DNA of 64,000 bases, taken from contig NZ_FUYX01000003.1 in NCBI RefSeq assembly GCF_900168195.1, forward strand, positions 372,001-436,000, in the 5' to 3' direction. The DNA is from Allobosea thiooxidans (GTDB taxonomy: Bacteria; Pseudomonadota; Alphaproteobacteria; Rhizobiales; Beijerinckiaceae). Shown here in pieces: positions 1-64,000 of this stretch. Made by a program: the position numbers and the translations under genes. The notes beneath the pieces were generated by a model. That model was not told the DNA's origin, ran no database searches, and saw only the letters and a program-made list of their open reading frames with translations. The number at the start of each line of letters is the position of its first letter. The first letter of the stretch is position 1.

Positions 1-312
1 TCGCTGCCGCGGCAGGCGCTGCTGCTGCTGGTCGCCTCGGCCGTGATCGCCTCGCTCGGCGGCTTCATCGGCGTGGCCGCGACCGCGCTGGTCGGCGCCC
101 TGCTCGCCGCCTTCATGTTCAGCGGGCTGTGCCTGCTGCACGACCTCTCGCGTGGCCGCCCCTGGCGGTTGCCGATGCTGATCTCGGTCTATGTCGCGCT
201 CGTCGTGATGCAGGCCGTGCTGACGCCGCTGCTCGCGCTCGTCGGCCTGATCGACACGCTTCTCGGCCTGCGCCGGCGGGCCGCGCTGCCGCCTCCGCCT
301 ACCCATTCCTGA
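1..312 (+). CDS. DUF2232-like membrane protein, C-terminal part
   Basis: The reading frame is open from the first base of the window and ends with TGA at 310-312, so only about the last 103 codons are visible. They are very rich in Leu, Ala and Val and hold at least two membrane-spanning stretches (roughly codons 7-42 and 57-92) followed by a short Arg/Pro-rich tail. No motif identifies the protein by itself. The call rests on position: rhizobial genomes commonly carry a DUF2232 integral membrane protein directly upstream of rplI, and the gap here is only 32 bases. Function is unknown. The true start lies outside the window. Confidence 0.6.
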   Translation, partial: SLPRQALLLLVASAVIASLGGFIGVAATALVGALLAAFMFSGLCLLHDLSRGRPWRLPMLISVYVALVVMQAVLTPLLALVGLIDTLLGLRRRAALPPPPTHS

Positions 313-344
313 AACCCTGACTCAAGACATCAAGGAGAAGACCC

Positions 345-908
345 ATGGAAGTGATCCTGCTCGAACGCGTCGCCAAACTCGGCCAGATGGGCGACATCGT
401 CCGCGTTCGCGACGGCTTCGGCCGCAACTACCTGCTCGCCCGCGGCAAGGCGCTGCGCGCCACCGAGGACAACAAGAAGCGCTTCGAGAGCCAGAAGCTC
501 GAGCTCGAGACCCGCAACCTCGAGCTGAAGTCCGAAGCCGAGTCCGTCGCCGAGCGCCTCAACGGCCAGAGCGTCGTGATCCTGCGCCAGTCGGGCGAGT
601 CGGGCGTGCTCTACGGCTCGGTCTCGACCCGCGACATCGCCGAGGCGCTGTCGGCCGAGGGCTTCAAGGTCGCCCGCAACCAGGTGACGCTGAACCACCC
701 GATCAAGACGCTCGGCCTGCACACCGTCCCGGTCGTGCTGCATCCGGAAGTCGCGGTCACGGTCACCGTCAACGTTGCCCGCTCGGCCCAGGAAGCCGAC
801 CGTCAGGCCGCCGGTGAGAACGTCACCGCCCGCGAGGAGTTCGACCTCGACGATCTCGGCCTCGAGGTCGGCGCGGCGCTGGCCGAGGCCGGCGACGACG
901 AGCGCTGA
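345..908 (+). CDS. rplI: 50S ribosomal protein L9
   Basis: This 187-residue protein begins [17 protein letters not shown], the signature N-terminal fold of L9, with the Gly/Arg-rich rRNA-binding segment ([18 protein letters not shown]) at about residues 20-37. A long charged connecting helix follows (about 40-75) and then the C-terminal domain. L9 binds 23S rRNA near the L1 stalk and helps maintain the reading frame. The last 30 or so residues are an acidic tail that makes it longer than the roughly 150-residue E. coli protein, as is usual in alphaproteobacteria. An AAGGAGAAG ribosome-binding site lies 6 bases upstream of the ATG. A strong terminator follows. Confidence 0.97.
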
Positions 909-932
909 GCCTTACCGCTCCGAAGTCAAGTC

Positions 933-963
933 AAGGGCGCCGTGGCAACACGGCGCCCTTTTC
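933..963 (+). terminator. Rho-independent terminator of rplI
   Basis: A perfect 12-bp stem (AAGGGCGCCGTG paired with CACGGCGCCCTT) closes a GCAA tetraloop and runs into TTTTCG on the plus strand. It begins 24 bases after the rplI stop codon, so it ends the ribosomal-protein transcript before dnaB. Confidence 0.88.
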
Positions 964-1125
964 GTTCCGCGCCTGTGAACTGCGTGGATTGGGCATCGCC
1001 ATGCTGGCAGAAGCTGGCGGAGTGCTAGACTAGGCTATCCCGACTCAGTTGCCGCCATGTGTCTCGCGTCCAGCGGCCAATTGTCGGCTTGAAACGTAAG
1101 TCAGCGCTTACCTATCAAGGCAGCC

Positions 1126-2613
1126 ATGGCCACCGCTACCGCCCTCGTCGCCCGCCTCGACAACCACGAGCCGGAATATCGCGTCCAGCCTCACAACATC
1201 GAGGCCGAGCAAGCACTGCTGGGCGCGATCCTGGTCAACAACGACGCCTTCTACCGCGTCTCCGACTTCCTGCTGCCGGACCATTTCTTCGAGCCGATCC
1301 ACCAGCGCGTCTTCGAGCTGACCGGCAGCCTGATCCGCGCCGGCAAGATCGCGACGCCGATCACGCTCAAGACCTTCGTCAACGACCTCGACCTCGGCGA
1401 GATCACGCCGAGCCAGTACCTCGCCCGGCTCGCGGCCGAGGCGACGACCGTGATCAACGCCGGCGACTACGGCCGCACGATCTACGACCTCGCCGTGCGC
1501 CGGCAGCTCATCGGCGTCGGCGAGGACCTGGTCAACGTCGCCTATGACGCGCCGGTCGAGATGGCGCCGCGCGAGCAGATCGAGGAAGCCGAGCGCAAGC
1601 TCTACGAGCTCGCGGAAAAGGGCCGCTACGAGGGCGGCTTCCAGAAATTCGACGGGGCGCTGCGCCTCGCCATCGACATGGCCGCAAGCGCGTATCAGCG
1701 CGCCGGCGGCCTCTCCGGCATCTCGACGGGCCTGCGCGACGTCGACCAGCGCATGGGCGGCCTGCAGCGCTCGGACCTGCTCGTGCTCGCCGGCCGCCCC
1801 GCCATGGGCAAGACCTCGCTCGCCACCAACATCGCCTTCAACATCGCCAAGGCCTGGCGCGGGGAGCGGCAGGAGGACGGCACGATCAAGACGGTCGACG
1901 GCGGCATCGTCGGCTTCTTCTCGCTCGAAATGTCGGCCGACCAGCTCGCGACGCGTATCGTCGCCGAACAGTCGAGCATCTCCTCCTACAAGATCAGGCA
2001 GGGCCGCATCACCGAGGGCGACTTCGCCCGGCTGACCGACGTCGCCGCGCAGATCGAGAAGCTGCCGCTCTATATCGACCAGACCGGCGGCATCTCGATC
2101 GCCCAGCTGATGGCCCGTGCCCGGCGCCTCAAGCGCCAGAAGGGGCTCGACGTCCTGTTCATCGACTATCTCCAGCTCCTCTCCGGCTCGGCCAAGGCCG
2201 GCCAGAACCGCGTGCAGGAGCTGACCGAGATCACCACCAGCCTGAAGGCGCTGGCGAAGGAGCTGAACGTCCCGATCATCGCGCTCTCCCAGCTCTCGCG
2301 CCAGGTCGAGAATCGCGACGACAAGCGGCCCCAGCTCTCGGACCTGCGCGAATCCGGCTCGATCGAGCAGGACGCCGACGTGGTGATGTTCGTCTACCGC
2401 GAGGAATACTACCTCAAGGGCAAGGAGCCGCGGCCCGGCACCGAAGAGCACAACAAGTGGCAGATCGAAATGGAAGCCGCCCACGGCGTCGCCGAATTGA
2501 TCATCGGCAAGCAGCGCCATGGTCCGACCGGTGCCGTCGCCCTGCAGTTCGACGCCGACGTGACGCGCTTCTCCGACCGCGCCGACGACCTTCGCCTCCC
2601 GGACCGTGAATGA
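1126..2613 (+). CDS. dnaB: Replicative DNA helicase DnaB
   Basis: DnaB is the hexameric 5'-3' helicase that unwinds DNA at the replication fork and recruits primase. The 495-residue protein has the N-terminal DnaB domain (HNIEAEQALLGAIL at about 23-36), a linker helix and a RecA-like ATPase domain with Walker A GRPAMGKTS near residue 225, Walker B DVLFIDYLQLL and the arginine-finger segment. No intein interrupts it. The stop overlaps the start of alr by 4 bases (ATGA), which implies translational coupling. Placement after rplI is the usual alphaproteobacterial order. Confidence 0.97.
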   Translation: MATATALVARLDNHEPEYRVQPHNIEAEQALLGAILVNNDAFYRVSDFLLPDHFFEPIHQRVFELTGSLIRAGKIATPITLKTFVNDLDLGEITPSQYLARLAAEATTVINAGDYGRTIYDLAVRRQLIGVGEDLVNVAYDAPVEMAPREQIEEAERKLYELAEKGRYEGGFQKFDGALRLAIDMAASAYQRAGGLSGISTGLRDVDQRMGGLQRSDLLVLAGRPAMGKTSLATNIAFNIAKAWRGERQEDGTIKTVDGGIVGFFSLEMSADQLATRIVAEQSSISSYKIRQGRITEGDFARLTDVAAQIEKLPLYIDQTGGISIAQLMARARRLKRQKGLDVLFIDYLQLLSGSAKAGQNRVQELTEITTSLKALAKELNVPIIALSQLSRQVENRDDKRPQLSDLRESGSIEQDADVVMFVYREEYYLKGKEPRPGTEEHNKWQIEMEAAHGVAELIIGKQRHGPTGAVALQFDADVTRFSDRADDLRLPDRE

Positions 2614-3740
2614 TGCCTGCAGATCCGCTCGATCCCGTCGCTCATGGCGCGACCCTGACCATCGACCTCGACGCGCTGGTCGCGAACTGGCGCCTTCTCG
2701 GCGAGCGCGCCGGAACCGAGGCGAGCGCCGTCGTCAAGGCGGACGCCTATGGCATCGGCATCGAGCCCGCGGTGACGGCGCTGGCGCGGGCCGGCTGCCG
2801 GACCTTCTTCGTCGCTCATGTCTCCGAAGGCATCCGCGCCCGCAAGGTCGCGCCCGAGGCGACGATCTACGTACTCAACGGGCTGCTTCCCGGCAGCTGC
2901 GACCGCTATGCCGAGCATGCGCTCTCGCCGGTGCTGGGCTCGCATGAGGAATTGCTCGAATGGGCCTCGTTCCGGCAGACCGGCGCGAAGGTCCGGCCGG
3001 CGGCGCTGCATGTCGACACGGCGATGAACCGGCTCGGCCTCTGGGCCGGCGAGGGGCTGAACCTCGCGCGCGAGCGCTCCGGCGTGATCGCGGCGGCGGA
3101 TATCGGCCTGCTGATGAGCCATTTCGCCTCCTCGGAGGATGAAACCGACCCGGCCAATGCCCGCCAGATCGCTGCCTTCGCCGAGATCGCGGCGGCGCTG
3201 CCGGAGATCCCGGCCTCGCTGAAGAACTCCTCGGGCCATTTCCTCAAGGATTGCCCGTCCTATCAGCTCACCCGGCCCGGATACGCCCTCTATGGCGGCA
3301 ATCCGACGCCCGGCAAGCCCAACCCGATGCGGCCCGTCGTCGGGCTGGAAGCGACGATCATCCAGGTCCGCGAGGTCGAGGCCGGAACCCATGTCGGCTA
3401 TAACGGCCGCTGGACCGCCAAGGGCAAGCGCCGGCTCGCGACGATCTGCCTCGGCTATGCCGACGGCTATCCGCGCAACGGCAGCTGGACCGACACGACG
3501 ACCGGCGGCGCGGCGCTGCTCGACGGCGCCCTGTGTCCCTTCGTCGGCACGGTCTCGATGGATCTGATCATCATCGACGTCACCGAAGCCCCTGCGGGCG
3601 CGGCCCAGCGTGGAGCGCATGTGACGCTGATCGGCGGCCAGCTCGATCTCGAGGCGGTCGGTGCCGGCGCCAAGACGATCGGCTACGAGATCCTGACCAA
3701 TCTCGGCCGGCGCTACGCGCGGCGGTATCTGGGGCTTTGA
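2610..3740 (+). CDS. alr: Alanine racemase, PLP-dependent
   Basis: Alr interconverts L- and D-alanine to supply D-Ala for peptidoglycan. The 376-residue protein carries the PLP-lysine motif VVKADAYGIG (Lys43), then a TIM-barrel domain with HVDTAMNRLG and SGHF motifs, and a C-terminal beta domain with GYADGYPRNG and the SMDLIIIDV strand that holds the second catalytic region. It starts inside the dnaB stop codon (ATGA). Two adjacent ATG codons open the frame (MMPADP), so either methionine could be the actual start. Confidence 0.95.
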   Translation: MMPADPLDPVAHGATLTIDLDALVANWRLLGERAGTEASAVVKADAYGIGIEPAVTALARAGCRTFFVAHVSEGIRARKVAPEATIYVLNGLLPGSCDRYAEHALSPVLGSHEELLEWASFRQTGAKVRPAALHVDTAMNRLGLWAGEGLNLARERSGVIAAADIGLLMSHFASSEDETDPANARQIAAFAEIAAALPEIPASLKNSSGHFLKDCPSYQLTRPGYALYGGNPTPGKPNPMRPVVGLEATIIQVREVEAGTHVGYNGRWTAKGKRRLATICLGYADGYPRNGSWTDTTTGGAALLDGALCPFVGTVSMDLIIIDVTEAPAGAAQRGAHVTLIGGQLDLEAVGAGAKTIGYEILTNLGRRYARRYLGL

Positions 3741-3758
3741 GGCTTTGATGAGCCGCAC

Positions 3759-3973
3759 CGTCATTCCGGGGCATCGCGCAGCGATGAGCCCGGAATCCAT
3801 GACCACGGCCTTCCCGTCATGGTCGGCCTTGTGCCGACCATCCACGTCTTCGTCGATCGAAGGTGGTGTTCAAGGCGTGGATGCTCGCCACAAGGGCGAG
3901 CCTGACGGCGTCTGCAATCCCGTCGCGCTCATGGGTTCCGGGCTCGCGCCTGCGGCGCGCCCCGGAATGACGG
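3759..3973. repeat. Nested palindromic intergenic repeat (family A inside a second element)
   Basis: The gap between alr and radA is filled by two nested palindromes. The outer one begins CGTCATTCCGGGGC and ends GCCCCGGAATGACGG. The inner one is a family-A element with hairpins GGTCGGCCTTGTGCCGACC and GCTCGCCACAAGGGCGAGC. Both ends of each element carry CGTCAT/ATGACGG-like termini. The inner element has evidently landed within the outer one. There is no coding potential. Related elements lie near 13.7, 20.9, 27.2, 33.7 and 63.1 kb. Confidence 0.85.
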
Positions 3974-3986
3974 CGGAGCTTCGCTG

Positions 3987-5387
3987 ATGGCCAAGCGCGG
4001 CCCGACCTATCACTGCCAAGCCTGCGGCGCGGTCTATCACCGCTGGCAGGGCAAGTGCGACGCCTGCGGGACCTGGTCCTCGCTGGTCGAGGACGCGCAG
4101 GCCGCGCCCGTTCCGGGCGGCGGCCGCTCCTCCTCCAGCGGGCGGGCCCGCGGCCGCGTCTTCGCGCTGGAATCGCTGAAAGGCGAGACGCAGGATGCGC
4201 CGCGCATCGTCTCGGGGATCGGCGAGCTCGACCGCGTCACCGGCGGCGGCTTCGTGCCGGGCTCGGTGCTGCTGATCGGCGGCGACCCCGGCATCGGCAA
4301 GTCGACGCTGCTGATGCAGGCCTGCGCGGCGCTGGCCAATGCCGGCAGACGCGTGGTCTACGTCTCGGGCGAGGAATCGACGGGCCAAGTCCGGCTCAGG
4401 GCCGAGCGCATGGGGCTGGCCGAGGCGCCGGTCGAGCTGGCGGCCGAGACCAATGTCGAGGACATCGTCGCCACGCTCGGCCAGGGCCAGCGCCCTGCCC
4501 TCGTCGTGATCGATTCGATCCAGACCATGTGGTCAGGCGAGGTCGAGAGCGCGCCGGGCACGGTGACACAGGTGCGCGGCTCGGCGCAGGCGCTGATCCG
4601 CTATGCCAAGACCAGCGGCGTCTGCCTGATCCTCGTCGGGCACGTCACCAAGGACGGCCAGATCGCCGGCCCGCGCGTGGTCGAGCACATGGTCGACGCC
4701 GTGCTCTCCTTCGAGGGCGAAGGCGCCCATGCCTTCCGCGTCCTGCGCGGCCAGAAGAACCGCTTCGGCCCGACCGACGAGATCGGCGTCTTCGAGATGA
4801 CCGGCAAGGGCCTGTCGGAGGTCACCAACCCCTCGGCGCTCTTCCTCGCCGGCCGCGATCAGCCGGCGCCCGGCGCCGCCGTCTTCGCCGGCATCGAGGG
4901 CACGCGGCCCGTCCTGGTCGAGATCCAGGCCCTGGTCGCGCCGACGGCGCTCGGCACGCCGCGGCGCGCCGTGGTCGGCTGGGAGAACAGCCGGCTCGCC
5001 ATGGTGCTCGCCGTGCTTGAAACGCATGGCGGCCTGCGGCTCGGGCAGCACGATGTCTATCTCAACGTCGCCGGCGGCCTGCGCGTCAACGAGCCGGCAG
5101 CAGATGTCGCGGTCGCGGCGGCGCTGGTCTCCTCGCTCAGCGGCGCGACACTGCCGCCGCAAGCAGTCTATTTCGGCGAGATCGCGCTCTCGGGCGCAGT
5201 CCGGCCGGTCTCGGTCACGGCGGCGCGGCTGCGCGAGGCGGCGAAGCTCGGCTTCGAGGCCGCGCTGATGCCGTCCGGCGGCGCCGACCATGGCGATGGC
5301 GGCGGGCTTAACCTGCGGCGCTTCGGCCATGTCACGGAGCTCGTTGCCGACATCGCGGCCCGCGCGCCCCGCAGAGATGTGAAATGA
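3987..5387 (+). CDS. radA: DNA repair protein RadA
   Basis: RadA is a RecA-related ATPase that promotes branch migration during recombinational repair. The 466-residue protein starts with a zinc finger (CxxC at residues 10 and 13, CxxC at 24 and 27). It continues with a RecA core carrying Walker A GGDPGIGKST near residue 95, Walker B LVVIDSIQTM, and the RadA-specific KNRFGPTDEIG motif near residue 255. It ends in a Lon-like domain without protease residues. Length and layout match the family. It sits 246 bases after alr, behind a repeat element. Confidence 0.96.
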   Translation: MAKRGPTYHCQACGAVYHRWQGKCDACGTWSSLVEDAQAAPVPGGGRSSSSGRARGRVFALESLKGETQDAPRIVSGIGELDRVTGGGFVPGSVLLIGGDPGIGKSTLLMQACAALANAGRRVVYVSGEESTGQVRLRAERMGLAEAPVELAAETNVEDIVATLGQGQRPALVVIDSIQTMWSGEVESAPGTVTQVRGSAQALIRYAKTSGVCLILVGHVTKDGQIAGPRVVEHMVDAVLSFEGEGAHAFRVLRGQKNRFGPTDEIGVFEMTGKGLSEVTNPSALFLAGRDQPAPGAAVFAGIEGTRPVLVEIQALVAPTALGTPRRAVVGWENSRLAMVLAVLETHGGLRLGQHDVYLNVAGGLRVNEPAADVAVAAALVSSLSGATLPPQAVYFGEIALSGAVRPVSVTAARLREAAKLGFEAALMPSGGADHGDGGGLNLRRFGHVTELVADIAARAPRRDVK

Positions 5388-5493
5388 CGTCGCCCGAAGG
5401 GTGACGCAGACGCCGGGAACGCGTATAGCAAAGCCGAAACGGCCGCCCGTTCTGCGGCCGGCCGGCACCAGACCACAGCAGAGCGGCCCTCCC

Positions 5494-6111
5494 ATGCCTG
5501 TCACCATTCTCGATCTCGTCGTCATCGGCGTGGTTCTGATCTCGGCTTTGCTCGCCGCCGTCCGCGGCTTTACGCGCGAAGTGCTTGCGATCGCCTCCTG
5601 GGTTGCTGCCGCGGCAGTGGCCTGGGTGTTCCATCCGCAGCTCCTGCCCTTCGTGAAGCAGTATATCCCGGCAAGCTCGGCGCAGGACACGATCGCGCTG
5701 GTCGCAGCGATCGCCGCGCTCTTCCTGGGCACGCTGATCGTCGTCTCGCTGATCACGGCTCGGATTTCCGATTTCGTGCTGGATTCGCGTATCGGCGCGC
5801 TCGACCGCACGCTCGGCTTCGTCTTCGGCGCGGCGCGCGGCCTGCTGCTCGCGGTGATCGGCTACCTGTTCTTCGCGGCGCTGGTCGGCAACGAGAAGAT
5901 GCCGGTCTGGGCCAAGGACGCCAAGGCCAAGCCGATGCTGGAGGAGACCGGCCGCTCGCTGATCTCCATGCTGCCGCAGGACGTCAACGCCGATTTCATC
6001 AAGAACCTGCTGAAGAAGCAGAAGCCGGAGGAAGGCACCGAGGCCCCGGCAGAGGAGCCGCGCAGCCCAGCCGCGCCGGCACCGGTTGCGCCGGCCCCTG
6101 CCCGTCCCTAA
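5494..6111 (+). CDS. cvpA: CvpA family membrane protein
   Basis: The 205-residue product starts MPVTILDLVVIGVVLISALLA and has four predicted membrane helices in its first 125 residues, including the family-typical VRGFTREVL and DRTLGFVFGAARG segments. A cytoplasmic tail rich in Glu, Pro and Ala follows. CvpA proteins are widespread inner-membrane proteins, linked to colicin V production in E. coli and often found next to purF, as here; their biochemical role is poorly defined. I chose the ATG at 5494 because the upstream in-frame extension to a GTG at 5401 is charged, lacks family similarity and would push the first helix inward. Confidence 0.9.
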   Translation: MPVTILDLVVIGVVLISALLAAVRGFTREVLAIASWVAAAAVAWVFHPQLLPFVKQYIPASSAQDTIALVAAIAALFLGTLIVVSLITARISDFVLDSRIGALDRTLGFVFGAARGLLLAVIGYLFFAALVGNEKMPVWAKDAKAKPMLEETGRSLISMLPQDVNADFIKNLLKKQKPEEGTEAPAEEPRSPAAPAPVAPAPARP

Positions 6112-6151
6112 TTGAGGCGTAGCTTAGCCGTCACAGCGCGTGGAGCTCGAC

Positions 6152-7624
6152 ATGATCTCGCAACCCGAGACTGATACCGCCTTCGATCCCGATGCCGACC
6201 GGCTGCGGGAAGAATGCGGTGTCTTCGGCATCTACGGCCATGCCGACGCGGCCGCGCTGACGGCGCTCGGCCTGCACGCGCTCCAGCACCGCGGCCAGGA
6301 GGCGACGGGCATCGTCTCCTTCGACGGCAAGCGCTTCCATTCGGAGCGCCGGCTCGGCCTGGTCGGCGACGCCTTCTCTGAAGCGAGCGTCATCGACAAG
6401 CTCAAGGGCAAGCAGGCGATCGGCCATGTCCGCTATTCGACGACGGGCGAGACGATCCTGCGCAATGTCCAGCCGCTCTTCGCGGAGCTGCATGGCGGCG
6501 GCTTCGCCGTCGCCCATAACGGCAACCTGACCAACGGGCTGACGCTGCGCCGCAATCTGGTGCGCGACGGCGCGATCTACCAGTCCACCTCCGACACCGA
6601 GGTGCTGCTGCATCTCGTGGCGCGCAGCCGCAAGCAGAATTTCGTCGACCGCTTCATCGAGGCGATCCGCCAGATCGAGGGCGCCTATGCCTTCGTCGGC
6701 ATCACCAACAAGAAGCTGATCGGCGCGCGCGACCCGCTCGGCATCCGCCCGCTCGTGCTCGGCGAGCTCGATGGCTGCCCGATCCTGGCCTCGGAGACCT
6801 GCGCGCTCGACATCATCGGCGCCAAGTTCGTCCGCGAGATCGAGAACGGCGAGGTCGTGATCATCTCCGACAGCGGCATCGAGAGCCACAAGCCCTTCCC
6901 GCCGGCGGCCGAGCGGCCCTGCATCTTCGAGTACATCTATTTCGCCCGGCCCGATTCGATCGTGAAGGGCCGCAGCATCTACGAGCGCCGCAAGGCGATG
7001 GGCGCGGTGCTGGCGCAGGAATCGCCGGCCGAGGCCGATGTCGTCGTGCCCGTGCCGGATTCAGGCGTGCCGGCGGCGCTGGGCTATGCCCAGGCGAGCG
7101 GCATCCCCTTCGAGCTCGGCATCATCCGCAACCACTATGTCGGCCGCACCTTCATCGAGCCGACGCAGAAGGTCCGCGAGCTCGGCGTCAAGCTGAAGCA
7201 CTCGGCCAACCGCTCGGTGGTCGAGGGCAAGCGCGTCGTGCTGGTCGACGATTCGATCGTGCGCGGCACGACCTCGTTCAAGATCGTGAAGATGATGCGC
7301 GAGGCCGGAGCCCGCGAGGTGCATTTCCGTATCTCCTCGCCGCCGATCACCCATCCCGACTATTACGGCATCGACACGCCCGATCGCGAGAAGCTGCTCG
7401 CCGCGACGCATTCGCTCGAGGAGATGCGCCAGTTCGTCGGGGCGGATTCGCTGGCCTTCATCTCGGTCGACGGGCTCTATCGCGCGATGGGGCATGAGCG
7501 GCGGGACCCGACGCGGCCGCAGTTCACCGACCACTGCTTCACCGGCGACTACCCGACCTCGCTGACCGACGTGATCGGCGAAAGCGCCAAGCAGCAGATC
7601 TCGCTGTTGGCGGAAGCCGGCTGA
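6152..7624 (+). CDS. purF: Amidophosphoribosyltransferase
   Basis: PurF makes 5-phosphoribosylamine from PRPP and glutamine, the first committed step of purine synthesis. The N-terminal Ntn glutaminase domain begins at the nucleophile cysteine in REECGVFGIYGH (about residue 21), after a short propeptide. The C-terminal type I phosphoribosyltransferase domain carries the PRPP loop VVLVDDSIVRGTTS near residue 365. The ATG at 6152 has GGAG 8 bases upstream and is preferred; a GTG at 6140 in the same frame is possible. It lies 40 bases after cvpA, a classic pairing. Confidence 0.96.
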   Translation: MISQPETDTAFDPDADRLREECGVFGIYGHADAAALTALGLHALQHRGQEATGIVSFDGKRFHSERRLGLVGDAFSEASVIDKLKGKQAIGHVRYSTTGETILRNVQPLFAELHGGGFAVAHNGNLTNGLTLRRNLVRDGAIYQSTSDTEVLLHLVARSRKQNFVDRFIEAIRQIEGAYAFVGITNKKLIGARDPLGIRPLVLGELDGCPILASETCALDIIGAKFVREIENGEVVIISDSGIESHKPFPPAAERPCIFEYIYFARPDSIVKGRSIYERRKAMGAVLAQESPAEADVVVPVPDSGVPAALGYAQASGIPFELGIIRNHYVGRTFIEPTQKVRELGVKLKHSANRSVVEGKRVVLVDDSIVRGTTSFKIVKMMREAGAREVHFRISSPPITHPDYYGIDTPDREKLLAATHSLEEMRQFVGADSLAFISVDGLYRAMGHERRDPTRPQFTDHCFTGDYPTSLTDVIGESAKQQISLLAEAG

Positions 7625-7641
7625 GCGAAGCTCCATTTCGC

Positions 7642-7760
7642 AGCCCCCATCCTGAGGAGCGGCTCTTGAGCCGCGTCTCGAAGGATGCTTCAGCTTGCGC
7701 GAGGGCCTCCTGGAGCATCCTTCGAGACGCCGCGTGGCGCGGCACCTCGGGATGAGGGCT
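7642..7760. repeat. Palindromic intergenic repeat, family B
   Basis: The left arm reads CATCCTGAGGAGCGGCTC followed by GTCTCGAAGGATG; the right arm has CATCCTTCGAGACGC and ends in GATGAGGGCT. The arms are imperfect reverse complements, and the whole spans the purF-SDR gap. Near-copies lie at 8608 and 14930. Confidence 0.85.
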
Positions 7761-7798
7761 GCGGGAATTGCCCAAGACGTGCTCGGACAGGATCCGCC

Positions 7799-8539
7799 AT
7801 GACCACATCGCTTCAGGGGCGCGTCGCGCTCGTCACCGGCGCCTCGCGCGGCATCGGCCGCGCGGCGGCCCTCGCCTTCGCCCGGGCCGGTGCCCATGTC
7901 GTCGCGCTCGCCCGCACCGCCGGGGCGCTGGAGGAGCTTGACGACGAGATCCGTGAGATCGGCGGCAGCGCCACGCTGGTGCCGCTCGACCTCGCCGATG
8001 CCGGCGCGCTGGAAAAGCTCGGCCCCGTCGTGATGGAGCGCTGGGGCAAGCTCGACATCCTGCTGGCGAATGCCGGCATCCTCGGCCCGCTCACGCCGCT
8101 CGGCCATGCCTCCGAGACCGAATGGGCAAGGGTTCTCGACACCAACGTCACCGCCAATTGGCGGCTGCTCAAATCGCTCGATCCGGCGCTGCGCGCCTCC
8201 GATGCCGGTCGTGTCCTGCTGATGTCGTCCGGCGCCGCGCACAAGTGCCTGGCCTATTGGGGGCCGTACTCGATCTCCAAGGCCGCCGTGGAGGCGCTGG
8301 GGCGCACCTACGCCGCCGAGACCGCGACCACGCCGGTCAAGGTCATGCTGGTCAATCCCGGACCGCTGCGGACTCGCATGCGGGCCGAGGCGATGCCCGG
8401 CGAGGACCCGATGACGCTGAAGACGCCGGAGGATCTGGCGCCGCATCTGGTCAGGCTCGCCTCCCCGGAATGGACCGAGAGCGGCAAGATCTTCGACTTC
8501 CCGCAGGGCAAGGTGCTGAGCCCGCAACTGCCGGCCTGA
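7799..8539 (+). CDS. SDR family NAD(P)-dependent oxidoreductase
   Basis: This is a 246-residue classical short-chain dehydrogenase/reductase. It has the cofactor motif TGASRGIG at residues 13-20, the structural NAG motif in LLANAGILGP, the catalytic serine in LMSSGAAH, and the YxxxK dyad in YSISK with Tyr near residue 157. Substrate cannot be read from sequence. The ATG at 7799 is the first one compatible with the Rossmann start; the in-frame sequence upstream is repeat DNA. An SDR directly after purF is common in rhizobia, though separated here by a repeat. Confidence 0.9.
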   Translation: MTTSLQGRVALVTGASRGIGRAAALAFARAGAHVVALARTAGALEELDDEIREIGGSATLVPLDLADAGALEKLGPVVMERWGKLDILLANAGILGPLTPLGHASETEWARVLDTNVTANWRLLKSLDPALRASDAGRVLLMSSGAAHKCLAYWGPYSISKAAVEALGRTYAAETATTPVKVMLVNPGPLRTRMRAEAMPGEDPMTLKTPEDLAPHLVRLASPEWTESGKIFDFPQGKVLSPQLPA

Positions 8540-8607
8540 GCCGGCGGCGTCAGGCGCGGCTGACAGGAGCGGCGAGTTCTCGCCCCACGGGTTTGTCTCG
8601 CCATTCC

Positions 8608-8721
8608 AGCCCTCATCCTGAGGAGCCGCGAAGCGGCGTCTCGAAGGATGTTCCAGATATCTCCGGAGCCTCCTGAAGCATCCTTCGAGGCGCGCCTGCG
8701 GCGCTCCTCAGGATGAGGGCT
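8608..8721. repeat. Palindromic intergenic repeat, family B
   Basis: This copy has the arms AGCCCTCATCCTGAGGAG and CTCCTCAGGATGAGGGCT around inner GTCTCGAAGGATG and CATCCTTCGAGGCGC segments. It sits between two convergent genes, and its right end overlaps the last codons and stop codon of the Nudix gene. Confidence 0.88.
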
Positions 8722-9145
8722 CGGATCCAACTCGGAGCCCATGCTCCAGCGCGGCCCGCACCAGCGTGATCAGATCGGGGATGGTGAGGTTCGGCAGCGC
8801 CGCCATCTCCTCCAGGCTGAACCAGCGGATCTCGTCATGCTCGTCGACGAGATTGACGGCCGGACCGCCCTCCCAGGCGCTGACGACGTAGATGTGATGG
8901 AGCGCGGCGCCGTTGCGCTCCGGAAACCGCTCCGCCTCCGAGAGGACGCGCTCATAGCGGGTCGGCGTCAACCCGACCTCCTCGCGGCATTCGCGGATCA
9001 GCGCCCGTTCGAGCGCCTCGCCGGGTTCGACCCGCCCGCCGATCGCATCCCAATGGCCGGGCCATGCCCGCTTCCAGACGGCGCGCAAGCCGAGCAGCAC
9101 CTTGCGGTCCCGGTCGACGAAGAGGGCGCTCACCGTCTCGAGCAT
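8708..9145 (-). CDS. Nudix hydrolase
   Basis: The 145-residue protein carries a complete Nudix box at residues 37-59 (GRVEPGEA ... RECREEVGL), the Mg-binding signature for hydrolysis of nucleoside diphosphates linked to another moiety. Upstream of the box, residues 1-36 form the first strands (MLETVSALFVDRDRKVLLG). Substrate is unknown. I start at the ATG at 9145 because the longer frame adds only Arg/Ser-rich sequence overlapping the neighbour. Its stop codon and last few codons (EPSS) are contributed by the family B repeat. It trails the FAD oxidoreductase gene by 16 bases in the same direction. Confidence 0.88.
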   Translation of the reverse strand: MLETVSALFVDRDRKVLLGLRAVWKRAWPGHWDAIGGRVEPGEALERALIRECREEVGLTPTRYERVLSEAERFPERNGAALHHIYVVSAWEGGPAVNLVDEHDEIRWFSLEEMAALPNLTIPDLITLVRAALEHGLRVGSEPSS

Positions 9146-9161
9146 GCGCCCTCCGCGGCCC

Positions 9162-10274
9162 TCACTCGGCCCGGAGCCAGCGCAACAGCCCGGCCTGATC
9201 GCCGGTCTCGACCGCCGCCGCCACGCGCCGGCCGACCGCCGCGCCGAACTTGTAGCCATGGCCGGAGCAGGCCGAGACGGCCGTGACGCGGCCGATCTGC
9301 CGCGACAGGAACTTGCGATCCGGGGTGAAGGTGTAGACGCAGGTCACGACGCGCTCGACCCGGTATTCGGCGATACGCGCGAAAGGCGGGGAGAAATAGT
9401 CGCGCAACTCCTCGCCCTCGCCCGGCCGCACGTCGCGCTGCTCGTCCGGCCGGCGCGGGCGCTTGTCGATGCCGGCGCCGAACTTCAGCCCGGTGCCGTC
9501 GACCGGCGGCAGGACATAGCCGTCGATCGTGCCGCCAACATCGACCATGACCGGCGCCGCCCGCCAGGAGGCCTTGAGATCCTCGGGGGGATCGAGGTAG
9601 ACGACGGCGGTGCGATAGGTCGTCAGAGCATCGGCAAGCTCCGGCAGCAGCTTCAGCACCCAGGCTCCGGCCGTGACGACGATGCGGTCGAACTCGGCCT
9701 GCTCGCCATCGGCCAGGGTGAGCCTGCCGGTCTCCGGCTCGATGGCCGCGACGGCAGCGCCGGCCCGGATCGTCGCGCCGCGCTCGCGCAGCAGCCGCAC
9801 CAGGTCGGCGGCAATGCGCGCCGGAAACAGCGCCCCGCCCTCCCGGTTGAGATAGGCGTAGCGGATCGCGGAAGCGTCGAGGAAGGGATAGCGCCGGGCG
9901 GCCTCGGCCGGCTCATAGAGCTCATAGGGAGAACCGACCCGATCGAGCCCCTGCAGATAGGCGTCGCCCTCGTCATCGGCCGTCTGCGAGACGCCAAGCG
10001 CGCCGCAGGGCGCATAGTGGCGCGTGCCGAGATCGGCCCAGAGCTCGTCCCAGGCCTCGAACGCCTCGCTGATGGTGCGGGCATAGCCATCGGCGCTGGC
10101 ATAGGCGCGGCGGATGATGCGGTGCTGGTCACCCGAGGCGGCGTAGGGGTTGGGTATCTGCGGTGCCTGCTCGAACAGCGTCACCGCATGCCCGCGCTTG
10201 TTCAGCGACCAGGCGGTGGACAGCCCCGCGATACCGGCCCCGACGACCGCGATCTGCATCCCCCCTTGCCGCAT
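9162..10274 (-). CDS. FAD-dependent amine oxidoreductase (sarcosine/N-methyltryptophan oxidase-like)
   Basis: The 370-residue protein starts with an FAD-binding Rossmann motif (VVGAGIAGLSTAW) and belongs to the DAO fold. Near the C terminus TCVYTFTPD (Cys about residue 312) and CSGHGYKFG match the monomeric sarcosine oxidase family, in which that cysteine binds the flavin covalently. It probably oxidises a secondary amine to an imine with release of hydrogen peroxide; the substrate is not known. The start shares one base with the der stop codon (TGATG), so it is probably translationally coupled to der. A second in-frame ATG five codons later is also possible. Confidence 0.85.
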   Translation of the reverse strand: MRQGGMQIAVVGAGIAGLSTAWSLNKRGHAVTLFEQAPQIPNPYAASGDQHRIIRRAYASADGYARTISEAFEAWDELWADLGTRHYAPCGALGVSQTADDEGDAYLQGLDRVGSPYELYEPAEAARRYPFLDASAIRYAYLNREGGALFPARIAADLVRLLRERGATIRAGAAVAAIEPETGRLTLADGEQAEFDRIVVTAGAWVLKLLPELADALTTYRTAVVYLDPPEDLKASWRAAPVMVDVGGTIDGYVLPPVDGTGLKFGAGIDKRPRRPDEQRDVRPGEGEELRDYFSPPFARIAEYRVERVVTCVYTFTPDRKFLSRQIGRVTAVSACSGHGYKFGAAVGRRVAAAVETGDQAGLLRWLRAE

Positions 10275-11662
10275 CAGCCCTTGCGATCCTTGTCATAGGG
10301 GTTGTGGCCGCCGCGCCGGTGCAGCCGGATCGGCGTGCCCGGCAGCTCGAAGCCTTCCCGCAAATTGTTCACGAGATAGCGGACATAGGAGATCGGCAGG
10401 TGCTCCAGCTGATTGCCGAACAGCGCGAAGGTCGGCGGCCGCGCCTTGGCCTGGGTCATGTAGCGGATCTTGATGCGGCGCCCGGCCACCGCCGGCGGCG
10501 GATGGGCCGAGAGCACGCCCTCCAGCCAGCGATTGATGCGCGCCGTCGAGACACGGCGGTTCCAGACCTCATAGGCCGAGAACACCGCCTGCATCAGGCG
10601 GTCGATGCCCTCGCCGGCAAGGCCGGAGAGCGGCACGATCGGCACGCCGCGGACCTGCGCCAGCAGATGGTTGGCCTTCTCCTTGAGCTCGGCAAGCAGG
10701 CCCTGCTTATCGGCGACGAGGTCCCATTTGTTGAGGCCGATCACGACGGCCCGGCCCTCGCGTTCGGTCAGGTCGACCAACGTCAGATCCTGTTTCTCGA
10801 AGGGGATGGTGGCGTCGAGCAGCACCACGACGACCTCGGCGAAGCGGATGGCGCGCAGCGAATCCGCGACAGAAAGCTTCTCCAGCTTCTCCTCGATGCG
10901 GGCGCGCTTGCGCATCCCGGCGGTGTCGAAGAGCTTGACCTTGCGGCCGCGCCATTCCCAGTCGACCGAGATGGTGTCGCGGGTGATGCCGGCCTCGGGG
11001 CCGGTCAGCAGGCGCTCCTCGCCGATGATGCGGTTCACCAGCGTCGACTTGCCGGCATTCGGGCGGCCGATGATGGTGACGCGCAGGGGCCGGTCGGGGT
11101 TGTCGTCCTCCTCGGCGTCCATGGCCGGGACATCCGCCCAGGGATCCTCGTCCTCTTCCTCGGGCTCGTCGGCGATGTAGGGCGCCAGCGCTTCGAGCAG
11201 GTCGGCGGTGCCCTCGCCATGCTCGGCCGAGAACGGCACGGGATCGCCGAGGCCGAGCGAATAGGATTCGATGATGCCGTCGGTACCCTTCTTACCCTCG
11301 GCCTTGTTGGCGAGCAGGATGACGGGCTTGCCGGAACGGCGCACCAGATCCGCGAAGGGCTGGTCCATCGGCGTCAGGCCGAGGCGCGCATCGATCATGA
11401 ACACGACGACATCGGCCTGGGCGATCGCCGTCTCGGTCTGGGCGCGCATGCGGCCGGCGAGCGAATCCTTGTCGGCCTCCTCGAGGCCGGCCGTGTCGAT
11501 GACCTTGAAGCGGAGATGGCCGAGCGTCGCGTCGCCCTCGCGGCGATCGCGCGTCACGCCCGGCCGGTCGTCGACCAGCGCGAGCTTCTTGCCGACCAGC
11601 CGGTTGAACAGCGTCGACTTGCCGACATTGGGCCGGCCGATGAGGGCAACGATGGCTGTCAT
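10274..11662 (-). CDS. der: GTPase Der (EngA), ribosome assembly
   Basis: Der is an essential double GTPase needed for 50S subunit maturation. The 462-residue protein has two tandem G domains, with P-loops GRPNVGKST near residue 8 and GRPNAGKST near residue 200. An acidic linker ([11 protein letters not shown]) separates the domains, and each has DTAG and NKxD-type motifs. A C-terminal KH-like domain follows, and the tail [10 protein letters not shown] is Lys/Arg-rich as usual. It lies downstream of the TPR membrane protein gene, although the bamB gene often found between them is absent. Confidence 0.96.
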
Positions 11663-11744
11663 CAGACTTTACATTCCATCGTCACCCCGGTCCGGCGACA
11701 GCGCCGAAACGAGATGACGGAAGCGTTGGGAGCGAGGCTCCGGT

Positions 11745-12407
11745 TCAGTTCTTCACCGTGACGGGGCCGCCGCGAACCAAAGCGAGATAGAGCTCGACGC
11801 GCTGGCGCAGGGCCTGCGGCGCCTGCGGATCGGTGATCGCGGCGTCGAACCAGCGGCCGGCATCCTCGAACTGGTTGGCCTTGAGCGCGGCGATGCCGAG
11901 GAATTCGCGGGCGGAATGGCGCCAGACGCCTTCAGGCGCGGCCAGCGGCTCCAGCGCCGTCTTGACCTCGGCATAGGGCGAAAGGTCGACACGCAGGATG
12001 CCGGCGCGCAGCCTGGCGAGATCGCGATAGAGCTGGCCGAGCGAGGCATCGCCGGCGAGGGCGTCGAAGGCGGCGGCGCCGGCTGCGGCGTCGCGCTTGG
12101 CGGTCTCGGCGGCGAGGCGGAACCGGGCGATCTGGCGATAGCCGGCCGGCGCCTGCGCGGCGAGCTCCTTCAGGATCGTCTCGGCCTGGGCTCCGTCGCC
12201 GTCACGCGAGGATTTGAGCGCCGCCTCGAGGCGCGCGCCCACGGCCTGCGAGGCCTGATTCTCGCGGTGCAGCCAGAACTGCCAGCCCGCGACGGCCAGC
12301 ACGGCCAGCACGGCCAGGCCGGTGACGACCCAGCCATGCTTCTTCCAAAGCTCCGCTGCCTTGTCGCGGCGGACTTCCTCATCGATCTCGCGAAAAATAT
12401 CGGCCAT
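11745..12407 (-). CDS. TPR-repeat membrane protein, YfgM/Ancillary SecYEG-type
   Basis: The 220-residue protein has a short cytoplasmic N terminus (MADIFREIDEEVRRDKAAELWKKHG), one membrane helix at about residues 26-46, and an Ala-rich helical periplasmic region with TPR-like repeats ending in DAAITDP and QRVELYLALV. This matches the YfgM/TPR_21 family, which in E. coli contacts the Sec translocon and periplasmic chaperones. Genes of this family precede bamB and der in many proteobacteria; here only der follows, 82 bases on. Function is inferred from family and context. Confidence 0.8.
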   Translation of the reverse strand: MADIFREIDEEVRRDKAAELWKKHGWVVTGLAVLAVLAVAGWQFWLHRENQASQAVGARLEAALKSSRDGDGAQAETILKELAAQAPAGYRQIARFRLAAETAKRDAAAGAAAFDALAGDASLGQLYRDLARLRAGILRVDLSPYAEVKTALEPLAAPEGVWRHSAREFLGIAALKANQFEDAGRWFDAAITDPQAPQALRQRVELYLALVRGGPVTVKN

Positions 12408-12596
12408 TGGCTGTCAAATTCCCTGTTGGGAGCCCGGTAGCATTTTCAGACCGGGAAGGCGAGCCGGTTCAACGAAGCGTTCGCCGCCGCGCAGATGCGC
12501 TATTATGGGGGCGCCCCCGCGCCATGGCAGAAGCGGCACAGCCCTTGCTCCGCCAGAACCGGACGGCCATCGCAATCTGCGGCCGCGGAGAACCCA

Positions 12597-13628
12597 ATGT
12601 TTCAGATCACTGCCAAACGGAGCGGCCGCGTCGCTCTCAGCCTCGCCGCCTGCGCTTCCGCCGCGCTGGCACTTCCCGTCGCGGCGGCCGAGCCGACCAA
12701 GGTGAAGGTCTTCATCGGCGCGATGTTCGAGATCGGCGAGAATACCGGCGACCGGGCGGGCGAATTCCAGCACTGGTACGAGCGCTACTGGAAGACGAGC
12801 CAGCCGCATGCGGTGAAGGGCGCGCTGAAGCCGATCTATTGCAACGACGACGGCGTCTGCGGCGCCGTGCTCGGCATGGGCAAGGTCAACTCCTCCTCCT
12901 CGATGCAGGCGATCCTGCTCGACCCGGCCTATGATTTCTCCCAGGCCTATTTCGTGCTCAGCGGCGTCGCCGGCACCCCGCCCTCGCGCGGCACGATAGG
13001 CGACGTCTCCTGGGGCAGCTGGCTGGTCGACTACGATCTCGGCCATCGCTGGGCGCCGGAGGAAGGCAAGCCGGGCGAGCCCGTCTTCATGCCGCGCAAG
13101 GGCTATGAGAGCTATCGCGTCTTCCAGCTCAACCCGGCGCTGGTGAACTGGGCGGTGAAGCTCGGTTCCGGCACCAACCTGCAGGATTCGGATTCCGCCA
13201 GGCAGTACCGCATGCGCTACCCGGACAAGCGCGCGCAGGCCGCGCCTTCCGTGACGGTCGGCACGCATATGACCGGCGACACCTTCTTCCACGGGCCGGG
13301 CCTGTCGAAGGAGGCCCAGTACATGGCCAAGCTCTACGGCGCCGACGACTATGTCATCACCGAGATGGAGGCGGCCGCGATCACGCTGGTGATCAAGCGG
13401 CAGTTCGGCACCGACCGGGTCCTGAGCCTGCGCGGCGCGGTGAATTTCGACCAGGGCAACCCGAACGAGACGACGCTGCAGCATCTTGATCCGGCGCCCG
13501 GCCAAACCGCGGGCGGCTTCGCCGAAACCGTCGCCAATATCGAGGCCGTCGGCTCGCGGGTCGTCGATCACATCACCGCCAACTGGGCGGAATGGCAGAA
13601 GGGCGTGCCGCCGCTGCCGGCGAAGTGA
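12597..13628 (+). CDS. Purine nucleoside permease (NUP) family protein, secreted
   Basis: The 343-residue product starts with a Sec signal peptide (about residues 1-29, cleavage near PVAAAEP). The mature region has strand and motif order like PF06516, the NUP family named after a Candida nucleoside uptake protein, for example GAMFEIGEN, VCGAVLGMGKVNSSSS and ITEMEAAAI. The fold resembles nucleoside phosphorylases, so an enzymatic or binding role on nucleosides in the periplasm is possible. The ATG at 12597 has GGAG 7 bases upstream. A TATTAT box at 12501 could be a -10 element, but no good -35 is visible. The gene converges on queA. Confidence 0.82.
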   Translation: MFQITAKRSGRVALSLAACASAALALPVAAAEPTKVKVFIGAMFEIGENTGDRAGEFQHWYERYWKTSQPHAVKGALKPIYCNDDGVCGAVLGMGKVNSSSSMQAILLDPAYDFSQAYFVLSGVAGTPPSRGTIGDVSWGSWLVDYDLGHRWAPEEGKPGEPVFMPRKGYESYRVFQLNPALVNWAVKLGSGTNLQDSDSARQYRMRYPDKRAQAAPSVTVGTHMTGDTFFHGPGLSKEAQYMAKLYGADDYVITEMEAAAITLVIKRQFGTDRVLSLRGAVNFDQGNPNETTLQHLDPAPGQTAGGFAETVANIEAVGSRVVDHITANWAEWQKGVPPLPAK

Positions 13629-13703
13629 TCTGCGATTAGCGCGGAACCAACTGCCATTCCGGGGCGCTTCGTGAGGATCGAACCGGAATCGAAGGCGGGA
13701 GAG

Positions 13704-13809
13704 CGTCATTCTCGGGCGAAGCGAAGCGCAGACCCGAGAATCTCCTGCAGAAAGGGGCTCCGGCATCCCGCTGGTCCTAAGATGCTCGGGTCAAGCCCGA
13801 GCATGACGG
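13704..13809. repeat. Palindromic intergenic repeat, family A variant
   Basis: The left arm CGTCATTCTCGGGC is followed by the complementary CCCGAGAATC; the right arm holds the hairpin GCTCGGGTCAAGCCCGAGC and ends ATGACGG. It separates the convergent NUP and queA genes and closely resembles the copy at 27151. A decayed CCATTCCGGGGC...CCGGAATC element lies just upstream at about 13656-13690. Confidence 0.83.
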
Positions 13810-13819
13810 CGGGTGGATG

Positions 13820-14905
13820 TCAGCCTGCCCTGAACAGCAGGCTGCCGTCGCCGTAGGAATAGAAGCGGTAATTCGCTGCGATCGCATGGGCATAGGCCCG
13901 TTTCATCACGTCGAGTCCGCAGAAGGCGGAGACGAGCATGAACAGCGTCGAGCGCGGCAGATGGAAATTCGTCACCAGCAGGTCGACCGCCTTGAAGCGA
14001 TAGCCCGGCGTGATGAAGATCGCGGTATCGCCCGAGAAGGGCCGGATCGTGCCGTCCTCCGCCGCCGCGCTCTCGATCAGACGCAGCGAGGTGGTGCCGA
14101 CGCAGACGATCCGCCCGCCCGCAGCCTTCACCGCATTGAGCGCCGCCGCCGTCTCGGCCGAGACCGTGCCCCATTCGGCATGCATGCGATGGGCGTCGGT
14201 GTCCTCCGCCTTCACGGGCAGGAAGGTGCCGGCGCCGACATGCAGCGTGACGAAATGGCGAGAGACGCCGCGAGCCTCCAGCGCCGCCAGCAGCTCCGGC
14301 GTGAAGTGCAGCCCTGCGGTCGGTGCCGCGACGGCGCCGTCCTTGCGGGCGAAGTTCGTCTGATAATCGGTGGCGTCGGCGCTGTCGGTCGGGCGCTTGC
14401 CGGCGATATAGGGCGGCAGGGGCAGCTCGCCGAGCCGCGCGATCGCCTCGTCGAGATAGGCGCTGGTCAGGCTGAAGCGCAGCTCGACCTCGCCGCCCTC
14501 GCTCTTGCCGATGACTTCGGCCTGCAGGCGACCGAGCTCGCAGGCGTTGCTGGCGCCTTCCGAGTCGAAGACCACGGTCTCGCCGAGCAAGAGCTTCTTG
14601 GCCGGCCGGGCGAAGGCGAGCCAGCGATCCTCGCTCTCGCGCTTGTGCAGCATGATCTCGATGCGGGCCGAGTCCTCGCCGCGATAGCGCCGGCCGCGCA
14701 GGCGCGACGGGATCACGCGCGTATCGTTCAGAACAAGCGCATCGCCCGGCTGGAGCAGCGAGACGAGATCGCGGACGCCGCGGTCCTCCAGCGGCTCGGG
14801 CGCATCGGGGCGCACCACGAGCAGCCGCGCCGCGTCGCGCGGGCTCACCGGCCTCAGCGCGATGCGCTCCTCGGGCAGGTCAAAATCGAAGAGACCGACA
14901 TCCAT
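13820..14905 (-). CDS. queA: S-adenosylmethionine:tRNA ribosyltransferase-isomerase QueA
   Basis: QueA moves the ribosyl part of SAM onto preQ1 in tRNA to form epoxyqueuosine. The 361-residue protein begins [19 protein letters not shown], the family hallmark, and contains [11 protein letters not shown], the TAGLHFT motif and a conserved C-terminal [14 protein letters not shown] segment. The ATG at 14905 was chosen over an upstream ATG at 14938 because the QueA family starts at this MDV/LFDF stretch. No tgt gene follows; the next gene downstream converges. Confidence 0.96.
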
Positions 14906-14929
14906 TGCGAAACTCTTCAAAAAACAGCG

Positions 14930-15039
14930 AGCCCTCATCCCGAGGAACGAGCTGAGCTCGTGTCTCGAAGGATGTTCCAGCGCTCGCTGGAACCGTCCTT
15001 CGAGACGCCGCGCAAGCGCGGCTCCTCAGGACGAGGGCT
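14930..15039. repeat. Palindromic intergenic repeat, family B
   Basis: The arms are AGCCCTCATCCCGAGGA and TCCTCAGGACGAGGGCT, with inner GTCTCGAAGGATG and CGTCCTTCGAGACGC. It lies between the cytoplasmic cyclophilin gene and queA, which run in the same direction. Matching base changes in both outer arms (CCCGAGG and CTCAGGACG) suggest partial decay. Confidence 0.82.
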
Positions 15040-15056
15040 CGCCTTGAGCGAAGTCC

Positions 15057-15527
15057 TCAGGCCGCGTCGGCCATCACCTTCATCGAGACGATCGAGTCGG
15101 GATCGCGCACCGGCTCGCCGCGCTTGATCTTGTCGACGTTGTCCATGCCTTCGACGACCTCGCCCCAGACGGTGTACTGCTTGTCGAGGAAGCGGGCGTC
15201 GTCGAAGACGATGAAGAACTGGCTGTTGGCCGAGTTCGGGTTCTGGGCGCGGGCCATGGAGCAGATGCCGCGGACATGCGGCTCGGCGTTGAACTCCTGC
15301 TTCAGGTCCGGATAGCTCGAACCGCCGGTGCCGGTGCCGTGCGGACAGCCGACCTGGGCCATGAAGCCGTCGATGACGCGGTGGAAGACGATGCCGTCAT
15401 AGAAGCCTTCGCGCGCCAGCAGCTTGATGCGCTCGACATGGCCGGGGGCGAGGTCGGGGCGCAACTTGATGACCACGCGGCCCTTGGTGGTTTCCATCAC
15501 GATGGTGTTTTCGGGATCGAGCGACAT
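15057..15527 (-). CDS. Peptidyl-prolyl cis-trans isomerase, cyclophilin type (cytoplasmic)
   Basis: This 156-residue cyclophilin accelerates cis-trans isomerisation of Xaa-Pro bonds. It carries the family motifs FHRVIDGFMAQ, GTGGSSYPDLKQEF, MARAQNPNSANSQFFI and YTVWGEVVEGMDNVDKI. It has no signal peptide, so it should be cytoplasmic. Its start shares one base with the stop of the proline-rich gene upstream (TGATG overlap). It is paralogous to the exported cyclophilin encoded two genes upstream. Confidence 0.94.
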   Translation of the reverse strand: MSLDPENTIVMETTKGRVVIKLRPDLAPGHVERIKLLAREGFYDGIVFHRVIDGFMAQVGCPHGTGTGGSSYPDLKQEFNAEPHVRGICSMARAQNPNSANSQFFIVFDDARFLDKQYTVWGEVVEGMDNVDKIKRGEPVRDPDSIVSMKVMADAA

Positions 15528-16180
15528 CAGCTCTGCCTTTCGTTAGGCGGCACGCGGCCGTGGAACCTTATGGTGAAGGGTCGCCCCGCGATACCCGCTC
15601 CGAGGCCCTTCGACAACCTCATAGGCGTGCAGGAGCGCACCGCGGCGACGGCGGAATCGCCGAAGCGCTTCTGAAACTCGGCATCGCCGCGCCGCGTTTC
15701 CCAGGTCACGCGCGGCTGGCCGAACAGGCTGCCGTCGCGGCGCAGGCTGAAACGGACCGAGGCCATCGCACCCGTGAGATCGCCCGGCAGCGGCGGCGGA
15801 GTCCAGCAGCGGCGCAGGGCCGGCGCGATATCGGCCAGCCTGTCGACGGCCTGCTCGTCCTCCCGCGGCGTTTCCGGCGAGATATCGCCGATGAGGCCGA
15901 TCTCGCCGCTGCGCCGCAGCACATGCGACGGGTCGACCCGCCGCTGATCCATGCCGGGAATATCGTTGTTGCCGCCCCATGGCCCGCCGATGCCGGGGTT
16001 GTAGCGCTGGCCGGTTTCCGGCGGCAGCACCGGGTACTGGAAGCCGGAGGGCGGCGGCAGGACCGGGTTCTGCGAGCCGGAGGGCGGCGGCAGGCCGAGG
16101 TCGCGGGTATCCTGAGCAAAGGCGCCGCCGCCGGCGAGGGCCAGGGCGGCGAAGCTGGCGACGAGGGCCGTGCGCAACAT
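15527..16180 (-). CDS. Secreted proline-rich protein with TonB/TolA C-terminal-like domain
   Basis: I do not recognise a named family with certainty. The 217-residue product has a signal peptide (MLRTALVASFAALALAGGGAFAQ). Next comes a proline-rich stretch with three imperfect copies of a VLPPPSGxQxP unit (about residues 25-60). The C-terminal part (about 115-217) resembles TonB/TolA C-terminal domains: a single Cys (RRCWTPPP), SVRFSLRRDGSL and AVRSCTPMRL. It is translationally coupled to the downstream cyclophilin and lies 23 bases after the exported one. A periplasmic role is likely. The start at 16180 is chosen for the signal peptide. Confidence 0.7.
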   Translation of the reverse strand: MLRTALVASFAALALAGGGAFAQDTRDLGLPPPSGSQNPVLPPPSGFQYPVLPPETGQRYNPGIGGPWGGNNDIPGMDQRRVDPSHVLRRSGEIGLIGDISPETPREDEQAVDRLADIAPALRRCWTPPPLPGDLTGAMASVRFSLRRDGSLFGQPRVTWETRRGDAEFQKRFGDSAVAAVRSCTPMRLSKGLGAGIAGRPFTIRFHGRVPPNERQS

Positions 16181-16203
16181 GTCCCGGCCCTCCCCGGCCC
16201 GGC

Positions 16204-16755
16204 TCACTTGGCGTCGGAAGCCATCCGCATGCGGACGATCTTGTCGGGATTGCTGACCTGGCCGTTATTGGCGCTGGCCCCCTTCTTGATCTTGCGGGCG
16301 GCGTCCATGCCGGAGACGACCTCGCCGAACAGCGTGTACTGGCCGGTCAACGAACCGCAGCCCTCATAGCAGATGAAGAACTGCGAATTGGCCGAATCCG
16401 GCGAGGCCGAACGCGCCATGCCGACGGAGCCGACCTTGTAGGGCGTCTGGGAGAACTCGGCGGGCAGGTTCGGCAGGTCGGACTTGCCGGTGCCGGTACC
16501 GGTCGGATCGCCCGTCTGGGCCATGAAGCCGTCGATGACGCGGTGGAAGACGATGCCGTCATAGAAACCGCGCTTCACCAGCGTCTTGATCTGCGCGACA
16601 TGCTTGGGCGCCAGGTCCGGCCGCAGGCGGATCGTGACCGGGCCGTCCTTGGTCTCGAGGATGACGGTGTTCTCCGGGTCGGGCTTCGGGCTCTGGGCCT
16701 GGGCGGCACCGAGCGAAGCGACAACGGCAAGGGCGGCGAGCGAGCTGCGCAGCAT
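16204..16755 (-). CDS. Peptidyl-prolyl cis-trans isomerase, cyclophilin type (exported)
   Basis: The 183-residue protein starts with a signal peptide (MLRSSLAALAVVASLGAAQAQ), followed by a cyclophilin domain with FHRVIDGFMAQTGDPTGTG, MARSASPDSANSQFFICYEG and YTLFGEVVSGMDAARKI. It should act on proline bonds in periplasmic proteins. The ATG at 16755 has GGAG 6 bases upstream; an ATG four codons earlier overlaps that site and is less likely. It heads a cluster of cyclophilin, proline-rich protein and second cyclophilin, with queA beyond. Confidence 0.92.
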   Translation of the reverse strand: MLRSSLAALAVVASLGAAQAQSPKPDPENTVILETKDGPVTIRLRPDLAPKHVAQIKTLVKRGFYDGIVFHRVIDGFMAQTGDPTGTGTGKSDLPNLPAEFSQTPYKVGSVGMARSASPDSANSQFFICYEGCGSLTGQYTLFGEVVSGMDAARKIKKGASANNGQVSNPDKIVRMRMASDAK

Positions 16756-16920
16756 GAAGATCTCCATGGCCGCCGGCGATCCCGGCGGATGCCGGTCGAT
16801 AGCTCTATCCTTTGACCGGAACAAGGCGTTCGGGCCGTGCCGGTTGCCGCTGCTGCACCTCACAAGTGCAGCGGAGTCTCATCTTGCAAAAATTCGAGGC
16901 TGCTACTGCCTAAACGGATG

Positions 16921-17104
16921 ACAGAGCCGTCACAATCGGCTAGTCCTGACCGCGCTGGGAGCGCTTTGCCAGTCGAAGCGCTGCGGACCAGGTCTCGGGA
17001 GGAACAAACGCCCGCCCGCATGTGAGTCGCACGCTTCGAGATGTGCGCCGGTGCAGGGCTCAAAAAAGCGACTACCAAGGCAAGGCGTCCGCCTTGCCTT
17101 TTTT
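16921..17104 (+). ncRNA. Candidate structured small RNA, unknown family (6S-like shape)
   Basis: This stretch has no coding potential but ends at a textbook plus-strand terminator. A long-range closing stem can be drawn: 16924-16928 (GAGCC) with 17057-17061, 16931-16933 with 17051-17053, and 16937-16940 (CGGC) with 17047-17050. Inside lies a hairpin with AGCGCTT/AAGCGCT arms flanked by CCGC/GCGG (about 16950-16985). One long interrupted hairpin of about 140-180 bases is the general shape of 6S RNA, but I cannot confirm conserved 6S bases. A TTGCAA at 16884 is a possible -35. The 5' end is uncertain. Confidence 0.4.
17077..17104 (+). terminator. Rho-independent terminator on the plus strand
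   Basis: A perfect 10-bp stem (AAGGCAAGGC with GCCTTGCCTT) encloses a GTCC loop and continues into TTTT, giving six consecutive T. No plus-strand protein gene precedes it, so it most likely ends a non-coding transcript. Confidence 0.8.
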
Positions 17105-17202
17105 CTTGGCCGGTCGCCCGGCGATACTCCGGCGTTCCCAAGAGGCATGCGGCGCCAAGAGGCATGCGGCGCGATGCCCGGCAGCCTCCGGGCGCGCCGC
17201 CC

Positions 17203-17433
17203 TCAGATGTCGTAGGTCACCCAGACATACCAGACGCCGGCGAAGATCACCGCGGCGATGACGGAGGTGATCGCCGCCTTCTTCAGCAATCCCGGCAGGA
17301 CAGGCGCGCCCGGCTCGGTGCCCTCGATGACCTCGCCGGTCTCATGCTGGCTGCGGATGCCGAAGGGCAACACGGCGAAGAGCGTGATCCACCAGATCAC
17401 GAAGTAAAGGGCGAGGCCGCCGACGATGTTCAT
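17203..17433 (-). CDS. DUF1467 family small membrane protein
   Basis: The 76-residue protein has two membrane helices (about residues 5-25 and 54-74) joined by a loop with the family-like segment LPFGIRSQHETGE. DUF1467 proteins are found across alphaproteobacteria next to mce and RNase J genes, as here; their function is unknown. The start overlaps the RidA stop by 4 bases (ATGA). Confidence 0.85.
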   Translation of the reverse strand: MNIVGGLALYFVIWWITLFAVLPFGIRSQHETGEVIEGTEPGAPVLPGLLKKAAITSVIAAVIFAGVWYVWVTYDI

Positions 17434-17822
17434 GCGTCCCTCCCCGCGAGCGCGATGCAGGAGAACGCCACCCGCGCCTCGGTCGGCACGCCGAAGCGCG
17501 CCGTATGACGGGCTGGCAGCCCGTTCGGGAAATGCTTCACATATTCGGCGTTGCAGGCGGCATAGTCGGCCGGGTCGGTGATCAGCATCGTCATCTGGAC
17601 GACCTGGTCGAGCCCGCTGCCGGCCTCGGCCAGGATTTCGGCGACGCGGCCGAGGGCGTTGCGCACCTCCTGGGCCGGCGTCTCGCCGCGATGGATGCCG
17701 CGCGCCGGGTCGTGCGGCGCCGAATGGCCGGAGACGAAGACCAGCCCGCCAGCGATCGTGGCTGCACTGAAGGGGCGCGTGGATCCGGGCTCGGGCTGCC
17801 CGAGGAAAGCGATATCCGTCAT
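17430..17822 (-). CDS. RidA (YjgF/YER057c/UK114) family protein
   Basis: The 130-residue product matches RidA-family length and motifs: GGLVFVSGHSA, the QEVRNALGRVAEILAEAG helix and a C-terminal ARVAFSCIAL strand. The usual catalytic arginine region reads PARHTARFGVPT. RidA proteins deaminate reactive enamine/imine intermediates, though many paralogues have other roles. It starts with ATG at 17822, 5 bases after the mce stop codon, and overlaps DUF1467 by 4 bases. In most rhizobia mce and DUF1467 are adjacent, so this gene appears to be an insertion in the operon. Confidence 0.85.
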   Translation of the reverse strand: MTDIAFLGQPEPGSTRPFSAATIAGGLVFVSGHSAPHDPARGIHRGETPAQEVRNALGRVAEILAEAGSGLDQVVQMTMLITDPADYAACNAEYVKHFPNGLPARHTARFGVPTEARVAFSCIALAGRDA

Positions 17823-17827
17823 CGTCG

Positions 17828-18232
17828 TCAGGCCTGCTCGAGCTCGACCAGAGTGCCGAGGAAATCTTTGGGGTGGAGGAACAGCACCGGCTTGCCATGG
17901 GCGCCGATGCGCGGCTCGCCCGAGCCGAGGACGCGGGCGCCCTGCTGCTTCAGCCGGTCGCGCGCCGCCAGGATGTCGTCGACCTCGTAGCAGATATGGT
18001 GGATGCCGCCATCCGGATTGCGTTCGAGGAATTTCGCGATCGGCGAATCGGCGCCGAGCGGCTCGAGCAATTCGATCTTGGTGTTGGGCAATTCGACGAA
18101 GACGACGGTGACGCCATGCTCCGGCTCCGGCTGCGGCTGCGAGACGCGCGCGCCGAGCGTGTCGCGGTAGAGCGCCGTCGAGGCGGCGAGATCCTTCACC
18201 GCGATGGCGACATGGTTCAGGCGTCCGATCAT
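17828..18232 (-). CDS. mce: Methylmalonyl-CoA epimerase
   Basis: This 134-residue vicinal-oxygen-chelate protein begins MIGRLNHVAIAVKDL, with the first metal-ligand histidine, and contains HHICYEVDDI with a second. It ends with the conserved HPKDFLGTLVELEQ, which includes the metal-binding glutamate. It interconverts (S)- and (R)-methylmalonyl-CoA during propionyl-CoA breakdown. It lies 33 bases downstream of the RNase J gene, the usual arrangement in this order. Confidence 0.93.
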   Translation of the reverse strand: MIGRLNHVAIAVKDLAASTALYRDTLGARVSQPQPEPEHGVTVVFVELPNTKIELLEPLGADSPIAKFLERNPDGGIHHICYEVDDILAARDRLKQQGARVLGSGEPRIGAHGKPVLFLHPKDFLGTLVELEQA

Positions 18233-18265
18233 CTTCGTCTTCTCCAGCGCGGGCTGCAGGCCGTT

Positions 18266-19936
18266 CTACACCTCGACCACCAGCGCATGCACCAGCGGCT
18301 TCTTGCCCCACTCCTCGTTGACGGCGCTGCGCACGCCGCGCTCGAGCGCATTGCGCAGGGCCTCCGGATCGCGGCGGCGCGCCTTGGGAATGCCGTCGAG
18401 CAGATCGGAGACGGTATCGGCGACATATTCGTCGAACTCGGTGCCGTCGCGGGTGCGCGGCGGCAGGCCGAGCACCGCGATCTCGGGCTCGCCGGCGATG
18501 CCGCCCTTGTCGTCGATCGCGACGGCGATCGAGACGATGCCGGCGAAGGAGAGCCGGCGGCGTTCCTGCACCGTCTTCTCCAGCGCATTCACCAGCAACG
18601 AACCGTCCTGGTAGAGCCGACCATGCGGGGCTTCGTCGACCTTGCGGGCGCCCTCGCCCGCGATCGCGACGACGTCGCCGTTGCCGGCACGCAGGACATG
18701 CTTCACGCCGAGGCTGCGGGCGAAGCTCTCATGCTCGGCGAGATGCAGGTCCTCGCCATGGGCGGGGATCGCGATCTGCGGCTTCAGCCAGCCATAGAGG
18801 CGGGCCAGCTCCTCGCGGCGGGGGTGGCCGGAGACATGGACCAAATGGGTCCGGTCCGTGATGATCTCGATATTGTCGCGGGCGAGCGCGTTCAGGATGT
18901 TGCCGACCGACTTCTCGTTGCCCGGGATGGTGCGCGACGAGAAGATCACGCGGTCGCCGGGCGAGAGCGCGATCTCGGGATGGTCGTCGGCAGCGATGCG
19001 CGACAGCGCGGCGCGCGGCTCGCCCTGGCTGCCGGTCAGCAGCGCCACGACCTTGTCGCGTGGCAGGTAGCCATAGGCGTCGACCGGCCTGAAGGCCGGG
19101 ATGCCGTCGAGATAGCCGCATTCGCGGGCGACATCGATGACGCGATCCATCGCCCGGCCGACGACCACGACCTCGCGATCGGCAGCCATCGCGGCCTCGG
19201 CGACCGCCCGCAGGCGCGCGACATTCGAGGCGAAGGTGGTGACGGCGACGCGGCCCGGCGCGGAAGCCACGAGTTCCTTGAGCTTGGCGGCGACATCGGC
19301 CTCGCTCGGGCTGATGCCGTCGCGCATGACGTTGGTCGAATCGCAGACCAGCGCCAGCACGCCCTCCTCGCCGAGCTCGCGCAAGCGCTTCTCGTCGGTC
19401 GGCAGGCCGACGCGCGGGGTCGGATCGATCTTCCAGTCGCCGGTATGGACGACGAGGCCCGCCGGGGTACGGATGGCGAGCGCGTTCGATTCGGGGATCG
19501 AATGCGCGACCGGCACATATTCGATGTCGAAGGGGCCGAGCGTGATGCGCCCGCCCTGCGCCACGACATTGATCTCGACATTGGGAGCCCCCGGCTCGGA
19601 GAGGCGGCGGGTGGCGAGGAGCCCGGCGGCGAAGCGCGTGCAATAGACCGGCGCGCGCAGGGCCGGCCAGAGCGCGGCGAGCGCGCCGATATGGTCCTCA
19701 TGGGCGTGGGTGATGACGATGCCGAGGAGGTTTGCCCGCTCCTCGATGATGTAGCGCAGATCCGGCAGGACGATGTCGACGCCCGGAGCCTCGGGCCCGG
19801 CGAAGGACAGGCCGCAATCGACCAGGATCCATTTGCGTCTCCCCTCGGGTCCGAAGCCGTAGAGAGCGGCGTTCATGCCGATCTCGCCGAGGCCACCGAG
19901 GGGAACGAAAACGAGCTGGTCGGAGGAGCGAGTCAC
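18266..19936 (-). CDS. rnj: Ribonuclease J
   Basis: RNase J is a metallo-beta-lactamase-fold exo/endoribonuclease active in RNA maturation and decay. The 556-residue protein has the metal motif HAHEDHIGA at residues 77-85 and the beta-CASP domain with HTGDWKID, TFASNVARL and HVSGHPRREELARLY, followed by the C-terminal domain. I place the start at a GTG at 19936 because AAGGA lies 7 bases upstream and the protein then begins MTRSSDQLVFVPLGGLGEIGMN, as in homologues. An upstream ATG at 20014 would add unrelated sequence. Confidence 0.94.
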   Translation of the reverse strand: MTRSSDQLVFVPLGGLGEIGMNAALYGFGPEGRRKWILVDCGLSFAGPEAPGVDIVLPDLRYIIEERANLLGIVITHAHEDHIGALAALWPALRAPVYCTRFAAGLLATRRLSEPGAPNVEINVVAQGGRITLGPFDIEYVPVAHSIPESNALAIRTPAGLVVHTGDWKIDPTPRVGLPTDEKRLRELGEEGVLALVCDSTNVMRDGISPSEADVAAKLKELVASAPGRVAVTTFASNVARLRAVAEAAMAADREVVVVGRAMDRVIDVARECGYLDGIPAFRPVDAYGYLPRDKVVALLTGSQGEPRAALSRIAADDHPEIALSPGDRVIFSSRTIPGNEKSVGNILNALARDNIEIITDRTHLVHVSGHPRREELARLYGWLKPQIAIPAHGEDLHLAEHESFARSLGVKHVLRAGNGDVVAIAGEGARKVDEAPHGRLYQDGSLLVNALEKTVQERRRLSFAGIVSIAVAIDDKGGIAGEPEIAVLGLPPRTRDGTEFDEYVADTVSDLLDGIPKARRRDPEALRNALERGVRSAVNEEWGKKPLVHALVVEV

Positions 19937-20032
19937 GGGAAGTCCTTGATGGTCGGCAGGCGTTGCAGCCCTAACATGCCGAGCGGTGCGTCTCCATAGG
20001 GCGTGCCGATCCATCCGCCGGCAGTAACCCTT

Positions 20033-20132
20033 CCGTCATTGCGAGGAGCGAAGCGTCGAAACTATCCAGGGGAACCGGGTGAGAGTTTCGCCCCAGTCCC
20101 CCTGGCCTGCTTCGCTGCGCTCGCAATGACGG
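20033..20132. repeat. Palindromic intergenic repeat, family C
   Basis: The left arm is CCGTCATTGCGAGGAGCGAAG and the right arm CTTCGCTGCGCTCGCAATGACGG, closing over CCAGGGG...CCCCCTGG. It fills the birA-rnj gap. A second, more diverged copy is at 39611. Confidence 0.85.
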
Positions 20133-20154
20133 TTTCAGCCCTGGACTGACGGGT

Positions 20155-20919
20155 TCAGCTCTGAGGAGGAGGGCCGAAGAAGAGATCCCCGGCATCGATC
20201 ACGCGGCGGCCGGTTTCAGCGTCGAGCTCCAGGCGCCCCGAGGCGTCGAGGCCGGCGAAGCGGCCGGTCAGCGGCCCTTCCGGCAGGCGGATGGTGATGG
20301 TCTCGCCGAGGAAGGCGGCGCGTTCGAGCCAGGCGGCGCGTGTCGGTCCGAAGCCGCCCGGCTGGGACCAGATTGCGAAGCGCCGGGCCAAGGCGTCGCT
20401 CAGCCCTTCCAGCATCGCCTCGACGCTGGCTTGCGGCGCGGTGGCCTTGAGGAAGGTCGCAGGGTAAGGCGTGTCGGAGGGGCAGGAGGCGATGTTGACG
20501 CCGCAGCCGACGATGACGTTGAGCCGCCCTGCCCGGCTGTCGCCCTCAAGCAGCAGGCCCGAGGTCTTGGCGCGGCCGAGCAGCAGGTCGTTCGGCCATT
20601 TCAGCTTCAGTTCCGACGCGACCGGGCCGAGGAGTCTGGCGGCGGCATCGTGCAGGGCCAAACCCACGACGAATCCAAGCTGGGGCGCCAGCGCCGGCTC
20701 GCAGGGGTCCGTCAGCAGCAGGCTGGCGTAGAGATTGCCGGGCGGCGAGCCCCATTGCCGGCCGTGCCGACCCCTGCCCGCATTCTGGCTGCGGGCGACG
20801 ATCCAGAGCTTGCCCGGCTCGCCCTGATCGAGTGCGCGACGGGCCTCCTCCATGGTGGAGCCGACCTCGTCGCGGATGATCAGCCGATAGCCGGCAGCGC
20901 GGGCAACGTCACCGAGCAT
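20155..20919 (-). CDS. birA: Biotin-[acetyl-CoA-carboxylase] ligase
   Basis: BirA activates biotin to biotinyl-AMP and attaches it to the BCCP subunit. The 254-residue protein has the ATP/biotin loop GRGRHGRQW at residues 48-56, LKLKWPNDLLL and GCGVNIASCP. There is no N-terminal helix-turn-helix, so it is a ligase only, not a repressor. It starts MLGDVARAAGYRLI. It lies downstream of nuoN and upstream of RNase J, the standard rhizobial order, but repeat elements sit on both sides. Confidence 0.94.
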   Translation of the reverse strand: MLGDVARAAGYRLIIRDEVGSTMEEARRALDQGEPGKLWIVARSQNAGRGRHGRQWGSPPGNLYASLLLTDPCEPALAPQLGFVVGLALHDAAARLLGPVASELKLKWPNDLLLGRAKTSGLLLEGDSRAGRLNVIVGCGVNIASCPSDTPYPATFLKATAPQASVEAMLEGLSDALARRFAIWSQPGGFGPTRAAWLERAAFLGETITIRLPEGPLTGRFAGLDASGRLELDAETGRRVIDAGDLFFGPPPQS

Positions 20920-20935
20920 GGCAATTGGCCCACGC

Positions 20936-21029
20936 TGTCATGCTCGCCCCTGCGGCGAGCATCCACATCTTGAACACGAGCTTCGACCAGCGAAGACGTG
21001 GATGGTCGGGACAAGCCCGACCATGACGG
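20936..21029. repeat. Palindromic intergenic repeat, family A
   Basis: Two hairpins, GCTCGCCCCTGCGGCGAGC and GGTCGGGACAAGCCCGACC, lie within larger arms TCATGC...ATCCAC and GTGGATGG...CATGACGG. It separates nuoN from birA. Confidence 0.87.
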
Positions 21030-21055
21030 AAAGGGCGATGCTCGCAGCCTTCCAC

Positions 21056-22483
21056 TTAGAACAGCGACTTCGCCGCCGCCTCGGCCGCATCGAAGAGCGG
21101 CGCCGGCAGGAACGAGAGCGCCAGCACGAAGATGGTCGAGAGCAGCAGGACGGTGCGCACGCCGTAATCCGCGGCCTCGAAGGCCGGCTTCGGCTCGTCG
21201 AAATACATCACCTTGACCAGGCGCAGATAGTAGTAGGCGCCAACCACGCTGGTGAGCACGCCGACGACGGCCAGCACGTAGAGCTTGGCGTCGATCGCGG
21301 CGCTGAAGACGTACCACTTCGCCCAGAAGCCGGCGAGCGGCGGGATGCCGGCGAGCGAGAACATCATCATCGACATCGCAAACGCCATCCAGCCATTGGT
21401 GCGGGACAGGCCGGCGAGCTCCGAGATGTCCTCGACCAGCTTGCCGTCGCGGCGCATCATCAGCACGCAGGCGAAGGCAGCCAGCGTCGTGGCGAGATAG
21501 ATCGCCATATAGGTCATCACGCCGCGCACGCCGTCGGGAGTGCCGGCGGCGAGGCCGACCAGCGCGTAGCCCATGTTCGCGATCGAGGAATAGGCGAGCA
21601 GGCGCTTGATGTTGCGCTGGCCGATCGCGGCGAAGGCGCCGAGCGCCATCGAGGCGATCGAGATGAAGACGATGATCTGGCGCCACTCGTGGATCGCGCC
21701 CGGGAAGGCTCCGACGAAGACGCGGATCACCATCGCCATGGCGGCCATCTTCGGCGCCGAGGCGAAGAAGGCGGCGACCGGGGTCGGAGCGCCCTCGTAG
21801 ACGTCCGGCGTCCACATATGGAACGGCACGGCCGAGATCTTGAAGGCGACGCCGGCGGCGATGAAGACGATGCCGAAGATCAGGCCGATGCCGGCATGGC
21901 CGCCCTGGGTCGCCGCGGCGATGCCGGTGAAGGTGACGGTGCCGGTGAAGCCATAGACCAGCGAGCCGCCATAGAGCAGCATGCCGGAGGAGAGCGCGCC
22001 GAGCACGAAATACTTCAGGCCGGCTTCCGTCGACCTGGCGTTGTCACGGTCGAAGGCGGCGACGACATAGAGCGCCAGCGACTGCAGCTCGAGGCCGACA
22101 TAGAGGCCGATGAGATCATTGGCCGAGATCATCATCATCATGCCGATGGTGGCGAGCACGACCAGGATCGGGAACTCGAAGCGCATCGCGCCGTCGCGGC
22201 GCAGCGTCTCCGCCGAGAGCAGGATGGCCGCGCCGGCGCCGAGCAGAGTCAGCACCTTCATGAAGCGGGCGAAGCCGTCGACGATGAAGCCGTCGTTGAA
22301 GGTCAGCAGCTTGCCGCCGGCCGAGACGACGACCGCCAGGGCAACCGCGAGCAGCGCCAAGGCGAGGCCTTCGAGCAGGCGCGTGGCGCGCTCGCCCTGG
22401 ATCGCGCCGATCAGCACCATCACGATGGCGCCGATGGCGAGGATGATTTCCGGCAGGGCCGGGCCGAGAGCGGGCAGAGCCAT
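21056..22483 (-). CDS. nuoN: NADH-quinone oxidoreductase subunit N
   Basis: NuoN is one of the three antiporter-like proton-pumping membrane subunits of complex I. The 475-residue protein has about 14 hydrophobic helices and the family segments [27 protein letters not shown] and [19 protein letters not shown], plus [14 protein letters not shown]. It ends the nuo operon, 9 bases after nuoM. Confidence 0.96.
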
Positions 22484-22492
22484 GACGAGACC

Positions 22493-24010
22493 TTACTGCG
22501 CGGCCGCCACCGCCGTCTTCGCGACGGCGAGCGCAGCCTGATAGTTCTTGATGAGCGCCTCGGTCGGCGCCGCGAAGGCGTCGAGGATCGTGTGCGGCTG
22601 GACGCCGTACCAGATCGTCAGCAGGACGAGCGGGACCAGGATCGCGATCTCACGGCCGTTCAGGTCCTTGATGTCCTTGAGCTCGGGCTTGACCAGCTCG
22701 CCGAAGACGACCCGGCGGTAGAGCCAGAGCGCATAGCCCGCCGAGAGGATGACGCCGGAGGTGGCCAGGAAGGCGACCCAGGGATTGGCGCGGAAGGCGC
22801 CAAGCAGCGTCAGGAACTCGCCGACGAAGCCCGCGGTGCCGGGAAGGCCGACATTGGCCATGGTGAAAACCATGAACACCACCGCATAGAGCGGCATGCG
22901 GTTCACCAGGCCGCCATAGGCGGCGATCTCGCGGGTGTGCATGCGGTCGTAGATCACGCCGACACAGAGGAAGAGCGCGCCGGAGACGAGGCCGTGGCTC
23001 ATCATCTGGAACATCGCGCCCTGGATGCCCTGCGGCGTCAGGGTGAAGAGGCCCATGGTGACGAAGCCCATATGCGCCACCGAGGAGTAGGCGATCAGCT
23101 TCTTGATGTCCTCCTGCATCAGCGCCACCAGCGAGGTGTAGACGATGGCGATGACCGAGAGCGCGAAGACCAGCGGCGCGAAATAGGCCGAGGCCTCCGG
23201 GAACATCGGGATCGAGAAGCGGATGAAACCGTAGCCGCCCATCTTCAGCAGGATCGCCGCGAGGATGACCGAGCCGGCGGTCGGCGCCTCGACGTGCGCG
23301 TCGGGCAGCCAGGTATGGACCGGCCACATCGGCATCTTCACCGCGAAGGAGGCGAAGAAGGCAATCCAGAGCCACTTCTGCATGCCCGACGGGAACTTGT
23401 GCGCCAGCAGCGTCGGAATGTCGGTGGTGCCGGCGTTCCAGTACATCGCCATCACCGCCAGCAGCATCAGCACCGAGCCGAGCAGCGTGTAGAGGAAGAA
23501 CTTGTAGGAGGCGTAGACGCGCCGCTTGCCGCCCCAGATGCCGATGATCAGGAACATCGGGATCAGGCCGGCCTCGAAGAACACATAGAACAGCACGAGG
23601 TCGAGCGCCGCGAAGACGCCGATCATCAGCGTCTCGAGCACGAGGAAGGCGACCATGTACTCGCGCACCCGCTTCTCGACCGAGGTCCAGGAGGCGAGGA
23701 TGCAGAACGGCATCAGGAAGGCCGTCAGCACGATGAAGGGGAAGGAGAAGCCGTCGACGCCGAGCTTGAACCTGATCGCGTCCGAGACCCAGCCATGGGT
23801 CTCGACCAGCTGGAAGCCGGGATTGGACGTGTCGAACCGGCCCCAGGCGACGCAGGCGAGCGCGAAGGTCAGCAGCGTCGTGACCAGCGCCACCCAGCGG
23901 GCGTTGGAGCTGACCGAAGCCTCGTCGCCGCGCTGAACCAGGATGAAGGCGGCGCCGACCAGCGGCAGAACCAGAAGACCGGTGAGGATACCGAAACCGA
24001 AGGACATCAT
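22493..24010 (-). CDS. nuoM: NADH-quinone oxidoreductase subunit M
   Basis: This 505-residue integral membrane subunit of complex I is antiporter-like. It carries the proton-channel segments [43 protein letters not shown], the Lys-containing [16 protein letters not shown] and [13 protein letters not shown]. It lies 1 base from nuoL and 9 bases from nuoN and is plainly co-transcribed with both. Confidence 0.97.
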
Positions 24011-24011
24011 C

Positions 24012-26042
24012 TCACCCGCGGGTCACAAGATACCAGGTCACCAGCCCAGCGACGCCGATCAGCATGGCGAAGGCATAGTGATAGAGATAGCCGGTCTGCA
24101 GCCGGACCACCCGGTTGGTCACGTCGACCACGCGGGCCGAGACGCCATCCGGCCCGAAGCCGTCGATGATCAGGCCATCGCCCTTCTTCCAGAGGAAGCG
24201 GCCGAGCCACTTCGCCGGGCGCACGAACAGGAAGTCGTAGAGCTCGTCGAAGTACCACTTGTTGAGCAGGAACCGGTACAGCGCCGGGTTCGCAGCCGCG
24301 AGCCTGCCAGGAATGTCCGGCCGGCGGACATACATCCAGTAGGCGAGCAGGAAGCCGATCACCATCGCCACGAAGGGCGACAGGATCACCCATTTCGGGA
24401 CCTCATGCATGGCATGGAGGATGTGATTGTCCTTGCCCATGAACAGGGCCGACTTCCAGAAATGCTCGAAGTCGTGGCCGATGAACGCCTCCTTGAAGGC
24501 GAAGCCGGCCGCGATCGCGCCGATCGAGAGCAGGACGAGAGGCAGCAGCATCGTCCAGGGACTCTCATGCGGGGTGTGGTCATGGCCGTGGTCGTCGTGG
24601 CCGTGATCATCGTGAGCATGGGCGGCGTGCGCATGGTCGTCATGGCCTTGGTGAGCATGGCCGTGGCCCCAGCGCGGCGTGCCCTCGAAGGTCATGAAGT
24701 AGAGCCGCCAGGAATAGAACGAGGTCATGCAGGCCGCGACCACCAGCAGCACGAAGGCGTAGGAGCTGGCGAAGCCGCCGGTCGCCACCGAGGCGTAGGC
24801 GCTCTCGATGATGGCGTCCTTCGAGAAGAAGCCGGCGAAGCCGAAGATCGTGCCGGGGATGCCGACGCCGGTCAGCGCCAGCGTGCCGATCGTCATCGCC
24901 GCCGCGGTCAGCGGGATGTGCTTCCTGAGGCCGCCCATATGGCGCATGTCCTGCTCGTGATGCATCGCGTGGATGACCGAGCCGGCGCCCAAGAAGAGCA
25001 GCGCCTTGAAGAAGGCGTGGGTGAAGAGGTGGAAGATGCCGGCGCCGTAGTTGCCGACGCCGAGCGCGACGAACATGTAGCCGAGCTGCGAGCAGGTCGA
25101 ATAGGCGATGACGCGCTTGATGTCGTTCTGCACCAGGCCGACCGTGGCGGCGAAGAAGGCCGTCGTGGCGCCGACGACGACCACCACCGTCAGCGCGACG
25201 GGGGCGTATTCGAAGACGGGCGACAGACGCGCCACCATGAAGACGCCGGCGGTGACCATGGTCGCCGCATGGATGAGGGCCGAGACCGGGGTCGGGCCTT
25301 CCATGGCGTCCGGCAGCCAGGTGTGCAGCAGGAACTGCGCGGACTTGCCCATGGCGCCCATGAAGAGCAGCAGGCAGGTCAGCGTCAGCGCGTTCCAGTC
25401 ATAGCCGAGGAAGCGGAAGCTGGTGTTCACGAACTCGCCGGCGCGCGGGAAGATCGCGTCGAAGGTGACGGCGCCGAACAGGACGAAGATCAGGAAGATG
25501 CCGAGCAGGAAGCCGAAATCGCCGACGCGGTTGACCACGAAGGCCTTGATCGCCGCGGCATTGGCCGAGGGCTTCTGGTACCAGAAGCCGATCAGCAGAT
25601 AGGAAGCAAGGCCGACGCCTTCCCAGCCGAAGAACATCTGGACGAGGTTGTCGGCCGTCACCAGCATCAGCATCGCGAAGGTGAAGAGCGACAGATAGGC
25701 GAAGAAGCGCGGCCGGTGCGGATCCTCGTGCATGTAGCCGATCGAGTAGAGGTGCACGAGCGACGAGACGGTGTTGACGACGACCAGCATCACCGCGGTC
25801 AGCGTGTCGATCCGGAAGGCCCAGTCGGCCTGGAGCTGGCCCGAGGAGATCCAGTTCGCGACCTGGATGCGCGTGGTGCCGGAGCCGAAGCCGACCTGCG
25901 CCAGGGCGATCCAGGAGAGGACGGCGGAGACGAAGAGCAGCGAGGTCGTGACGATCTCGGAGCCGCGCGCGCCGATCAGTCGGCCGAGAAGGCCGGCGAT
26001 CAGGAAGCCGATCAGGGGGAGGAAGACGATCGCGTGATACAT
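24012..26042 (-). CDS. nuoL: NADH-quinone oxidoreductase subunit L, with His-rich loop
   Basis: This 676-residue subunit provides the distal proton channel and the long lateral helix of complex I. Family segments include [45 protein letters not shown] and [19 protein letters not shown]. It starts [14 protein letters not shown] at the ATG at 26042. Between helices, at about residues 459-492, a loop contains 14 histidines interspersed with Asp and Gly ([13 protein letters not shown] and on). The loop looks able to bind divalent metal. Confidence 0.96.
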
Positions 26043-26071
26043 GGTCGTGAGGTCCAGGCGCTCGGGTGCGC

Positions 26072-26383
26072 TCAGCCTTTCATCATGTTGATGTCTTCCA
26101 CCGCGATGGTGCCGCGGTTGCGGAAGTAGACGACGAGGATGGCGAGGCCGATCGCGGCCTCGGCCGCCGCCACCGTGAGCACGAGCAGCGCGAAGACCTG
26201 GCCGACGATGTCGTTCAGGAAGCTCGAGAAGGCGACGAAGTTGATGTTGACCGAGAGCAGGATGAGCTCGATCGACATCAGGATGACGATGACGTTCTTG
26301 CGGTTGATGAAGATGCCGAGCACGCCGAGCGTGAACAGGATGGCGCTGACCGCGAGATAGTGGCCCAGTCCGATCATCATCAT
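26072..26383 (-). CDS. nuoK: NADH-quinone oxidoreductase subunit K
   Basis: A small three-helix membrane subunit of complex I of about 103 residues, with [24 protein letters not shown] carrying the conserved membrane glutamate and [17 protein letters not shown] carrying the second. Three consecutive ATG codons open the frame (26383, 26380, 26377). The first overlaps the nuoJ stop by 4 bases and has GAGGAG about 6 bases upstream, so I prefer it. Confidence 0.95.
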
Positions 26384-27003
26384 GCCATCTCCTCGGGAAC
26401 GCCGGCGCGCGAGGGCACCTGCTTGACCTCCATCGCCGCGTCCCTGGTGCGGGCGTTCTGGGTCGGGACGTGCTGGCGCTTGATGCCCTTCCGCTCGCGC
26501 AGCGTGAGCACGATGGCACCGATCATCGCGACGAGCAGCACGAGGCCGGCCGCCTGGAAGTAGTAGACATACTGCGTGTAGAGCACGCGGCCGAGCGCCT
26601 CGGTGTTCGAGATATTCGCGGGAATCGCCGCGACAGGCGCCTTGACCAGCTGCGGATCGATGACCCAGGTGCCGACGACCAGCAGCAGCTCTACCGCGAA
26701 GATGAAGCCGATCAGCGCGCCGATCGGCAGGTAGTTCAGGAAGCCCTGGCGGAACTCGGCGAAGTCGACGTCGAGCATCATCACCACGAAGAGGAAGAGC
26801 ACCGCGACCGCGCCGACATAGACCACGACCAGCAGCATCGCGAGGAACTCGGCGCCGAGCAGCACGAAGAGCCCGGCCGCGTTGACGAAGGTCAGGATCA
26901 GGAACAGCACCGAATGCACGGGATTGCGCGAGGTCACCACCATGAAGGCGGACGCCACGGTGATGCCTGCGAAGAGATAGAAGAAAGCCGCTGCGGCATT
27001 CAT
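26380..27003 (-). CDS. nuoJ: NADH-quinone oxidoreductase subunit J
   Basis: This 207-residue membrane subunit of complex I has five helices, including the conserved [49 protein letters not shown] region with its pi-bulge helix. A hydrophilic C-terminal tail follows. It begins after a 251-base gap from nuoI that holds a repeat and a possible promoter, so nuoJ-N may also be transcribed on their own. Confidence 0.96.
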
Positions 27004-27090
27004 CTCGGCCAGCCCTTCCCGCCCCTTTTCGGCGCGGTCCTCGTTTGGTTCGTGCCCCGGGACTCAAAAGGTCCGGGACAATTTGGAGCG

Positions 27091-27119
27091 TCTATAATCA
27101 GGCCCGCCGGGCGGGACAA
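27091..27119 (-). promoter_or_regulatory. Possible internal promoter for nuoJKLMN
   Basis: On the minus strand TTGTCC (27119-27114) is followed after exactly 17 bases by TATAGA (27096-27091). Each box matches the sigma-70 consensus at four of six bases. It would start transcripts about 80 bases before nuoJ, downstream of the repeat that splits nuoI from nuoJ. No experimental support. Confidence 0.35.
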
Positions 27120-27150
27120 CCGCACGGCGGGTCTGGTCTCATTCGGAGGG

Positions 27151-27245
27151 CGTCATTCTCGGGCGGAGCGAAGCGCAGGCCCGGGAACCTCAGGACCAGA
27201 GGGCTCTGGTCGAAGAGATGCTCGGGGCAAGCCCGAGCATGACGG
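27151..27245. repeat. Palindromic intergenic repeat, family A variant
   Basis: The left arm CGTCATTCTCGGGC pairs with GCCCGGGAACC; the right part has GCTCGGGGCAAGCCCGAGC and ends CATGACGG. It lies within the nuo operon, 9 bases downstream of the nuoI stop codon, and is most like the copy at 13704. Confidence 0.84.
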
Positions 27246-27254
27246 CAACTGGTC

Positions 27255-27743
27255 TCACCGATAGGGCGCGTCCATCGCGATGTTGCGCGCGATCTCGCGT
27301 TCCCAGCGCGCGCCGTTCGCGAGCAGCTTGTCCTTGTCGTAGAACAGCTCCTCGCGGGTCTCGGTCGCGAACTCGAAATTCGGCCCCTCGACGATGGCAT
27401 CGACCGGGCAAGCCTCCTGGCAGAAGCCGCAATAGATGCACTTCGTCATGTCGATGTCGTAGCGGGTGGTGCGGCGCGTGCCGTCGTTGCGGCGCGGGCC
27501 GGCCTCGATGGTGATGGCCTGCGCCGGGCAGATCGCCTCGCAGAGCTTGCACGCGATGCAGCGCTCCTCGCCGTTCGGATAGCGGCGCAGCGCGTGCTCG
27601 CCACGGAAGCGCGGCGAGAGCTGGCCCTTCTCGAACGGATAGTTCAGCGTCGCCTTCGGCTTGAAGAAGTAGCGCATCGACAGGCCGATTGCCCCGACGA
27701 ACTCCTTCAGCAGCAGGCCCCTTGCGGCTTGCGCGAGTGACAT
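27255..27743 (-). CDS. nuoI: NADH-quinone oxidoreductase subunit I
   Basis: This 162-residue peripheral-arm subunit carries two [4Fe-4S] clusters (N6a and N6b), bound by [12 protein letters not shown] and [12 protein letters not shown]. The N-terminal amphipathic segment ([19 protein letters not shown]) lies on the membrane. It is 19 bases after the small membrane protein gene that separates it from nuoH. Confidence 0.97.
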
Positions 27744-27762
27744 CGCCTTCGTCCTTCCATCC

Positions 27763-27999
27763 TCAGCCGAACAACGTCCGGCCGATCACGAAACCCAGGA
27801 CCGGCATGAGGCCGATCGTCATCACAACCAGCACCGCCCGCAGGATGCGGATGCGGCGCTCGTAATCGTCCTTCTCGGCTGCGGTCTGCGAGCGATCCGT
27901 GCGCCTCAGCGCCCCGATCACCACGGCCGACATCAGCCGGTATTCCAGCAGGCCCAGCGCGAAGCCGATCACGGCACCGAGCGGGCCCGCCAAACTCAT
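27763..27999 (-). CDS. Small membrane protein embedded between nuoH and nuoI
   Basis: I do not recognise this 78-residue product. It starts [20 protein letters not shown], with a first helix at about residues 5-30. A charged middle ([21 protein letters not shown]) and a second helix at about 54-74 follow. The ATG overlaps the nuoH stop by 4 bases (ATGA), and its own stop is 19 bases from nuoI, so it is made with complex I. It could be an accessory or assembly factor. It is not one of the 14 core subunits. Confidence 0.75.
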
Positions 28000-29048
28000 C
28001 CGCCGACCGGGCCCCAGCCCGTCAGCTGCAGCACCAGCGCCACGATGACGACGCAGGCGATCGAGAGCGGCAGGAAGACCTTCCAGCCCAGGCGCATCAA
28101 CTGGTCGTAGCGGTAGCGCGGCACGAAGGCCTTCACCAGCGCGAACATGAAGAACACCAGGCAGACCTTGAGCGCGAACCAGAACACGCCGGGCAGCCAG
28201 GTGAAGGGCGGCAACGCGACCGGAGGCGCCCAGCCGCCGAGGAACAGGATCGTCGTCAGCGAGCACATGGTCATGATCGCCACGTATTCGCCGAGCATGA
28301 AGAGCAGGTACGGGGTCGAAGAATACTCGACCATGAAGCCCGCCACGAGTTCCGATTCCGCCTCGGCCAGATCGAAGGGCGGCCGGTTCGTCTCGGCCAG
28401 CGCCGAGACGAAAAAGACGACAAACATCGGGAAGAGCGGCAGGAAGTACCAGTTCAGGAAGCTGAGCCACGGCACGCCGAGCGCATGGGCGAGGCCGCGA
28501 TTCTGCTGCGCCTCGACGATCGCCGAGAGGTTCAGCGAGCCGACGCAGAGCAGCACGGTGATGATGACGAAGCCGATCGAGACCTCGTAGGAGACCATCT
28601 GCGCCGCCGAGCGCAGCGCGCTCATGAACGGATATTTCGAGTTCGAGGCCCAGCCGGCCATGATGATGCCGTAGACGCCGAGCGAGGAGATCGCGAGGAT
28701 GTAGAGGATGCCGACATTGATGTCGGCGATCGCCCAGCCTTCCGCCACCGGGATCACCGCCCAGGCGCCGAGCGCCAAGAGGCAGGAGATGAAGGGCGCC
28801 AGCAGGAAGATGCCCTTGTTGGCGCCGGACGGGATGATCGGCTCCTTGAACGCGAACTTCATCAGGTCCGCGAAGCTCTGGAACAGGCCCCAGGGTCCGA
28901 CGACGTTCGGGCCGCGGCGCAGCTGCACCGCCGCCCAGACCTTGCGGTCGGCGAGCAGGATATAGGCGATGAAGACCAGCAGGCAGACCAGCAGCAGCAG
29001 GCTCTTGCCCAGGATGATCGCGATATCGAGGACGAGGTCCCAGTTCAT
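27996..29048 (-). CDS. nuoH: NADH-quinone oxidoreductase subunit H
   Basis: This 350-residue, eight-helix membrane subunit forms much of the quinone-binding chamber at the junction with the peripheral arm. It contains [24 protein letters not shown], the acidic loop segment [21 protein letters not shown] and [15 protein letters not shown]. It sits 6 bases after nuoG and overlaps the next gene by 4 bases. Confidence 0.97.
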
Positions 29049-29054
29049 GGCCGC

Positions 29055-31118
29055 TTACTCCGCCGCCTGCTGGTGCCGGCCGGAGGCCAGCGCCGAGCAT
29101 TCCGCCATCACGGCGGAGGCGCGCGCGATCGGGTTGGTCTGATAGAAGTCGCTCACGGTCGAGACGAAGCCCGCCTTGTCGGTCTTGCCGCCGAGGCCTG
29201 CGAGCCCGCCGAACCCGGCCGTGTCGTTGGCCGACAGGCCGTCGAGCGCGGCGAAATGCGGATGCGCCTCGTAGAGCACCCGGCGCAGGCCCGACAGCGA
29301 GTCGAAGGGCAGCGTCTTGCCGAGCGCGGCCGAGAGGGCCCGCAGGATCGCCCAGTCCTCGCGGGCATCGCCCGGCGGGAAGGTGGCGCGATCGGCCATC
29401 TGCACGCGGCCCTCGGTGTTCACATAGGTGCCCGATTTCTCGGTATAGGCCGCACCCGGCAGGATGACGTCGGCGCGGTGCGCGCCACGGTCGCCATGCG
29501 TGCCCTGATAGACCACGAAGGCACCTTCCGGCACCTCGATCTCGTCGGCGCCGAGCAGGAAGAGCACGTCGAGCGCGCCCGGCTGGGCCATAGCCGCGGC
29601 ATCGAGGCCCCCCTCGCCCGGCACGAAGCCGAGATCGAGCGCGCCGACGCGGGCGGCAGCGGTATGGATCACGCCGAAGCCGTTCCATTCCTCACCGATC
29701 GCGCCCAGCGCCTGCGCCGCCTTGGCGGCGAGCGAGAGCACGGCCTCGCCGTCGGCGCGGGCGAGAGCGCCCTGCCCGACCAGCACCATCGGCTTGCCGC
29801 CGGCAGCGGCCGCCGACTTGACGACATCGGCCAGAGTCTCCGGGCCGGCGCCGAGATAATCGTAGGAATAGGTCAGGTCGGCCTTCTCGCCGATGACGCT
29901 GATCTTGAAGTCGCCGCGCAGCCAGCGCTTGCGGATGCGGGCGTTCAGGATCGGCGCCTCGCGGCGCGGATTGGAGCCGATGATCAGCAGCGAGGTCGCG
30001 TCCTCGATGCCGGCAATGCCGGCGTTGAGGACATAGGAGGCGCGGCCGAACTTCGGATGCAGTTTCGTGCCGTCCTGGCGCGCGTCGAGATGGGTCGAGC
30101 CGAGCGAGGCGATGAGCGCCTTGAGCGCGAACATCTCCTCGACCGCCGCGAGATCGCCGGCGATGGCGCCGATCTTCTCAGGGCTGGTCGCCTTCACCTT
30201 GGCGGCGATGGCGGCGAAGGCCTCGTTCCAGCTCGCCGGGCGCAGGCGCCCGTTCTCGCGGATATAGGGCCGGTCGAGGCGCTGGGTCTTGAGGCCGTCG
30301 GCGACATGGCGGGTCTTGTCGGAGATCCACTCCTCGTTCACCGCCTCGTTGAGACGAGGCAGGATGCGCATCACTTCCTTGCCGCGCGAGTCGACGCGGA
30401 TGGCCGAGCCGACCGCATCCATCACGTCGATGCTCTCGGTCTTGGAGAGCTCCCAGGGGCGGGCCTTGTTCTGGTAGGGCTTCGAGGTCAGCGCGCCGAC
30501 CGGGCAGAGATCGACGACATTGCCCTGCAGCTCCGACGACATCGCCTGTTCGAGATAGGTCGTGATCTCCATGTCCTCGCCGCGGCCGATGGCGCCGAGG
30601 TCGGAGGCGCCGGCGACCTCGGTGGTGAAGCGGACGCAGCGCGTGCACTGGATGCAGCGCGTCATCGAGGTCTTGACCAGCGGGCCGATATACTTGTCCT
30701 CGACCGCGCGCTTGTTCTCGGCGAAGCGGGAGGTGTCCACGCCATAGGCCATGGCCTGGTCCTGCAGGTCGCACTCGCCGCCCTGGTCGCAGATCGGGCA
30801 GTCCAGCGGGTGGTTGATGAGCAGGAACTCCATCACCCCTTCGCGGGCCTTCTTGACCATCGGCGACTTGGTCAGAACGACTGGCGGTTCGCCGTTCGGG
30901 CCGGGGCGCAGGTCGCGCACGCCGATGGCGCAGGAGGCCTGCGGCTTCGGCGGGCCGCCCTTCACCTCGACGAGGCACATGCGGCAGTTGCCGGCGATCG
31001 AGAGGCGCTCGTGGAAGCAGAAGCGCGGCACCTCGGCGCCGGCCGCCTCACAGGCCTGGAGGACGGTGTACTCGGCCGGGACGTCGACCTCGACGCCGTC
31101 GATGAGGAGTTTCGTCAT
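29055..31118 (-). CDS. nuoG: NADH-quinone oxidoreductase subunit G
   Basis: This 687-residue iron-sulfur subunit of the NADH module has the N-terminal [2Fe-2S] ligands in [22 protein letters not shown]. Further clusters follow: [16 protein letters not shown], and a [4Fe-4S] site in [11 protein letters not shown] with a later [16 protein letters not shown] molybdopterin-oxidoreductase-like domain without cofactor makes up the rest. Length fits the alphaproteobacterial form. It is 4 bases after nuoF. Confidence 0.96.
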
Positions 31119-31122
31119 GGTC

Positions 31123-32427
31123 TCACTCCGCCGCCATCAGGCGCACAGGCTCGCTGTGCGGGTTGGCGGCATAGTCGTCGATGCGCTGCTCGATCTCGTG
31201 CCGGAAATGCGCGATCAGGCCCTGGATCGGCCAGGCGGCGGCGTCGCCGAGCGCGCAGATGGTGTGGCCTTCGATCTGCTTGGTGACGTCGAGCAGCATG
31301 TCGATCTCGCGCTTCTGGGCGCGGCCCTCGGCCATGCGCTCCATGACGCGCCACATCCAGCCCGTGCCCTCACGGCAAGGCGTGCACTGGCCGCAGCTCT
31401 CATGCTTGTAGAAATGGCTGATGCGGGCGATGGCGCGGACGATGTCGGTCGACTTGTCCATCACGATCACCGCCGCCGTGCCGAGGCCCGAGCGCAGCTT
31501 CGAGAGCGAGTCGAAATCCATCGGCGTGTCGATGATCTGCTCGGCCGGCACCATGCGCACCGAGGAGCCGCCGGGGATCACGGCCTTGAGGTTGTCCCAA
31601 CCGCCGCGGATGCCGCCGCAATGGCGGTCGATCAGCTCGCGGAAGGTGATGCCCATCGCCTCTTCGACGTTGCAGGGCTTGTTCACATGCCCGGAGACGC
31701 AGAAGAGCTTGGTGCCGACATTGTTCGGGTTGCCGATCGAGGAGAACCAGGCGGCGCCGCGGCGCAGGATGGTCGGGGCGACCGCGATCGACTCGACGTT
31801 GTTCACCGTGGTCGGGCAGCCATAGAGGCCGACATTCGCCGGGAAAGGCGGCTTCAGCCGCGGCATGCCCTTCTTGCCCTCGAGGCTCTCCAGCAGCGCC
31901 GTCTCCTCGCCGCAGATATAGGCGCCGGCACCGTGATGCACATAGAGATCAAAGGGATAGCCGTGGACGTTGTCCTTGCCGATGAGCTTGGCCGCATAGG
32001 CCTCGTCGACGGCGCGCTGCAGCGCCTCGCGCTCACGGACATATTCGCCGCGGATATAGATATAGGCCGCATGCGCACCCATGGCGAAGGAGGCGATCAG
32101 GCAGCCCTCGACCAGCGTATGCGGGTCGTTGCGCATGATCTCGCGGTCCTTGCAGGTGCCGGGCTCCGACTCGTCGGCATTGACGACGAGATAATGCGGG
32201 CGCCCGTCGTTCTGCTTGGGCATGAACGACCATTTCAGGCCGGTCGGGAAGCCGGCGCCGCCGCGGCCGCGCAGGCCGGACTTCTTCATCTCGTCGATGA
32301 TCCAGTCCCGCCCCTGCTCCAGCAGGAACTTGGTGCCGTCCCAATGGCCGCGCTGGATCGCACCCTTCAGGGTGCGGTCGTGCAGGCCGTAGAGGTTGGT
32401 GAAGATGCGGTCGCGATCTGCGAGCAT
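31123..32427 (-). CDS. nuoF: NADH-quinone oxidoreductase subunit F
   Basis: This 434-residue flavoprotein subunit oxidises NADH. It has the NADH/FMN-binding glycine-rich segment [31 protein letters not shown], and the [4Fe-4S] N3 ligands in [15 protein letters not shown] with a further Cys in [14 protein letters not shown]. It lies 11 bases after nuoE. Confidence 0.97.
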
Positions 32428-32438
32428 GTCCTAGTGCC

Positions 32439-33635
32439 TCACTCTGCCGGCTTGTCGCCAAGCTTCGACTCCGGGCGCCAGCCCGTCGCGAGCTTCTTCG
32501 ACTGAGCAATCCAGTCGTCGCGCTCCGCCCTGCCCTTGAAGCCGGTCAGGCGCGCATCGACCCAGGCGAGCTCCGCCGGTGTCCATTTGGCGATCTGGTC
32601 GTAGTGCCAGATCCCCATCTCGTTGAGCATCTTGGCCAGCTTCGGCCCGACGCCCCAGATCAGTTCGAGATCGTCGCCCTTGCCGCCGCGCGCAGCGGTC
32701 AGCAACTCGGGCTTGCTCTCGTCGGTCGCGGGCTTGGCAGCCTCGGCGACGTCCTTCGCCTCGACCTTGCCCTTGGCGGCCGGGGTGTCGTTCGCAGCGC
32801 CCGACGGCTGGGCCGGCTCTGACGGCTTCGGGCGGCCGGCGGCGGCGGTCTCGCTGGCGGGCTTGGCCGCGACGGCGGCCGGAGTGGCTTCGGCCTTGCT
32901 GGCTTCGGCCTCGGCGGCCTTCTTCGCTTCCGCCTCGGCGGCGGCCTTGGCGGCGGCGGCCTCGGCAGCGGCCTTGCGCTGCTCGGCGACGCGCTTCTGC
33001 CAGTCGCCGGCGCCGATCATGGAGCCGTCGTAGAGCGCCTTGTCGGTCAGCGTGTTCGGCCCGCCTTCCGGCTCGGAACCGGTGCGGCCGTTCTGCGGGC
33101 CGGGCTTGGTCGGGCGGCCGCTGCGCAGGTCGTCGAGGAGCTTGCGGAAGTTATCCGGCGTCAGATCCTCGTAGTAGTCGACATTGATCTGCGCCATCGG
33201 CGCGTTGCAGCAGGCGCCGAGGCACTCGACCTCGAGCCAGGAGAGCTTGCCGTCGGCGGTGACGGTCGATTGCGGGCCGATGACGTCCTCGCAAACCTTC
33301 TTCAGCGCCTCGGCGCCGCGCAGCGCGCAGGGCGTCGTGCCGCAGAGCTGGACGAAATACTCGCCCACCGGCTGCAGGTTGAACATGGTGTAGAAGGTCG
33401 CGACCTCCATCACCCGCATCGGCGCCATGCCGAGGCGCCTGGCGACGGTCTCGATCACGGCGCGCGAGACCCAGCCTTCCTGCTCCTGCGCCTTCCACAG
33501 CAGCGGGATGACGGCGGAGGCCTGGCGGCCCTGCGGGTACTTGGCGATCTGCTGGTCGATCCAGTTCTCGTTCGCCGGGGTGAAGGCGAAGGAAGCGGGC
33601 TGGACCGGATCGGGTGCGAGACGACGGACGGACAT
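32439..33635 (-). CDS. nuoE: NADH-quinone oxidoreductase subunit E with C-terminal HhH-type extension
   Basis: Residues 1 to about 200 are a normal NuoE thioredoxin-like subunit with the [2Fe-2S] N1a ligands CGTTPC and CLGAC. The protein then runs on to 398 residues, about twice the E. coli length. A long Ala/Lys/Glu-rich linker (about 220-330) leads to a final domain with LIWGVGPKLAKMLNEMGI, which looks like a helix-hairpin-helix fold, ending near DDWIAQSKKLATGW. The extension's role is unknown; it is also seen in some relatives. A repeat separates the gene from nuoD. Confidence 0.95.
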   Translation of the reverse strand: MSVRRLAPDPVQPASFAFTPANENWIDQQIAKYPQGRQASAVIPLLWKAQEQEGWVSRAVIETVARRLGMAPMRVMEVATFYTMFNLQPVGEYFVQLCGTTPCALRGAEALKKVCEDVIGPQSTVTADGKLSWLEVECLGACCNAPMAQINVDYYEDLTPDNFRKLLDDLRSGRPTKPGPQNGRTGSEPEGGPNTLTDKALYDGSMIGAGDWQKRVAEQRKAAAEAAAAKAAAEAEAKKAAEAEASKAEATPAAVAAKPASETAAAGRPKPSEPAQPSGAANDTPAAKGKVEAKDVAEAAKPATDESKPELLTAARGGKGDDLELIWGVGPKLAKMLNEMGIWHYDQIAKWTPAELAWVDARLTGFKGRAERDDWIAQSKKLATGWRPESKLGDKPAE

Positions 33636-33651
33636 ATCAGTTCTCTCTCGA

Positions 33652-33743
33652 CGTCATGCTCGGGCTTGTCCCGAGCATCCACGCCTTCGCAACATCGGCC
33701 ACGTTCAAGACGTGGATGGTCGGCACAAGGCCGGCCATGACGG
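33652..33743. repeat. Palindromic intergenic repeat, family A
   Basis: Hairpins GCTCGGGCTTGTCCCGAGC and GGTCGGCACAAGGCCGGCC lie within outer arms CGTCATGC...ATCCACG and CGTGGATGG...CATGACGG. It occupies the gap between nuoD and nuoE inside the complex I operon. Confidence 0.87.
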
Positions 33744-33752
33744 GAGCAGCAA

Positions 33753-34943
33753 TCACCGATCGACCTCCCCGAACACGATGTCCAGCGAGCCGAGGATCGC
33801 GGAGACGTCGGCGAGCATGTGCTTGCGGCACATGAAATCCATGGCCTGGAGATGGGCGAAGCCCGGGGCCTTGATCTTGCAGCGATAGGGCTTGTTGGTG
33901 CCGTCGGAGACCAGATAGACGCCGAACTCGCCCTTCGGCGCCTCGACGGCGGCATAGACCTCGCCGGCCGGCACCTTGTAGCCCTCGGTGTAGAGCTTGA
34001 AGTGATGGATGAGCGCTTCCATCGAGCGCTTCATCTCGCCGCGCTTGGGCGGCACCATCTTGCCGTCGAGCGAGGAAACCGGGCCGCCGCCATCCGCCGC
34101 CAGCAGCTTCGCGCAGCACTGCTTCATGATGCGCACCGACTGGCGCATCTCTTCCATGCGGATGTGGTAGCGATCGAAGCAGTCGCCGTTCTTGCCGACG
34201 GGGATGTCGAATTCCATCTCCTCGTAGCACTCATAGGGCTGCGACTTGCGCAGGTCCCAGGGCGCGCCCGAGCCGCGCACCATCACGCCCGAAAAACCCC
34301 ATTTCCAGCAGGTCTCGAGATCGACCACGCCGATATCGACGTTGCGCTGCTTGAAGATGCGGTTGTCGCTGAGCAGCCCTTCGAGGTCGTCGCAGACCTT
34401 GAGGAACGGGTCGCACCACTCGGCGATGTCATGGATCAGCGAGACCGGAATGTCCTGGTGCACGCCGCCGGGGCGGACATAGGCCGCGTGCATGCGCGCG
34501 CCGCAGGCCCGCTCGTAGAAGATCATCAGCTTCTCGCGCTCCTCGAAGCCCCAGAGCGGAGGCGTGAGCGCGCCGACGTCCATCGCCTGCGTCGTGACGT
34601 TGAGCAGGTGGGACAGGATGCGGCCGATCTCGGAATAGAGCACGCGGATGAGCTGGCCGCGGCGCGGCACGGTCACCCCGGCCAGGCGCTCGACCGCGAG
34701 CGCGAAGGCATGCTCCTGGTTCATCGGCGCGACATAGTCGAGCCGATCGAAATAGGGCACGGCCTGGAGATAGGTCTTGGCCTCGATCAGCTTCTCGGTG
34801 CCGCGATGCAGCAGGCCGATATGCGGGTCGACGCGCTCGACGACCTCGCCGTCCAGCTCCAGCACGAGGCGCAGCACGCCGTGCGCCGCCGGATGCTGCG
34901 GGCCGAAATTGATCGAGAAGTTGCGGATATTGTGCTCGGTCAT
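33753..34943 (-). CDS. nuoD: NADH-quinone oxidoreductase subunit D
   Basis: This 396-residue subunit lines the quinone site in the peripheral arm and descends from the NiFe-hydrogenase large subunit. It begins [33 protein letters not shown] and contains [30 protein letters not shown], and the C-terminal [13 protein letters not shown]. In this operon nuoC and nuoD are separate genes, as expected in alphaproteobacteria, but a foreign gene lies between them. Confidence 0.97.
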
Positions 34944-34945
34944 GC

Positions 34946-35380
34946 TCAGCCCGCCTGTTTCGCGGCGAATTCGGCGATCACCTGCGCGCCCGTCTTGCGC
35001 GGCCGCTCGCCAGCGAAGGCGTAGAGGGCAGGCTTCTCGTCGATGAAGATCTCTTCGGCGAAGGTGAAGGACGACAGGTCGTCGAAGGCCTGGAAGGCCA
35101 CCGCGACATGGCCGTCGCCCTCGCGCAGGCGCCAGAACAGGCTGGTCCCGCAGGTCCGGCAGAACTGGCGCTTCGCCCAGTCGGACGAGTCATAGCTGCC
35201 CAGCTGGGCCTCGTCCTCGACGCTCACGCCGGCGCAGGGCACGGCCATGAAGACGCCGCCGCTCCATTTCCGGCACATGCCGCAATGGCAGACGTCCATG
35301 TCGAGCTTCTCCGGCGTCGCCGTGAAACGGACCGCGCCGCAGAGACAGCCGCCGGACAGAGCTTTGTGGCCTGCCGCCAT
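34946..35380 (-). CDS. GFA/CENP-V family zinc protein inside the nuo operon
   Basis: The 144-residue protein has intact zinc ligands of the GFA family: [14 protein letters not shown] and FCRTCGTSL, in the order seen in the glutathione-dependent formaldehyde-activating fold. Many members have no proven activity, so a formaldehyde role is only a family label. It is 4 bases from nuoC and 2 bases from nuoD, which implies co-transcription with complex I. No other family member sits in nuo operons of model species that I know of. Confidence 0.88.
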
Positions 35381-35384
35381 CGCG

Positions 35385-35990
35385 TCAGGCTCCCGTCGCC
35401 TTCTCGTCGCCCGGGAGCACGTAGTCCGTGCCTTCCCAGGGCGAGAGGAAATCGAAGTTGCGGAATTCCTGGTTGAGCTTCACCGGCTCGTAGACGACGC
35501 GCTTCTGCTCGTCGTCGTAGCGGACCTCGACGAAGCCGGTGAGCGGGAAGTCCTTGCGCAGCGGATAGCCCTCGAAACCGTAGTCGGTGAGGATGCGACG
35601 CAGGTCCGGATGGCCGGAGAAGAGGACGCCGTAGAAATCGTAGGCCTCGCGCTCGAACCAGTTCGCCGCCGGGAAGACGTCGACAACGGAGGGAACGGGC
35701 GTGGCCTCGTCGGCCTGCACCTTCACGCGGATGCGCCGGTTATGGTGCGGCGCCAGCAGGTGGTAGACGACGTCGAAGCGCTTCTCGCGGCCGGGATAGT
35801 CGGCGCCGGCGATGTCGGTGAAGTTCACGAAGCGGAAGCGCGGGTCGCTGTAGAGCGTGCGCAGGACCTCGACGATCGAAGCCGCCTCGGCATGGATCGT
35901 CAGCTCCTCGAAGGCGACCACCGCCTCCGTCACCGCGCCGGGCAGCGCGGCCTTGATCTCTTCGCCGAGTTGTACGAGCGCTTCGCTCAT
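35385..35990 (-). CDS. nuoC: NADH-quinone oxidoreductase subunit C
   Basis: This 201-residue subunit of the complex I connecting module contains [77 protein letters not shown], the strongest family signature, and a C-terminal [10 protein letters not shown]. The ATG at 35990 gives the usual start [13 protein letters not shown]. It follows nuoB by 41 bases. Confidence 0.97.
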
Positions 35991-36031
35991 CGTCTCACCT
36001 TCATCGCCTGCAGCATCGACCGAAAGAGCGC

Positions 36032-36616
36032 TCAGCGCTCGATCGTGCCGGTGCGGCGGATCTTCTTCTGCAGCAGCAGGACGCCGTAGAGCAGCGCCTC
36101 GGCCGTCGGGGGGCAGCCCGGGACATAGATGTCGATCGGGACGATGCGGTCGCAGCCGCGCACCACCGAATAGCTGTAGTGGTAGTAGCCGCCGCCATTG
36201 GCGCAGGAGCCCATCGAGATGACGTAGCGCGGCTCCGGCATCTGGTCGTAGACCTTGCGGAGCGCGGGAGCCATCTTGTTGGTCAGCGTGCCCGCCACGA
36301 TCATCACGTCGGATTGGCGCGGGGAGGCACGCGGGGCGAAGCCGAAGCGCTCGACGTCGTAACGCGGCATCGAGAGCTGCATCATCTCGACCGCGCAGCA
36401 GGCCAGACCGAAGGTCATCCACATCAGCGAGCCGGTGCGGGCCCAGTTGACCAGATCGTCGGTGGCGGTGACGAGAAAGCCCTTGTCGGCCAGCTCGTTG
36501 TTGATCTCGACGAAGAACGGATCACGTGCGCCGACCGGCTTGCCGTCAGGGCCGAGAAGCCCCCGCGGTGCCGGCGCGACGAGCGGGTCGCCGCGATCGA
36601 TCGCTGTGATTGCCAT
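36032..36616 (-). CDS. nuoB: NADH-quinone oxidoreductase subunit B
   Basis: This 194-residue subunit holds cluster N2, the terminal electron donor to quinone. Ligands lie in [13 protein letters not shown] (tandem cysteines), [17 protein letters not shown] and [15 protein letters not shown]. The N-terminal extension of about 30 residues before the core is common in alphaproteobacteria. It lies 66 bases after nuoA. Confidence 0.97.
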
Positions 36617-36682
36617 GACCTAATCCTCGTGAACCTTAACCCTGCCAGATAGGAAGCGGAGCGCCGCCTCGCGATCGGACAG

Positions 36683-37075
36683 TTAGTCCCACTCCAGCGC
36701 GCCCTTGCGCCACTCGTAGACGAAGCCCACGGTCAGCACGCCGAGGAAGACCATCATCGACCAAAAACCATACCAGCCGAGCCCACCGAAGGCGACGGCC
36801 CAGGGAAACAGGAACGCGACCTCCAGATCGAAGATGATGAAGAGAATCGCGACCAGATAGAACCGGACGTCGAACTTCATGCGCGCGTCGTCGAAGGCGT
36901 TGAAGCCGCATTCATAGGCCGAGAGCTTTTCCGCATCCGGCTTCGAATAGGCGATCGCGAAGGGCGCGATCAGCAGGGCCAGGCCGATGACCGCCGAGAC
37001 GCCGATGAACAGCACCAGCGGCAGGTAATCGCTCAGAAGGGACGGCACCGGGAGAGCTTGCATGGTCGAACTCAC
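36683..37075 (-). CDS. nuoA: NADH-quinone oxidoreductase subunit A
   Basis: This 130-residue, three-helix membrane subunit heads the complex I operon. It contains [45 protein letters not shown], the highly conserved stretch with the loop cysteine near the quinone tunnel. The ATG at 37075 or the one four codons later may be used. Confidence 0.96.
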
Positions 37076-37402
37076 TTCAGACGGCCGCGCGGCGGCTCGC
37101 TGCCCAGTCGCTTAGACCCTCGATTAGAATGAAGCAAGACTCCGCCGCGCCGCACAATCGCGCGAGTGGGTTGAACGCAGCGCAGGATGCGGCAGAATTG
37201 CCCCGCGTCTCGACATCGCCCCGCATACCGGGGCGGAAATCGGTCGAAAACGCGTCATTCCAGCCCGCGGGGACGGCAGCAATCCGTTCTCCGTGCCGAA
37301 TCGTTCCGGCCGGGCCCGCCTCCGATTTGCCAAAAGGCCTGCCATGTTTCGATCGCCCCACCCTGCCGCCAAAACCGAAAGCCATGCAGCCCCCGCGGCG
37401 CG
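37076..37402. other. Divergent intergenic region of nuoA and the M15-like gene
   Basis: This 327-base interval must carry the main minus-strand nuo promoter and the plus-strand promoter for the peptidase gene. On the minus strand TTGCTT (37135-37130) lies 17 bases from TAAGCG, a weak match; nothing clearer is visible. No repeat element, RNA gene or convincing small reading frame was found. Confidence 0.5.
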
Positions 37403-38089
37403 ATGAGTCTCGCCTGCCTGCGCGCCGGCCTCGCGCCCGCGATCCTCGTCCTGACCTGCAGCGCACCGGTCTTCGCCCAGGAGGGCGAACCCATGCGCGC
37501 GCCGCTGCCGCCGCAGCGCCCCTTCGACCTCGACCTCGCGGGCACGCCGAAGCTGCCGGCGATCATCGTGCCGCCGGCCCCCAAGGAGACCGCCCGGGAG
37601 GCGGTCCAGGAAGCCGTGCAGGAAGCGTCGCGGGAATCGTCGGACGCCCCGGCTTCCGCCGAAGCACCGACAGCGCCTGCTCCTCCGGGCGAACCCGATG
37701 ACGACGAAGGACCCGAATGGCCCAAGCTGACGCCTGGCCAGAAGGCAGGCGCCGAGCCCGATTTCGACCCGAACGAGAAGGCCGAGCGACCCGGCATCTC
37801 GACCGATCCGGGGACCTCGACGGCCTGCCTGCCCGACCAGCTCAAACAGATCCTGAACAAGATCGCCGACCGCTACGGCGCCGTGAAGGTGACCTCGACA
37901 TGGCGACCGCCATGGCGCGCCAGGCGCGGCTCCTATCACAAGGGCTGCCAGGCGATGGACTTCCGGGTGCCGGGGACACGGCCGCGCGCGGTGCTGGAAT
38001 GGGCCCGCAGCCTGCCAGAGGTCGGCGGCCACCACGTCTACTGGAACGGCCTGATCCATATCGACACCGGCCCGCGCCGCCCCTGGTGA
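37403..38089 (+). CDS. Secreted M15-type (YcbK/DUF882-like) peptidase
   Basis: The 228-residue protein has a signal peptide (MSLACLRAGLAPAILVL ... VFAQ). A long Pro/Ala/Glu-rich low-complexity region (about 30-145) follows, then a C-terminal domain with metal-site motifs of peptidase family M15: SYHKGCQAMDF (His near residue 179, Asp near 185) and HHVYWNGLIHIDTG (His near 219). These enzymes cut D-Ala-containing peptide bonds in peptidoglycan. The start is chosen for the signal peptide although no strong ribosome-binding site precedes it. Confidence 0.78.
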   Translation: MSLACLRAGLAPAILVLTCSAPVFAQEGEPMRAPLPPQRPFDLDLAGTPKLPAIIVPPAPKETAREAVQEAVQEASRESSDAPASAEAPTAPAPPGEPDDDEGPEWPKLTPGQKAGAEPDFDPNEKAERPGISTDPGTSTACLPDQLKQILNKIADRYGAVKVTSTWRPPWRARRGSYHKGCQAMDFRVPGTRPRAVLEWARSLPEVGGHHVYWNGLIHIDTGPRRPW

Positions 38090-38177
38090 CGCCACCGCTC
38101 CGGCCGCGGATCGGCACGCGATCCGTGCGCCGGCATGGGCATGCGGCAGGCCGCACCCCGGAGGGCGCCAAGGCCAT

Positions 38178-38195
38178 CGTTCTGTTTAGAGAACG
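38178..38195. promoter_or_regulatory. Palindromic operator candidate, copy 1
   Basis: CGTTCT-N6-AGAACG is an 18-bp palindrome 243 bases upstream of the substrate-binding protein start. It has the same arms and spacing as a second copy at 38327. Each site begins with AT on its left side (ATCGTTCT). The regulator is unknown. Confidence 0.55.
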
Positions 38196-38326
38196 ACAAG
38201 CAAGAACCCACCGTCGGAGGCATGTCCCCGAGCGACAATATTCTTTCCGCGCAGCCGACGAAATGAGGCTCGCAGCAGGATTTCCTACGGCTACCGCACA
38301 GGGTGAAGGAGTTTTTCCAAACACAT

Positions 38327-38344
38327 CGTTCTTTTGAAAGAACG
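38327..38344. promoter_or_regulatory. Palindromic operator candidate, copy 2
   Basis: CGTTCTTTTGAAAGAACG has perfect 8-bp arms and repeats the CGTTCT-N6-AGAACG pattern of copy 1, 149 bases away. A TTGACG box at 38350, a possible -35, lies 5 bases after it, so a bound protein would be placed to control transcription. No good -10 was found. Confidence 0.6.
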
Positions 38345-38437
38345 TTTTGTTGACGCAAAGGGGTTCCCGGGCGCACCTTTTCGGGGAGGCGCCTCGACAG
38401 GGCGCATGCCCCCCCGGACGCCCTAGCGGAGCAGAAC

Positions 38438-39598
38438 ATGATCAGCCGTCGTCTCTTCCTGCAGACCGGTACCGCGACCATCGCCATTTCGACCGCCGGC
38501 GGCTTCGCCCAAGCCTCCGAACCGGCGGGCGAGCCGGTCTATCTCGGCGTCAGCGGCCCGCTGACCGGCCCCAACGCGCAATACGGCGCTCAATGGAAGC
38601 AGGGCTTCGACCTGGCGCTGGACCAGATCAACGGCTCGGGCGGCATCAAGGGCCGGCCGCTGCGCTACCTCTTCGAGGACACCCAGAGCGACCCGAAGCA
38701 GACCGTCGCGGTGGCCCAAAAATTCGTGGCGGACAAGCGCATCGTCGCCGAGCTCGGCGATTTCGCCAGCCCGGCCTCGATGGCCGCCTCCCCGATCTAC
38801 CAGCGTGCCGGCCTGGTCCAGTTCGGCCTGACCAACTCCCATCCCGACTTCACCAAGACGGGCGATTTCATCTGGAGCAACTCGGTCAGCCAGGCTGACG
38901 AGCAGCCGCTCAACGCCGCCTTCGCCGTCAAGCGGCTGGGCTTCAAGCGCATCGCCGTGCTCCACCTCAACACGGATTGGGGGCGCACCAGCAAGGACCA
39001 TTTCGTCGCCGCCGCGAAGAATCTCGGCGCCGAGATCGTGGCGACGGAAGGCTATCTGCCGGAGGAGAAGGACTTCCGCTCGACGCTGGTGCGGGTGCGC
39101 GACGCCAATCCCGACAGCCTGTTCCTCGTCTCCTACTATGCCGACGCCGCGCTGATCGTGCGGGCGGCGCGCCAGACCGGGCTTGCCGTGCCGGTGGCGG
39201 CTTCGAGCTCGATCTACTCGCCCAAATTCGTCGAGCTCGGCGGCGAGGCGGCGGAGGGCGTGTTCACCGCCGCCCGCTTCTTCCCGGCCGATCCGCGCCC
39301 GGAGGTGCAGACCTTCGTGACCAGCTTCAAGGCGAAGTACGGCAAGGAGCCGGACGCCTTCAACGCCTATGCCTACGACACCATGGTCCTGTTCGGGCAG
39401 GTGCTGCGCGAGGCGCCGGAGCTCGACCGCAGGACCGTCCGCGACACGCTCGCCCGGGTGAAGGACGTGCCGAGCGTCGTCTATGGCAAGGCGAGCTTCG
39501 ACACGAAGACGCGGCGCGTCGCCGGAGCGCGCAACGCCGAGCTCGTCGTCAAGGGCGGCAGCTTCACGCTCTGGGGCGGCGGCAAGGCGACGAACTGA
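38438..39598 (+). CDS. ABC transporter substrate-binding protein, branched-chain amino acid type, Tat-exported
   Basis: The 386-residue protein opens with SRRLFLQTG, a twin-arginine signal, and the mature part is a periplasmic-binding protein of the Leu/Ile/Val type (VYLGVSGPLTGPNAQYG, INGSGGIKGRPL, FNAYAYDTMVLFGQVL). It should capture a small ligand and pass it to the fused permease downstream. The true ligand is unknown; amides, urea and aromatic acids are also carried by this family. A family C repeat lies between it and the permease gene, and two palindromes lie upstream. Confidence 0.9.
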   Translation: MISRRLFLQTGTATIAISTAGGFAQASEPAGEPVYLGVSGPLTGPNAQYGAQWKQGFDLALDQINGSGGIKGRPLRYLFEDTQSDPKQTVAVAQKFVADKRIVAELGDFASPASMAASPIYQRAGLVQFGLTNSHPDFTKTGDFIWSNSVSQADEQPLNAAFAVKRLGFKRIAVLHLNTDWGRTSKDHFVAAAKNLGAEIVATEGYLPEEKDFRSTLVRVRDANPDSLFLVSYYADAALIVRAARQTGLAVPVAASSSIYSPKFVELGGEAAEGVFTAARFFPADPRPEVQTFVTSFKAKYGKEPDAFNAYAYDTMVLFGQVLREAPELDRRTVRDTLARVKDVPSVVYGKASFDTKTRRVAGARNAELVVKGGSFTLWGGGKATN

Positions 39599-39610
39599 CC
39601 CGCTTCGACG

Positions 39611-39714
39611 CCGTCATTGCGCGCGAAGCGAAGCAATCCAGGGGGAACGGCCTGAGCGGTCCAGTCCGGCCGCGCCCGGACTGCTTCGTCGGCTGCGCCT
39701 CCTCGCGATGACCG
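39611..39714. repeat. Palindromic intergenic repeat, family C
   Basis: It begins CCGTCATTGCGCGCGAAGC and has the reverse-complement-like end CTGCTTCGTCGG...CTCGCGATGACCG. It is more diverged than the copy at 20033. It lies between the binding-protein gene and the permease gene of one operon and could lower distal expression by forming a stem in the mRNA. Confidence 0.78.
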
Positions 39715-39747
39715 TCCTTTCGGTCCAATGCTTCAAGCGATCGTTTC

Positions 39748-41571
39748 ATGACCTCCTGGTTCGACCACACCATCAACGGCCTGATCATCGGCAACATCTA
39801 CGCCCTGCTGGCGGTGGGGCTGGCGCTGATCTTCGGCGTGAGCCGGCTGATCAACTTCGCCCATGGCTCCGTCTATGTCGTCGGAGCCTATGTCGGCTGG
39901 GTGGCGGTTTCCGTGCTGCATACCCCCTTCCCCCTGACGCTGGTCATCGTGGTCGCCCTGACCGCCGTGCTCGGCGTCGTGGTCGAGCGCTTCGGCATCC
40001 GGCCCTTGGCGGGCGCCCCGCGGATCGCGCCGCTGCTCGCCACGATCGGCCTGAGCTTCGTCCTCGACCAGACGGTGCAGATCCTGTTCAGTCCCGATCC
40101 CCGAGCGGTGCCGATGCAGCTGCCGAACTGGCGCGTCGCCATCGGCGGCGGCTCGATCGGCGTGCTCGACCTGCTGATCGGCGGCATCGGCATCACCGCC
40201 GCCAGCGCGCTCTTCGCCTTCCTCAAGCTGACGAAATGGGGCTGGGCCGTCCGCGCCACCGCGCTCGACCGCGATGCGGCCCGCGCGATGGGCGTCGATG
40301 TCGACAAGGTCAACAGCATCGTCTTCGCCGTCGCCTCGGGGCTCGGTGGCGTCGGCGGCGTACTGGTCGGCATGTATTACAACGTCATCACGCCGACCAT
40401 GGGCTTCGAGGCGACGCTGAAGGGCATCGTCGCCGAGGTGGTCGGCGGCGTCGGCAACGTGCCCGGCGCGATCGTCGGTTCGCTGCTGCTCGGCATCATC
40501 GAGAGCTACGGCGTCGCCCTGCTCGGCACGAGCTATCGCAACCTCTTCGCCTTCATCCTGCTGATCGTCATCCTCGTGCTCAGGCCGAACGGGCTCTTCG
40601 CCAGCCGCCGACAGCTGCCGCCCGAGCCGATGACCGGCACCTTCGTCGCGCCGAGCCGGCCGGTGCGCCTGCCCGTCCCGCTGGTCGCGGCGGCCGCCGC
40701 TTTGGCCATCGCCCTGCCCCTGCTGGTCGACAGCGGCTACCTGATCCAGACCCTGACCAATGTCTGGCTCTATGCGCTGCTGGGCCTGAGCCTGACGCTC
40801 GTCGCCGGCACCAGCGGGCAGGTCTCGCTCGGCCATGCCGCCCTGCTCGCCATCGGCGGTTACACCTCGGCGCTGCTGGCGCTCAACCTGGGCTGGCCGG
40901 TCTGGCTGACCCTGTTCTGCGGCGGCCTCGTCGCCGCGGCGCTGGGCACGCTGCTGGTCTCGCCGGCCTTCCGCCTGCGCGGCCACTATGTCTCGATCGC
41001 GACGCTCGGCATCGGCGAGATCGTCGCCCTGGTCATCCTGAACTGGGAGAGCGTGACGCGCGGGCCGATCGGCGTCGCCGGCATCCCGCCGCTCTCGCTC
41101 TTCGGCTACGAGCTCTACGACACCAACGCGATCTACTGGTTCGCCCTGGCGCTGATGGCGGCGCTGGCGCTGCTGCAGCTGCGCCTGCTCGGCTCGCATC
41201 TCGGCCGCACGCTCAGGGCGGTGCGCGACGACGATGTGGCGGCGCGTTCCTTCGGCATCGGGCTCAACCGCTACAAGGGGCTGGCCTTCGCCTTCGGCGG
41301 CTTCTTCGCCGGCCTCAGCGGCGCCTTCACCGCCCATATGTATTCCTACATCAACCACGAGACCTTCAACACGCAGATCTCGGTGCTGGCGCTGACCATC
41401 GCGATCCTCGGCGGCATGGGCAATGTCGGCGGCGCGATCCTCGGCTCGCTCGCTCTGATCGGGCTGCCCGAGGTGTTCCGCGTCGCCGCCGAGTACCGCA
41501 TCCTGCTCTACGGCATCGCGCTGCTGCTGCTCGTGCGCTTCCGGCCGCAGGGCCTACTCGGAACCGTCTGA
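39748..41571 (+). CDS. Fused branched-chain-type ABC permease (LivH-LivM in one chain)
   Basis: The 607-residue protein joins two permeases normally encoded separately. Residues 1 to about 285 match LivH (INGLIIGNIYALLAVGLALIFG, FGIRPLAGAPRIAPLLATIGLSF, GGVGNVPGAIVGSLLLG). A short hydrophilic linker (about 290-310) leads to LivM-like residues 315-607 (VAGTSGQVSLGHAALLAIGGYTSALL, FRLRGHYVSIATLGIGEIVALV, GMGNVGGAILGSLALIGLPEVFR). The fusion would give a single-chain heterodimer. No frameshift is involved; the frame is continuous. Confidence 0.9.
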   Translation: MTSWFDHTINGLIIGNIYALLAVGLALIFGVSRLINFAHGSVYVVGAYVGWVAVSVLHTPFPLTLVIVVALTAVLGVVVERFGIRPLAGAPRIAPLLATIGLSFVLDQTVQILFSPDPRAVPMQLPNWRVAIGGGSIGVLDLLIGGIGITAASALFAFLKLTKWGWAVRATALDRDAARAMGVDVDKVNSIVFAVASGLGGVGGVLVGMYYNVITPTMGFEATLKGIVAEVVGGVGNVPGAIVGSLLLGIIESYGVALLGTSYRNLFAFILLIVILVLRPNGLFASRRQLPPEPMTGTFVAPSRPVRLPVPLVAAAAALAIALPLLVDSGYLIQTLTNVWLYALLGLSLTLVAGTSGQVSLGHAALLAIGGYTSALLALNLGWPVWLTLFCGGLVAAALGTLLVSPAFRLRGHYVSIATLGIGEIVALVILNWESVTRGPIGVAGIPPLSLFGYELYDTNAIYWFALALMAALALLQLRLLGSHLGRTLRAVRDDDVAARSFGIGLNRYKGLAFAFGGFFAGLSGAFTAHMYSYINHETFNTQISVLALTIAILGGMGNVGGAILGSLALIGLPEVFRVAAEYRILLYGIALLLLVRFRPQGLLGTV

Positions 41572-41581
41572 GGAGATGCCC

Positions 41582-42490
41582 GTGACCGCTCCCTTCCCGC
41601 TGCCGGCCGCTGCCGCGCCCCATCCGCTGCTCGAAGCGCGTGGGCTGGTGCGCCGCTTCGGCGGCCTCACCGCCGTGGCCGGCATCGATCTCTCGATCGC
41701 CGCCGGCGAGCTCGTCAGCGTCATCGGCCCCAACGGCGCCGGCAAGACGACGGCCTTCAACCTGATCAGCGGCCTCGACCGCCCGGACGAAGGCTCGATC
41801 TGCTTCGACGGCGCCGACATCACCGGCCGGCCGCCCGAGGCCGTGGCCGTCGCCGGCCTCGTCCGCACCTTCCAGCACGGGCGCGTCTTCGCCAATCTGA
41901 GCGTGGCGGACAATGTCCTGGTCGGCGCGCATCGCCGGCTTACGGCCGTGCGCCCGGCCTGGCCGGTCGTCGGCCCGCTGGCGGAGCTGGCGCTCGCGCT
42001 GATCCGGCCGCCTTCGGTCAAGGCGGAGGAGGCGGCGCTGCGCGAGGAGGTCCGCGAGATCCTGGCGATCTTCGGCGAGCGGCTGCTACCCCGCATCGAC
42101 CAGCCGGCCTACAGCCTCTCCTACGCCAATCGCCGCCGCGTCGAGATCGCCCGCGCGCTGGCGGCCCGCCCGAAGCTCCTGCTGCTCGACGAGCCCACCG
42201 CCGGCATGAACCAGACCGAGACCGCCGAGATGCTGGAGATCATCGCCGCGCTGAAGGCGCGCGGCCAGACCATCCTGCTGATCGAGCACAAGCTCGACAT
42301 GGTGATGCGGCTCTCGGACCGCGTCGTCGTTCTCGACGACGGCCGGAAGATCGCCGAGGGCCTGCCGCTCGCCGTGCGCAACGACCCGGCCGTGATCGAA
42401 GCCTATCTCGGCCATGGCGCGGTCGGGAGCGCGGCCAGGGCGGGCGACGACGCGCCGTCGGCCGAGCAGCCCCTTCCCCTGTCCGCGTGA
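41582..42490 (+). CDS. ABC transporter ATP-binding protein, LivG type
   Basis: The protein of about 302 residues carries Walker A GPNGAGKTT, the ABC signature in LSYANRRRVEIARAL (a divergent form of LSGGQ usual in LivG), Walker B LLLLDEPTAGMN and an H-loop. I prefer the GTG at 41582, which has AGGAG 6 bases upstream; an ATG at 41576 directly abuts that site. It lies about 10 bases after the fused permease and 7 bases before the LivF-type gene. Confidence 0.9.
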   Translation: MTAPFPLPAAAAPHPLLEARGLVRRFGGLTAVAGIDLSIAAGELVSVIGPNGAGKTTAFNLISGLDRPDEGSICFDGADITGRPPEAVAVAGLVRTFQHGRVFANLSVADNVLVGAHRRLTAVRPAWPVVGPLAELALALIRPPSVKAEEAALREEVREILAIFGERLLPRIDQPAYSLSYANRRRVEIARALAARPKLLLLDEPTAGMNQTETAEMLEIIAALKARGQTILLIEHKLDMVMRLSDRVVVLDDGRKIAEGLPLAVRNDPAVIEAYLGHGAVGSAARAGDDAPSAEQPLPLSA

Positions 42491-42497
42491 GGCCGAG

Positions 42498-43232
42498 ATG
42501 AGCGAAACGCAGCCGATCCTCGCCCTGAAGGACATCGACACCTTCTACGGCCCCGTGCAGGCGCATTTCGGGCTTTCCCTCCATGTCGGGCAAGGCGAGA
42601 TCGTCAGCCTGCTCGGCGGCAACGCCAGCGGCAAGTCGACGACGATGAAGATCATCCTCGGCCTGGTGAAGCCTGCCGCCGGCGACGTGCTGGTCGGCGG
42701 CATCTCGACGCTGAAGCTGAAGACGCCGGAGATCGTGCGGCTCGGCGTCGGCACCGTGCCGGAGGCGCGGCGGCTCTTCGGCGCGATGAGCGTGCGCGAG
42801 AACCTGCTGATGGGCGCCTTCGTGCGCAACGACAAGGCCGGCATCACGGCCGATCTCGACCGCGTGCTCGGCCTGTTCCCGCGCGTCGCCCAGCGGTTGG
42901 ACCAGCAGGCCGGGACGCTCTCGGGCGGCGAGCAGCAGATGGTCGCGATGGCGCGAGCCCTGATGGGCCGGCCGCGCGTGATCATCATGGACGAGCCGAC
43001 CATGGGGCTCTCGCCGCTCTGGGTCGACCGCGTGCTGGAGCTGATCCGCCAGATCAACGGCCAAGGCGTCGCCATCTTCATGGTCGAGCAGAATGCGAGC
43101 CTGGCGCTCCAGATCGCCCATCGCGGCTATGTCCTGCAGACCGGCCGCATCGTTCTCGAGGGCAGGGCCGCCGACCTCCTGACCGATGCGCGGATCAGGG
43201 ATGCCTATCTCGGCGGCGCGGAGGCGGCATGA
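42498..43232 (+). CDS. ABC transporter ATP-binding protein, LivF type
   Basis: The 244-residue protein has Walker A GGNASGKSTT, signature LSGGEQQMVAMARALMG and Walker B VIIMDEPTMGLSP, in the LivF arrangement. It begins MSETQPILALKDIDTFYG. Together with the LivG-type partner it powers the fused permease. Its stop overlaps a 32-codon reading frame by 4 bases. Confidence 0.92.
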   Translation: MSETQPILALKDIDTFYGPVQAHFGLSLHVGQGEIVSLLGGNASGKSTTMKIILGLVKPAAGDVLVGGISTLKLKTPEIVRLGVGTVPEARRLFGAMSVRENLLMGAFVRNDKAGITADLDRVLGLFPRVAQRLDQQAGTLSGGEQQMVAMARALMGRPRVIIMDEPTMGLSPLWVDRVLELIRQINGQGVAIFMVEQNASLALQIAHRGYVLQTGRIVLEGRAADLLTDARIRDAYLGGAEAA

Positions 43233-43327
43233 CCCGGCAGAATCTGAAGATCGACCACGCCGGCATCGCCGCCGCCCCTCCCTCGCACCCGCAGCTTGCG
43301 CCGCAACGCGCGGTCGCCGACGCCTGA
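43229..43327 (+). CDS. Short reading frame of 32 codons, possible leader or remnant
   Basis: An ATG overlaps the stop codon of the LivF-type gene (ATGA) and leads to a 32-codon frame that ends in TGA at 43325-43327, 11 bases before the monooxygenase ATG. The product has no recognisable motif and is rich in Ala, Pro and Gln. It may simply couple translation between the two larger genes, or be chance. Confidence 0.35.
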   Translation: MTRQNLKIDHAGIAAAPPSHPQLAPQRAVADA

Positions 43328-43338
43328 AAGGTCACGCC

Positions 43339-44379
43339 ATGAGCGCGAAACGCCTCGGCTTCTTCACCCGCCTGCTCGACGACGCCCCGGCGGCGGAGCG
43401 CTACCGCCTCGCGGCCGAGCAGATCGTCCATGCCGAGCGCCACGGCTTCGACAGCGCCTGGGTCGCCCAGCATCATTTCCATCGCGACGAGGGCGGGCTG
43501 CCCTCGCCCCTGCCCTTCCTGGCCTATGTCGCGGCCCGGACCAGCCGCATCCGGCTCGGCACCGGCATCATCATCCTGCCGATGGAGGATCCGGTCCGCA
43601 CCGCCGAGGACACGGTCGTCGTCGACCTGCTCTCAGGCGGCCGCCTCGAAGTCGGGCTCGGCACCGGCGCGACGCCGGAGACCTTCCTCGCCTTCGGCCT
43701 CGACAAGGAGCAGCGCACGGAGATCTTCGCGCGCAACCTCGACAAGCTCCACGAAGCCTGGAGCGGCGCGGGGCTCGGCCATGAGCAGAACCGGCTCTAT
43801 CCAGAGGCCGGCACGTTGCCGCAGCGCACCTGGCACGCGACCTTCTCGGCCGCAGGCGCGGAGCGCATCGGCCGGGCCGGCGCCGGGCTGATGCTCTCGC
43901 GCACCCAGCCACGCAGCGCCGACAAGCCGGATGCGACGCTGCCCGAGATCCAGCATCCGATCATCGACGCCTATCTCGCCAACCTGCCGGCCGGCGTCGC
44001 CCCGCGCATCATGGCCTCGCGCTCGCTCTTCGTCGCCGACAGCCGCGCGGAAGCGCTGGGTCAGGCCGAGCGCGGCCTCAACCATGTGCTCGAGCGCTTC
44101 ATCGCCAGCGGCCACCGCATCGAGGACCGTAGCCTTTCCGGGCTGATCCGGACGCTCGACACCCATGTCGGCGCGCCCGAGGACGTCATCGCCTCACTCG
44201 CCGAGGATTCGGTACTGCCGCGGGCCACCGACGTGGTCTTCCAGGTGCATTCGGTCGATCCGCCGGCGCCGCTCGTCCTGCGCTCGATCGAGCTCACCGC
44301 CGCGATCGTCGCCCCGGCGCTCGGCTGGAAGGACAAACCCGCCGCGCCGCCCGTCCGGCTCGCCGCCGCCAACGCATGA
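43339..44379 (+). CDS. FMN-dependent luciferase-like monooxygenase
   Basis: The 346-residue protein is a bacterial-luciferase-family TIM barrel (MSAKRLGFFTRLLDDAP, DSAWVAQHHFHRDEGGLPSPLPFLAYVAARTSRIRLGTG, GGRLEVGLGTGATPETFLAFGLD). It most resembles the subgroup catalogued as KPN_01858-like putative FMN-dependent monooxygenases, from memory of the TIGRFAM naming. It should use reduced FMN and oxygen on an unknown substrate. The next two genes, CMD-domain and alkylhydroperoxidase, form a trio seen in unrelated bacteria. Confidence 0.85.
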   Translation: MSAKRLGFFTRLLDDAPAAERYRLAAEQIVHAERHGFDSAWVAQHHFHRDEGGLPSPLPFLAYVAARTSRIRLGTGIIILPMEDPVRTAEDTVVVDLLSGGRLEVGLGTGATPETFLAFGLDKEQRTEIFARNLDKLHEAWSGAGLGHEQNRLYPEAGTLPQRTWHATFSAAGAERIGRAGAGLMLSRTQPRSADKPDATLPEIQHPIIDAYLANLPAGVAPRIMASRSLFVADSRAEALGQAERGLNHVLERFIASGHRIEDRSLSGLIRTLDTHVGAPEDVIASLAEDSVLPRATDVVFQVHSVDPPAPLVLRSIELTAAIVAPALGWKDKPAAPPVRLAAANA

Positions 44380-44388
44380 GGTCCCCCT

Positions 44389-44988
44389 ATGAGCGTGCAA
44401 GACACCACCGACATCCTCGATCGCCTCGCCGGCGTCGTTCCCGGCTCGGCCCTTGATGCGCTGCGGCGCGAGCGCCCGCAGACGCGCGACAACGTGCAGG
44501 CGAGCTATGCCGCCCTGTTCGAGGCTCCCGACGAGACCGGCGTGACGCCGAGCGAGCGGCTGGCGGTCGCGAGCTTCGTCGCGCTGCTGCATGGCGGCGT
44601 TCCCGTCGCCGCGCATTACCTCGACCTGCTGGAAGCGCACCCCGATGGCGCAGCGCTCGCCGCGGCGATCCGCAACCAGGCCAGGCAGGCCGCCGGGAGC
44701 GGCCCCTACGGCGCCTATCCGCCCGGGCCGCTCTCGCGGGAGGACGTGGCCGGGCCGGTCTTCGCCGTGGAAGGTGCCGACCGCGCCGCGCTGGGCGAGC
44801 GGCTCTCAGCCGCGCTGGCGCATGCGCATCGACTCGTCCTGCATCCGCGCGATGCGGCAGCTGCCGATCTCGCCGCCTTGCAGACGGCCGGCTGGAGCAC
44901 GGCGGCGATCGTCACGCTCTCGCAGCTCGTCGCCTATCTCGCCTTCCAGATCCGCGCCGCGCATGGCCTGCGCGTCCTCGCCGCCTGA
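44389..44988 (+). CDS. CMD-domain protein (Avi_7170-like)
   Basis: The 199-residue protein is helical and fits the carboxymuconolactone-decarboxylase-like families, especially the group I recall as CMD_Avi_7170. Segments include SYAALFEAPDETGVTPSERLAVASFVALLHG and TAAIVTLSQLVAYLAFQIRAAHGL. It lacks the CxxC of redox-active AhpD proteins in the visible sequence. Function is unknown. It lies 9 bases after the monooxygenase gene and 18 before the next. Confidence 0.8.
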   Translation: MSVQDTTDILDRLAGVVPGSALDALRRERPQTRDNVQASYAALFEAPDETGVTPSERLAVASFVALLHGGVPVAAHYLDLLEAHPDGAALAAAIRNQARQAAGSGPYGAYPPGPLSREDVAGPVFAVEGADRAALGERLSAALAHAHRLVLHPRDAAAADLAALQTAGWSTAAIVTLSQLVAYLAFQIRAAHGLRVLAA

Positions 44989-45006
44989 ACCCGACGGAGC
45001 ACGACG

Positions 45007-45609
45007 ATGAGCGATATCACTCTCGAGCGCCCGGCCGCGACCGCGCCGAACGCCTTCACCCAGGCCGAGCTCGGCTGGGAAGCCTGGATCGATCCGGTTC
45101 CCGAGGCGGCACTGACCGAGCGGCAGAAGGAAGGGCTGGTCGATATCGCGCGCGCCAAGAGCGCGTATTTCCGGCTGCTCGCGCATGACCCGGACATCCT
45201 TCGCGCCCGCACGCTGGCCGACAAGGACATCTTCTACAACAGCCGCGCCGGCCTGCCGCGCGCGGAGCGGGAACTCGCCGCGGCCGCCGTCTCGCGCAGC
45301 AATGGCTGCATCTACTGCGCCTCGGTGCATGCCCGCTTCGCCAGCACCTTCTCGAAGCGCAGGGACGACGTCCAGCGCCTGCTCGACGAGGGCACCGGCG
45401 TCGATATCGACCCGCTGTGGAACGCGGTGATCGAGGCCTCCGTCGCGCTGACCGCGACGCCGATCGCCTTCGGCCCCGAGCATGTCCGCAAGCTGCGCGA
45501 TCTCGGCCTCGACGATCTCGCGATCGCCGACCTGATCCACGCCGCCTCGTTCTTCAACTGGGCGAACCGGCTGATGCTCTCGCTGGGCGAGCCGGAAACG
45601 CAGGCCTGA
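45007..45609 (+). CDS. Alkylhydroperoxidase-domain protein (Avi_7169-like)
   Basis: The 200-residue protein carries the AhpD-type redox motif: Cys101 and Cys104 (NGCIYC) with His108 three residues on, preceded by the acidic helix ERELAAAAVSRS. It should reduce peroxides or act as a thiol-based partner of the monooxygenase. It starts MSDITLERPAATAPNAF. It ends the trio and meets the alpha/beta hydrolase gene head to tail; both stop within 26 bases of each other. Confidence 0.85.
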   Translation: MSDITLERPAATAPNAFTQAELGWEAWIDPVPEAALTERQKEGLVDIARAKSAYFRLLAHDPDILRARTLADKDIFYNSRAGLPRAERELAAAAVSRSNGCIYCASVHARFASTFSKRRDDVQRLLDEGTGVDIDPLWNAVIEASVALTATPIAFGPEHVRKLRDLGLDDLAIADLIHAASFFNWANRLMLSLGEPETQA

Positions 45610-45635
45610 GATTCACCGCTGTACGGCGGGCGCGC

Positions 45636-46514
45636 CTACCACTGCGGCGCGCCACTCGCCTTCCCGAGTTCCTCCGGCCCGGGCAGCCGGTTCTCGAACC
45701 AGAGCGCGGCGGCGGCGCGCGACATCGCGGCCCCGTCATGGCCGATGCCCGGCACGACGGTGAGCTGCCAGTTGCAGGGCAGACCGCGCCTGGCCGCCTC
45801 ACCCTTCGCGAACTCGTACATGAAATGCGCCCGGCCGAAGCGATGTGGCCCCTGCGCCAGCGCCTCGGGATTCGAGGGCAGGTTCGGATCCTCGGTCGCG
45901 ATGTCCTGGTCGCCGGCCAGGATCGTCATCGGATAGGCGAGCCAGCGCGCGATCGCGCGCTCGTCGAGGCCGAGATTGCCGAGCCCCTCGGGAAAGGGCC
46001 GCTCCAGCGTCGGCAGCGTGTACCAGCCGGGATTTCCGGCCATGGCCGCCTCGTAGGAGCCGGCCTCCTGCGTGGCGAGCAGGCGGTGAAGGAACTGGCC
46101 GCCGGCCGAATGGCCATAGATCTTGACCTGCGTGCGCCGCGTGACGCCGCCGGCCCTGAGCGCGGCGAGCACCCGCTCCGGCACGGCATAGAGCCAGGCC
46201 TCCGGCGGCGCGACGGCGCCATCGGCGTCAAGCACGAGCCCGTTGTTGTAGCCGTGCGCGCCCTCGAAATGCGTGGTGCCGAAGGTCGGCGCGACGATCA
46301 GCAGGTTGTGCTTTTCGGCCGCGTCGATCCAGAAATCGCGATAGTCGTCGCCGTTGCGCATCATGCCGTGCTGGACGAAGACGACCTCGTCGTCGGGCTC
46401 GTGCCGCTCGGGGCGGTAGAAATTGATCTCGAGCGGGCGCTCGGGATGCTGCGCATCGATGAAGGGCACGCTCCCGCGGCCGCGGGGGAGCGTCAGCGTC
46501 GTGGTGGTGGTCAT
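45636..46514 (-). CDS. Alpha/beta hydrolase, putative esterase
   Basis: The 292-residue protein shows an alpha/beta-hydrolase layout: oxyanion region FVQHGMMRNGDDY, nucleophile elbow GHSAGG (Ser near residue 155), acid candidate in ILAGDQD and a C-terminal histidine in GIGHDG. It resembles secreted or lipase-like esterases, but no signal peptide is evident. It is translationally coupled (4-base overlap) to the last ATPase gene of the oligopeptide-type transporter and so probably acts on the imported compound. Confidence 0.8.
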   Translation of the reverse strand: MTTTTTLTLPRGRGSVPFIDAQHPERPLEINFYRPERHEPDDEVVFVQHGMMRNGDDYRDFWIDAAEKHNLLIVAPTFGTTHFEGAHGYNNGLVLDADGAVAPPEAWLYAVPERVLAALRAGGVTRRTQVKIYGHSAGGQFLHRLLATQEAGSYEAAMAGNPGWYTLPTLERPFPEGLGNLGLDERAIARWLAYPMTILAGDQDIATEDPNLPSNPEALAQGPHRFGRAHFMYEFAKGEAARRGLPCNWQLTVVPGIGHDGAAMSRAAAALWFENRLPGPEELGKASGAPQW

Positions 46515-47518
46515 GCGGCGTCCTGGATGCTGTGCAGGTGGCAGGCGGCGCTGCGGCCGGGCGCGATCTCGACGAGTTCGGGCCTGACCTGCCGGCAGAC
46601 CGGCATGGCCTGCGGGCAGCGCGGGTGGAACGGGCAGCCGGGCGGCGGCGCGAGCGGCGACGGCATCTCGCCGGAGACGGGCTCGAAGCTGCGCTTGCGA
46701 CGCTGAGCCGAGGGAATCGCCTTGATCAGCGCGGCGCTATACGGATGCGCCGGCTCGGCGAAGACGTCCTGCGCCGGCCCGATCTCGACGATGCGGCCGA
46801 GATACATGATCGCGACGCGGTCGCTGATGTGGCGCACCAGCCCGAGATCGTGGCTGACGAAGAGATAGGTCAGCCCGCGCCGCTCACGGATGTCCATGAA
46901 CAGATTGATCACCTGCGCCTGGATCGAGACGTCGAGCGCCGAGACCGGCTCGTCGCAGACGAGAAAGTCGGGCTTGACCGCGAGCGCGCGGGCGATGCCG
47001 ATGCGCTGGCGCTGGCCGCCGGAGAACTGATGCGGGAAGCGGTCGCGATAGGCGAGATCGAGCCCGACCTCGCCGAGCACCTGGTCGACCGCGGCATCGA
47101 TCTCGCGGGGCGGCACCAGCCGGTGGACCGCGAGCGCCTCGCCGACGATGCGGCTCACCTTCATCCGGGGATTCAGGGAGGCATGCGGGTCCTGGAAGAT
47201 CATCTGGACCTTCAGCAGGAAATCCAGCCGCTCCCGGCCCTTCAGCGTCGAGACCGGCCGGCCGTCATAGACCGCCTCGCCCTCGCTCGGCTTCAGGATG
47301 CCGGTGGCGATCCGCGCGAGCGTGGACTTGCCGCAGCCGGATTCGCCGACGAGCCCGAGCACCTCGCCCTTCATCACCGCGAGATCGACGCCGTCGACCG
47401 CCTTCAGCGTCCGCGGCGGTTCGCCCTGCCCGATCGCCGCCAGCAGCCGCTGCGCGATGTTGGCCTTGCCCTTGAAGTGCTTGCGGATACCGCGCAGTTC
47501 GAAAAGAGGCGCGCTCAT
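46511..47518 (-). CDS. Oligopeptide-type ABC transporter ATP-binding protein, OppF/DppF-like
   Basis: The 335-residue ATPase has Walker A GESGCGKSTL, Q-loop, signature FSGGQRQRIGIARALA and Walker B DFLVCDEPVSALDVS. Its C-terminal Fe-S-like segment CPFHPRCPQAMPVCRQVRPE is typical of the Opp/Dpp ATPases. It overlaps both neighbours by 4 bases. Confidence 0.92.
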   Translation of the reverse strand: MSAPLFELRGIRKHFKGKANIAQRLLAAIGQGEPPRTLKAVDGVDLAVMKGEVLGLVGESGCGKSTLARIATGILKPSEGEAVYDGRPVSTLKGRERLDFLLKVQMIFQDPHASLNPRMKVSRIVGEALAVHRLVPPREIDAAVDQVLGEVGLDLAYRDRFPHQFSGGQRQRIGIARALAVKPDFLVCDEPVSALDVSIQAQVINLFMDIRERRGLTYLFVSHDLGLVRHISDRVAIMYLGRIVEIGPAQDVFAEPAHPYSAALIKAIPSAQRRKRSFEPVSGEMPSPLAPPPGCPFHPRCPQAMPVCRQVRPELVEIAPGRSAACHLHSIQDAA

Positions 47519-48507
47519 GGGGTCGTCACCATCGGCTGCGCCGGGTTGTGGCAGCGGAACTGGCGGGCGCCGTCGAACGTCGGCGGCGGATCGATCTCCG
47601 CACAGACGGGCAGCGAGCGGGGGCAGCGCGGCCGGAACGGGCAGCCGCTCGGGCGCGAATCGATGCGCGGCGCCATGCCCTCGATCTGGTTCAGCCGGCC
47701 ACCAGGCGCGACCAGCGTCGCCGAGGAGCCGAGCAGGCCCTGGGTATAGGGATGGCGCGGCGCGTCGAGGACAAGATCGACCGGGCCGGTCTCGACGATG
47801 CGGCCGGCATACATCACCGCGATCCGGTCGGCGAGCTCGGCGACCACCGCGAGATCATGCGTGATCCAGATCACCGCCGTGCCGGTCTCGCGCGCGAGCT
47901 TCTGCACCTCGTAGAGGATCTGGCTCTGGATCGTGACGTCGAGCGCCGTCGTCGGCTCGTCGGCGATGATCAGGTCCGGCTCGTTGAGCAACGCCGTCGC
48001 GATGGCGACACGCTGGCGCATGCCGCCGGAAAACTCGTGCGGGAACTGCTTCAGCCGGGCCTCGGGCGACGGGATGCCGACCCGCGCCAGCGCCTGCGCC
48101 GCCAGCTTCAGGGCCTCGGCGCGCGGCATGGCGCGGTGCTCGAGGATCGCCTCCGCCATCTGCTCGCCGACGCTGAGCACCGGGTTCAGCGTCATCAGCG
48201 GATCCTGGAAGATCATCGCGATGCGGTCCCCCCGCAAGGCGCGCAGGCGCTCGGGCGTCGCCGCCCGCAGATCCTCGCCCTTGAAGGCGACGCTGCCCTG
48301 GATGATCTCGCCGGGCGGGTCGATCAGCTGGACCAGCGAGAAGCCCGTCACCGATTTGCCGGAACCGGATTCCCCGACGAGGCCGAGCACCTCGCCACGC
48401 GACACCGAAAGATCGACGCCGTCGACCGCGGGCCAGGCGCCGTCGAGCGCATGGAAGACGGTGCGCAGGCCGCGCACCTCGAGCAGGGTCTGCGCGTCGG
48501 CGTTCAC
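47515..48507 (-). CDS. Oligopeptide-type ABC transporter ATP-binding protein, OppD/DppD-like
   Basis: The 330-residue ATPase has Walker A GESGSGKSVT, signature FSGGMRQRVAIATALL and Walker B DLIIADEPTTALDVT. The C-terminal CPFRPRCPRSLPVCAEIDPP is the Opp/Dpp-specific Cys-containing tail. It is the partner of the downstream OppF-like subunit and overlaps it by 4 bases. Confidence 0.92.
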   Translation of the reverse strand: MNADAQTLLEVRGLRTVFHALDGAWPAVDGVDLSVSRGEVLGLVGESGSGKSVTGFSLVQLIDPPGEIIQGSVAFKGEDLRAATPERLRALRGDRIAMIFQDPLMTLNPVLSVGEQMAEAILEHRAMPRAEALKLAAQALARVGIPSPEARLKQFPHEFSGGMRQRVAIATALLNEPDLIIADEPTTALDVTIQSQILYEVQKLARETGTAVIWITHDLAVVAELADRIAVMYAGRIVETGPVDLVLDAPRHPYTQGLLGSSATLVAPGGRLNQIEGMAPRIDSRPSGCPFRPRCPRSLPVCAEIDPPPTFDGARQFRCHNPAQPMVTTP

Positions 48508-49391
48508 GAGCGCACGTTCAGGCTGCGGCGCAGCCTGTCCCCGACGAGATTGAGCGACATGATCAGCAATACCAACGCGATACCGGGGAAGACGGCGATC
48601 CAGTATTCGCCGGAGAGCAGGAACTCGAAGCCGTTCGCGATCAGCAGGCCGAGCGAGGGCTGCGTCACCGGCACGCCGACGCCGAGGAAGGACAAGGTCG
48701 CCTCCAGCGTGATCGCGCCGGCGATGCTGATCGAGGCGACGACGAGCACGGAGCCGATGGCGTTCGGCAGCAGATGCGCCAGCATGATGTGCCGGGTCGG
48801 CAGGCCGAAATTGACCGCGGCCTCGATATATTCCTTACGCCGCTCGACCAGCGCCGAGGCCCGCATCAGCCGGGCGTACTGCGCCCATTGGACCATCACG
48901 ATCGCGAGGATGACCTTGTCGACGCCGCGGCCGATCGAGGCGAGCAGGACGAGCGCGACCAGGATCGAGGGGAAGCCGAGCATGAAGTCGACGACGCGCA
49001 TGATCGCGGCGTCGATCGCCCCGCCGAACTGAGCCGCCATCAGCCCCGCGGCGACGCCGATGACGAGCGCGCCGAGCGTCGCCGAGAGCCCGACCATCAG
49101 GCTGGTGCGCAGGCCGTAGAAGATCGCCGACAGCATGTCGCGCCCCTGGGCGTCGGTACCGAGCCAATAGGTCATCCCGTTCATGGCGGTGGCGCCCGGC
49201 GGCAGGCGATTGTCCATGACGCTGAGCGAGGCGAGGTCATGCGGGTTCTGCGGCGCGATCACCGGCGCCAGCAGCGCGAGCGCGACGAGGATGCCGAGCA
49301 GGATCGCGGCGCCGCGCAGGGTGGGCCTGCTGCGGATCCGCCGCAGCACCTTCTCGCGCAGTGGCGTCATGGCTTCGGGGGCGATGCTCAT
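48504..49391 (-). CDS. Oligopeptide-type ABC transporter permease, OppC/DppC-like
   Basis: The 295-residue permease starts with a cytoplasmic Arg-rich segment, then six helices. Typical OppC elements are MTYWLGTDAQGRDMLSAIFYGLRTSL and the ATPase-contact EAA-like loop EYIEAAVNFGLPTRHIMLAHLLPN. It overlaps OppB and OppD genes by 4 bases each. Confidence 0.92.
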   Translation of the reverse strand: MSIAPEAMTPLREKVLRRIRSRPTLRGAAILLGILVALALLAPVIAPQNPHDLASLSVMDNRLPPGATAMNGMTYWLGTDAQGRDMLSAIFYGLRTSLMVGLSATLGALVIGVAAGLMAAQFGGAIDAAIMRVVDFMLGFPSILVALVLLASIGRGVDKVILAIVMVQWAQYARLMRASALVERRKEYIEAAVNFGLPTRHIMLAHLLPNAIGSVLVVASISIAGAITLEATLSFLGVGVPVTQPSLGLLIANGFEFLLSGEYWIAVFPGIALVLLIMSLNLVGDRLRRSLNVRS

Positions 49392-50365
49392 GCGCTGTCT
49401 CCCGCAAGCTTCACGCGCGGATCGAGCGCGGCGTAGAGCACGTCGACGAGGAAATTGACCGAGACGAAGAGCAGCGTCGCCAGCATGACGTAGGCGACGA
49501 CCACCGGCCGGTCGAGCTGGTAGATCGAGTCGATCAGGAGTTTGCCCATGCCGGGCCAGGCGAAGACCGTCTCGGTGATGGTCGAGAAGGCGACGAGGCT
49601 GCCGAACTCGATGCCGACAACCGTGACGACCGGGATCAGGATGTTGCGCAGCACATGGCGGCCGACGATGCGGCGGGGGCGCACGCCCTTGGCGCGGGCA
49701 TAGCGGACATAGTCCTGCCCCATCGCCTCGCTCGTGCCGGCGGCAACGAGCCGCGTCAGCAGCGCCATGTTCGGGATCGAGAGGTTGAGCGCCGGGAGGA
49801 TGAGATGCTTCAGCCCGTTGGCGGTCAGCAGGCTCGTCTGCACGCCGAGCACGCTCACCGTCTCGCCCCGCCCCGCCGTCGGCAGCAACCCGAGCACCAC
49901 GGAGAAGAGCAGGATCAGCATCATCCCCTTCCAGAAATTCGGCAGGGAGAAGCCGAGCACCGTGCCGGCCATGATCAGCCGCGACGGGCGGCTGTCAGGA
50001 TCGAGCCCGGCATAGAGGCCGAGCGGCACGCCGACGAGGATCGCGAGCGCCATCGCCAGCAGGACGAGCTCGACCGTCGCCGGGAGCCGCGCCAGGATGA
50101 GCTCGATGGCCGGCACGCCATGAACGAAGGAGCGGCCGAGGTCGCCCTTGAGCGCATTGGCCATGAAGGTGAAATATTGCTGCCAGACCGGCAGGTCGAG
50201 ACCCAGGCGCTGGATCAGCGCCTGCCGCTCGGCATCGCTGACCTGCGGCGGAACGAGGAGCTCGATCGGGTCGCCGATGCCGTAGACGGCGAAGAACACC
50301 ACGACCGAAACCGCGAGCAGCACGAAGACGCTCTGGATCAGCCGCTGCAGGACAAAGGCGGTCAT
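49388..50365 (-). CDS. Oligopeptide-type ABC transporter permease, OppB/DppB-like
   Basis: The 325-residue permease begins MTAFVLQRLIQSVFVLLAVSVVVFF and contains RRIVGRHVLRNILIPVVTVVGIEFGSLVAFSTITETVFAWPGMGKLL, the classic OppB ending. The ATG at 50365 is chosen because the sequence upstream is GC-rich stem-loop DNA. Confidence 0.92.
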   Translation of the reverse strand: MTAFVLQRLIQSVFVLLAVSVVVFFAVYGIGDPIELLVPPQVSDAERQALIQRLGLDLPVWQQYFTFMANALKGDLGRSFVHGVPAIELILARLPATVELVLLAMALAILVGVPLGLYAGLDPDSRPSRLIMAGTVLGFSLPNFWKGMMLILLFSVVLGLLPTAGRGETVSVLGVQTSLLTANGLKHLILPALNLSIPNMALLTRLVAAGTSEAMGQDYVRYARAKGVRPRRIVGRHVLRNILIPVVTVVGIEFGSLVAFSTITETVFAWPGMGKLLIDSIYQLDRPVVVAYVMLATLLFVSVNFLVDVLYAALDPRVKLAGDSA

Positions 50366-50486
50366 GGCACTTGTCTTCCGTGATGGGGTGTCGCCCCGAA
50401 GCCCGGGCTCCGGAACGCGCCGGCGGTGGCCTGGCTGGCGCGGACCTGGCCATTCGCTGGCCCGCGCGAACCTCCGCCGGAAACGC

Positions 50487-50514
50487 CCCGGGCCAGGGCG
50501 AGACCCGGCCCGGG
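50487..50514 (-). promoter_or_regulatory. Stem-loop between binding-protein and permease genes
   Basis: An 8-bp stem CCCGGGCC/GGCCCGGG plus a 3-bp inner GGG/CCC around a CGAGA loop lies 14 bases past the binding-protein stop codon. No T run follows, so it looks like an mRNA-stability or partial-termination stem, often seen after binding-protein genes, rather than a full terminator. Confidence 0.6.
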
Positions 50515-50528
50515 AGCGCGAAGGTGCC

Positions 50529-52139
50529 TCACTTCGCCGGCTTGACCGACATGGCGAGCGTGAACTGATCGGCGCGGCCGGTGACCTTGTACTCGGCCTT
50601 CGAAGCCCAGATCGTGCTTTCGAAGTGCAGCGGGATGAACGCAGCCCCTTCCAGCACGCGCGCGCCGGCCTTCTGCAGCAGCTGGTCGCGCTTGGCATCG
50701 TCGAGGGTCTGGATCGCCTCGCGGATCAGCTTGTCGAACTCGGCATCCTGCCAGCCGCCATAGTTCGAGCCGCCGATGGTCTTGGCCTCGTCGGGCGTCG
50801 CCGCCCACTGGCGCAGGAAGGACGAGGCCTCACCGGTGCCCGAGCCCCAGCCGCCGATCGCGACCGAGAACTCCTTCTTGGCGCGGCGCGGGAAGTAGAT
50901 GGCGCGCGTCATCGCGTCGACATCGGCCTTGATGCCGACCTGGGTCAGGTACTGCGCGACCGCCTGGGTGATCTGGCCGTCATTGATGTAGCGGTCATTG
51001 GTCGAGGAGAGCGTGACCTGGAAGCCGTTCGGATAGCCCGCCTCGGCGAGGAGCTTCTTGGCCCCGGCGGGGTCGTACTTGATCGCCGGCGGGTTGGGCA
51101 GCGTGCCGAACATGCCCGTCGGCAGGAACTGGAAGGCCGGCTGCGCGGCGCCGTCCATCAGACGCTTGACGATGGCGTCGCGGTCGATGGCCATCGACAT
51201 GGCGCGGCGAACGCGGACATCCTGCAGCGGGTTCTTGTCGTTCTCGGCCTTGACGAAGGGGCTCGGCGCGCGGGCGACGTCGAGCTGGAAGTAGATCACG
51301 CGGGTCGACGGCGTGATCACGCTGGCGAAGCGCTTGTCGTTGGCGATCCGGCCGAGGTCGCGGGCAGCCGGGTTCTCGATCACGTCATAGTCGCCGGCGA
51401 GCAGGCCGGCGAGGCGCGGGCCTGCATTGGTGACGGGCACGAAGCGCACGCTGGCCCAGGGCTCCTTGCCGCCCCAATAGCTGTCGTTGCGCTCCAGCTC
51501 GATGGCGGAACCGCGCACATAGCTCTTCAGCTTGTAGGGGCCGGTGCCGATGGCGGAGCTGCCGTCATTGAAGGTCGACAGCGTCGGCCATTCGCCGGTC
51601 ACGCCGCAATTCTTCTCGACGTCGAAGGACAGCTTGTCATGCTTGGCGAGCCCGGAGCTGATGATGCCGACCGTGCCGACCAGCGTCGGCAGCAACGGTT
51701 CCGGCTGCTTGGTCTCGATCACGATGGTATGGGCGTCGGGCGCCGTCACCGCGGCGAAGTTGCCGGTGACGTCGGCGAAGGAGCCGGTGATCTTGGTCTC
51801 GTTCTTCAGCGTGCGGCAGAAGGTGAAGATCACGTCGTCGGCGGTGAAGGGCTTGCCGTTTGTGAAGGTCACGCCCTGGCGCAGCTTGAACGTCCACTTG
51901 TTCTTGCCGTCGTTCTCCCAGGAGGTGGCGAGACCGGGCTTGACCTTCTGCTGCTCGTCCTGCGACGTCAGCCCGTCGAAGAGATGGGCTGCAAGGGCAT
52001 TGTTCGGCGAGAGGTCATGGTAGTGCGGATCGACCGCCGTCGGCTCGGAAGCGAGCGCGATCCGCAGCGTCTGGGCCGCGGCGGGGCCCGCCAGGAAGCA
52101 CACGCTGGCCATCAGCGTGGTCAGAAGAGTGGTGCGCAT
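50529..52139 (-). CDS. ABC transporter substrate-binding protein, family 5 (peptide/nickel type)
   Basis: The 536-residue protein has a signal peptide (MRTTLLTTLMASVCFLAGPAAAQ) and the SBP_bac_5 fold: ATSWENDGKNKWTFKLRQGVTFTNGKPFTADDVIFTF, the EAGYPNGFQVTL hinge and a C-terminal AAFIPLHFESTIW. It would capture an oligopeptide-like or other hydrophilic ligand. It is the first gene of the oppABCDF-type operon and lies divergent to the RpiR regulator. A related family is also known from clusters with LLM monooxygenases in Klebsiella. Confidence 0.92.
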   Translation of the reverse strand: MRTTLLTTLMASVCFLAGPAAAQTLRIALASEPTAVDPHYHDLSPNNALAAHLFDGLTSQDEQQKVKPGLATSWENDGKNKWTFKLRQGVTFTNGKPFTADDVIFTFCRTLKNETKITGSFADVTGNFAAVTAPDAHTIVIETKQPEPLLPTLVGTVGIISSGLAKHDKLSFDVEKNCGVTGEWPTLSTFNDGSSAIGTGPYKLKSYVRGSAIELERNDSYWGGKEPWASVRFVPVTNAGPRLAGLLAGDYDVIENPAARDLGRIANDKRFASVITPSTRVIYFQLDVARAPSPFVKAENDKNPLQDVRVRRAMSMAIDRDAIVKRLMDGAAQPAFQFLPTGMFGTLPNPPAIKYDPAGAKKLLAEAGYPNGFQVTLSSTNDRYINDGQITQAVAQYLTQVGIKADVDAMTRAIYFPRRAKKEFSVAIGGWGSGTGEASSFLRQWAATPDEAKTIGGSNYGGWQDAEFDKLIREAIQTLDDAKRDQLLQKAGARVLEGAAFIPLHFESTIWASKAEYKVTGRADQFTLAMSVKPAK

Positions 52140-52185
52140 AAGATTTCTCCGTTCCCTTGCCGATCCGGCGATTTTGACAGGTATT

Positions 52186-52211
52186 TTTTCATCCCGTAAT
52201 CATCATGAAAA
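52186..52211. promoter_or_regulatory. Inverted repeat in the divergent RpiR/ABC region
   Basis: TTTTCAT-N12-ATGAAAA, 7-bp arms, lies between the binding-protein gene and the RpiR gene, in the only AT-rich part of the 100-base gap. A TTGACA box sits beside it at 52174. It is a good candidate operator for the adjacent RpiR protein; not proven. Confidence 0.5.
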
Positions 52212-52239
52212 TTTTAGTTCGTCAATCGGTGGTCAAGCG

Positions 52240-53112
52240 ATGATCCACGCCCTGAAGCCGACCACCGATCTCGCCAATCGGATCGCCCGCATCTACCCCT
52301 CGCTGAGCAACGGCCACCGCCGGATCGCGGACCATGTCCTGGGCTTCCCGCTGGAGAGCGCCACCGCCTCGATCGAGGTGCTGGCGGAACGCAGCGGCGC
52401 TTCGAACGCGACGGTGACACGCTTCGTGCGAGCGCTCGGCTATGCCTCCTATGGCGAGTTCCGGGTCGCGCTCTCGGACGCGCTGAGGCTCGCCATGCAG
52501 CCCGTCGACGACTTTGCCGATGCGCGGGCGATGACCGAATCCGCCAGCGGCACCTTCATCGCGGCGCTCAAGATGCAGCGCGCCAATATCGAGGAGGCGA
52601 TGGCCGCCCTCGACCCGGCCAGCATCGCCGGGCTCGTCGCCGCCATCCTCGGGGCCCGCCGGATCTTCATCATCGCCTCGGGAGCGAGCCACCACGTCGC
52701 CAGCTTCATCGAGGACGGCCTGGCCCTCTATTGCGAGGCCGACGTCGTCTTCGCCACGGCGCGGGGCGGGCCGGAGCGGGCCTTCCGGCACCTCAACGCC
52801 GCCGGGCCGGGCGACCTGACGATCGCGATCTCGGTGCCGCGCTATTCGCGCACGACCGTGCAGCTCGCCTCGCACAGCCGGGAGAAGGGCGCGACCGTGG
52901 TGGCGCTGACGGACGGACCGACCTCCCCGCTGGCCCCGATCGCCGATTTCGCGCTGTTCGCGCCGGCGCGCAGCCCGCTCCTGCCCAATTCGCCGACCGC
53001 CGTCTTCGCCCTGGCGGACGCCCTGATCACGGCGATCGCGCGTGAGCGACCGGATGCCGTCGAGGCTCTGAAGGATCTCAGCCGCAGCCTGCTCTGGACC
53101 TTCCAGCACTGA
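52240..53112 (+). CDS. MurR/RpiR family transcriptional regulator
   Basis: The 290-residue protein has an N-terminal HTH_6 domain (residues 1-80: NRIARIYPSLSNGHRRIADHVL, LAERSGASNATVTRFVRALGY) and a C-terminal SIS sugar-phosphate-binding domain (about 120-270: FIIASGASHHVASFIEDGL, ISVPRYSRTTV). It probably senses a phosphorylated sugar or related metabolite and controls the divergent ABC operon. It begins MIHALKPTTDLAN at the ATG at 52240. Confidence 0.88.
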   Translation: MIHALKPTTDLANRIARIYPSLSNGHRRIADHVLGFPLESATASIEVLAERSGASNATVTRFVRALGYASYGEFRVALSDALRLAMQPVDDFADARAMTESASGTFIAALKMQRANIEEAMAALDPASIAGLVAAILGARRIFIIASGASHHVASFIEDGLALYCEADVVFATARGGPERAFRHLNAAGPGDLTIAISVPRYSRTTVQLASHSREKGATVVALTDGPTSPLAPIADFALFAPARSPLLPNSPTAVFALADALITAIARERPDAVEALKDLSRSLLWTFQH

Positions 53113-53359
53113 GGCCGCAGCCAGGACGGAGACTCCGGCGACAGCGCTCAGCGGCGAGCGCGACTCTCATCCGCTCAGGCGCCTCCAGGCCCCGCACACG
53201 ACCATACCCGCGCGGGACGGCGAAGCGCGCATGCGGCCTCGCAAACCCGGCTGGCCTCGATCGCAATGGGGGGAGGACGGACACGGCAGCCCGTAACGAA
53301 AAAGGGCTTACGCGAACCGCCTCAACCAGGCCACGGCTCGTGTAAACCCTTGATTTATA

Positions 53360-53436
53360 TGGCGCGGGCGACGGGGCTCGAACCCGCGACCTCCGGCGTG
53401 ACAGGCCGGCACTCTAACCAACTGAGCTACGCCCGC
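53360..53436 (-). tRNA. tRNA-Asp(GTC)
   Basis: On the minus strand a 77-base cloverleaf has acceptor GCGGGCG/CGCCCGC, anticodon stem CCGGC/GCCGG, loop CTGTCAC with anticodon GTC, and an encoded CCA. It is nearly identical to the plus-strand copy at 54267; the two differ at two D-loop positions (T versus C). Confidence 0.95.
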
Positions 53437-53552
53437 GCTGGGCGGCTGAGGCATTCGCCGTCAGCGACGTGGTGAGTATTGCCCCCGGCCTGAAGTGTCA
53501 AGCGCGGGATGCCGGCAAAATCTCGTCTGGGGAAAAATCCTTTCGACGGCGC

Positions 53553-54014
53553 TCACGGCTCGGGTCCGCCCTCCTCTTTTGCCGGCGAGGCAAGGCAGGG
53601 ATCGAGCATGACATGCAGCCGTCCCTGGCGGCTGTAACCGCCCCGCAGCACGGCCTGATCGCCCAGTTTGAGGTCGTTGGCGCTGTAGGTCACGCACAGC
53701 ACACGCACGCCCGGCTCGGCGCAGACCGCGACATACCAGAGCGCACCATCCGTCTGGATCAGGCTGATCGGGCCGGTGATCGCCATGTCGACTCGCGAAT
53801 CGGCCGGCACCGACTCGGGCAGCTGCCTTGCGACGTCCGCGCAGCTCGCGGGCTTCGCCGGCTGCTCCGGCTGGGAGAAGGCCGGGCGGTCCCGGAAGAA
53901 GGCGTCCGGCAACAATGACTGCGCGAGCACGGGCTGCGCCCCCGGCGCGGCGCCGAGCCCGGCGAGAAGGAGACACCGGCCAAGGCCGCGGCTGATCGAG
54001 GATGACGCTTTCAC
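53553..54014 (-). CDS. Secreted protein of unknown function
   Basis: The 153-residue product has a signal peptide (about residues 1-32, ending VLAQ) and a mature region with an AQQ/CADVARQLPES segment and later CVTYSANDLKLGDQAVLRGGY. Three cysteines could form a disulfide. I recognise no family. It lies alone between two tRNA genes and faces away from both. The ATG at 54014 may be replaced by an earlier start, since the frame extends. Confidence 0.6.
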   Translation of the reverse strand: MKASSSISRGLGRCLLLAGLGAAPGAQPVLAQSLLPDAFFRDRPAFSQPEQPAKPASCADVARQLPESVPADSRVDMAITGPISLIQTDGALWYVAVCAEPGVRVLCVTYSANDLKLGDQAVLRGGYSRQGRLHVMLDPCLASPAKEEGGPEP

Positions 54015-54124
54015 GGCCGCCAGCCTGACGATGAAAGTGGCGGAATTCCGCCGATGGGCAATTCACAGCGGCAGCGCGCGGGCGCTTGCGGTGCAGCGCC
54101 CGAAGCCTTAAACGCGAGCCCCGA

Positions 54125-54200
54125 GGGCGGTTAGCTCAGTTGGTAGAGCGCCTCGTTTACACCGAGGATGTCGGCGGTTCGAGCCCGTCACCGCCCACCA
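54125..54200 (+). tRNA. tRNA-Val(TAC)
   Basis: A 76-base cloverleaf with acceptor GGGCGGT/ACCGCCC, anticodon loop TTTACAC (anticodon TAC), T-loop TTCGAGC and encoded CCA. It is followed 66 bases later by tRNA-Asp. Confidence 0.95.
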
Positions 54201-54266
54201 GCCTTTTCGGACATCCTGGCTTGGCCATGGTCCAGACTCTGCTGCCGACCGCGCGTCGCAGCCAAA

Positions 54267-54343
54267 CGCGGGCGTAGCTCAGTCGGTCAGAGTGCCGGCC
54301 TGTCACGCCGGAGGTCGCGGGTTCGAGCCCCGTCGCCCGCGCC
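54267..54343 (+). tRNA. tRNA-Asp(GTC)
   Basis: A 77-base cloverleaf with acceptor GCGGGCG/CGCCCGC, loop CTGTCAC (anticodon GTC) and encoded CCA. It is almost the same as the minus-strand tRNA-Asp at 53360 except for two D-loop bases. Confidence 0.95.
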
Positions 54344-54387
54344 AGTTTCCAGGCCCCACCGGTGATCCATCCAGTCTGCGGACAAAA

Positions 54388-54418
54388 GAAAACCGCCGGC
54401 GCTTGCGCGCCGGCGGTT
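54388..54418 (-). terminator. Rho-independent terminator of lon
   Basis: A perfect 12-bp GC-rich stem (AACCGCCGGCGC paired with GCGCCGGCGGTT) around TTGC lies 22 bases past the lon stop codon and runs on the minus strand into TTCTTTTG. It separates lon from the convergent tRNA genes. Confidence 0.85.
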
Positions 54419-54439
54419 CTCATTCGGTGGAGCCGGGGA

Positions 54440-56866
<2,427 letters not shown>

Positions 56867-57004
56867 GGCAGTTCCTTTGCAGTTGCGCCCGGCGGACCCC
56901 CAAAATGGGCGGAGCGATCGGACGTATGCGGCCGGGCGACCATTCGCCCTCCGCCCCTGCGCGCCGCACCCTCGATAGGCATGCGACTCTCGCAAGTGCA
57001 CCTA

Positions 57005-57033
57005 AGGTGGAGACTTCCTCGCCGGCTTTCAAG
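57005..57033 (-). promoter_or_regulatory. Possible RpoH (sigma-32) promoter for lon
   Basis: On the minus strand CTTGAAA (57033-57027) is followed after 14 bases by CTCCACCT (57012-57005). The first box matches the E. coli heat-shock -35 exactly and the second matches CCCCATnT at five of seven informative positions. A transcript would start about 130 bases before lon. lon is a heat-shock gene in many bacteria. Confidence 0.45.
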
Positions 57034-57371
57034 CGAGGCATCCGGTTCATGCACCGCTGCCTTGCGTTGGCGGAAAGCCGGAAAAATCGTCTCCACCCGG
57101 CGTCGAATTCAGAGCGTTTTCCTAGCGGACGACCTGAAACGTCATGGCGAGAAGCGACTCCGGGAAGAGATCCACAGGCTGCCGGACTGAACAGATCCGC
57201 CCAAGCTCTGCGGGTTGCTTCACAGGAGCTTCCACACAGCTCTGCCGACGGCAGCACCCGGGTGCTCGCATGACGTTCATGGCCCGATCGGAAACGCGTG
57301 AGTGTTTCAGTTTCGAACCGCCCCGCCGCGATACGGGACCGCGGGCGGGCCTTGCCCCATCACAACGCAAA

Positions 57372-57392
57372 ACGCGCGCCAATGGCGCGCGT
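57372..57392 (-). terminator. Rho-independent terminator of clpX
   Basis: A 9-bp stem ACGCGCGCC/GGCGCGCGT closes an ATT loop on the minus strand and runs into TTTTGCG, 25 bases beyond the clpX stop codon. Confidence 0.75.
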
Positions 57393-57417
57393 CCTGTTGT
57401 CGCAACCGGGGAAGAGG

Positions 57418-58686
57418 TCAGGCCGAAGCCGACTTCGTCTCGTCCTCGCGCTCCGCATAGATGAAGAGCGGGCGTGCCTTGCTCTCCACCGCCTCGGGGC
57501 CGATCACGACCTGCTCGACGCCTTCAAGGCCGGGCAGCTCGTACATGGTCTCGAGCAGGATGCCCTCCATGATCGAGCGCAGCCCGCGCGCGCCGGTCTT
57601 CCGCTCGATCGCCTTGCGGGCGATCAGGCTGACGGCCTCGTCGGTGAAGGTCAGCTGGGTGTCCTCCATCTCGAAGAGGCGCTGATACTGCTTGACCAGC
57701 GCGTTCTTCGGCTCGGTCAAGATCGTCTTCAGCGCCGCCTCGTCGAGGTCCTCGAGCGTCGCCAGCACCGGCAGGCGGCCGACGAATTCGGGGATCAGGC
57801 CGAACTTCAGCAGATCCTCGGGCTCGACCTCGCGGAAGATCGCGCCGGTGCGGCGATCGTCAGGCGCCTGAACCTTGGCGCCGAAGCCGATCGAGGTGCC
57901 CTTGCCGCGGCTCGAGATGATCTTGTCGAGGCCGGCGAAGGCGCCGCCGCAGATGAACAGGATGTTGGTCGTGTCGACCTGCAGGAACTCCTGCTGCGGA
58001 TGCTTGCGCCCGCCCTGCGGCGGCACGGAGGCGACGGTGCCTTCCATGATCTTCAGCAGCGCCTGCTGCACGCCCTCGCCCGAGACGTCGCGGGTTATCG
58101 ACGGGTTGTCCGACTTGCGGCTGATCTTGTCGATCTCGTCGATATAGACGATGCCGCGCTGCGCCCGCTCGACATTGTAGTCGGAGGCCTGGAGCAGCTT
58201 GAGGATGATGTTCTCGACATCCTCGCCGACATAGCCCGCCTCGGTCAGCGTCGTCGCATCCGCCATGGTGAAGGGCACGTCGAGGATGCGGGCGAGCGTC
58301 TGCGCGAGCAGCGTCTTGCCCGAGCCGGTCGGCCCGATCAGCAGGATGTTCGACTTCGCCAGCTCGACGTCGTTGTGCTTCGTCGCGTGGCTGAGGCGCT
58401 TGTAGTGGTTGTGGACCGCCACGGAGAGCACCTTCTTGGCGTGCTCCTGGCCGATGACGTAGTCGTCGAGAACCTTGCGGATCTCCTTGGGAGTCGGCAC
58501 GCCGTCCTTCGACTTCACCAGCGCGGATTTCGATTCCTCGCGGATGATGTCCATGCAGAGCTCGACGCATTCATCGCAGATGAACACGGTCGGGCCCGCG
58601 ATGAGCTTGCGGACCTCGTGTTGGCTCTTGCCGCAGAAAGAGCAGTACAGCGTGCTCTTCGAGTCGCCGCCGGGCTTGTTAGCCAT
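57418..58686 (-). CDS. clpX: ATP-dependent Clp protease ATP-binding subunit ClpX
   Basis: ClpX unfolds substrates and feeds them to ClpP. The 422-residue protein has the N-terminal zinc domain (CSFCGKSQ...CDECVELC), Walker [11 protein letters not shown] near residue 120, Walker [13 protein letters not shown] and a sensor region. It is preceded by clpP and tig in the usual order. Confidence 0.98.
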
Positions 58687-58959
58687 TGTCCATCTCCAGT
58701 TCCGGAGACCGGGACCACACCAGCCGAGGCGGATGCAACCGTCGTCTCTCCGTCATCAATAAGCGCTCAGATCACGATGATTGGGTTAACGACCCGTTCC
58801 GATACATCCGGATACGCAGGGTCGATCCAAACCGGATCATGATGGAGCGCCCGTCCGCTCACCCCCGACCCCATGCAAACACGGGGCCGATCCTCGTTCA
58901 ATATGGTCCCTGCGGGTCGGCACGCCAACCCACAGCTTCGAGACCACGCGTCGCAGCCC
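58687..58959. other. 273-base interval between clpP and clpX
   Basis: No reading frame or repeat. A weak hairpin with CCCC/GGGG-type arms (ACCCCATGCAAACACGGGG, about 58868-58886) lies in the upstream half and has no T run. No clear clpX promoter was found; a TTAACC at 58790-58785 is only suggestive. Confidence 0.5.
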
Positions 58960-59583
58960 TCAGGCGGCGTCTTCGGGGCGCTTTTCGATGACCTGATCGA
59001 TCAGGCCGAACTCCTTGGCCTGATCGGCGGTCATGAAATTATCGCGCTCCAGGGCGTTGTGGATGTCCTCGTAGGGACGCCCGGTGTGCTTCACATAGAT
59101 CTCGTTGAGCCGCTTCTTCAGGCTCTCGACTTCCTTGGCGTGGATCAGGATGTCGGTGACCTGGCCCTGATAGCCGCCGGAGGGCTGGTGGACCATGATG
59201 CGCGCATTCGGCAGCGCGAAGCGCATGTCCTTGGCGCCGGCGGTCAGCAGCAGCGAGCCCATCGAGGCCGCCTGGCCGACGCAGAGCGTCGTCACCGGGC
59301 AGCGGATGAACTGCATCGTGTCGTAGATCGACAGGCCGGAGGTGACCACGCCGCCGGGCGAGTTGATGTAGAAGGAGATTTCCTTCTTCGGGTTCTCGGC
59401 CTCGAGGAACAGCAGCTGGGCCACGACCAGAGAGGCCGAGACGTCCTCGACCGGCCCGGTCAGGAAGATGATGCGCTCGCGCAGCAGGCGCGAATAGATG
59501 TCGAAGGCCCGCTCGCCGCGGCTCGACTGCTCGACCACCATCGGGACGAGATTGTTGTAGGTCTCGATCGGATCGCGAAGCAT
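58960..59583 (-). CDS. clpP: ATP-dependent Clp protease proteolytic subunit ClpP
   Basis: The 207-residue serine protease forms the ClpP barrel. Catalytic residues are Ser107 in GQAASMGS, His132 in MVHQPSGG, and an Asp near residue 181. It starts [14 protein letters not shown] at the ATG at 59583, with a short propeptide. Confidence 0.98.
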
Positions 59584-59687
59584 GGTCAGTCCTCGGGTGC
59601 AGGCGCCGGATAACGGCGGTTTGTTCGAATCGACGGCCGTCTCGGAAGACAACCACATAAGCACGGCAGTCGCGCCTGAAAAGGGAA

Positions 59688-59716
59688 GCGCCGCCGGTCG
59701 CGAAGGCCGGCGGCGC
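59688..59716 (-). terminator. Possible terminator of tig
   Basis: A 10-bp stem GCGCCGCCGG/CCGGCGGCGC with a 9-base loop lies 30 bases after the tig stop codon. On the minus strand it is followed by TTCCCTTTTC, a weak T tract. Confidence 0.6.
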
Positions 59717-59745
59717 GAATGCGGCGTCAGAGCTGCAAGACGACC

Positions 59746-61188
59746 TCAGGCAGAGGCGTCGTCAGCCTTTTCGTCGGCCTTGGCCTCGGCCTTCTTGGTC
59801 TTCTTGGCGGCGGCCTTCTTCGGCTTGGCCTCGGTGGTCTCCTCGGCATCCTCGTCGGCGTAGAGCGCCTCACGCGAAACCGTCTGGTCCTCGACCTTCA
59901 CCTGACCGAGGAGGTGGTCGACGACCTTCTCCTCGAAGATCGGGGCGCGGATCTCGGCGAGAGCCTGCGGGTTCTTGCGATAGAACTCCCAGACCTGCTT
60001 CTCCTGGCCCGGGAACTGGCGAGCGCGCTCGATCAGGGCCTGGGTGACCTCGTCATCCGAGATCTGGACCTTGGCCTGCTCGCCGATCTCCGCCAGCACG
60101 AGGCCCAGGCGCACGCGGCGCTCGGCGATCTTGCGGTAGTCGGCGCGGGCGGCGTCCTCGGTGGTGTCCTCGTCGGCGAAGGTCTTGTTGGCGGCCTTCA
60201 TGTCGGCCTCGACCTGGTTCCAGACGCTGGAGAACTCCTGCTCGACCAGGGTCGGCGGCAGCTCGAAGCTGTACTTGCCGTCGAGCGCGTCGAGCAGGCC
60301 CTTCTTGAGCTTGCGACGCGACTGGGCGGCGAAGTCACGGCCGATCTGCTCGCTCACCGCTTCCTTGAGCTTGTCGAGCGACTCCATGCCGAAGGCCTTG
60401 GCGAGTTCGTCGTCGATCTTGACGGCTTCGGGGGCCTGAACGTCGGTCACGGTGACCTCGAACTCGGCCGGCTTGCCGGCGAGGTTCTCGGCCGCGTAGT
60501 TCTCGGGGAAGGTCACCTTGACGGTGCGCTTCTCGCCGGTCTTGGCGCCCTCGAGCTGCTCCTCGAAGCCCGGGATGAACTGGCCGGCGCCGAGATCGAG
60601 CGGGATGCCCTCGCCCGTGCCGCCGTCGAACTTCTCACCGTCGAGCGTGCCGACGAAGGAGATGATCAGGCGGTCGCCCTTCTCGGCCTTGGCCTTCTCG
60701 CCCTTGGTGGCGTAGCTGCGGTTGCCGGCGGCCATGCGCAGCAGCGCGGCATCGACATCGGCGTCCGGAACCTCGGCGACGGGCTTCACGAGCGAGACGT
60801 CCGACAGGTCGGCGAGCTCGATCTTCGGGAGCACCTCGAGCGCGACGGTGAAGGCGAGATCGCCCTTGGCCTCCATCGCGGCCTCGATCTCTTCCTTGTT
60901 CTCGGGGAAGCGGATCTGCGGCTCAAAGGCGAGCTTCAGGTTGTTGTCGGCGACGATCTTCTGGTTCGCCTCGTTGACGGCGTTCTGCAGGACGTCGGAC
61001 ATGACCGAGCGGCCATAGAGGCGGCGCAGATGGGCGACCGGCACCTTGCCCGGGCGGAAGCCGTTGATCTTGGCCTTGCCCTGAAGGTCCTGGAGGCTGT
61101 CGTCGAGCCTGGTCTTCAGGTCGGCGGCGTTCAGCACCACCTGGAATTCGCGCTTGAGGCCCTGGGACAGGGTTTCGGTCACGTTCAT
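59746..61188 (-). CDS. tig: Trigger factor
   Basis: Trigger factor is the ribosome-bound chaperone for nascent chains. The 480-residue protein has the N-terminal ribosome-binding domain with GFRPGKVP near residue 43, a central PPIase domain and C-terminal helices. The tail is Ala/Lys/Glu-rich ([16 protein letters not shown]), which is common in alphaproteobacteria. It precedes clpP and lies downstream of tRNA-Leu. Confidence 0.96.
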
Positions 61189-61260
61189 TTTTGTACCGCC
61201 AACAGCTCGTTACGTCTCAATGTCCAAAGCGCGACGCCGGATCGACCGCCGCCGCGCTCG

Positions 61261-61316
61261 CGAAAAACTCTTCACATCGATCATCGTTTTTCGCCCTGAC
61301 GGGCGCGCGATGATCG
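61261..61316. repeat. Nested inverted repeats between tig and tRNA-Leu
   Basis: CGAAAAAC (61261-61268) pairs with GTTTTTCG (61286-61293), and CGATCATCG (61278-61286) pairs with CGATGATCG (61308-61316). A CGCCC/GGGCG hairpin sits in between. They cannot all form at once. They could help end the tRNA-Leu transcript or regulate tig, but neither is shown. Confidence 0.45.
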
Positions 61317-61324
61317 TAGACCGA

Positions 61325-61409
61325 TGGTGCGGGCGGAGGGAATCGAACCCCCACGACTTTCGCCGCTGGAACCTAAATCCAGTGCGTCTACCAGTTCCGC
61401 CACGCCCGC
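61325..61409 (-). tRNA. tRNA-Leu(TAG)
   Basis: An 85-base cloverleaf on the minus strand with acceptor GCGGGCG/CGCCCGC, anticodon loop ATTTAGG (anticodon TAG), a long variable arm typical of leucine, T-loop TTCGATT and encoded CCA. Confidence 0.95.
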
Positions 61410-61589
61410 CGGCCGATAGCGCTGCGCGCGAGCAAACGCAGCGCGGCCATCGTCAAGCCGCAGCGCTATACGCATTTCGGCTGGCGGTTGCAGCAAAAAA
61501 ATGACGGTTCTGCAAAGAAGGCGCGCCCGCCGCTTTTCCCGGGCGGGCCGGACCTGCCTCTCGCCAGCGCCCGCCTGCCGGATTATGCG

Positions 61590-63020
61590 ATGGGCATGAC
61601 GATGCTGCGCTCCACCCGACCGGCCCTCCTCTCCCGCCGCCATCTGCTGGCCGGGATCGGCGGCGCGGCTGTGCTGTCGTCCGCCGGCTCGCTCGCGCAG
61701 ACGCCGGCCGAGATGCCGAAAGCGCAGCCCGGTCCGCTGACGGCCGCCCCAACCAGGACGCGGCTGCGGCCGGCGCCGGCGCCGGATACCGAGATCTGGG
61801 CCTTCGACGGCGCCAACCCGGCACCTTCCCTGCGAATCAAGCAAGGCGAGACGCTGAGCCTGAAGCTGGAGAACCGGACCACGGCGCCGCTCGGGCTGCA
61901 TTGCTACGGACTGCGCGGCGAAGCGGTGCGCGACGGCGTCGGCGGCTTCACCCAGCCGCCCATCGCCCCCGGCGAGACCGGCGAGATCCGGTTGACGCCG
62001 CCGGACAGCGGCACCCTGCTCTACCGGCCACTCGTGCTCGGCGCCTCCTCCGAACCCTGCGGACGGGGTCTCGGCGGCCTCATCGTCGTCGAGGAGAAGG
62101 AGCCGCTGGGCGTCGATCTCGACCTGCCCGTGCTGGTGTCGGATTGGCTGCTGGGCGACGACCAGTCTATCCAGCCCTTCGTCCTGCAAGGCCAGGCCGG
62201 CGCATCCGTCGGCCGCCTCGGGAGCTGGGTCACGGTGAACCGCCGCTCGCCACCGGCGCCGATCACGGCCCGCCCCGGCGCACGCGTCCGGCTGCGGCTC
62301 GCCAATGCCTGCAATGCCCGGATCATGCGGCTGCGCTTCGATGGCGGCCAGCCGACCGTCATCGCCGTCGACAGCCAGCCGACGGAGAGCTTCGCCCCGG
62401 TCCGGTCGCAGCTGCCTTTCGCTCCCGGCACACGCTACGACGTCGTCCTCGACCTGCCGGTGGAGGACGGCGCCGCGGTGAACGTCACCGCCCTGATCGG
62501 CGGCGGCCTGCCTCTGGTGCGGATCGTGACCGCAGGCGAGCCGCAGGTGCCGCGCGCCGCCATGCCCGCCCTGAAGCTCAACCCGGCCCTGCCGCTCGGC
62601 GTGCGGATGCAGGATGCGCTGCGCCCGGAGATCGTCGTCGAGGGCGGCGCGACGCTGGGCGACGACCAGAAGCTCGACTTCTCGGGCGTCGATCTGGCGA
62701 AGCCGTGGCGCATCAACGGAGGCGTCGGCAGCCTCGAAAGCAAGCCGCTGTTCAGCGTCAAGCGCGGCACGCCGATCGTCATGGCGATCGACAACCGCAC
62801 GGCCTTCGTCCAGCCCTTCCATGTCCACGGCCACAGCTTCCGGCTGCTGCATCCGCTCGACGACGGCTGGGAGAACTATTTCCTCGACACCGTGCAGATC
62901 CCGGAGCGCAAGAAGCTGCACATCGCCTTCATCGCCGACAATCCAGGCCGCTGGCTGATCTCCTCCACCGTGCTGGAGCGCTTCGACCTCGGGCTGTGGA
63001 GCTGGTTCGAGGTGACGTGA
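61590..63020 (+). CDS. Multicopper-oxidase-fold protein, Tat-exported, copper sites mostly missing
   Basis: The 476-residue protein has a Tat signal (SRRHLLAGIGGAAVL at about 15-29) and cupredoxin domains in the multicopper-oxidase arrangement. Yet ligands are lost: motif 1 reads LHCYG (103-107) instead of HxHG, motif 2 reads LLYRP, motif 3 is QPFHVHGHSF (about 406-415) with the first His replaced, and motif 4 reads WLISST and lacks HCH. FtsP/SufI proteins of E. coli also lack copper. ATGs at 61590, 61596 or 61602 could start it; an earlier start at 61488 is less likely. Confidence 0.85.
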   Translation: MGMTMLRSTRPALLSRRHLLAGIGGAAVLSSAGSLAQTPAEMPKAQPGPLTAAPTRTRLRPAPAPDTEIWAFDGANPAPSLRIKQGETLSLKLENRTTAPLGLHCYGLRGEAVRDGVGGFTQPPIAPGETGEIRLTPPDSGTLLYRPLVLGASSEPCGRGLGGLIVVEEKEPLGVDLDLPVLVSDWLLGDDQSIQPFVLQGQAGASVGRLGSWVTVNRRSPPAPITARPGARVRLRLANACNARIMRLRFDGGQPTVIAVDSQPTESFAPVRSQLPFAPGTRYDVVLDLPVEDGAAVNVTALIGGGLPLVRIVTAGEPQVPRAAMPALKLNPALPLGVRMQDALRPEIVVEGGATLGDDQKLDFSGVDLAKPWRINGGVGSLESKPLFSVKRGTPIVMAIDNRTAFVQPFHVHGHSFRLLHPLDDGWENYFLDTVQIPERKKLHIAFIADNPGRWLISSTVLERFDLGLWSWFEVT

Positions 63021-63085
63021 CACTGCGCCCCCGGGGCGGACCGGAGGTCCGAACCGGCCCATAAACACGACGGCTATCCAGTTCG

Positions 63086-63179
63086 CGTCATGCTCGCCCT
63101 TGTGGCGAGCATCCACGTCTTGAACACGACCTTCGATCAGCGAAGACGGGGATGGTCGGGACAAGCCCGACCATGACGG
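63086..63179. repeat. Palindromic intergenic repeat, family A
   Basis: Hairpins GCTCGCCCTTGTGGCGAGC and GGTCGGGACAAGCCCGACC lie inside arms CGTCATGC...ATCCACG and GGGGATGG...CATGACGG. It sits between the convergent oxidase-like gene and gluconokinase gene. Confidence 0.87.
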
Positions 63180-63257
63180 AGAGGTCGTGCTCGTGGCCTC
63201 CCGCTCTTCGCTGTGCGCAACCCCGGAATGGCGCGGCGAGGCAACAATCGTAAGGAG

Positions 63258-63782
63258 CTACAGCCCCAGCCGCTCGACCACGTCCTGCACGATCGCGTCC
63301 TTGCTGTCCTCCACCGAGACGACCACCGGCCGCTCGTCGGCGCCCGGCTCCTCCAGCGTGGCGAACTGGCTGTCGAGCAGGGCCGGCGGCATGAAGTGGT
63401 GCTGGCGGGCAGCCATGCGGCGACCGATCAATTCGCGCGAACCCTTGAGATAGACCAGCGTCACATCGGGCCGGTCACCGACGATCACCTGCCGATAGGC
63501 GCGCTTCAGCGCCGAGCAGGTGACGATGCCGTGCTCGCCCTTGGCGCGCAGCTCGTCGATCCAGGCGGCGATCGCGGCGAGCCAGGGCTTGCGATCCTCG
63601 TCGGTCAGCGGCGTGCCGCCCGCCATCTTGGCGACGTTCTCGGGCGGGTGGAAGGAATCGGCGTCGCGGAAGGGCCAGCCGAGGCGCGCGGCCAGCCGCT
63701 CGCCCAGCGAGGTCTTGCCGGAGCTGGCGACGCCCATGACGACGATGACGGACGGGCGTCCGCCCTTATGCTCTGCACTCAC
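63258..63782 (-). CDS. gntK: Gluconokinase
   Basis: The 174-residue kinase phosphorylates gluconate to 6-phosphogluconate. It has the P-loop [10 protein letters not shown] near residue 16 and the gluconokinase signatures [27 protein letters not shown] and [13 protein letters not shown]. It starts with GTG at 63782, 5 bases from the upstream gnd gene. The product would feed gnd directly. Confidence 0.93.
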
Positions 63783-63787
63783 GCGGC

Positions 63788-64000
63788 TCAGCCCTGCTTC
63801 TTCGGCTCGACATGGCCGCCGAAGCCGGCGCGCATGGCGGAAAGGATCTTCTCGCCGAAGGTGTGGTCGACGCGCGAACGGAAGCGGGCGAACAGCGCCG
63901 AGGTCAGCACTTCGGCCGGGGTCGCGGTCTCGACGGCGGCGTCGACCGTCCAGCGGCCCTCGCCCGAATCCGAGACGTTGCCGGTATAGGAGGACAGCTC
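63788..64000 (-). CDS. gnd: 6-phosphogluconate dehydrogenase (decarboxylating), C-terminal part
   Basis: About 70 C-terminal codons are visible and the frame runs off the window edge. They contain [15 protein letters not shown] and [23 protein letters not shown], characteristic of the short (YqeC-type) GndA family. It oxidatively decarboxylates 6-phosphogluconate to ribulose 5-phosphate. It is upstream of gntK in the same operon. Confidence 0.9.

Follow-up and report, generated by a model that had tools for sequence, protein, structure and literature searches.

Under sulfate limitation, the ssuEADCB and tauABCD systems free the sulfur of sulfonates with an oxygenase. In both, an ABC importer adjoins the oxygenase gene, a layout also seen at the locus described here, and the ssu oxygenase is, like ours, a luciferase-like monooxygenase (LLM). 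Closer in enzyme content is the KPN_01854–KPN_01858 type of operon, which encodes a TIGR04028 binding protein, Opp permeases and ATPase, and members of the families TIGR04027, TIGR04029 and TIGR04030. The Liv/HAAT transporter of E. coli combines a Peripla_BP_6 binding protein, BPD_transp_2 permeases and LivG/LivF-type ATPases, all of which recur in the transporter described below. Finally, a crystal structure has been reported for the Klebsiella monooxygenase PCX02514 (PDB 8K74), which belongs to the same LLM family as our enzyme; that report assigns it a sulfur-free polymer as substrate (PMC11354265), whereas we propose an organosulfur compound.

The window, a 64,000-nucleotide stretch of Allobosea thiooxidans DNA, carries seven plus-strand genes at 38438–45609, encoding a Liv-type binding protein, a fused LivH-LivM permease, two ATPases and an enzyme trio (LLM, CMD and AhpD-like), with successive intergenic gaps of 149, 4, 7, 106, 9 and 18 bp. 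The features are as follows.

38179..38194, no strand assigned: distal operator-like palindrome GTTCTGTTTAGAGAAC, two mismatches to GTTCTTTNNAAAGAAC
38328..38343, no strand assigned: proximal operator-like palindrome GTTCTTTTGAAAGAAC, closely followed by a -35-like hexamer, TTGACG
38438..39598, plus strand: Liv-type (Peripla_BP_6) substrate-binding protein, 386 aa, with Ser at the LivK/LivJ Glu position
39748..41571, plus strand: permease of 607 aa, LivH fused to LivM, with two BPD_transp_2 stretches
41576..42490, plus strand: LivG-type ATPase, 304 aa
42498..43232, plus strand: LivF-type ATPase, 244 aa, start moved from 42414
43229..43327, plus strand: 32-codon frame, possible deletion remnant of a VOC-domain gene, judged by likeness to that gene's start and last residues
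43339..44379, plus strand: TIGR04027 luciferase-like monooxygenase of 346 aa, homologous to PDB 8K74
44389..44988, plus strand: CMD protein, TIGR04029, 199 aa, without cysteine, predicted AhpD-like fold
45007..45609, plus strand: AhpD-like protein, TIGR04030, 200 aa, full E..C-x-x-C...H motif

From the reading of frames, 42498 and 43339 are the more likely starts of LivF and LLM, respectively. In Bosea sp. BH3 and B. caraganae, LivF and LLM are separated by a VOC-domain gene, and the 32-codon frame in the corresponding gap of the window resembles both ends of it. An earlier sequence-only reading had described seven or eight tightly spaced genes here, and all seven were found where it had placed them; its fused permease is borne out by the two BPD_transp_2 stretches within one protein. 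It had also named a transcript boundary between LivF and the monooxygenase as a refutation; of such a boundary a consensus scan of the gap gave no sign, as no terminator-like or sigma-70-like site was detected on the plus strand.

The transporter has the domain content of the Liv/HAAT family in its binding protein, permeases and ATPases, and it departs from the E. coli system in three respects: its permeases are fused, its proteins score under the LivH, LivM, LivG and LivF model cut-offs, and its binding site has exchanged a Glu for Ser. The fusion is retained in 11/11 aligned sequences (the window and 10 relatives). We take the Glu of E. coli LivK and LivJ to bind the α-ammonium group of the ligand; at this position, the 12 Liv-type sequences have Ser (6/12, including the window) or Gly (6/12), so the window binding protein lacks an acidic residue for an amino-acid α-ammonium group. 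The protein also contains a twin-arginine-like SRRLFLQ motif, presumably a Tat export signal. Liv paralogues elsewhere in the same genome are distant, at about 29–39% identity.

The three enzymes match the KPN_01854–KPN_01858 type in identity and order, whereas the importer is of a different class, Liv-type rather than Opp-type; with Peripla_BP_6 as the trio's partner, the operon falls outside the TIGR04028-type Opp group. Each protein of the trio exceeds the curated cut-off of its family: LLM 532.1 bits against TIGR04027 (cut-off 412.9), CMD 194.1 against TIGR04029 (100.75) and the AhpD-like protein 281.7 against TIGR04030 (233.15), the three genes being adjacent and in order. The LLM pocket residues R11, R126, S187 and R188 were invariant among 11 aligned LLMs. 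The AhpD-like active-site motif E..C-x-x-C...H was complete in 70/70 proteins and in 23/23 fused proteins, and CxxC occurred in 0/72 CMD proteins; a fold search with the CMD model returned AhpD-like matches with a Foldseek probability of 1.00, none at E ≤ 0.001, and we use it as supporting evidence only. An identification of the LLM as the alkanesulfonate monooxygenase SsuD was ruled out, since TIGR03565 is absent from the 25 NCBIfam families that it matched at E ≤ 0.001. Compared with ssu and tau, the operon has a Liv-type (elsewhere Opp-type) importer in place of SsuABC/TauABC and adds the CMD–AhpD pair, and no flavin reductase was recognised within the window's cluster. SsuE-like flavin reductases near LLM loci were weak matches only (27–31%, in 4/83); apart from transporter and trio genes, recurrent gene groups reached up to 10 loci each and may include a reductase.

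A second transporter cassette, of oligopeptide type (RpiR-OppABCDF-hydrolase) and absent from the sequence-only reading, lies convergently at 45636–53112. We considered it as the true transporter of the trio and rejected it: its binding protein scored 103.2 bits against TIGR04028 (cut-off 468.5), and the same-genus genome G639 has the complete cassette, lacks the trio over the 20 kb read and gave a negative LLM search. Because of this non-TIGR04028 binding protein and the occurrence without the trio, we treat the cassette as a separate locus.

Next, we compared the neighborhoods of 100 LLM loci. The 80 top-scoring of 582 candidates make up most of this set, and because the window protein led the query behind that ranking, the sample leans towards its relatives. 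The sequence-only reading had held that the trio usually accompanies oligopeptide-type transporters, as it does here in 83/100 loci on the LLM strand, and had looked to recurrent Liv-type pairing as support for a pathway. This Liv transporter adjoined the LLM in 13/100 loci, so homologues of the trio do not always occur without it, and 0/100 loci had both types; of the rest, one was cut by a contig end and three had no transporter on the LLM strand. Six of the 100 loci were scored without CMD or AhpD, by contig end or true absence. The gene order of the Liv pairing varied: the transporter led in Bosea, the trio in Bradyrhizobium (L157) and the group g41. In LLM trees, one of which kept 80 sequences and another 44, a single clade of Liv-type loci was rejected (AU p=0.0006), placing the pairing in at least two separate lineages. 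This pairing supports the proposed import-and-oxidise pathway, though not its being "complete": no flavin reductase was recognised in the window's cluster.

Upstream of the operon, GTTCTTTTGAAAGAAC stands 95 bp ahead of the first gene. No other site with ≤1 mismatch turned up in this genome, and the palindrome is scored as terminator-like as well. We searched 600 bp before the first gene of each operon for such sites, 10/100 loci falling outside the testable set. Sites with ≤2 mismatches preceded 15/15 operons of the Bosea-type/Microvirga/Alsobacter group (4 Liv-type, 11 Opp-type) compared with 2/75 others, and sites with ≤1 mismatch preceded 8/15 and 0/75, respectively. The two sites outside the group were both ~505 bp upstream with 2 mismatches each. 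As background, 1.19 Mb of control DNA contained 2 matches at 2 mismatches. At least two sites occurred in 11/15 group operons, including that of the window. Control sites are thus shared with the KPN_01854–KPN_01858 type in Microvirga and Alsobacter. No single operator common to all lineages was found: Rhizobiaceae have a different upstream element, and no conserved upstream palindromes were found in the Rhizobium, Ensifer, Bradyrhizobium, Serratia and Pectobacterium groups.

At ≤1 mismatch, 12 genomes of the group contained 55 sites in the forward pattern and 2 in the reversed pattern; these genomes were picked within the site-bearing group, and many are of one genus and so not independent. 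We read 41 of the 55 sites (seven of the other 14 precede trio operons already seen), and 30/41 were located at sulfur genes. Of these 41, 28 lay within 600 bp of the starts of metZ, metY, metQ, cysJ or sulfate/sulfonate-type binding-protein genes; one stood ahead of a GsiB-like binding protein, one 594 bp before metN-metI and one at a trio operon, and of the remaining 10, two were close to acsA, one to a flavin reductase, two to unassigned genes and five to nothing that we could recognise. A RutF-like flavin reductase gene carries the site in Microvirga alba. Together with the 15/15 and 2/75 counts, these positions give the site held in common with sulfur-assimilation genes that is expected of a sulfur-starvation regulon.

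The close relative L080 (LivHM 89%) has the operon directly 3′ of a sulfate-assimilation cluster, in the order cysD-cysN-site-cysP-cysT-cysW-cysA, DUF2849, sulfite/nitrite reductase-DUF934-two sites-Liv/trio operon. Among the 83 loci kept for a sulfur-marker survey (those <19 kb were excluded), 13 had markers compared with 0/60 control regions, which were unmatched for lineage; 70/83 had none of the markers searched, and the part of the window examined around the operon held no further sulfur gene. Members of the SfnB family lay within 30 kb in 6/50 genomes, where 1.01 would be expected (P=0.0004), and in 0/19 of a further set; as a universal neighbor SfnB was rejected, and we retain it as weak support. 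Since the site is missing outside the Bosea-type/Microvirga/Alsobacter group, the sulfur link there is by neighborhood alone. Iron limitation is reported in PMC7194016 to raise KPN_01858 and also TauC, which is only suggestive. A full-text literature search, with most subscription papers outside its coverage, returned no report linking the trio or the GTTCTTTNNAAAGAAC site to sulfur.

What we observe directly is the gene content, the repeated pairing, a change of transporter class around an unchanged set of enzymes, and sites common to sulfur genes; on these we base the reading that this is very probably a sulfur-limitation operon, which would import an organosulfur compound and release its sulfur oxidatively. 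Because the sites are common to sulfur genes of relatives, the substrate class can be predicted: sulfur compounds are probable. Sulfur scarcity would turn the operon on through a regulator at the GTTCTTTNNAAAGAAC sites. In Microvirga, the candidate for this role is an Lrp/AsnC-family protein whose gene lies next to such sites; an Lrp/AsnC gene (71%) lies beside an SsuA-type gene in G639, and none was found near the operon in the loci L078–L080 or the window. The organosulfur compound that the Liv-type ABC transporter would then bring in is probably an anion and unlikely to be a plain α-amino acid. By analogy with SsuD and SfnG, the LLM and reduced flavin, supplied by a reductase encoded elsewhere, may oxidise this compound and release its sulfur as sulfite or a similar species, which would feed the route through CysJ/sulfite reductase and MetZ/MetY. 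Genes of that route are associated with the same site in relatives. AhpD and its cysteine-free CMD partner would probably reduce a peroxide or reactive sulfur intermediate arising from the oxygenase.

Could the sites instead reflect general thiol or oxidative-stress control, with the trio detoxifying a peroxide or electrophile and the transporter importing a thiol or amino acid? The full CxxC motif of AhpD (70/70), a 1-Cys peroxiredoxin gene divergent to a sulfate binding-protein gene at 3 sites, and OsmC inside the liv operon of Variovorax and the genome G106 would fit such control. Most site-associated genes, however, serve sulfur uptake and Met/Cys biosynthesis, and a monooxygenase with an importer would be an unusual detoxification set, making this explanation unlikely. 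Less likely still is a carbon-source pathway in which the LLM attacks the carbon chain of poly(acrylic acid) or similar polycarboxylates. The window LLM is clearly homologous to 8K74 (7e-122), and PCX02514 is reported to oxidise poly(acrylic acid) in an NADPH-dependent manner, yet with a very low turnover (kcat 0.00214 per s); in PMC11354265 the reaction did not proceed with FAD, FMN or FMNH2, which sets the enzyme apart from known LLM enzymes. Moreover, a high-mass polymer would hardly pass either ABC transporter, and the common sites point to sulfur, operon context not being weighed in the accessible text of that report (PMC11354265). That transporter and trio are independent genes, neighbors by chance, is scarcely credible: four plasmid records (Azospirillum, Variovorax, with an LLM about 60 kb away, B. 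multivorans and P. caribensis) carry relatives of the Liv transporter with no LLM next to them, and transporter and LLM lie far apart in the genome G418, but LivHM stood beside the trio in 7/7 genomes having it in a 297-genome draw and in 7/9 in a second, the pairing comes in two gene orders and is repeated on the LLM tree, and in 3/4 plasmid records the transporter instead has genes for an AhpD-like protein and an FAD oxidoreductase beside it.

Returning to the sulfur-limitation operon, we put forward an extension of which we are about evenly persuaded and doubtful, namely that GTTCTTTNNAAAGAAC is the operator of an undescribed Bosea-type/Microvirga sulfur-limitation regulon under an Lrp/AsnC regulator, and that the LLM with a CMD–AhpD heteromer changed between Opp and unrelated Liv importers, both delivering one organosulfur compound, while the promoter architecture was kept. 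The exchange of Opp and Liv transporters narrows the substrate to what both binding-protein types can hold. The hypothetical families TIGR04027, TIGR04029 and TIGR04030 would thereby gain a probable physiological role differing from the one published substrate claim found, and the palindrome would mark a candidate sulfur regulon, with a candidate regulator, in soil- and plant-associated bacteria.

The operon comprises seven genes, the last three of which form the trio, and is preceded by two palindromic sites:

38438-45609, plus strand: binding protein, fused LivH–LivM permease (LivHM), LivG-type and LivF-type ATPases, luciferase-like monooxygenase (LLM, TIGR04027), CMD-domain protein (CMD, TIGR04029) and AhpD-like protein (TIGR04030), in this order
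38328-38343: proximal palindrome, GTTCTTTTGAAAGAAC
149 bp upstream of GTTCTTTTGAAAGAAC: distal palindrome, GTTCTGTTTAGAGAAC

The pattern was discovered by comparing the upstream regions of loci with this branched-chain-type (Liv-type) transporter, and operons with an oligopeptide-type (Opp-type) transporter were later found to carry the palindrome upstream as well. At ≤3 mismatches, the window contained six pattern matches at three places, a number reached in none of 100 shuffles. We scored the 600 bp upstream of the first gene at ≤2 mismatches, a test that 10 of 100 loci could not enter. Sites were present in all 15 operons of the Bosea-type, Microvirga and Alsobacter group (4 Liv-type, 11 Opp-type), with at least two in 11 of them, and in 2/75 operons outside the group, both at about −505; at ≤1 mismatch, the counts were 8/15 versus 0/75. 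Proximal and distal starts were 128–172 bp apart in the operons for which both sites are listed. Sixty control regions (1.19 Mb) yielded no match at 1 mismatch and two at 2 mismatches. In the consensus scan, the proximal site additionally scores as a terminator-like hairpin; its recurrence before unrelated sulfur genes argues for its being an operator. Rhizobiaceae trio operons carry a different conserved element, about ATAGNATANTAAATCNATAGA, shortly 5′ of the gene for the TIGR04028 binding protein (L083 4702, L087 4704, L133 4725, L162 6731 and others).

Across 12 genomes of the Bosea-type, Microvirga and Alsobacter group, we found 55 forward sites (≤1 mismatch) versus 2 for the reversed pattern. 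The window's genome (5.37 Mb) has exactly one, at the operon. Neighborhoods were read for 41 of the 55 sites, and in 28 cases a sulfur gene began no more than 600 bp away: O-succinylhomoserine sulfhydrylase metZ (6), metQ (6), O-acetylhomoserine sulfhydrylase metY (5), cysJ (3), and sulfate (4) or sulfonate-type (4) binding proteins. Single sites preceded a GsiB-like binding protein (545 bits against a cut-off of 594), metN-metI (594 bp upstream) and the trio operon L274, and the remaining 10 were at acsA (2), a RutF-like flavin reductase (1), unassigned genes (2) or nothing recognized (5). At L239 and L261, from two Microvirga genomes, the palindrome and the predicted acsA (acetate-CoA ligase) start overlap; acsA is an unexpected regulon member. 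In three genomes from Bosea and its near relatives, five of six non-trio sites were at sulfur genes (L248–L252 of L248–L253). L080 is a Bosea-type locus that shares 89% LivHM identity with the window; its genes and sites run cysD, cysN, site, cysP, cysT, cysW, cysA, DUF2849, sulfite/nitrite reductase, DUF934, two sites, operon. B. caraganae encodes an SsuD-like monooxygenase just upstream of the operon (233 bits, below the 518 cut-off).

An Lrp/AsnC-family protein is a candidate regulator acting at the sites. In 5/10 Microvirga loci, its gene and the trio operon are divergently oriented (72–77% identity to the L240 copy); it also adjoins cysJ at three sites (62–67%), a metQ-like gene (L240) and the flavin reductase (L256). 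Another genome of the window's genus, G639, encodes a 71% relative divergent from an SsuA-type gene; near the window's own operon, no Lrp/AsnC-family gene was found.

Sulfur markers (SsuD, SsuA, SsuE, TauA, TauD, SfnB, NtaA-type LLM and similar) occurred in 13/83 loci versus 0/60 control regions (p = 0.0007, the loci not being independent), four of the 13 depending on 27–31% SsuE matches. SfnB-family genes lay ≤30 kb from the LLM in 6/50 genomes versus 1.01 expected (P = 0.0004), and in none of 19 other genomes. In Allorhizobium ampelinum S4, the trio adjoins tau genes together with SfnB-like and SsuD-like genes, the latter two below cut-off. Four plasmid records contained a relative of the Liv transporter without an adjoining LLM. 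This relative lies near SfnB, NtaA-type LLM and TauD genes in a Variovorax record, and adjoins AhpD-like and FAD oxidoreductase genes in Azospirillum, B. multivorans and P. caribensis. A variant in which an FAD/NAD(P) oxidoreductase accompanies the AhpD-like protein and replaces the LLM was seen in six loci (L158, L160, L161, L165, L076, L077); CMD was recognized in L158, L160, L076 and L077. Four of the six loci have this Liv transporter or a relative of it, and the other two lack it.

The trio is rare: TIGR04027 scored above cut-off in 16/398 genomes of a phylum draw and TIGR04029 in 11/297 of an order draw, and G639 has no LLM of the TIGR04027 family. We labelled 100 LLM loci (80 being the best 80 of 582 candidates, and six scored without CMD or AhpD) by transporter genes within 9 kb on the LLM's strand, which gave 83 Opp-type, 13 Liv-type, three with none and one cut by a contig end. 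A binding protein resembling annotated TIGR04028 proteins was present in 77/83 Opp-type loci; of the six without one, five have the LLM no more than 3.5 kb from where the available sequence ends. The Liv-type loci are the window, L078–L080 (Bosea and kin), L073 (genome G106), L118 (Bradyrhizobium bin), L157 (Bradyrhizobium) and six of genus g41. No locus had both classes, a count that applies only to the LLM's own strand up to a distance of 9 kb, because g41 and L157 carry an opposite-strand gene, and the window and L078 a separate Opp cassette. The former, seen in L062–L066, L068 and L157, encodes an oligopeptide-type binding protein (26–32% to references) and lies divergently upstream of the LLM. 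The window's cassette, convergent with the operon (45636-53112), comprises an RpiR regulator, an OppABCDF transporter and a hydrolase-like gene; G639 has it whole (OppA–F and hydrolase 73–88% identity, RpiR about 64%). Counted at E ≤1e-200, the LivHM profile matched seven genomes of the order draw, all adjoining the trio, and nine of the phylum draw, seven adjoining it. Of the latter draw, G418 has its trio elsewhere, and G597 (a weaker match) lacks the LLM, its LivHM adjoining AhpD-like and FAD oxidoreductase genes.

The Liv label required four changes on both LLM trees, counts that give no direction of change; supported branches forced at least two (80-row tree) and at least three (44-row tree). 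A tree constrained to keep all Liv rows in a single clade was rejected (p = 0.000575), and one joining only the Bosea-type rows with L073 was not (p = 0.11). From these counts and tests, two separate Liv–trio pairings are firm and four is the best estimate. On the LLM tree g41 joins L157, and both place the trio first; the Bosea type places the transporter first.

Intergenic gaps from gene 1 to gene 7 are 149, 4, 7, 106, 9 and 18 bp. A plus-strand consensus scan of the LivF–LLM gap found no terminator-like or sigma-70-like element. The closest relatives of the window's LLM among the best of 582 candidates are from Bosea (87–89%). Between LivF and LLM, both Bosea sp. BH3 and B. caraganae carry a VOC-domain gene, so labelled from an annotated Variovorax relative. 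The window's gap holds a 32-codon frame matching the VOC-domain protein's start at 9/13 residues and resembling its last residues; since it is similar to both ends, it is likely the remnant of a deleted VOC-domain gene. G106 and the Variovorax liv operon also have relatives of this gene following LivF. Because relatives directly follow the trio in several Opp-type loci (strong in L148 12307 and L121 12371; weak in L093 12276, L120 12266, L096 12370 and L105 12350), the VOC protein may act as a fourth, optional enzyme.

The window's LLM is homologous to PDB 8K74 (7e-122), the Klebsiella enzyme PCX02514. This enzyme is reported to oxidize poly(acrylic acid) in an NADPH-dependent reaction at 0.00214 per s, with Arg10, Arg125, Ser186, Arg187 and His253 put forward as active residues (PMC11354265). 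The equivalent residues R11, R126, S187 and R188 of the window's LLM are invariant across 11 aligned LLMs, and the positively charged pocket would be compatible with sulfonates as well as carboxylates. CMD is cysteine-free in 71/72 sequences, with CxxC in none, and its predicted model (pLDDT 83.7) is similar to AhpD-fold proteins; the AhpD-like protein has the E..CxxC...H motif in 70/70. In 23 fused CMD–AhpD proteins of enterobacterial loci, the motif is in the AhpD half and the CMD half lacks CxxC; such fusions point to CMD and AhpD acting as a single complex. The binding protein's best solved match is 3hut, of putative branched-chain amino-acid type. At the position of the E. coli LivK/LivJ Glu (GPEG), which we take to bind the alpha-ammonium group, 12 aligned Liv-type sequences have Ser (6, including the window) or Gly (6) and no acid, a replacement that makes a plain alpha-amino acid a less likely ligand.

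In our reading, this is probably a sulfur-scavenging operon; its association with sulfur control is well supported. As to chemistry, we infer, tentatively, that sulfite release is the likeliest reaction of the LLM.
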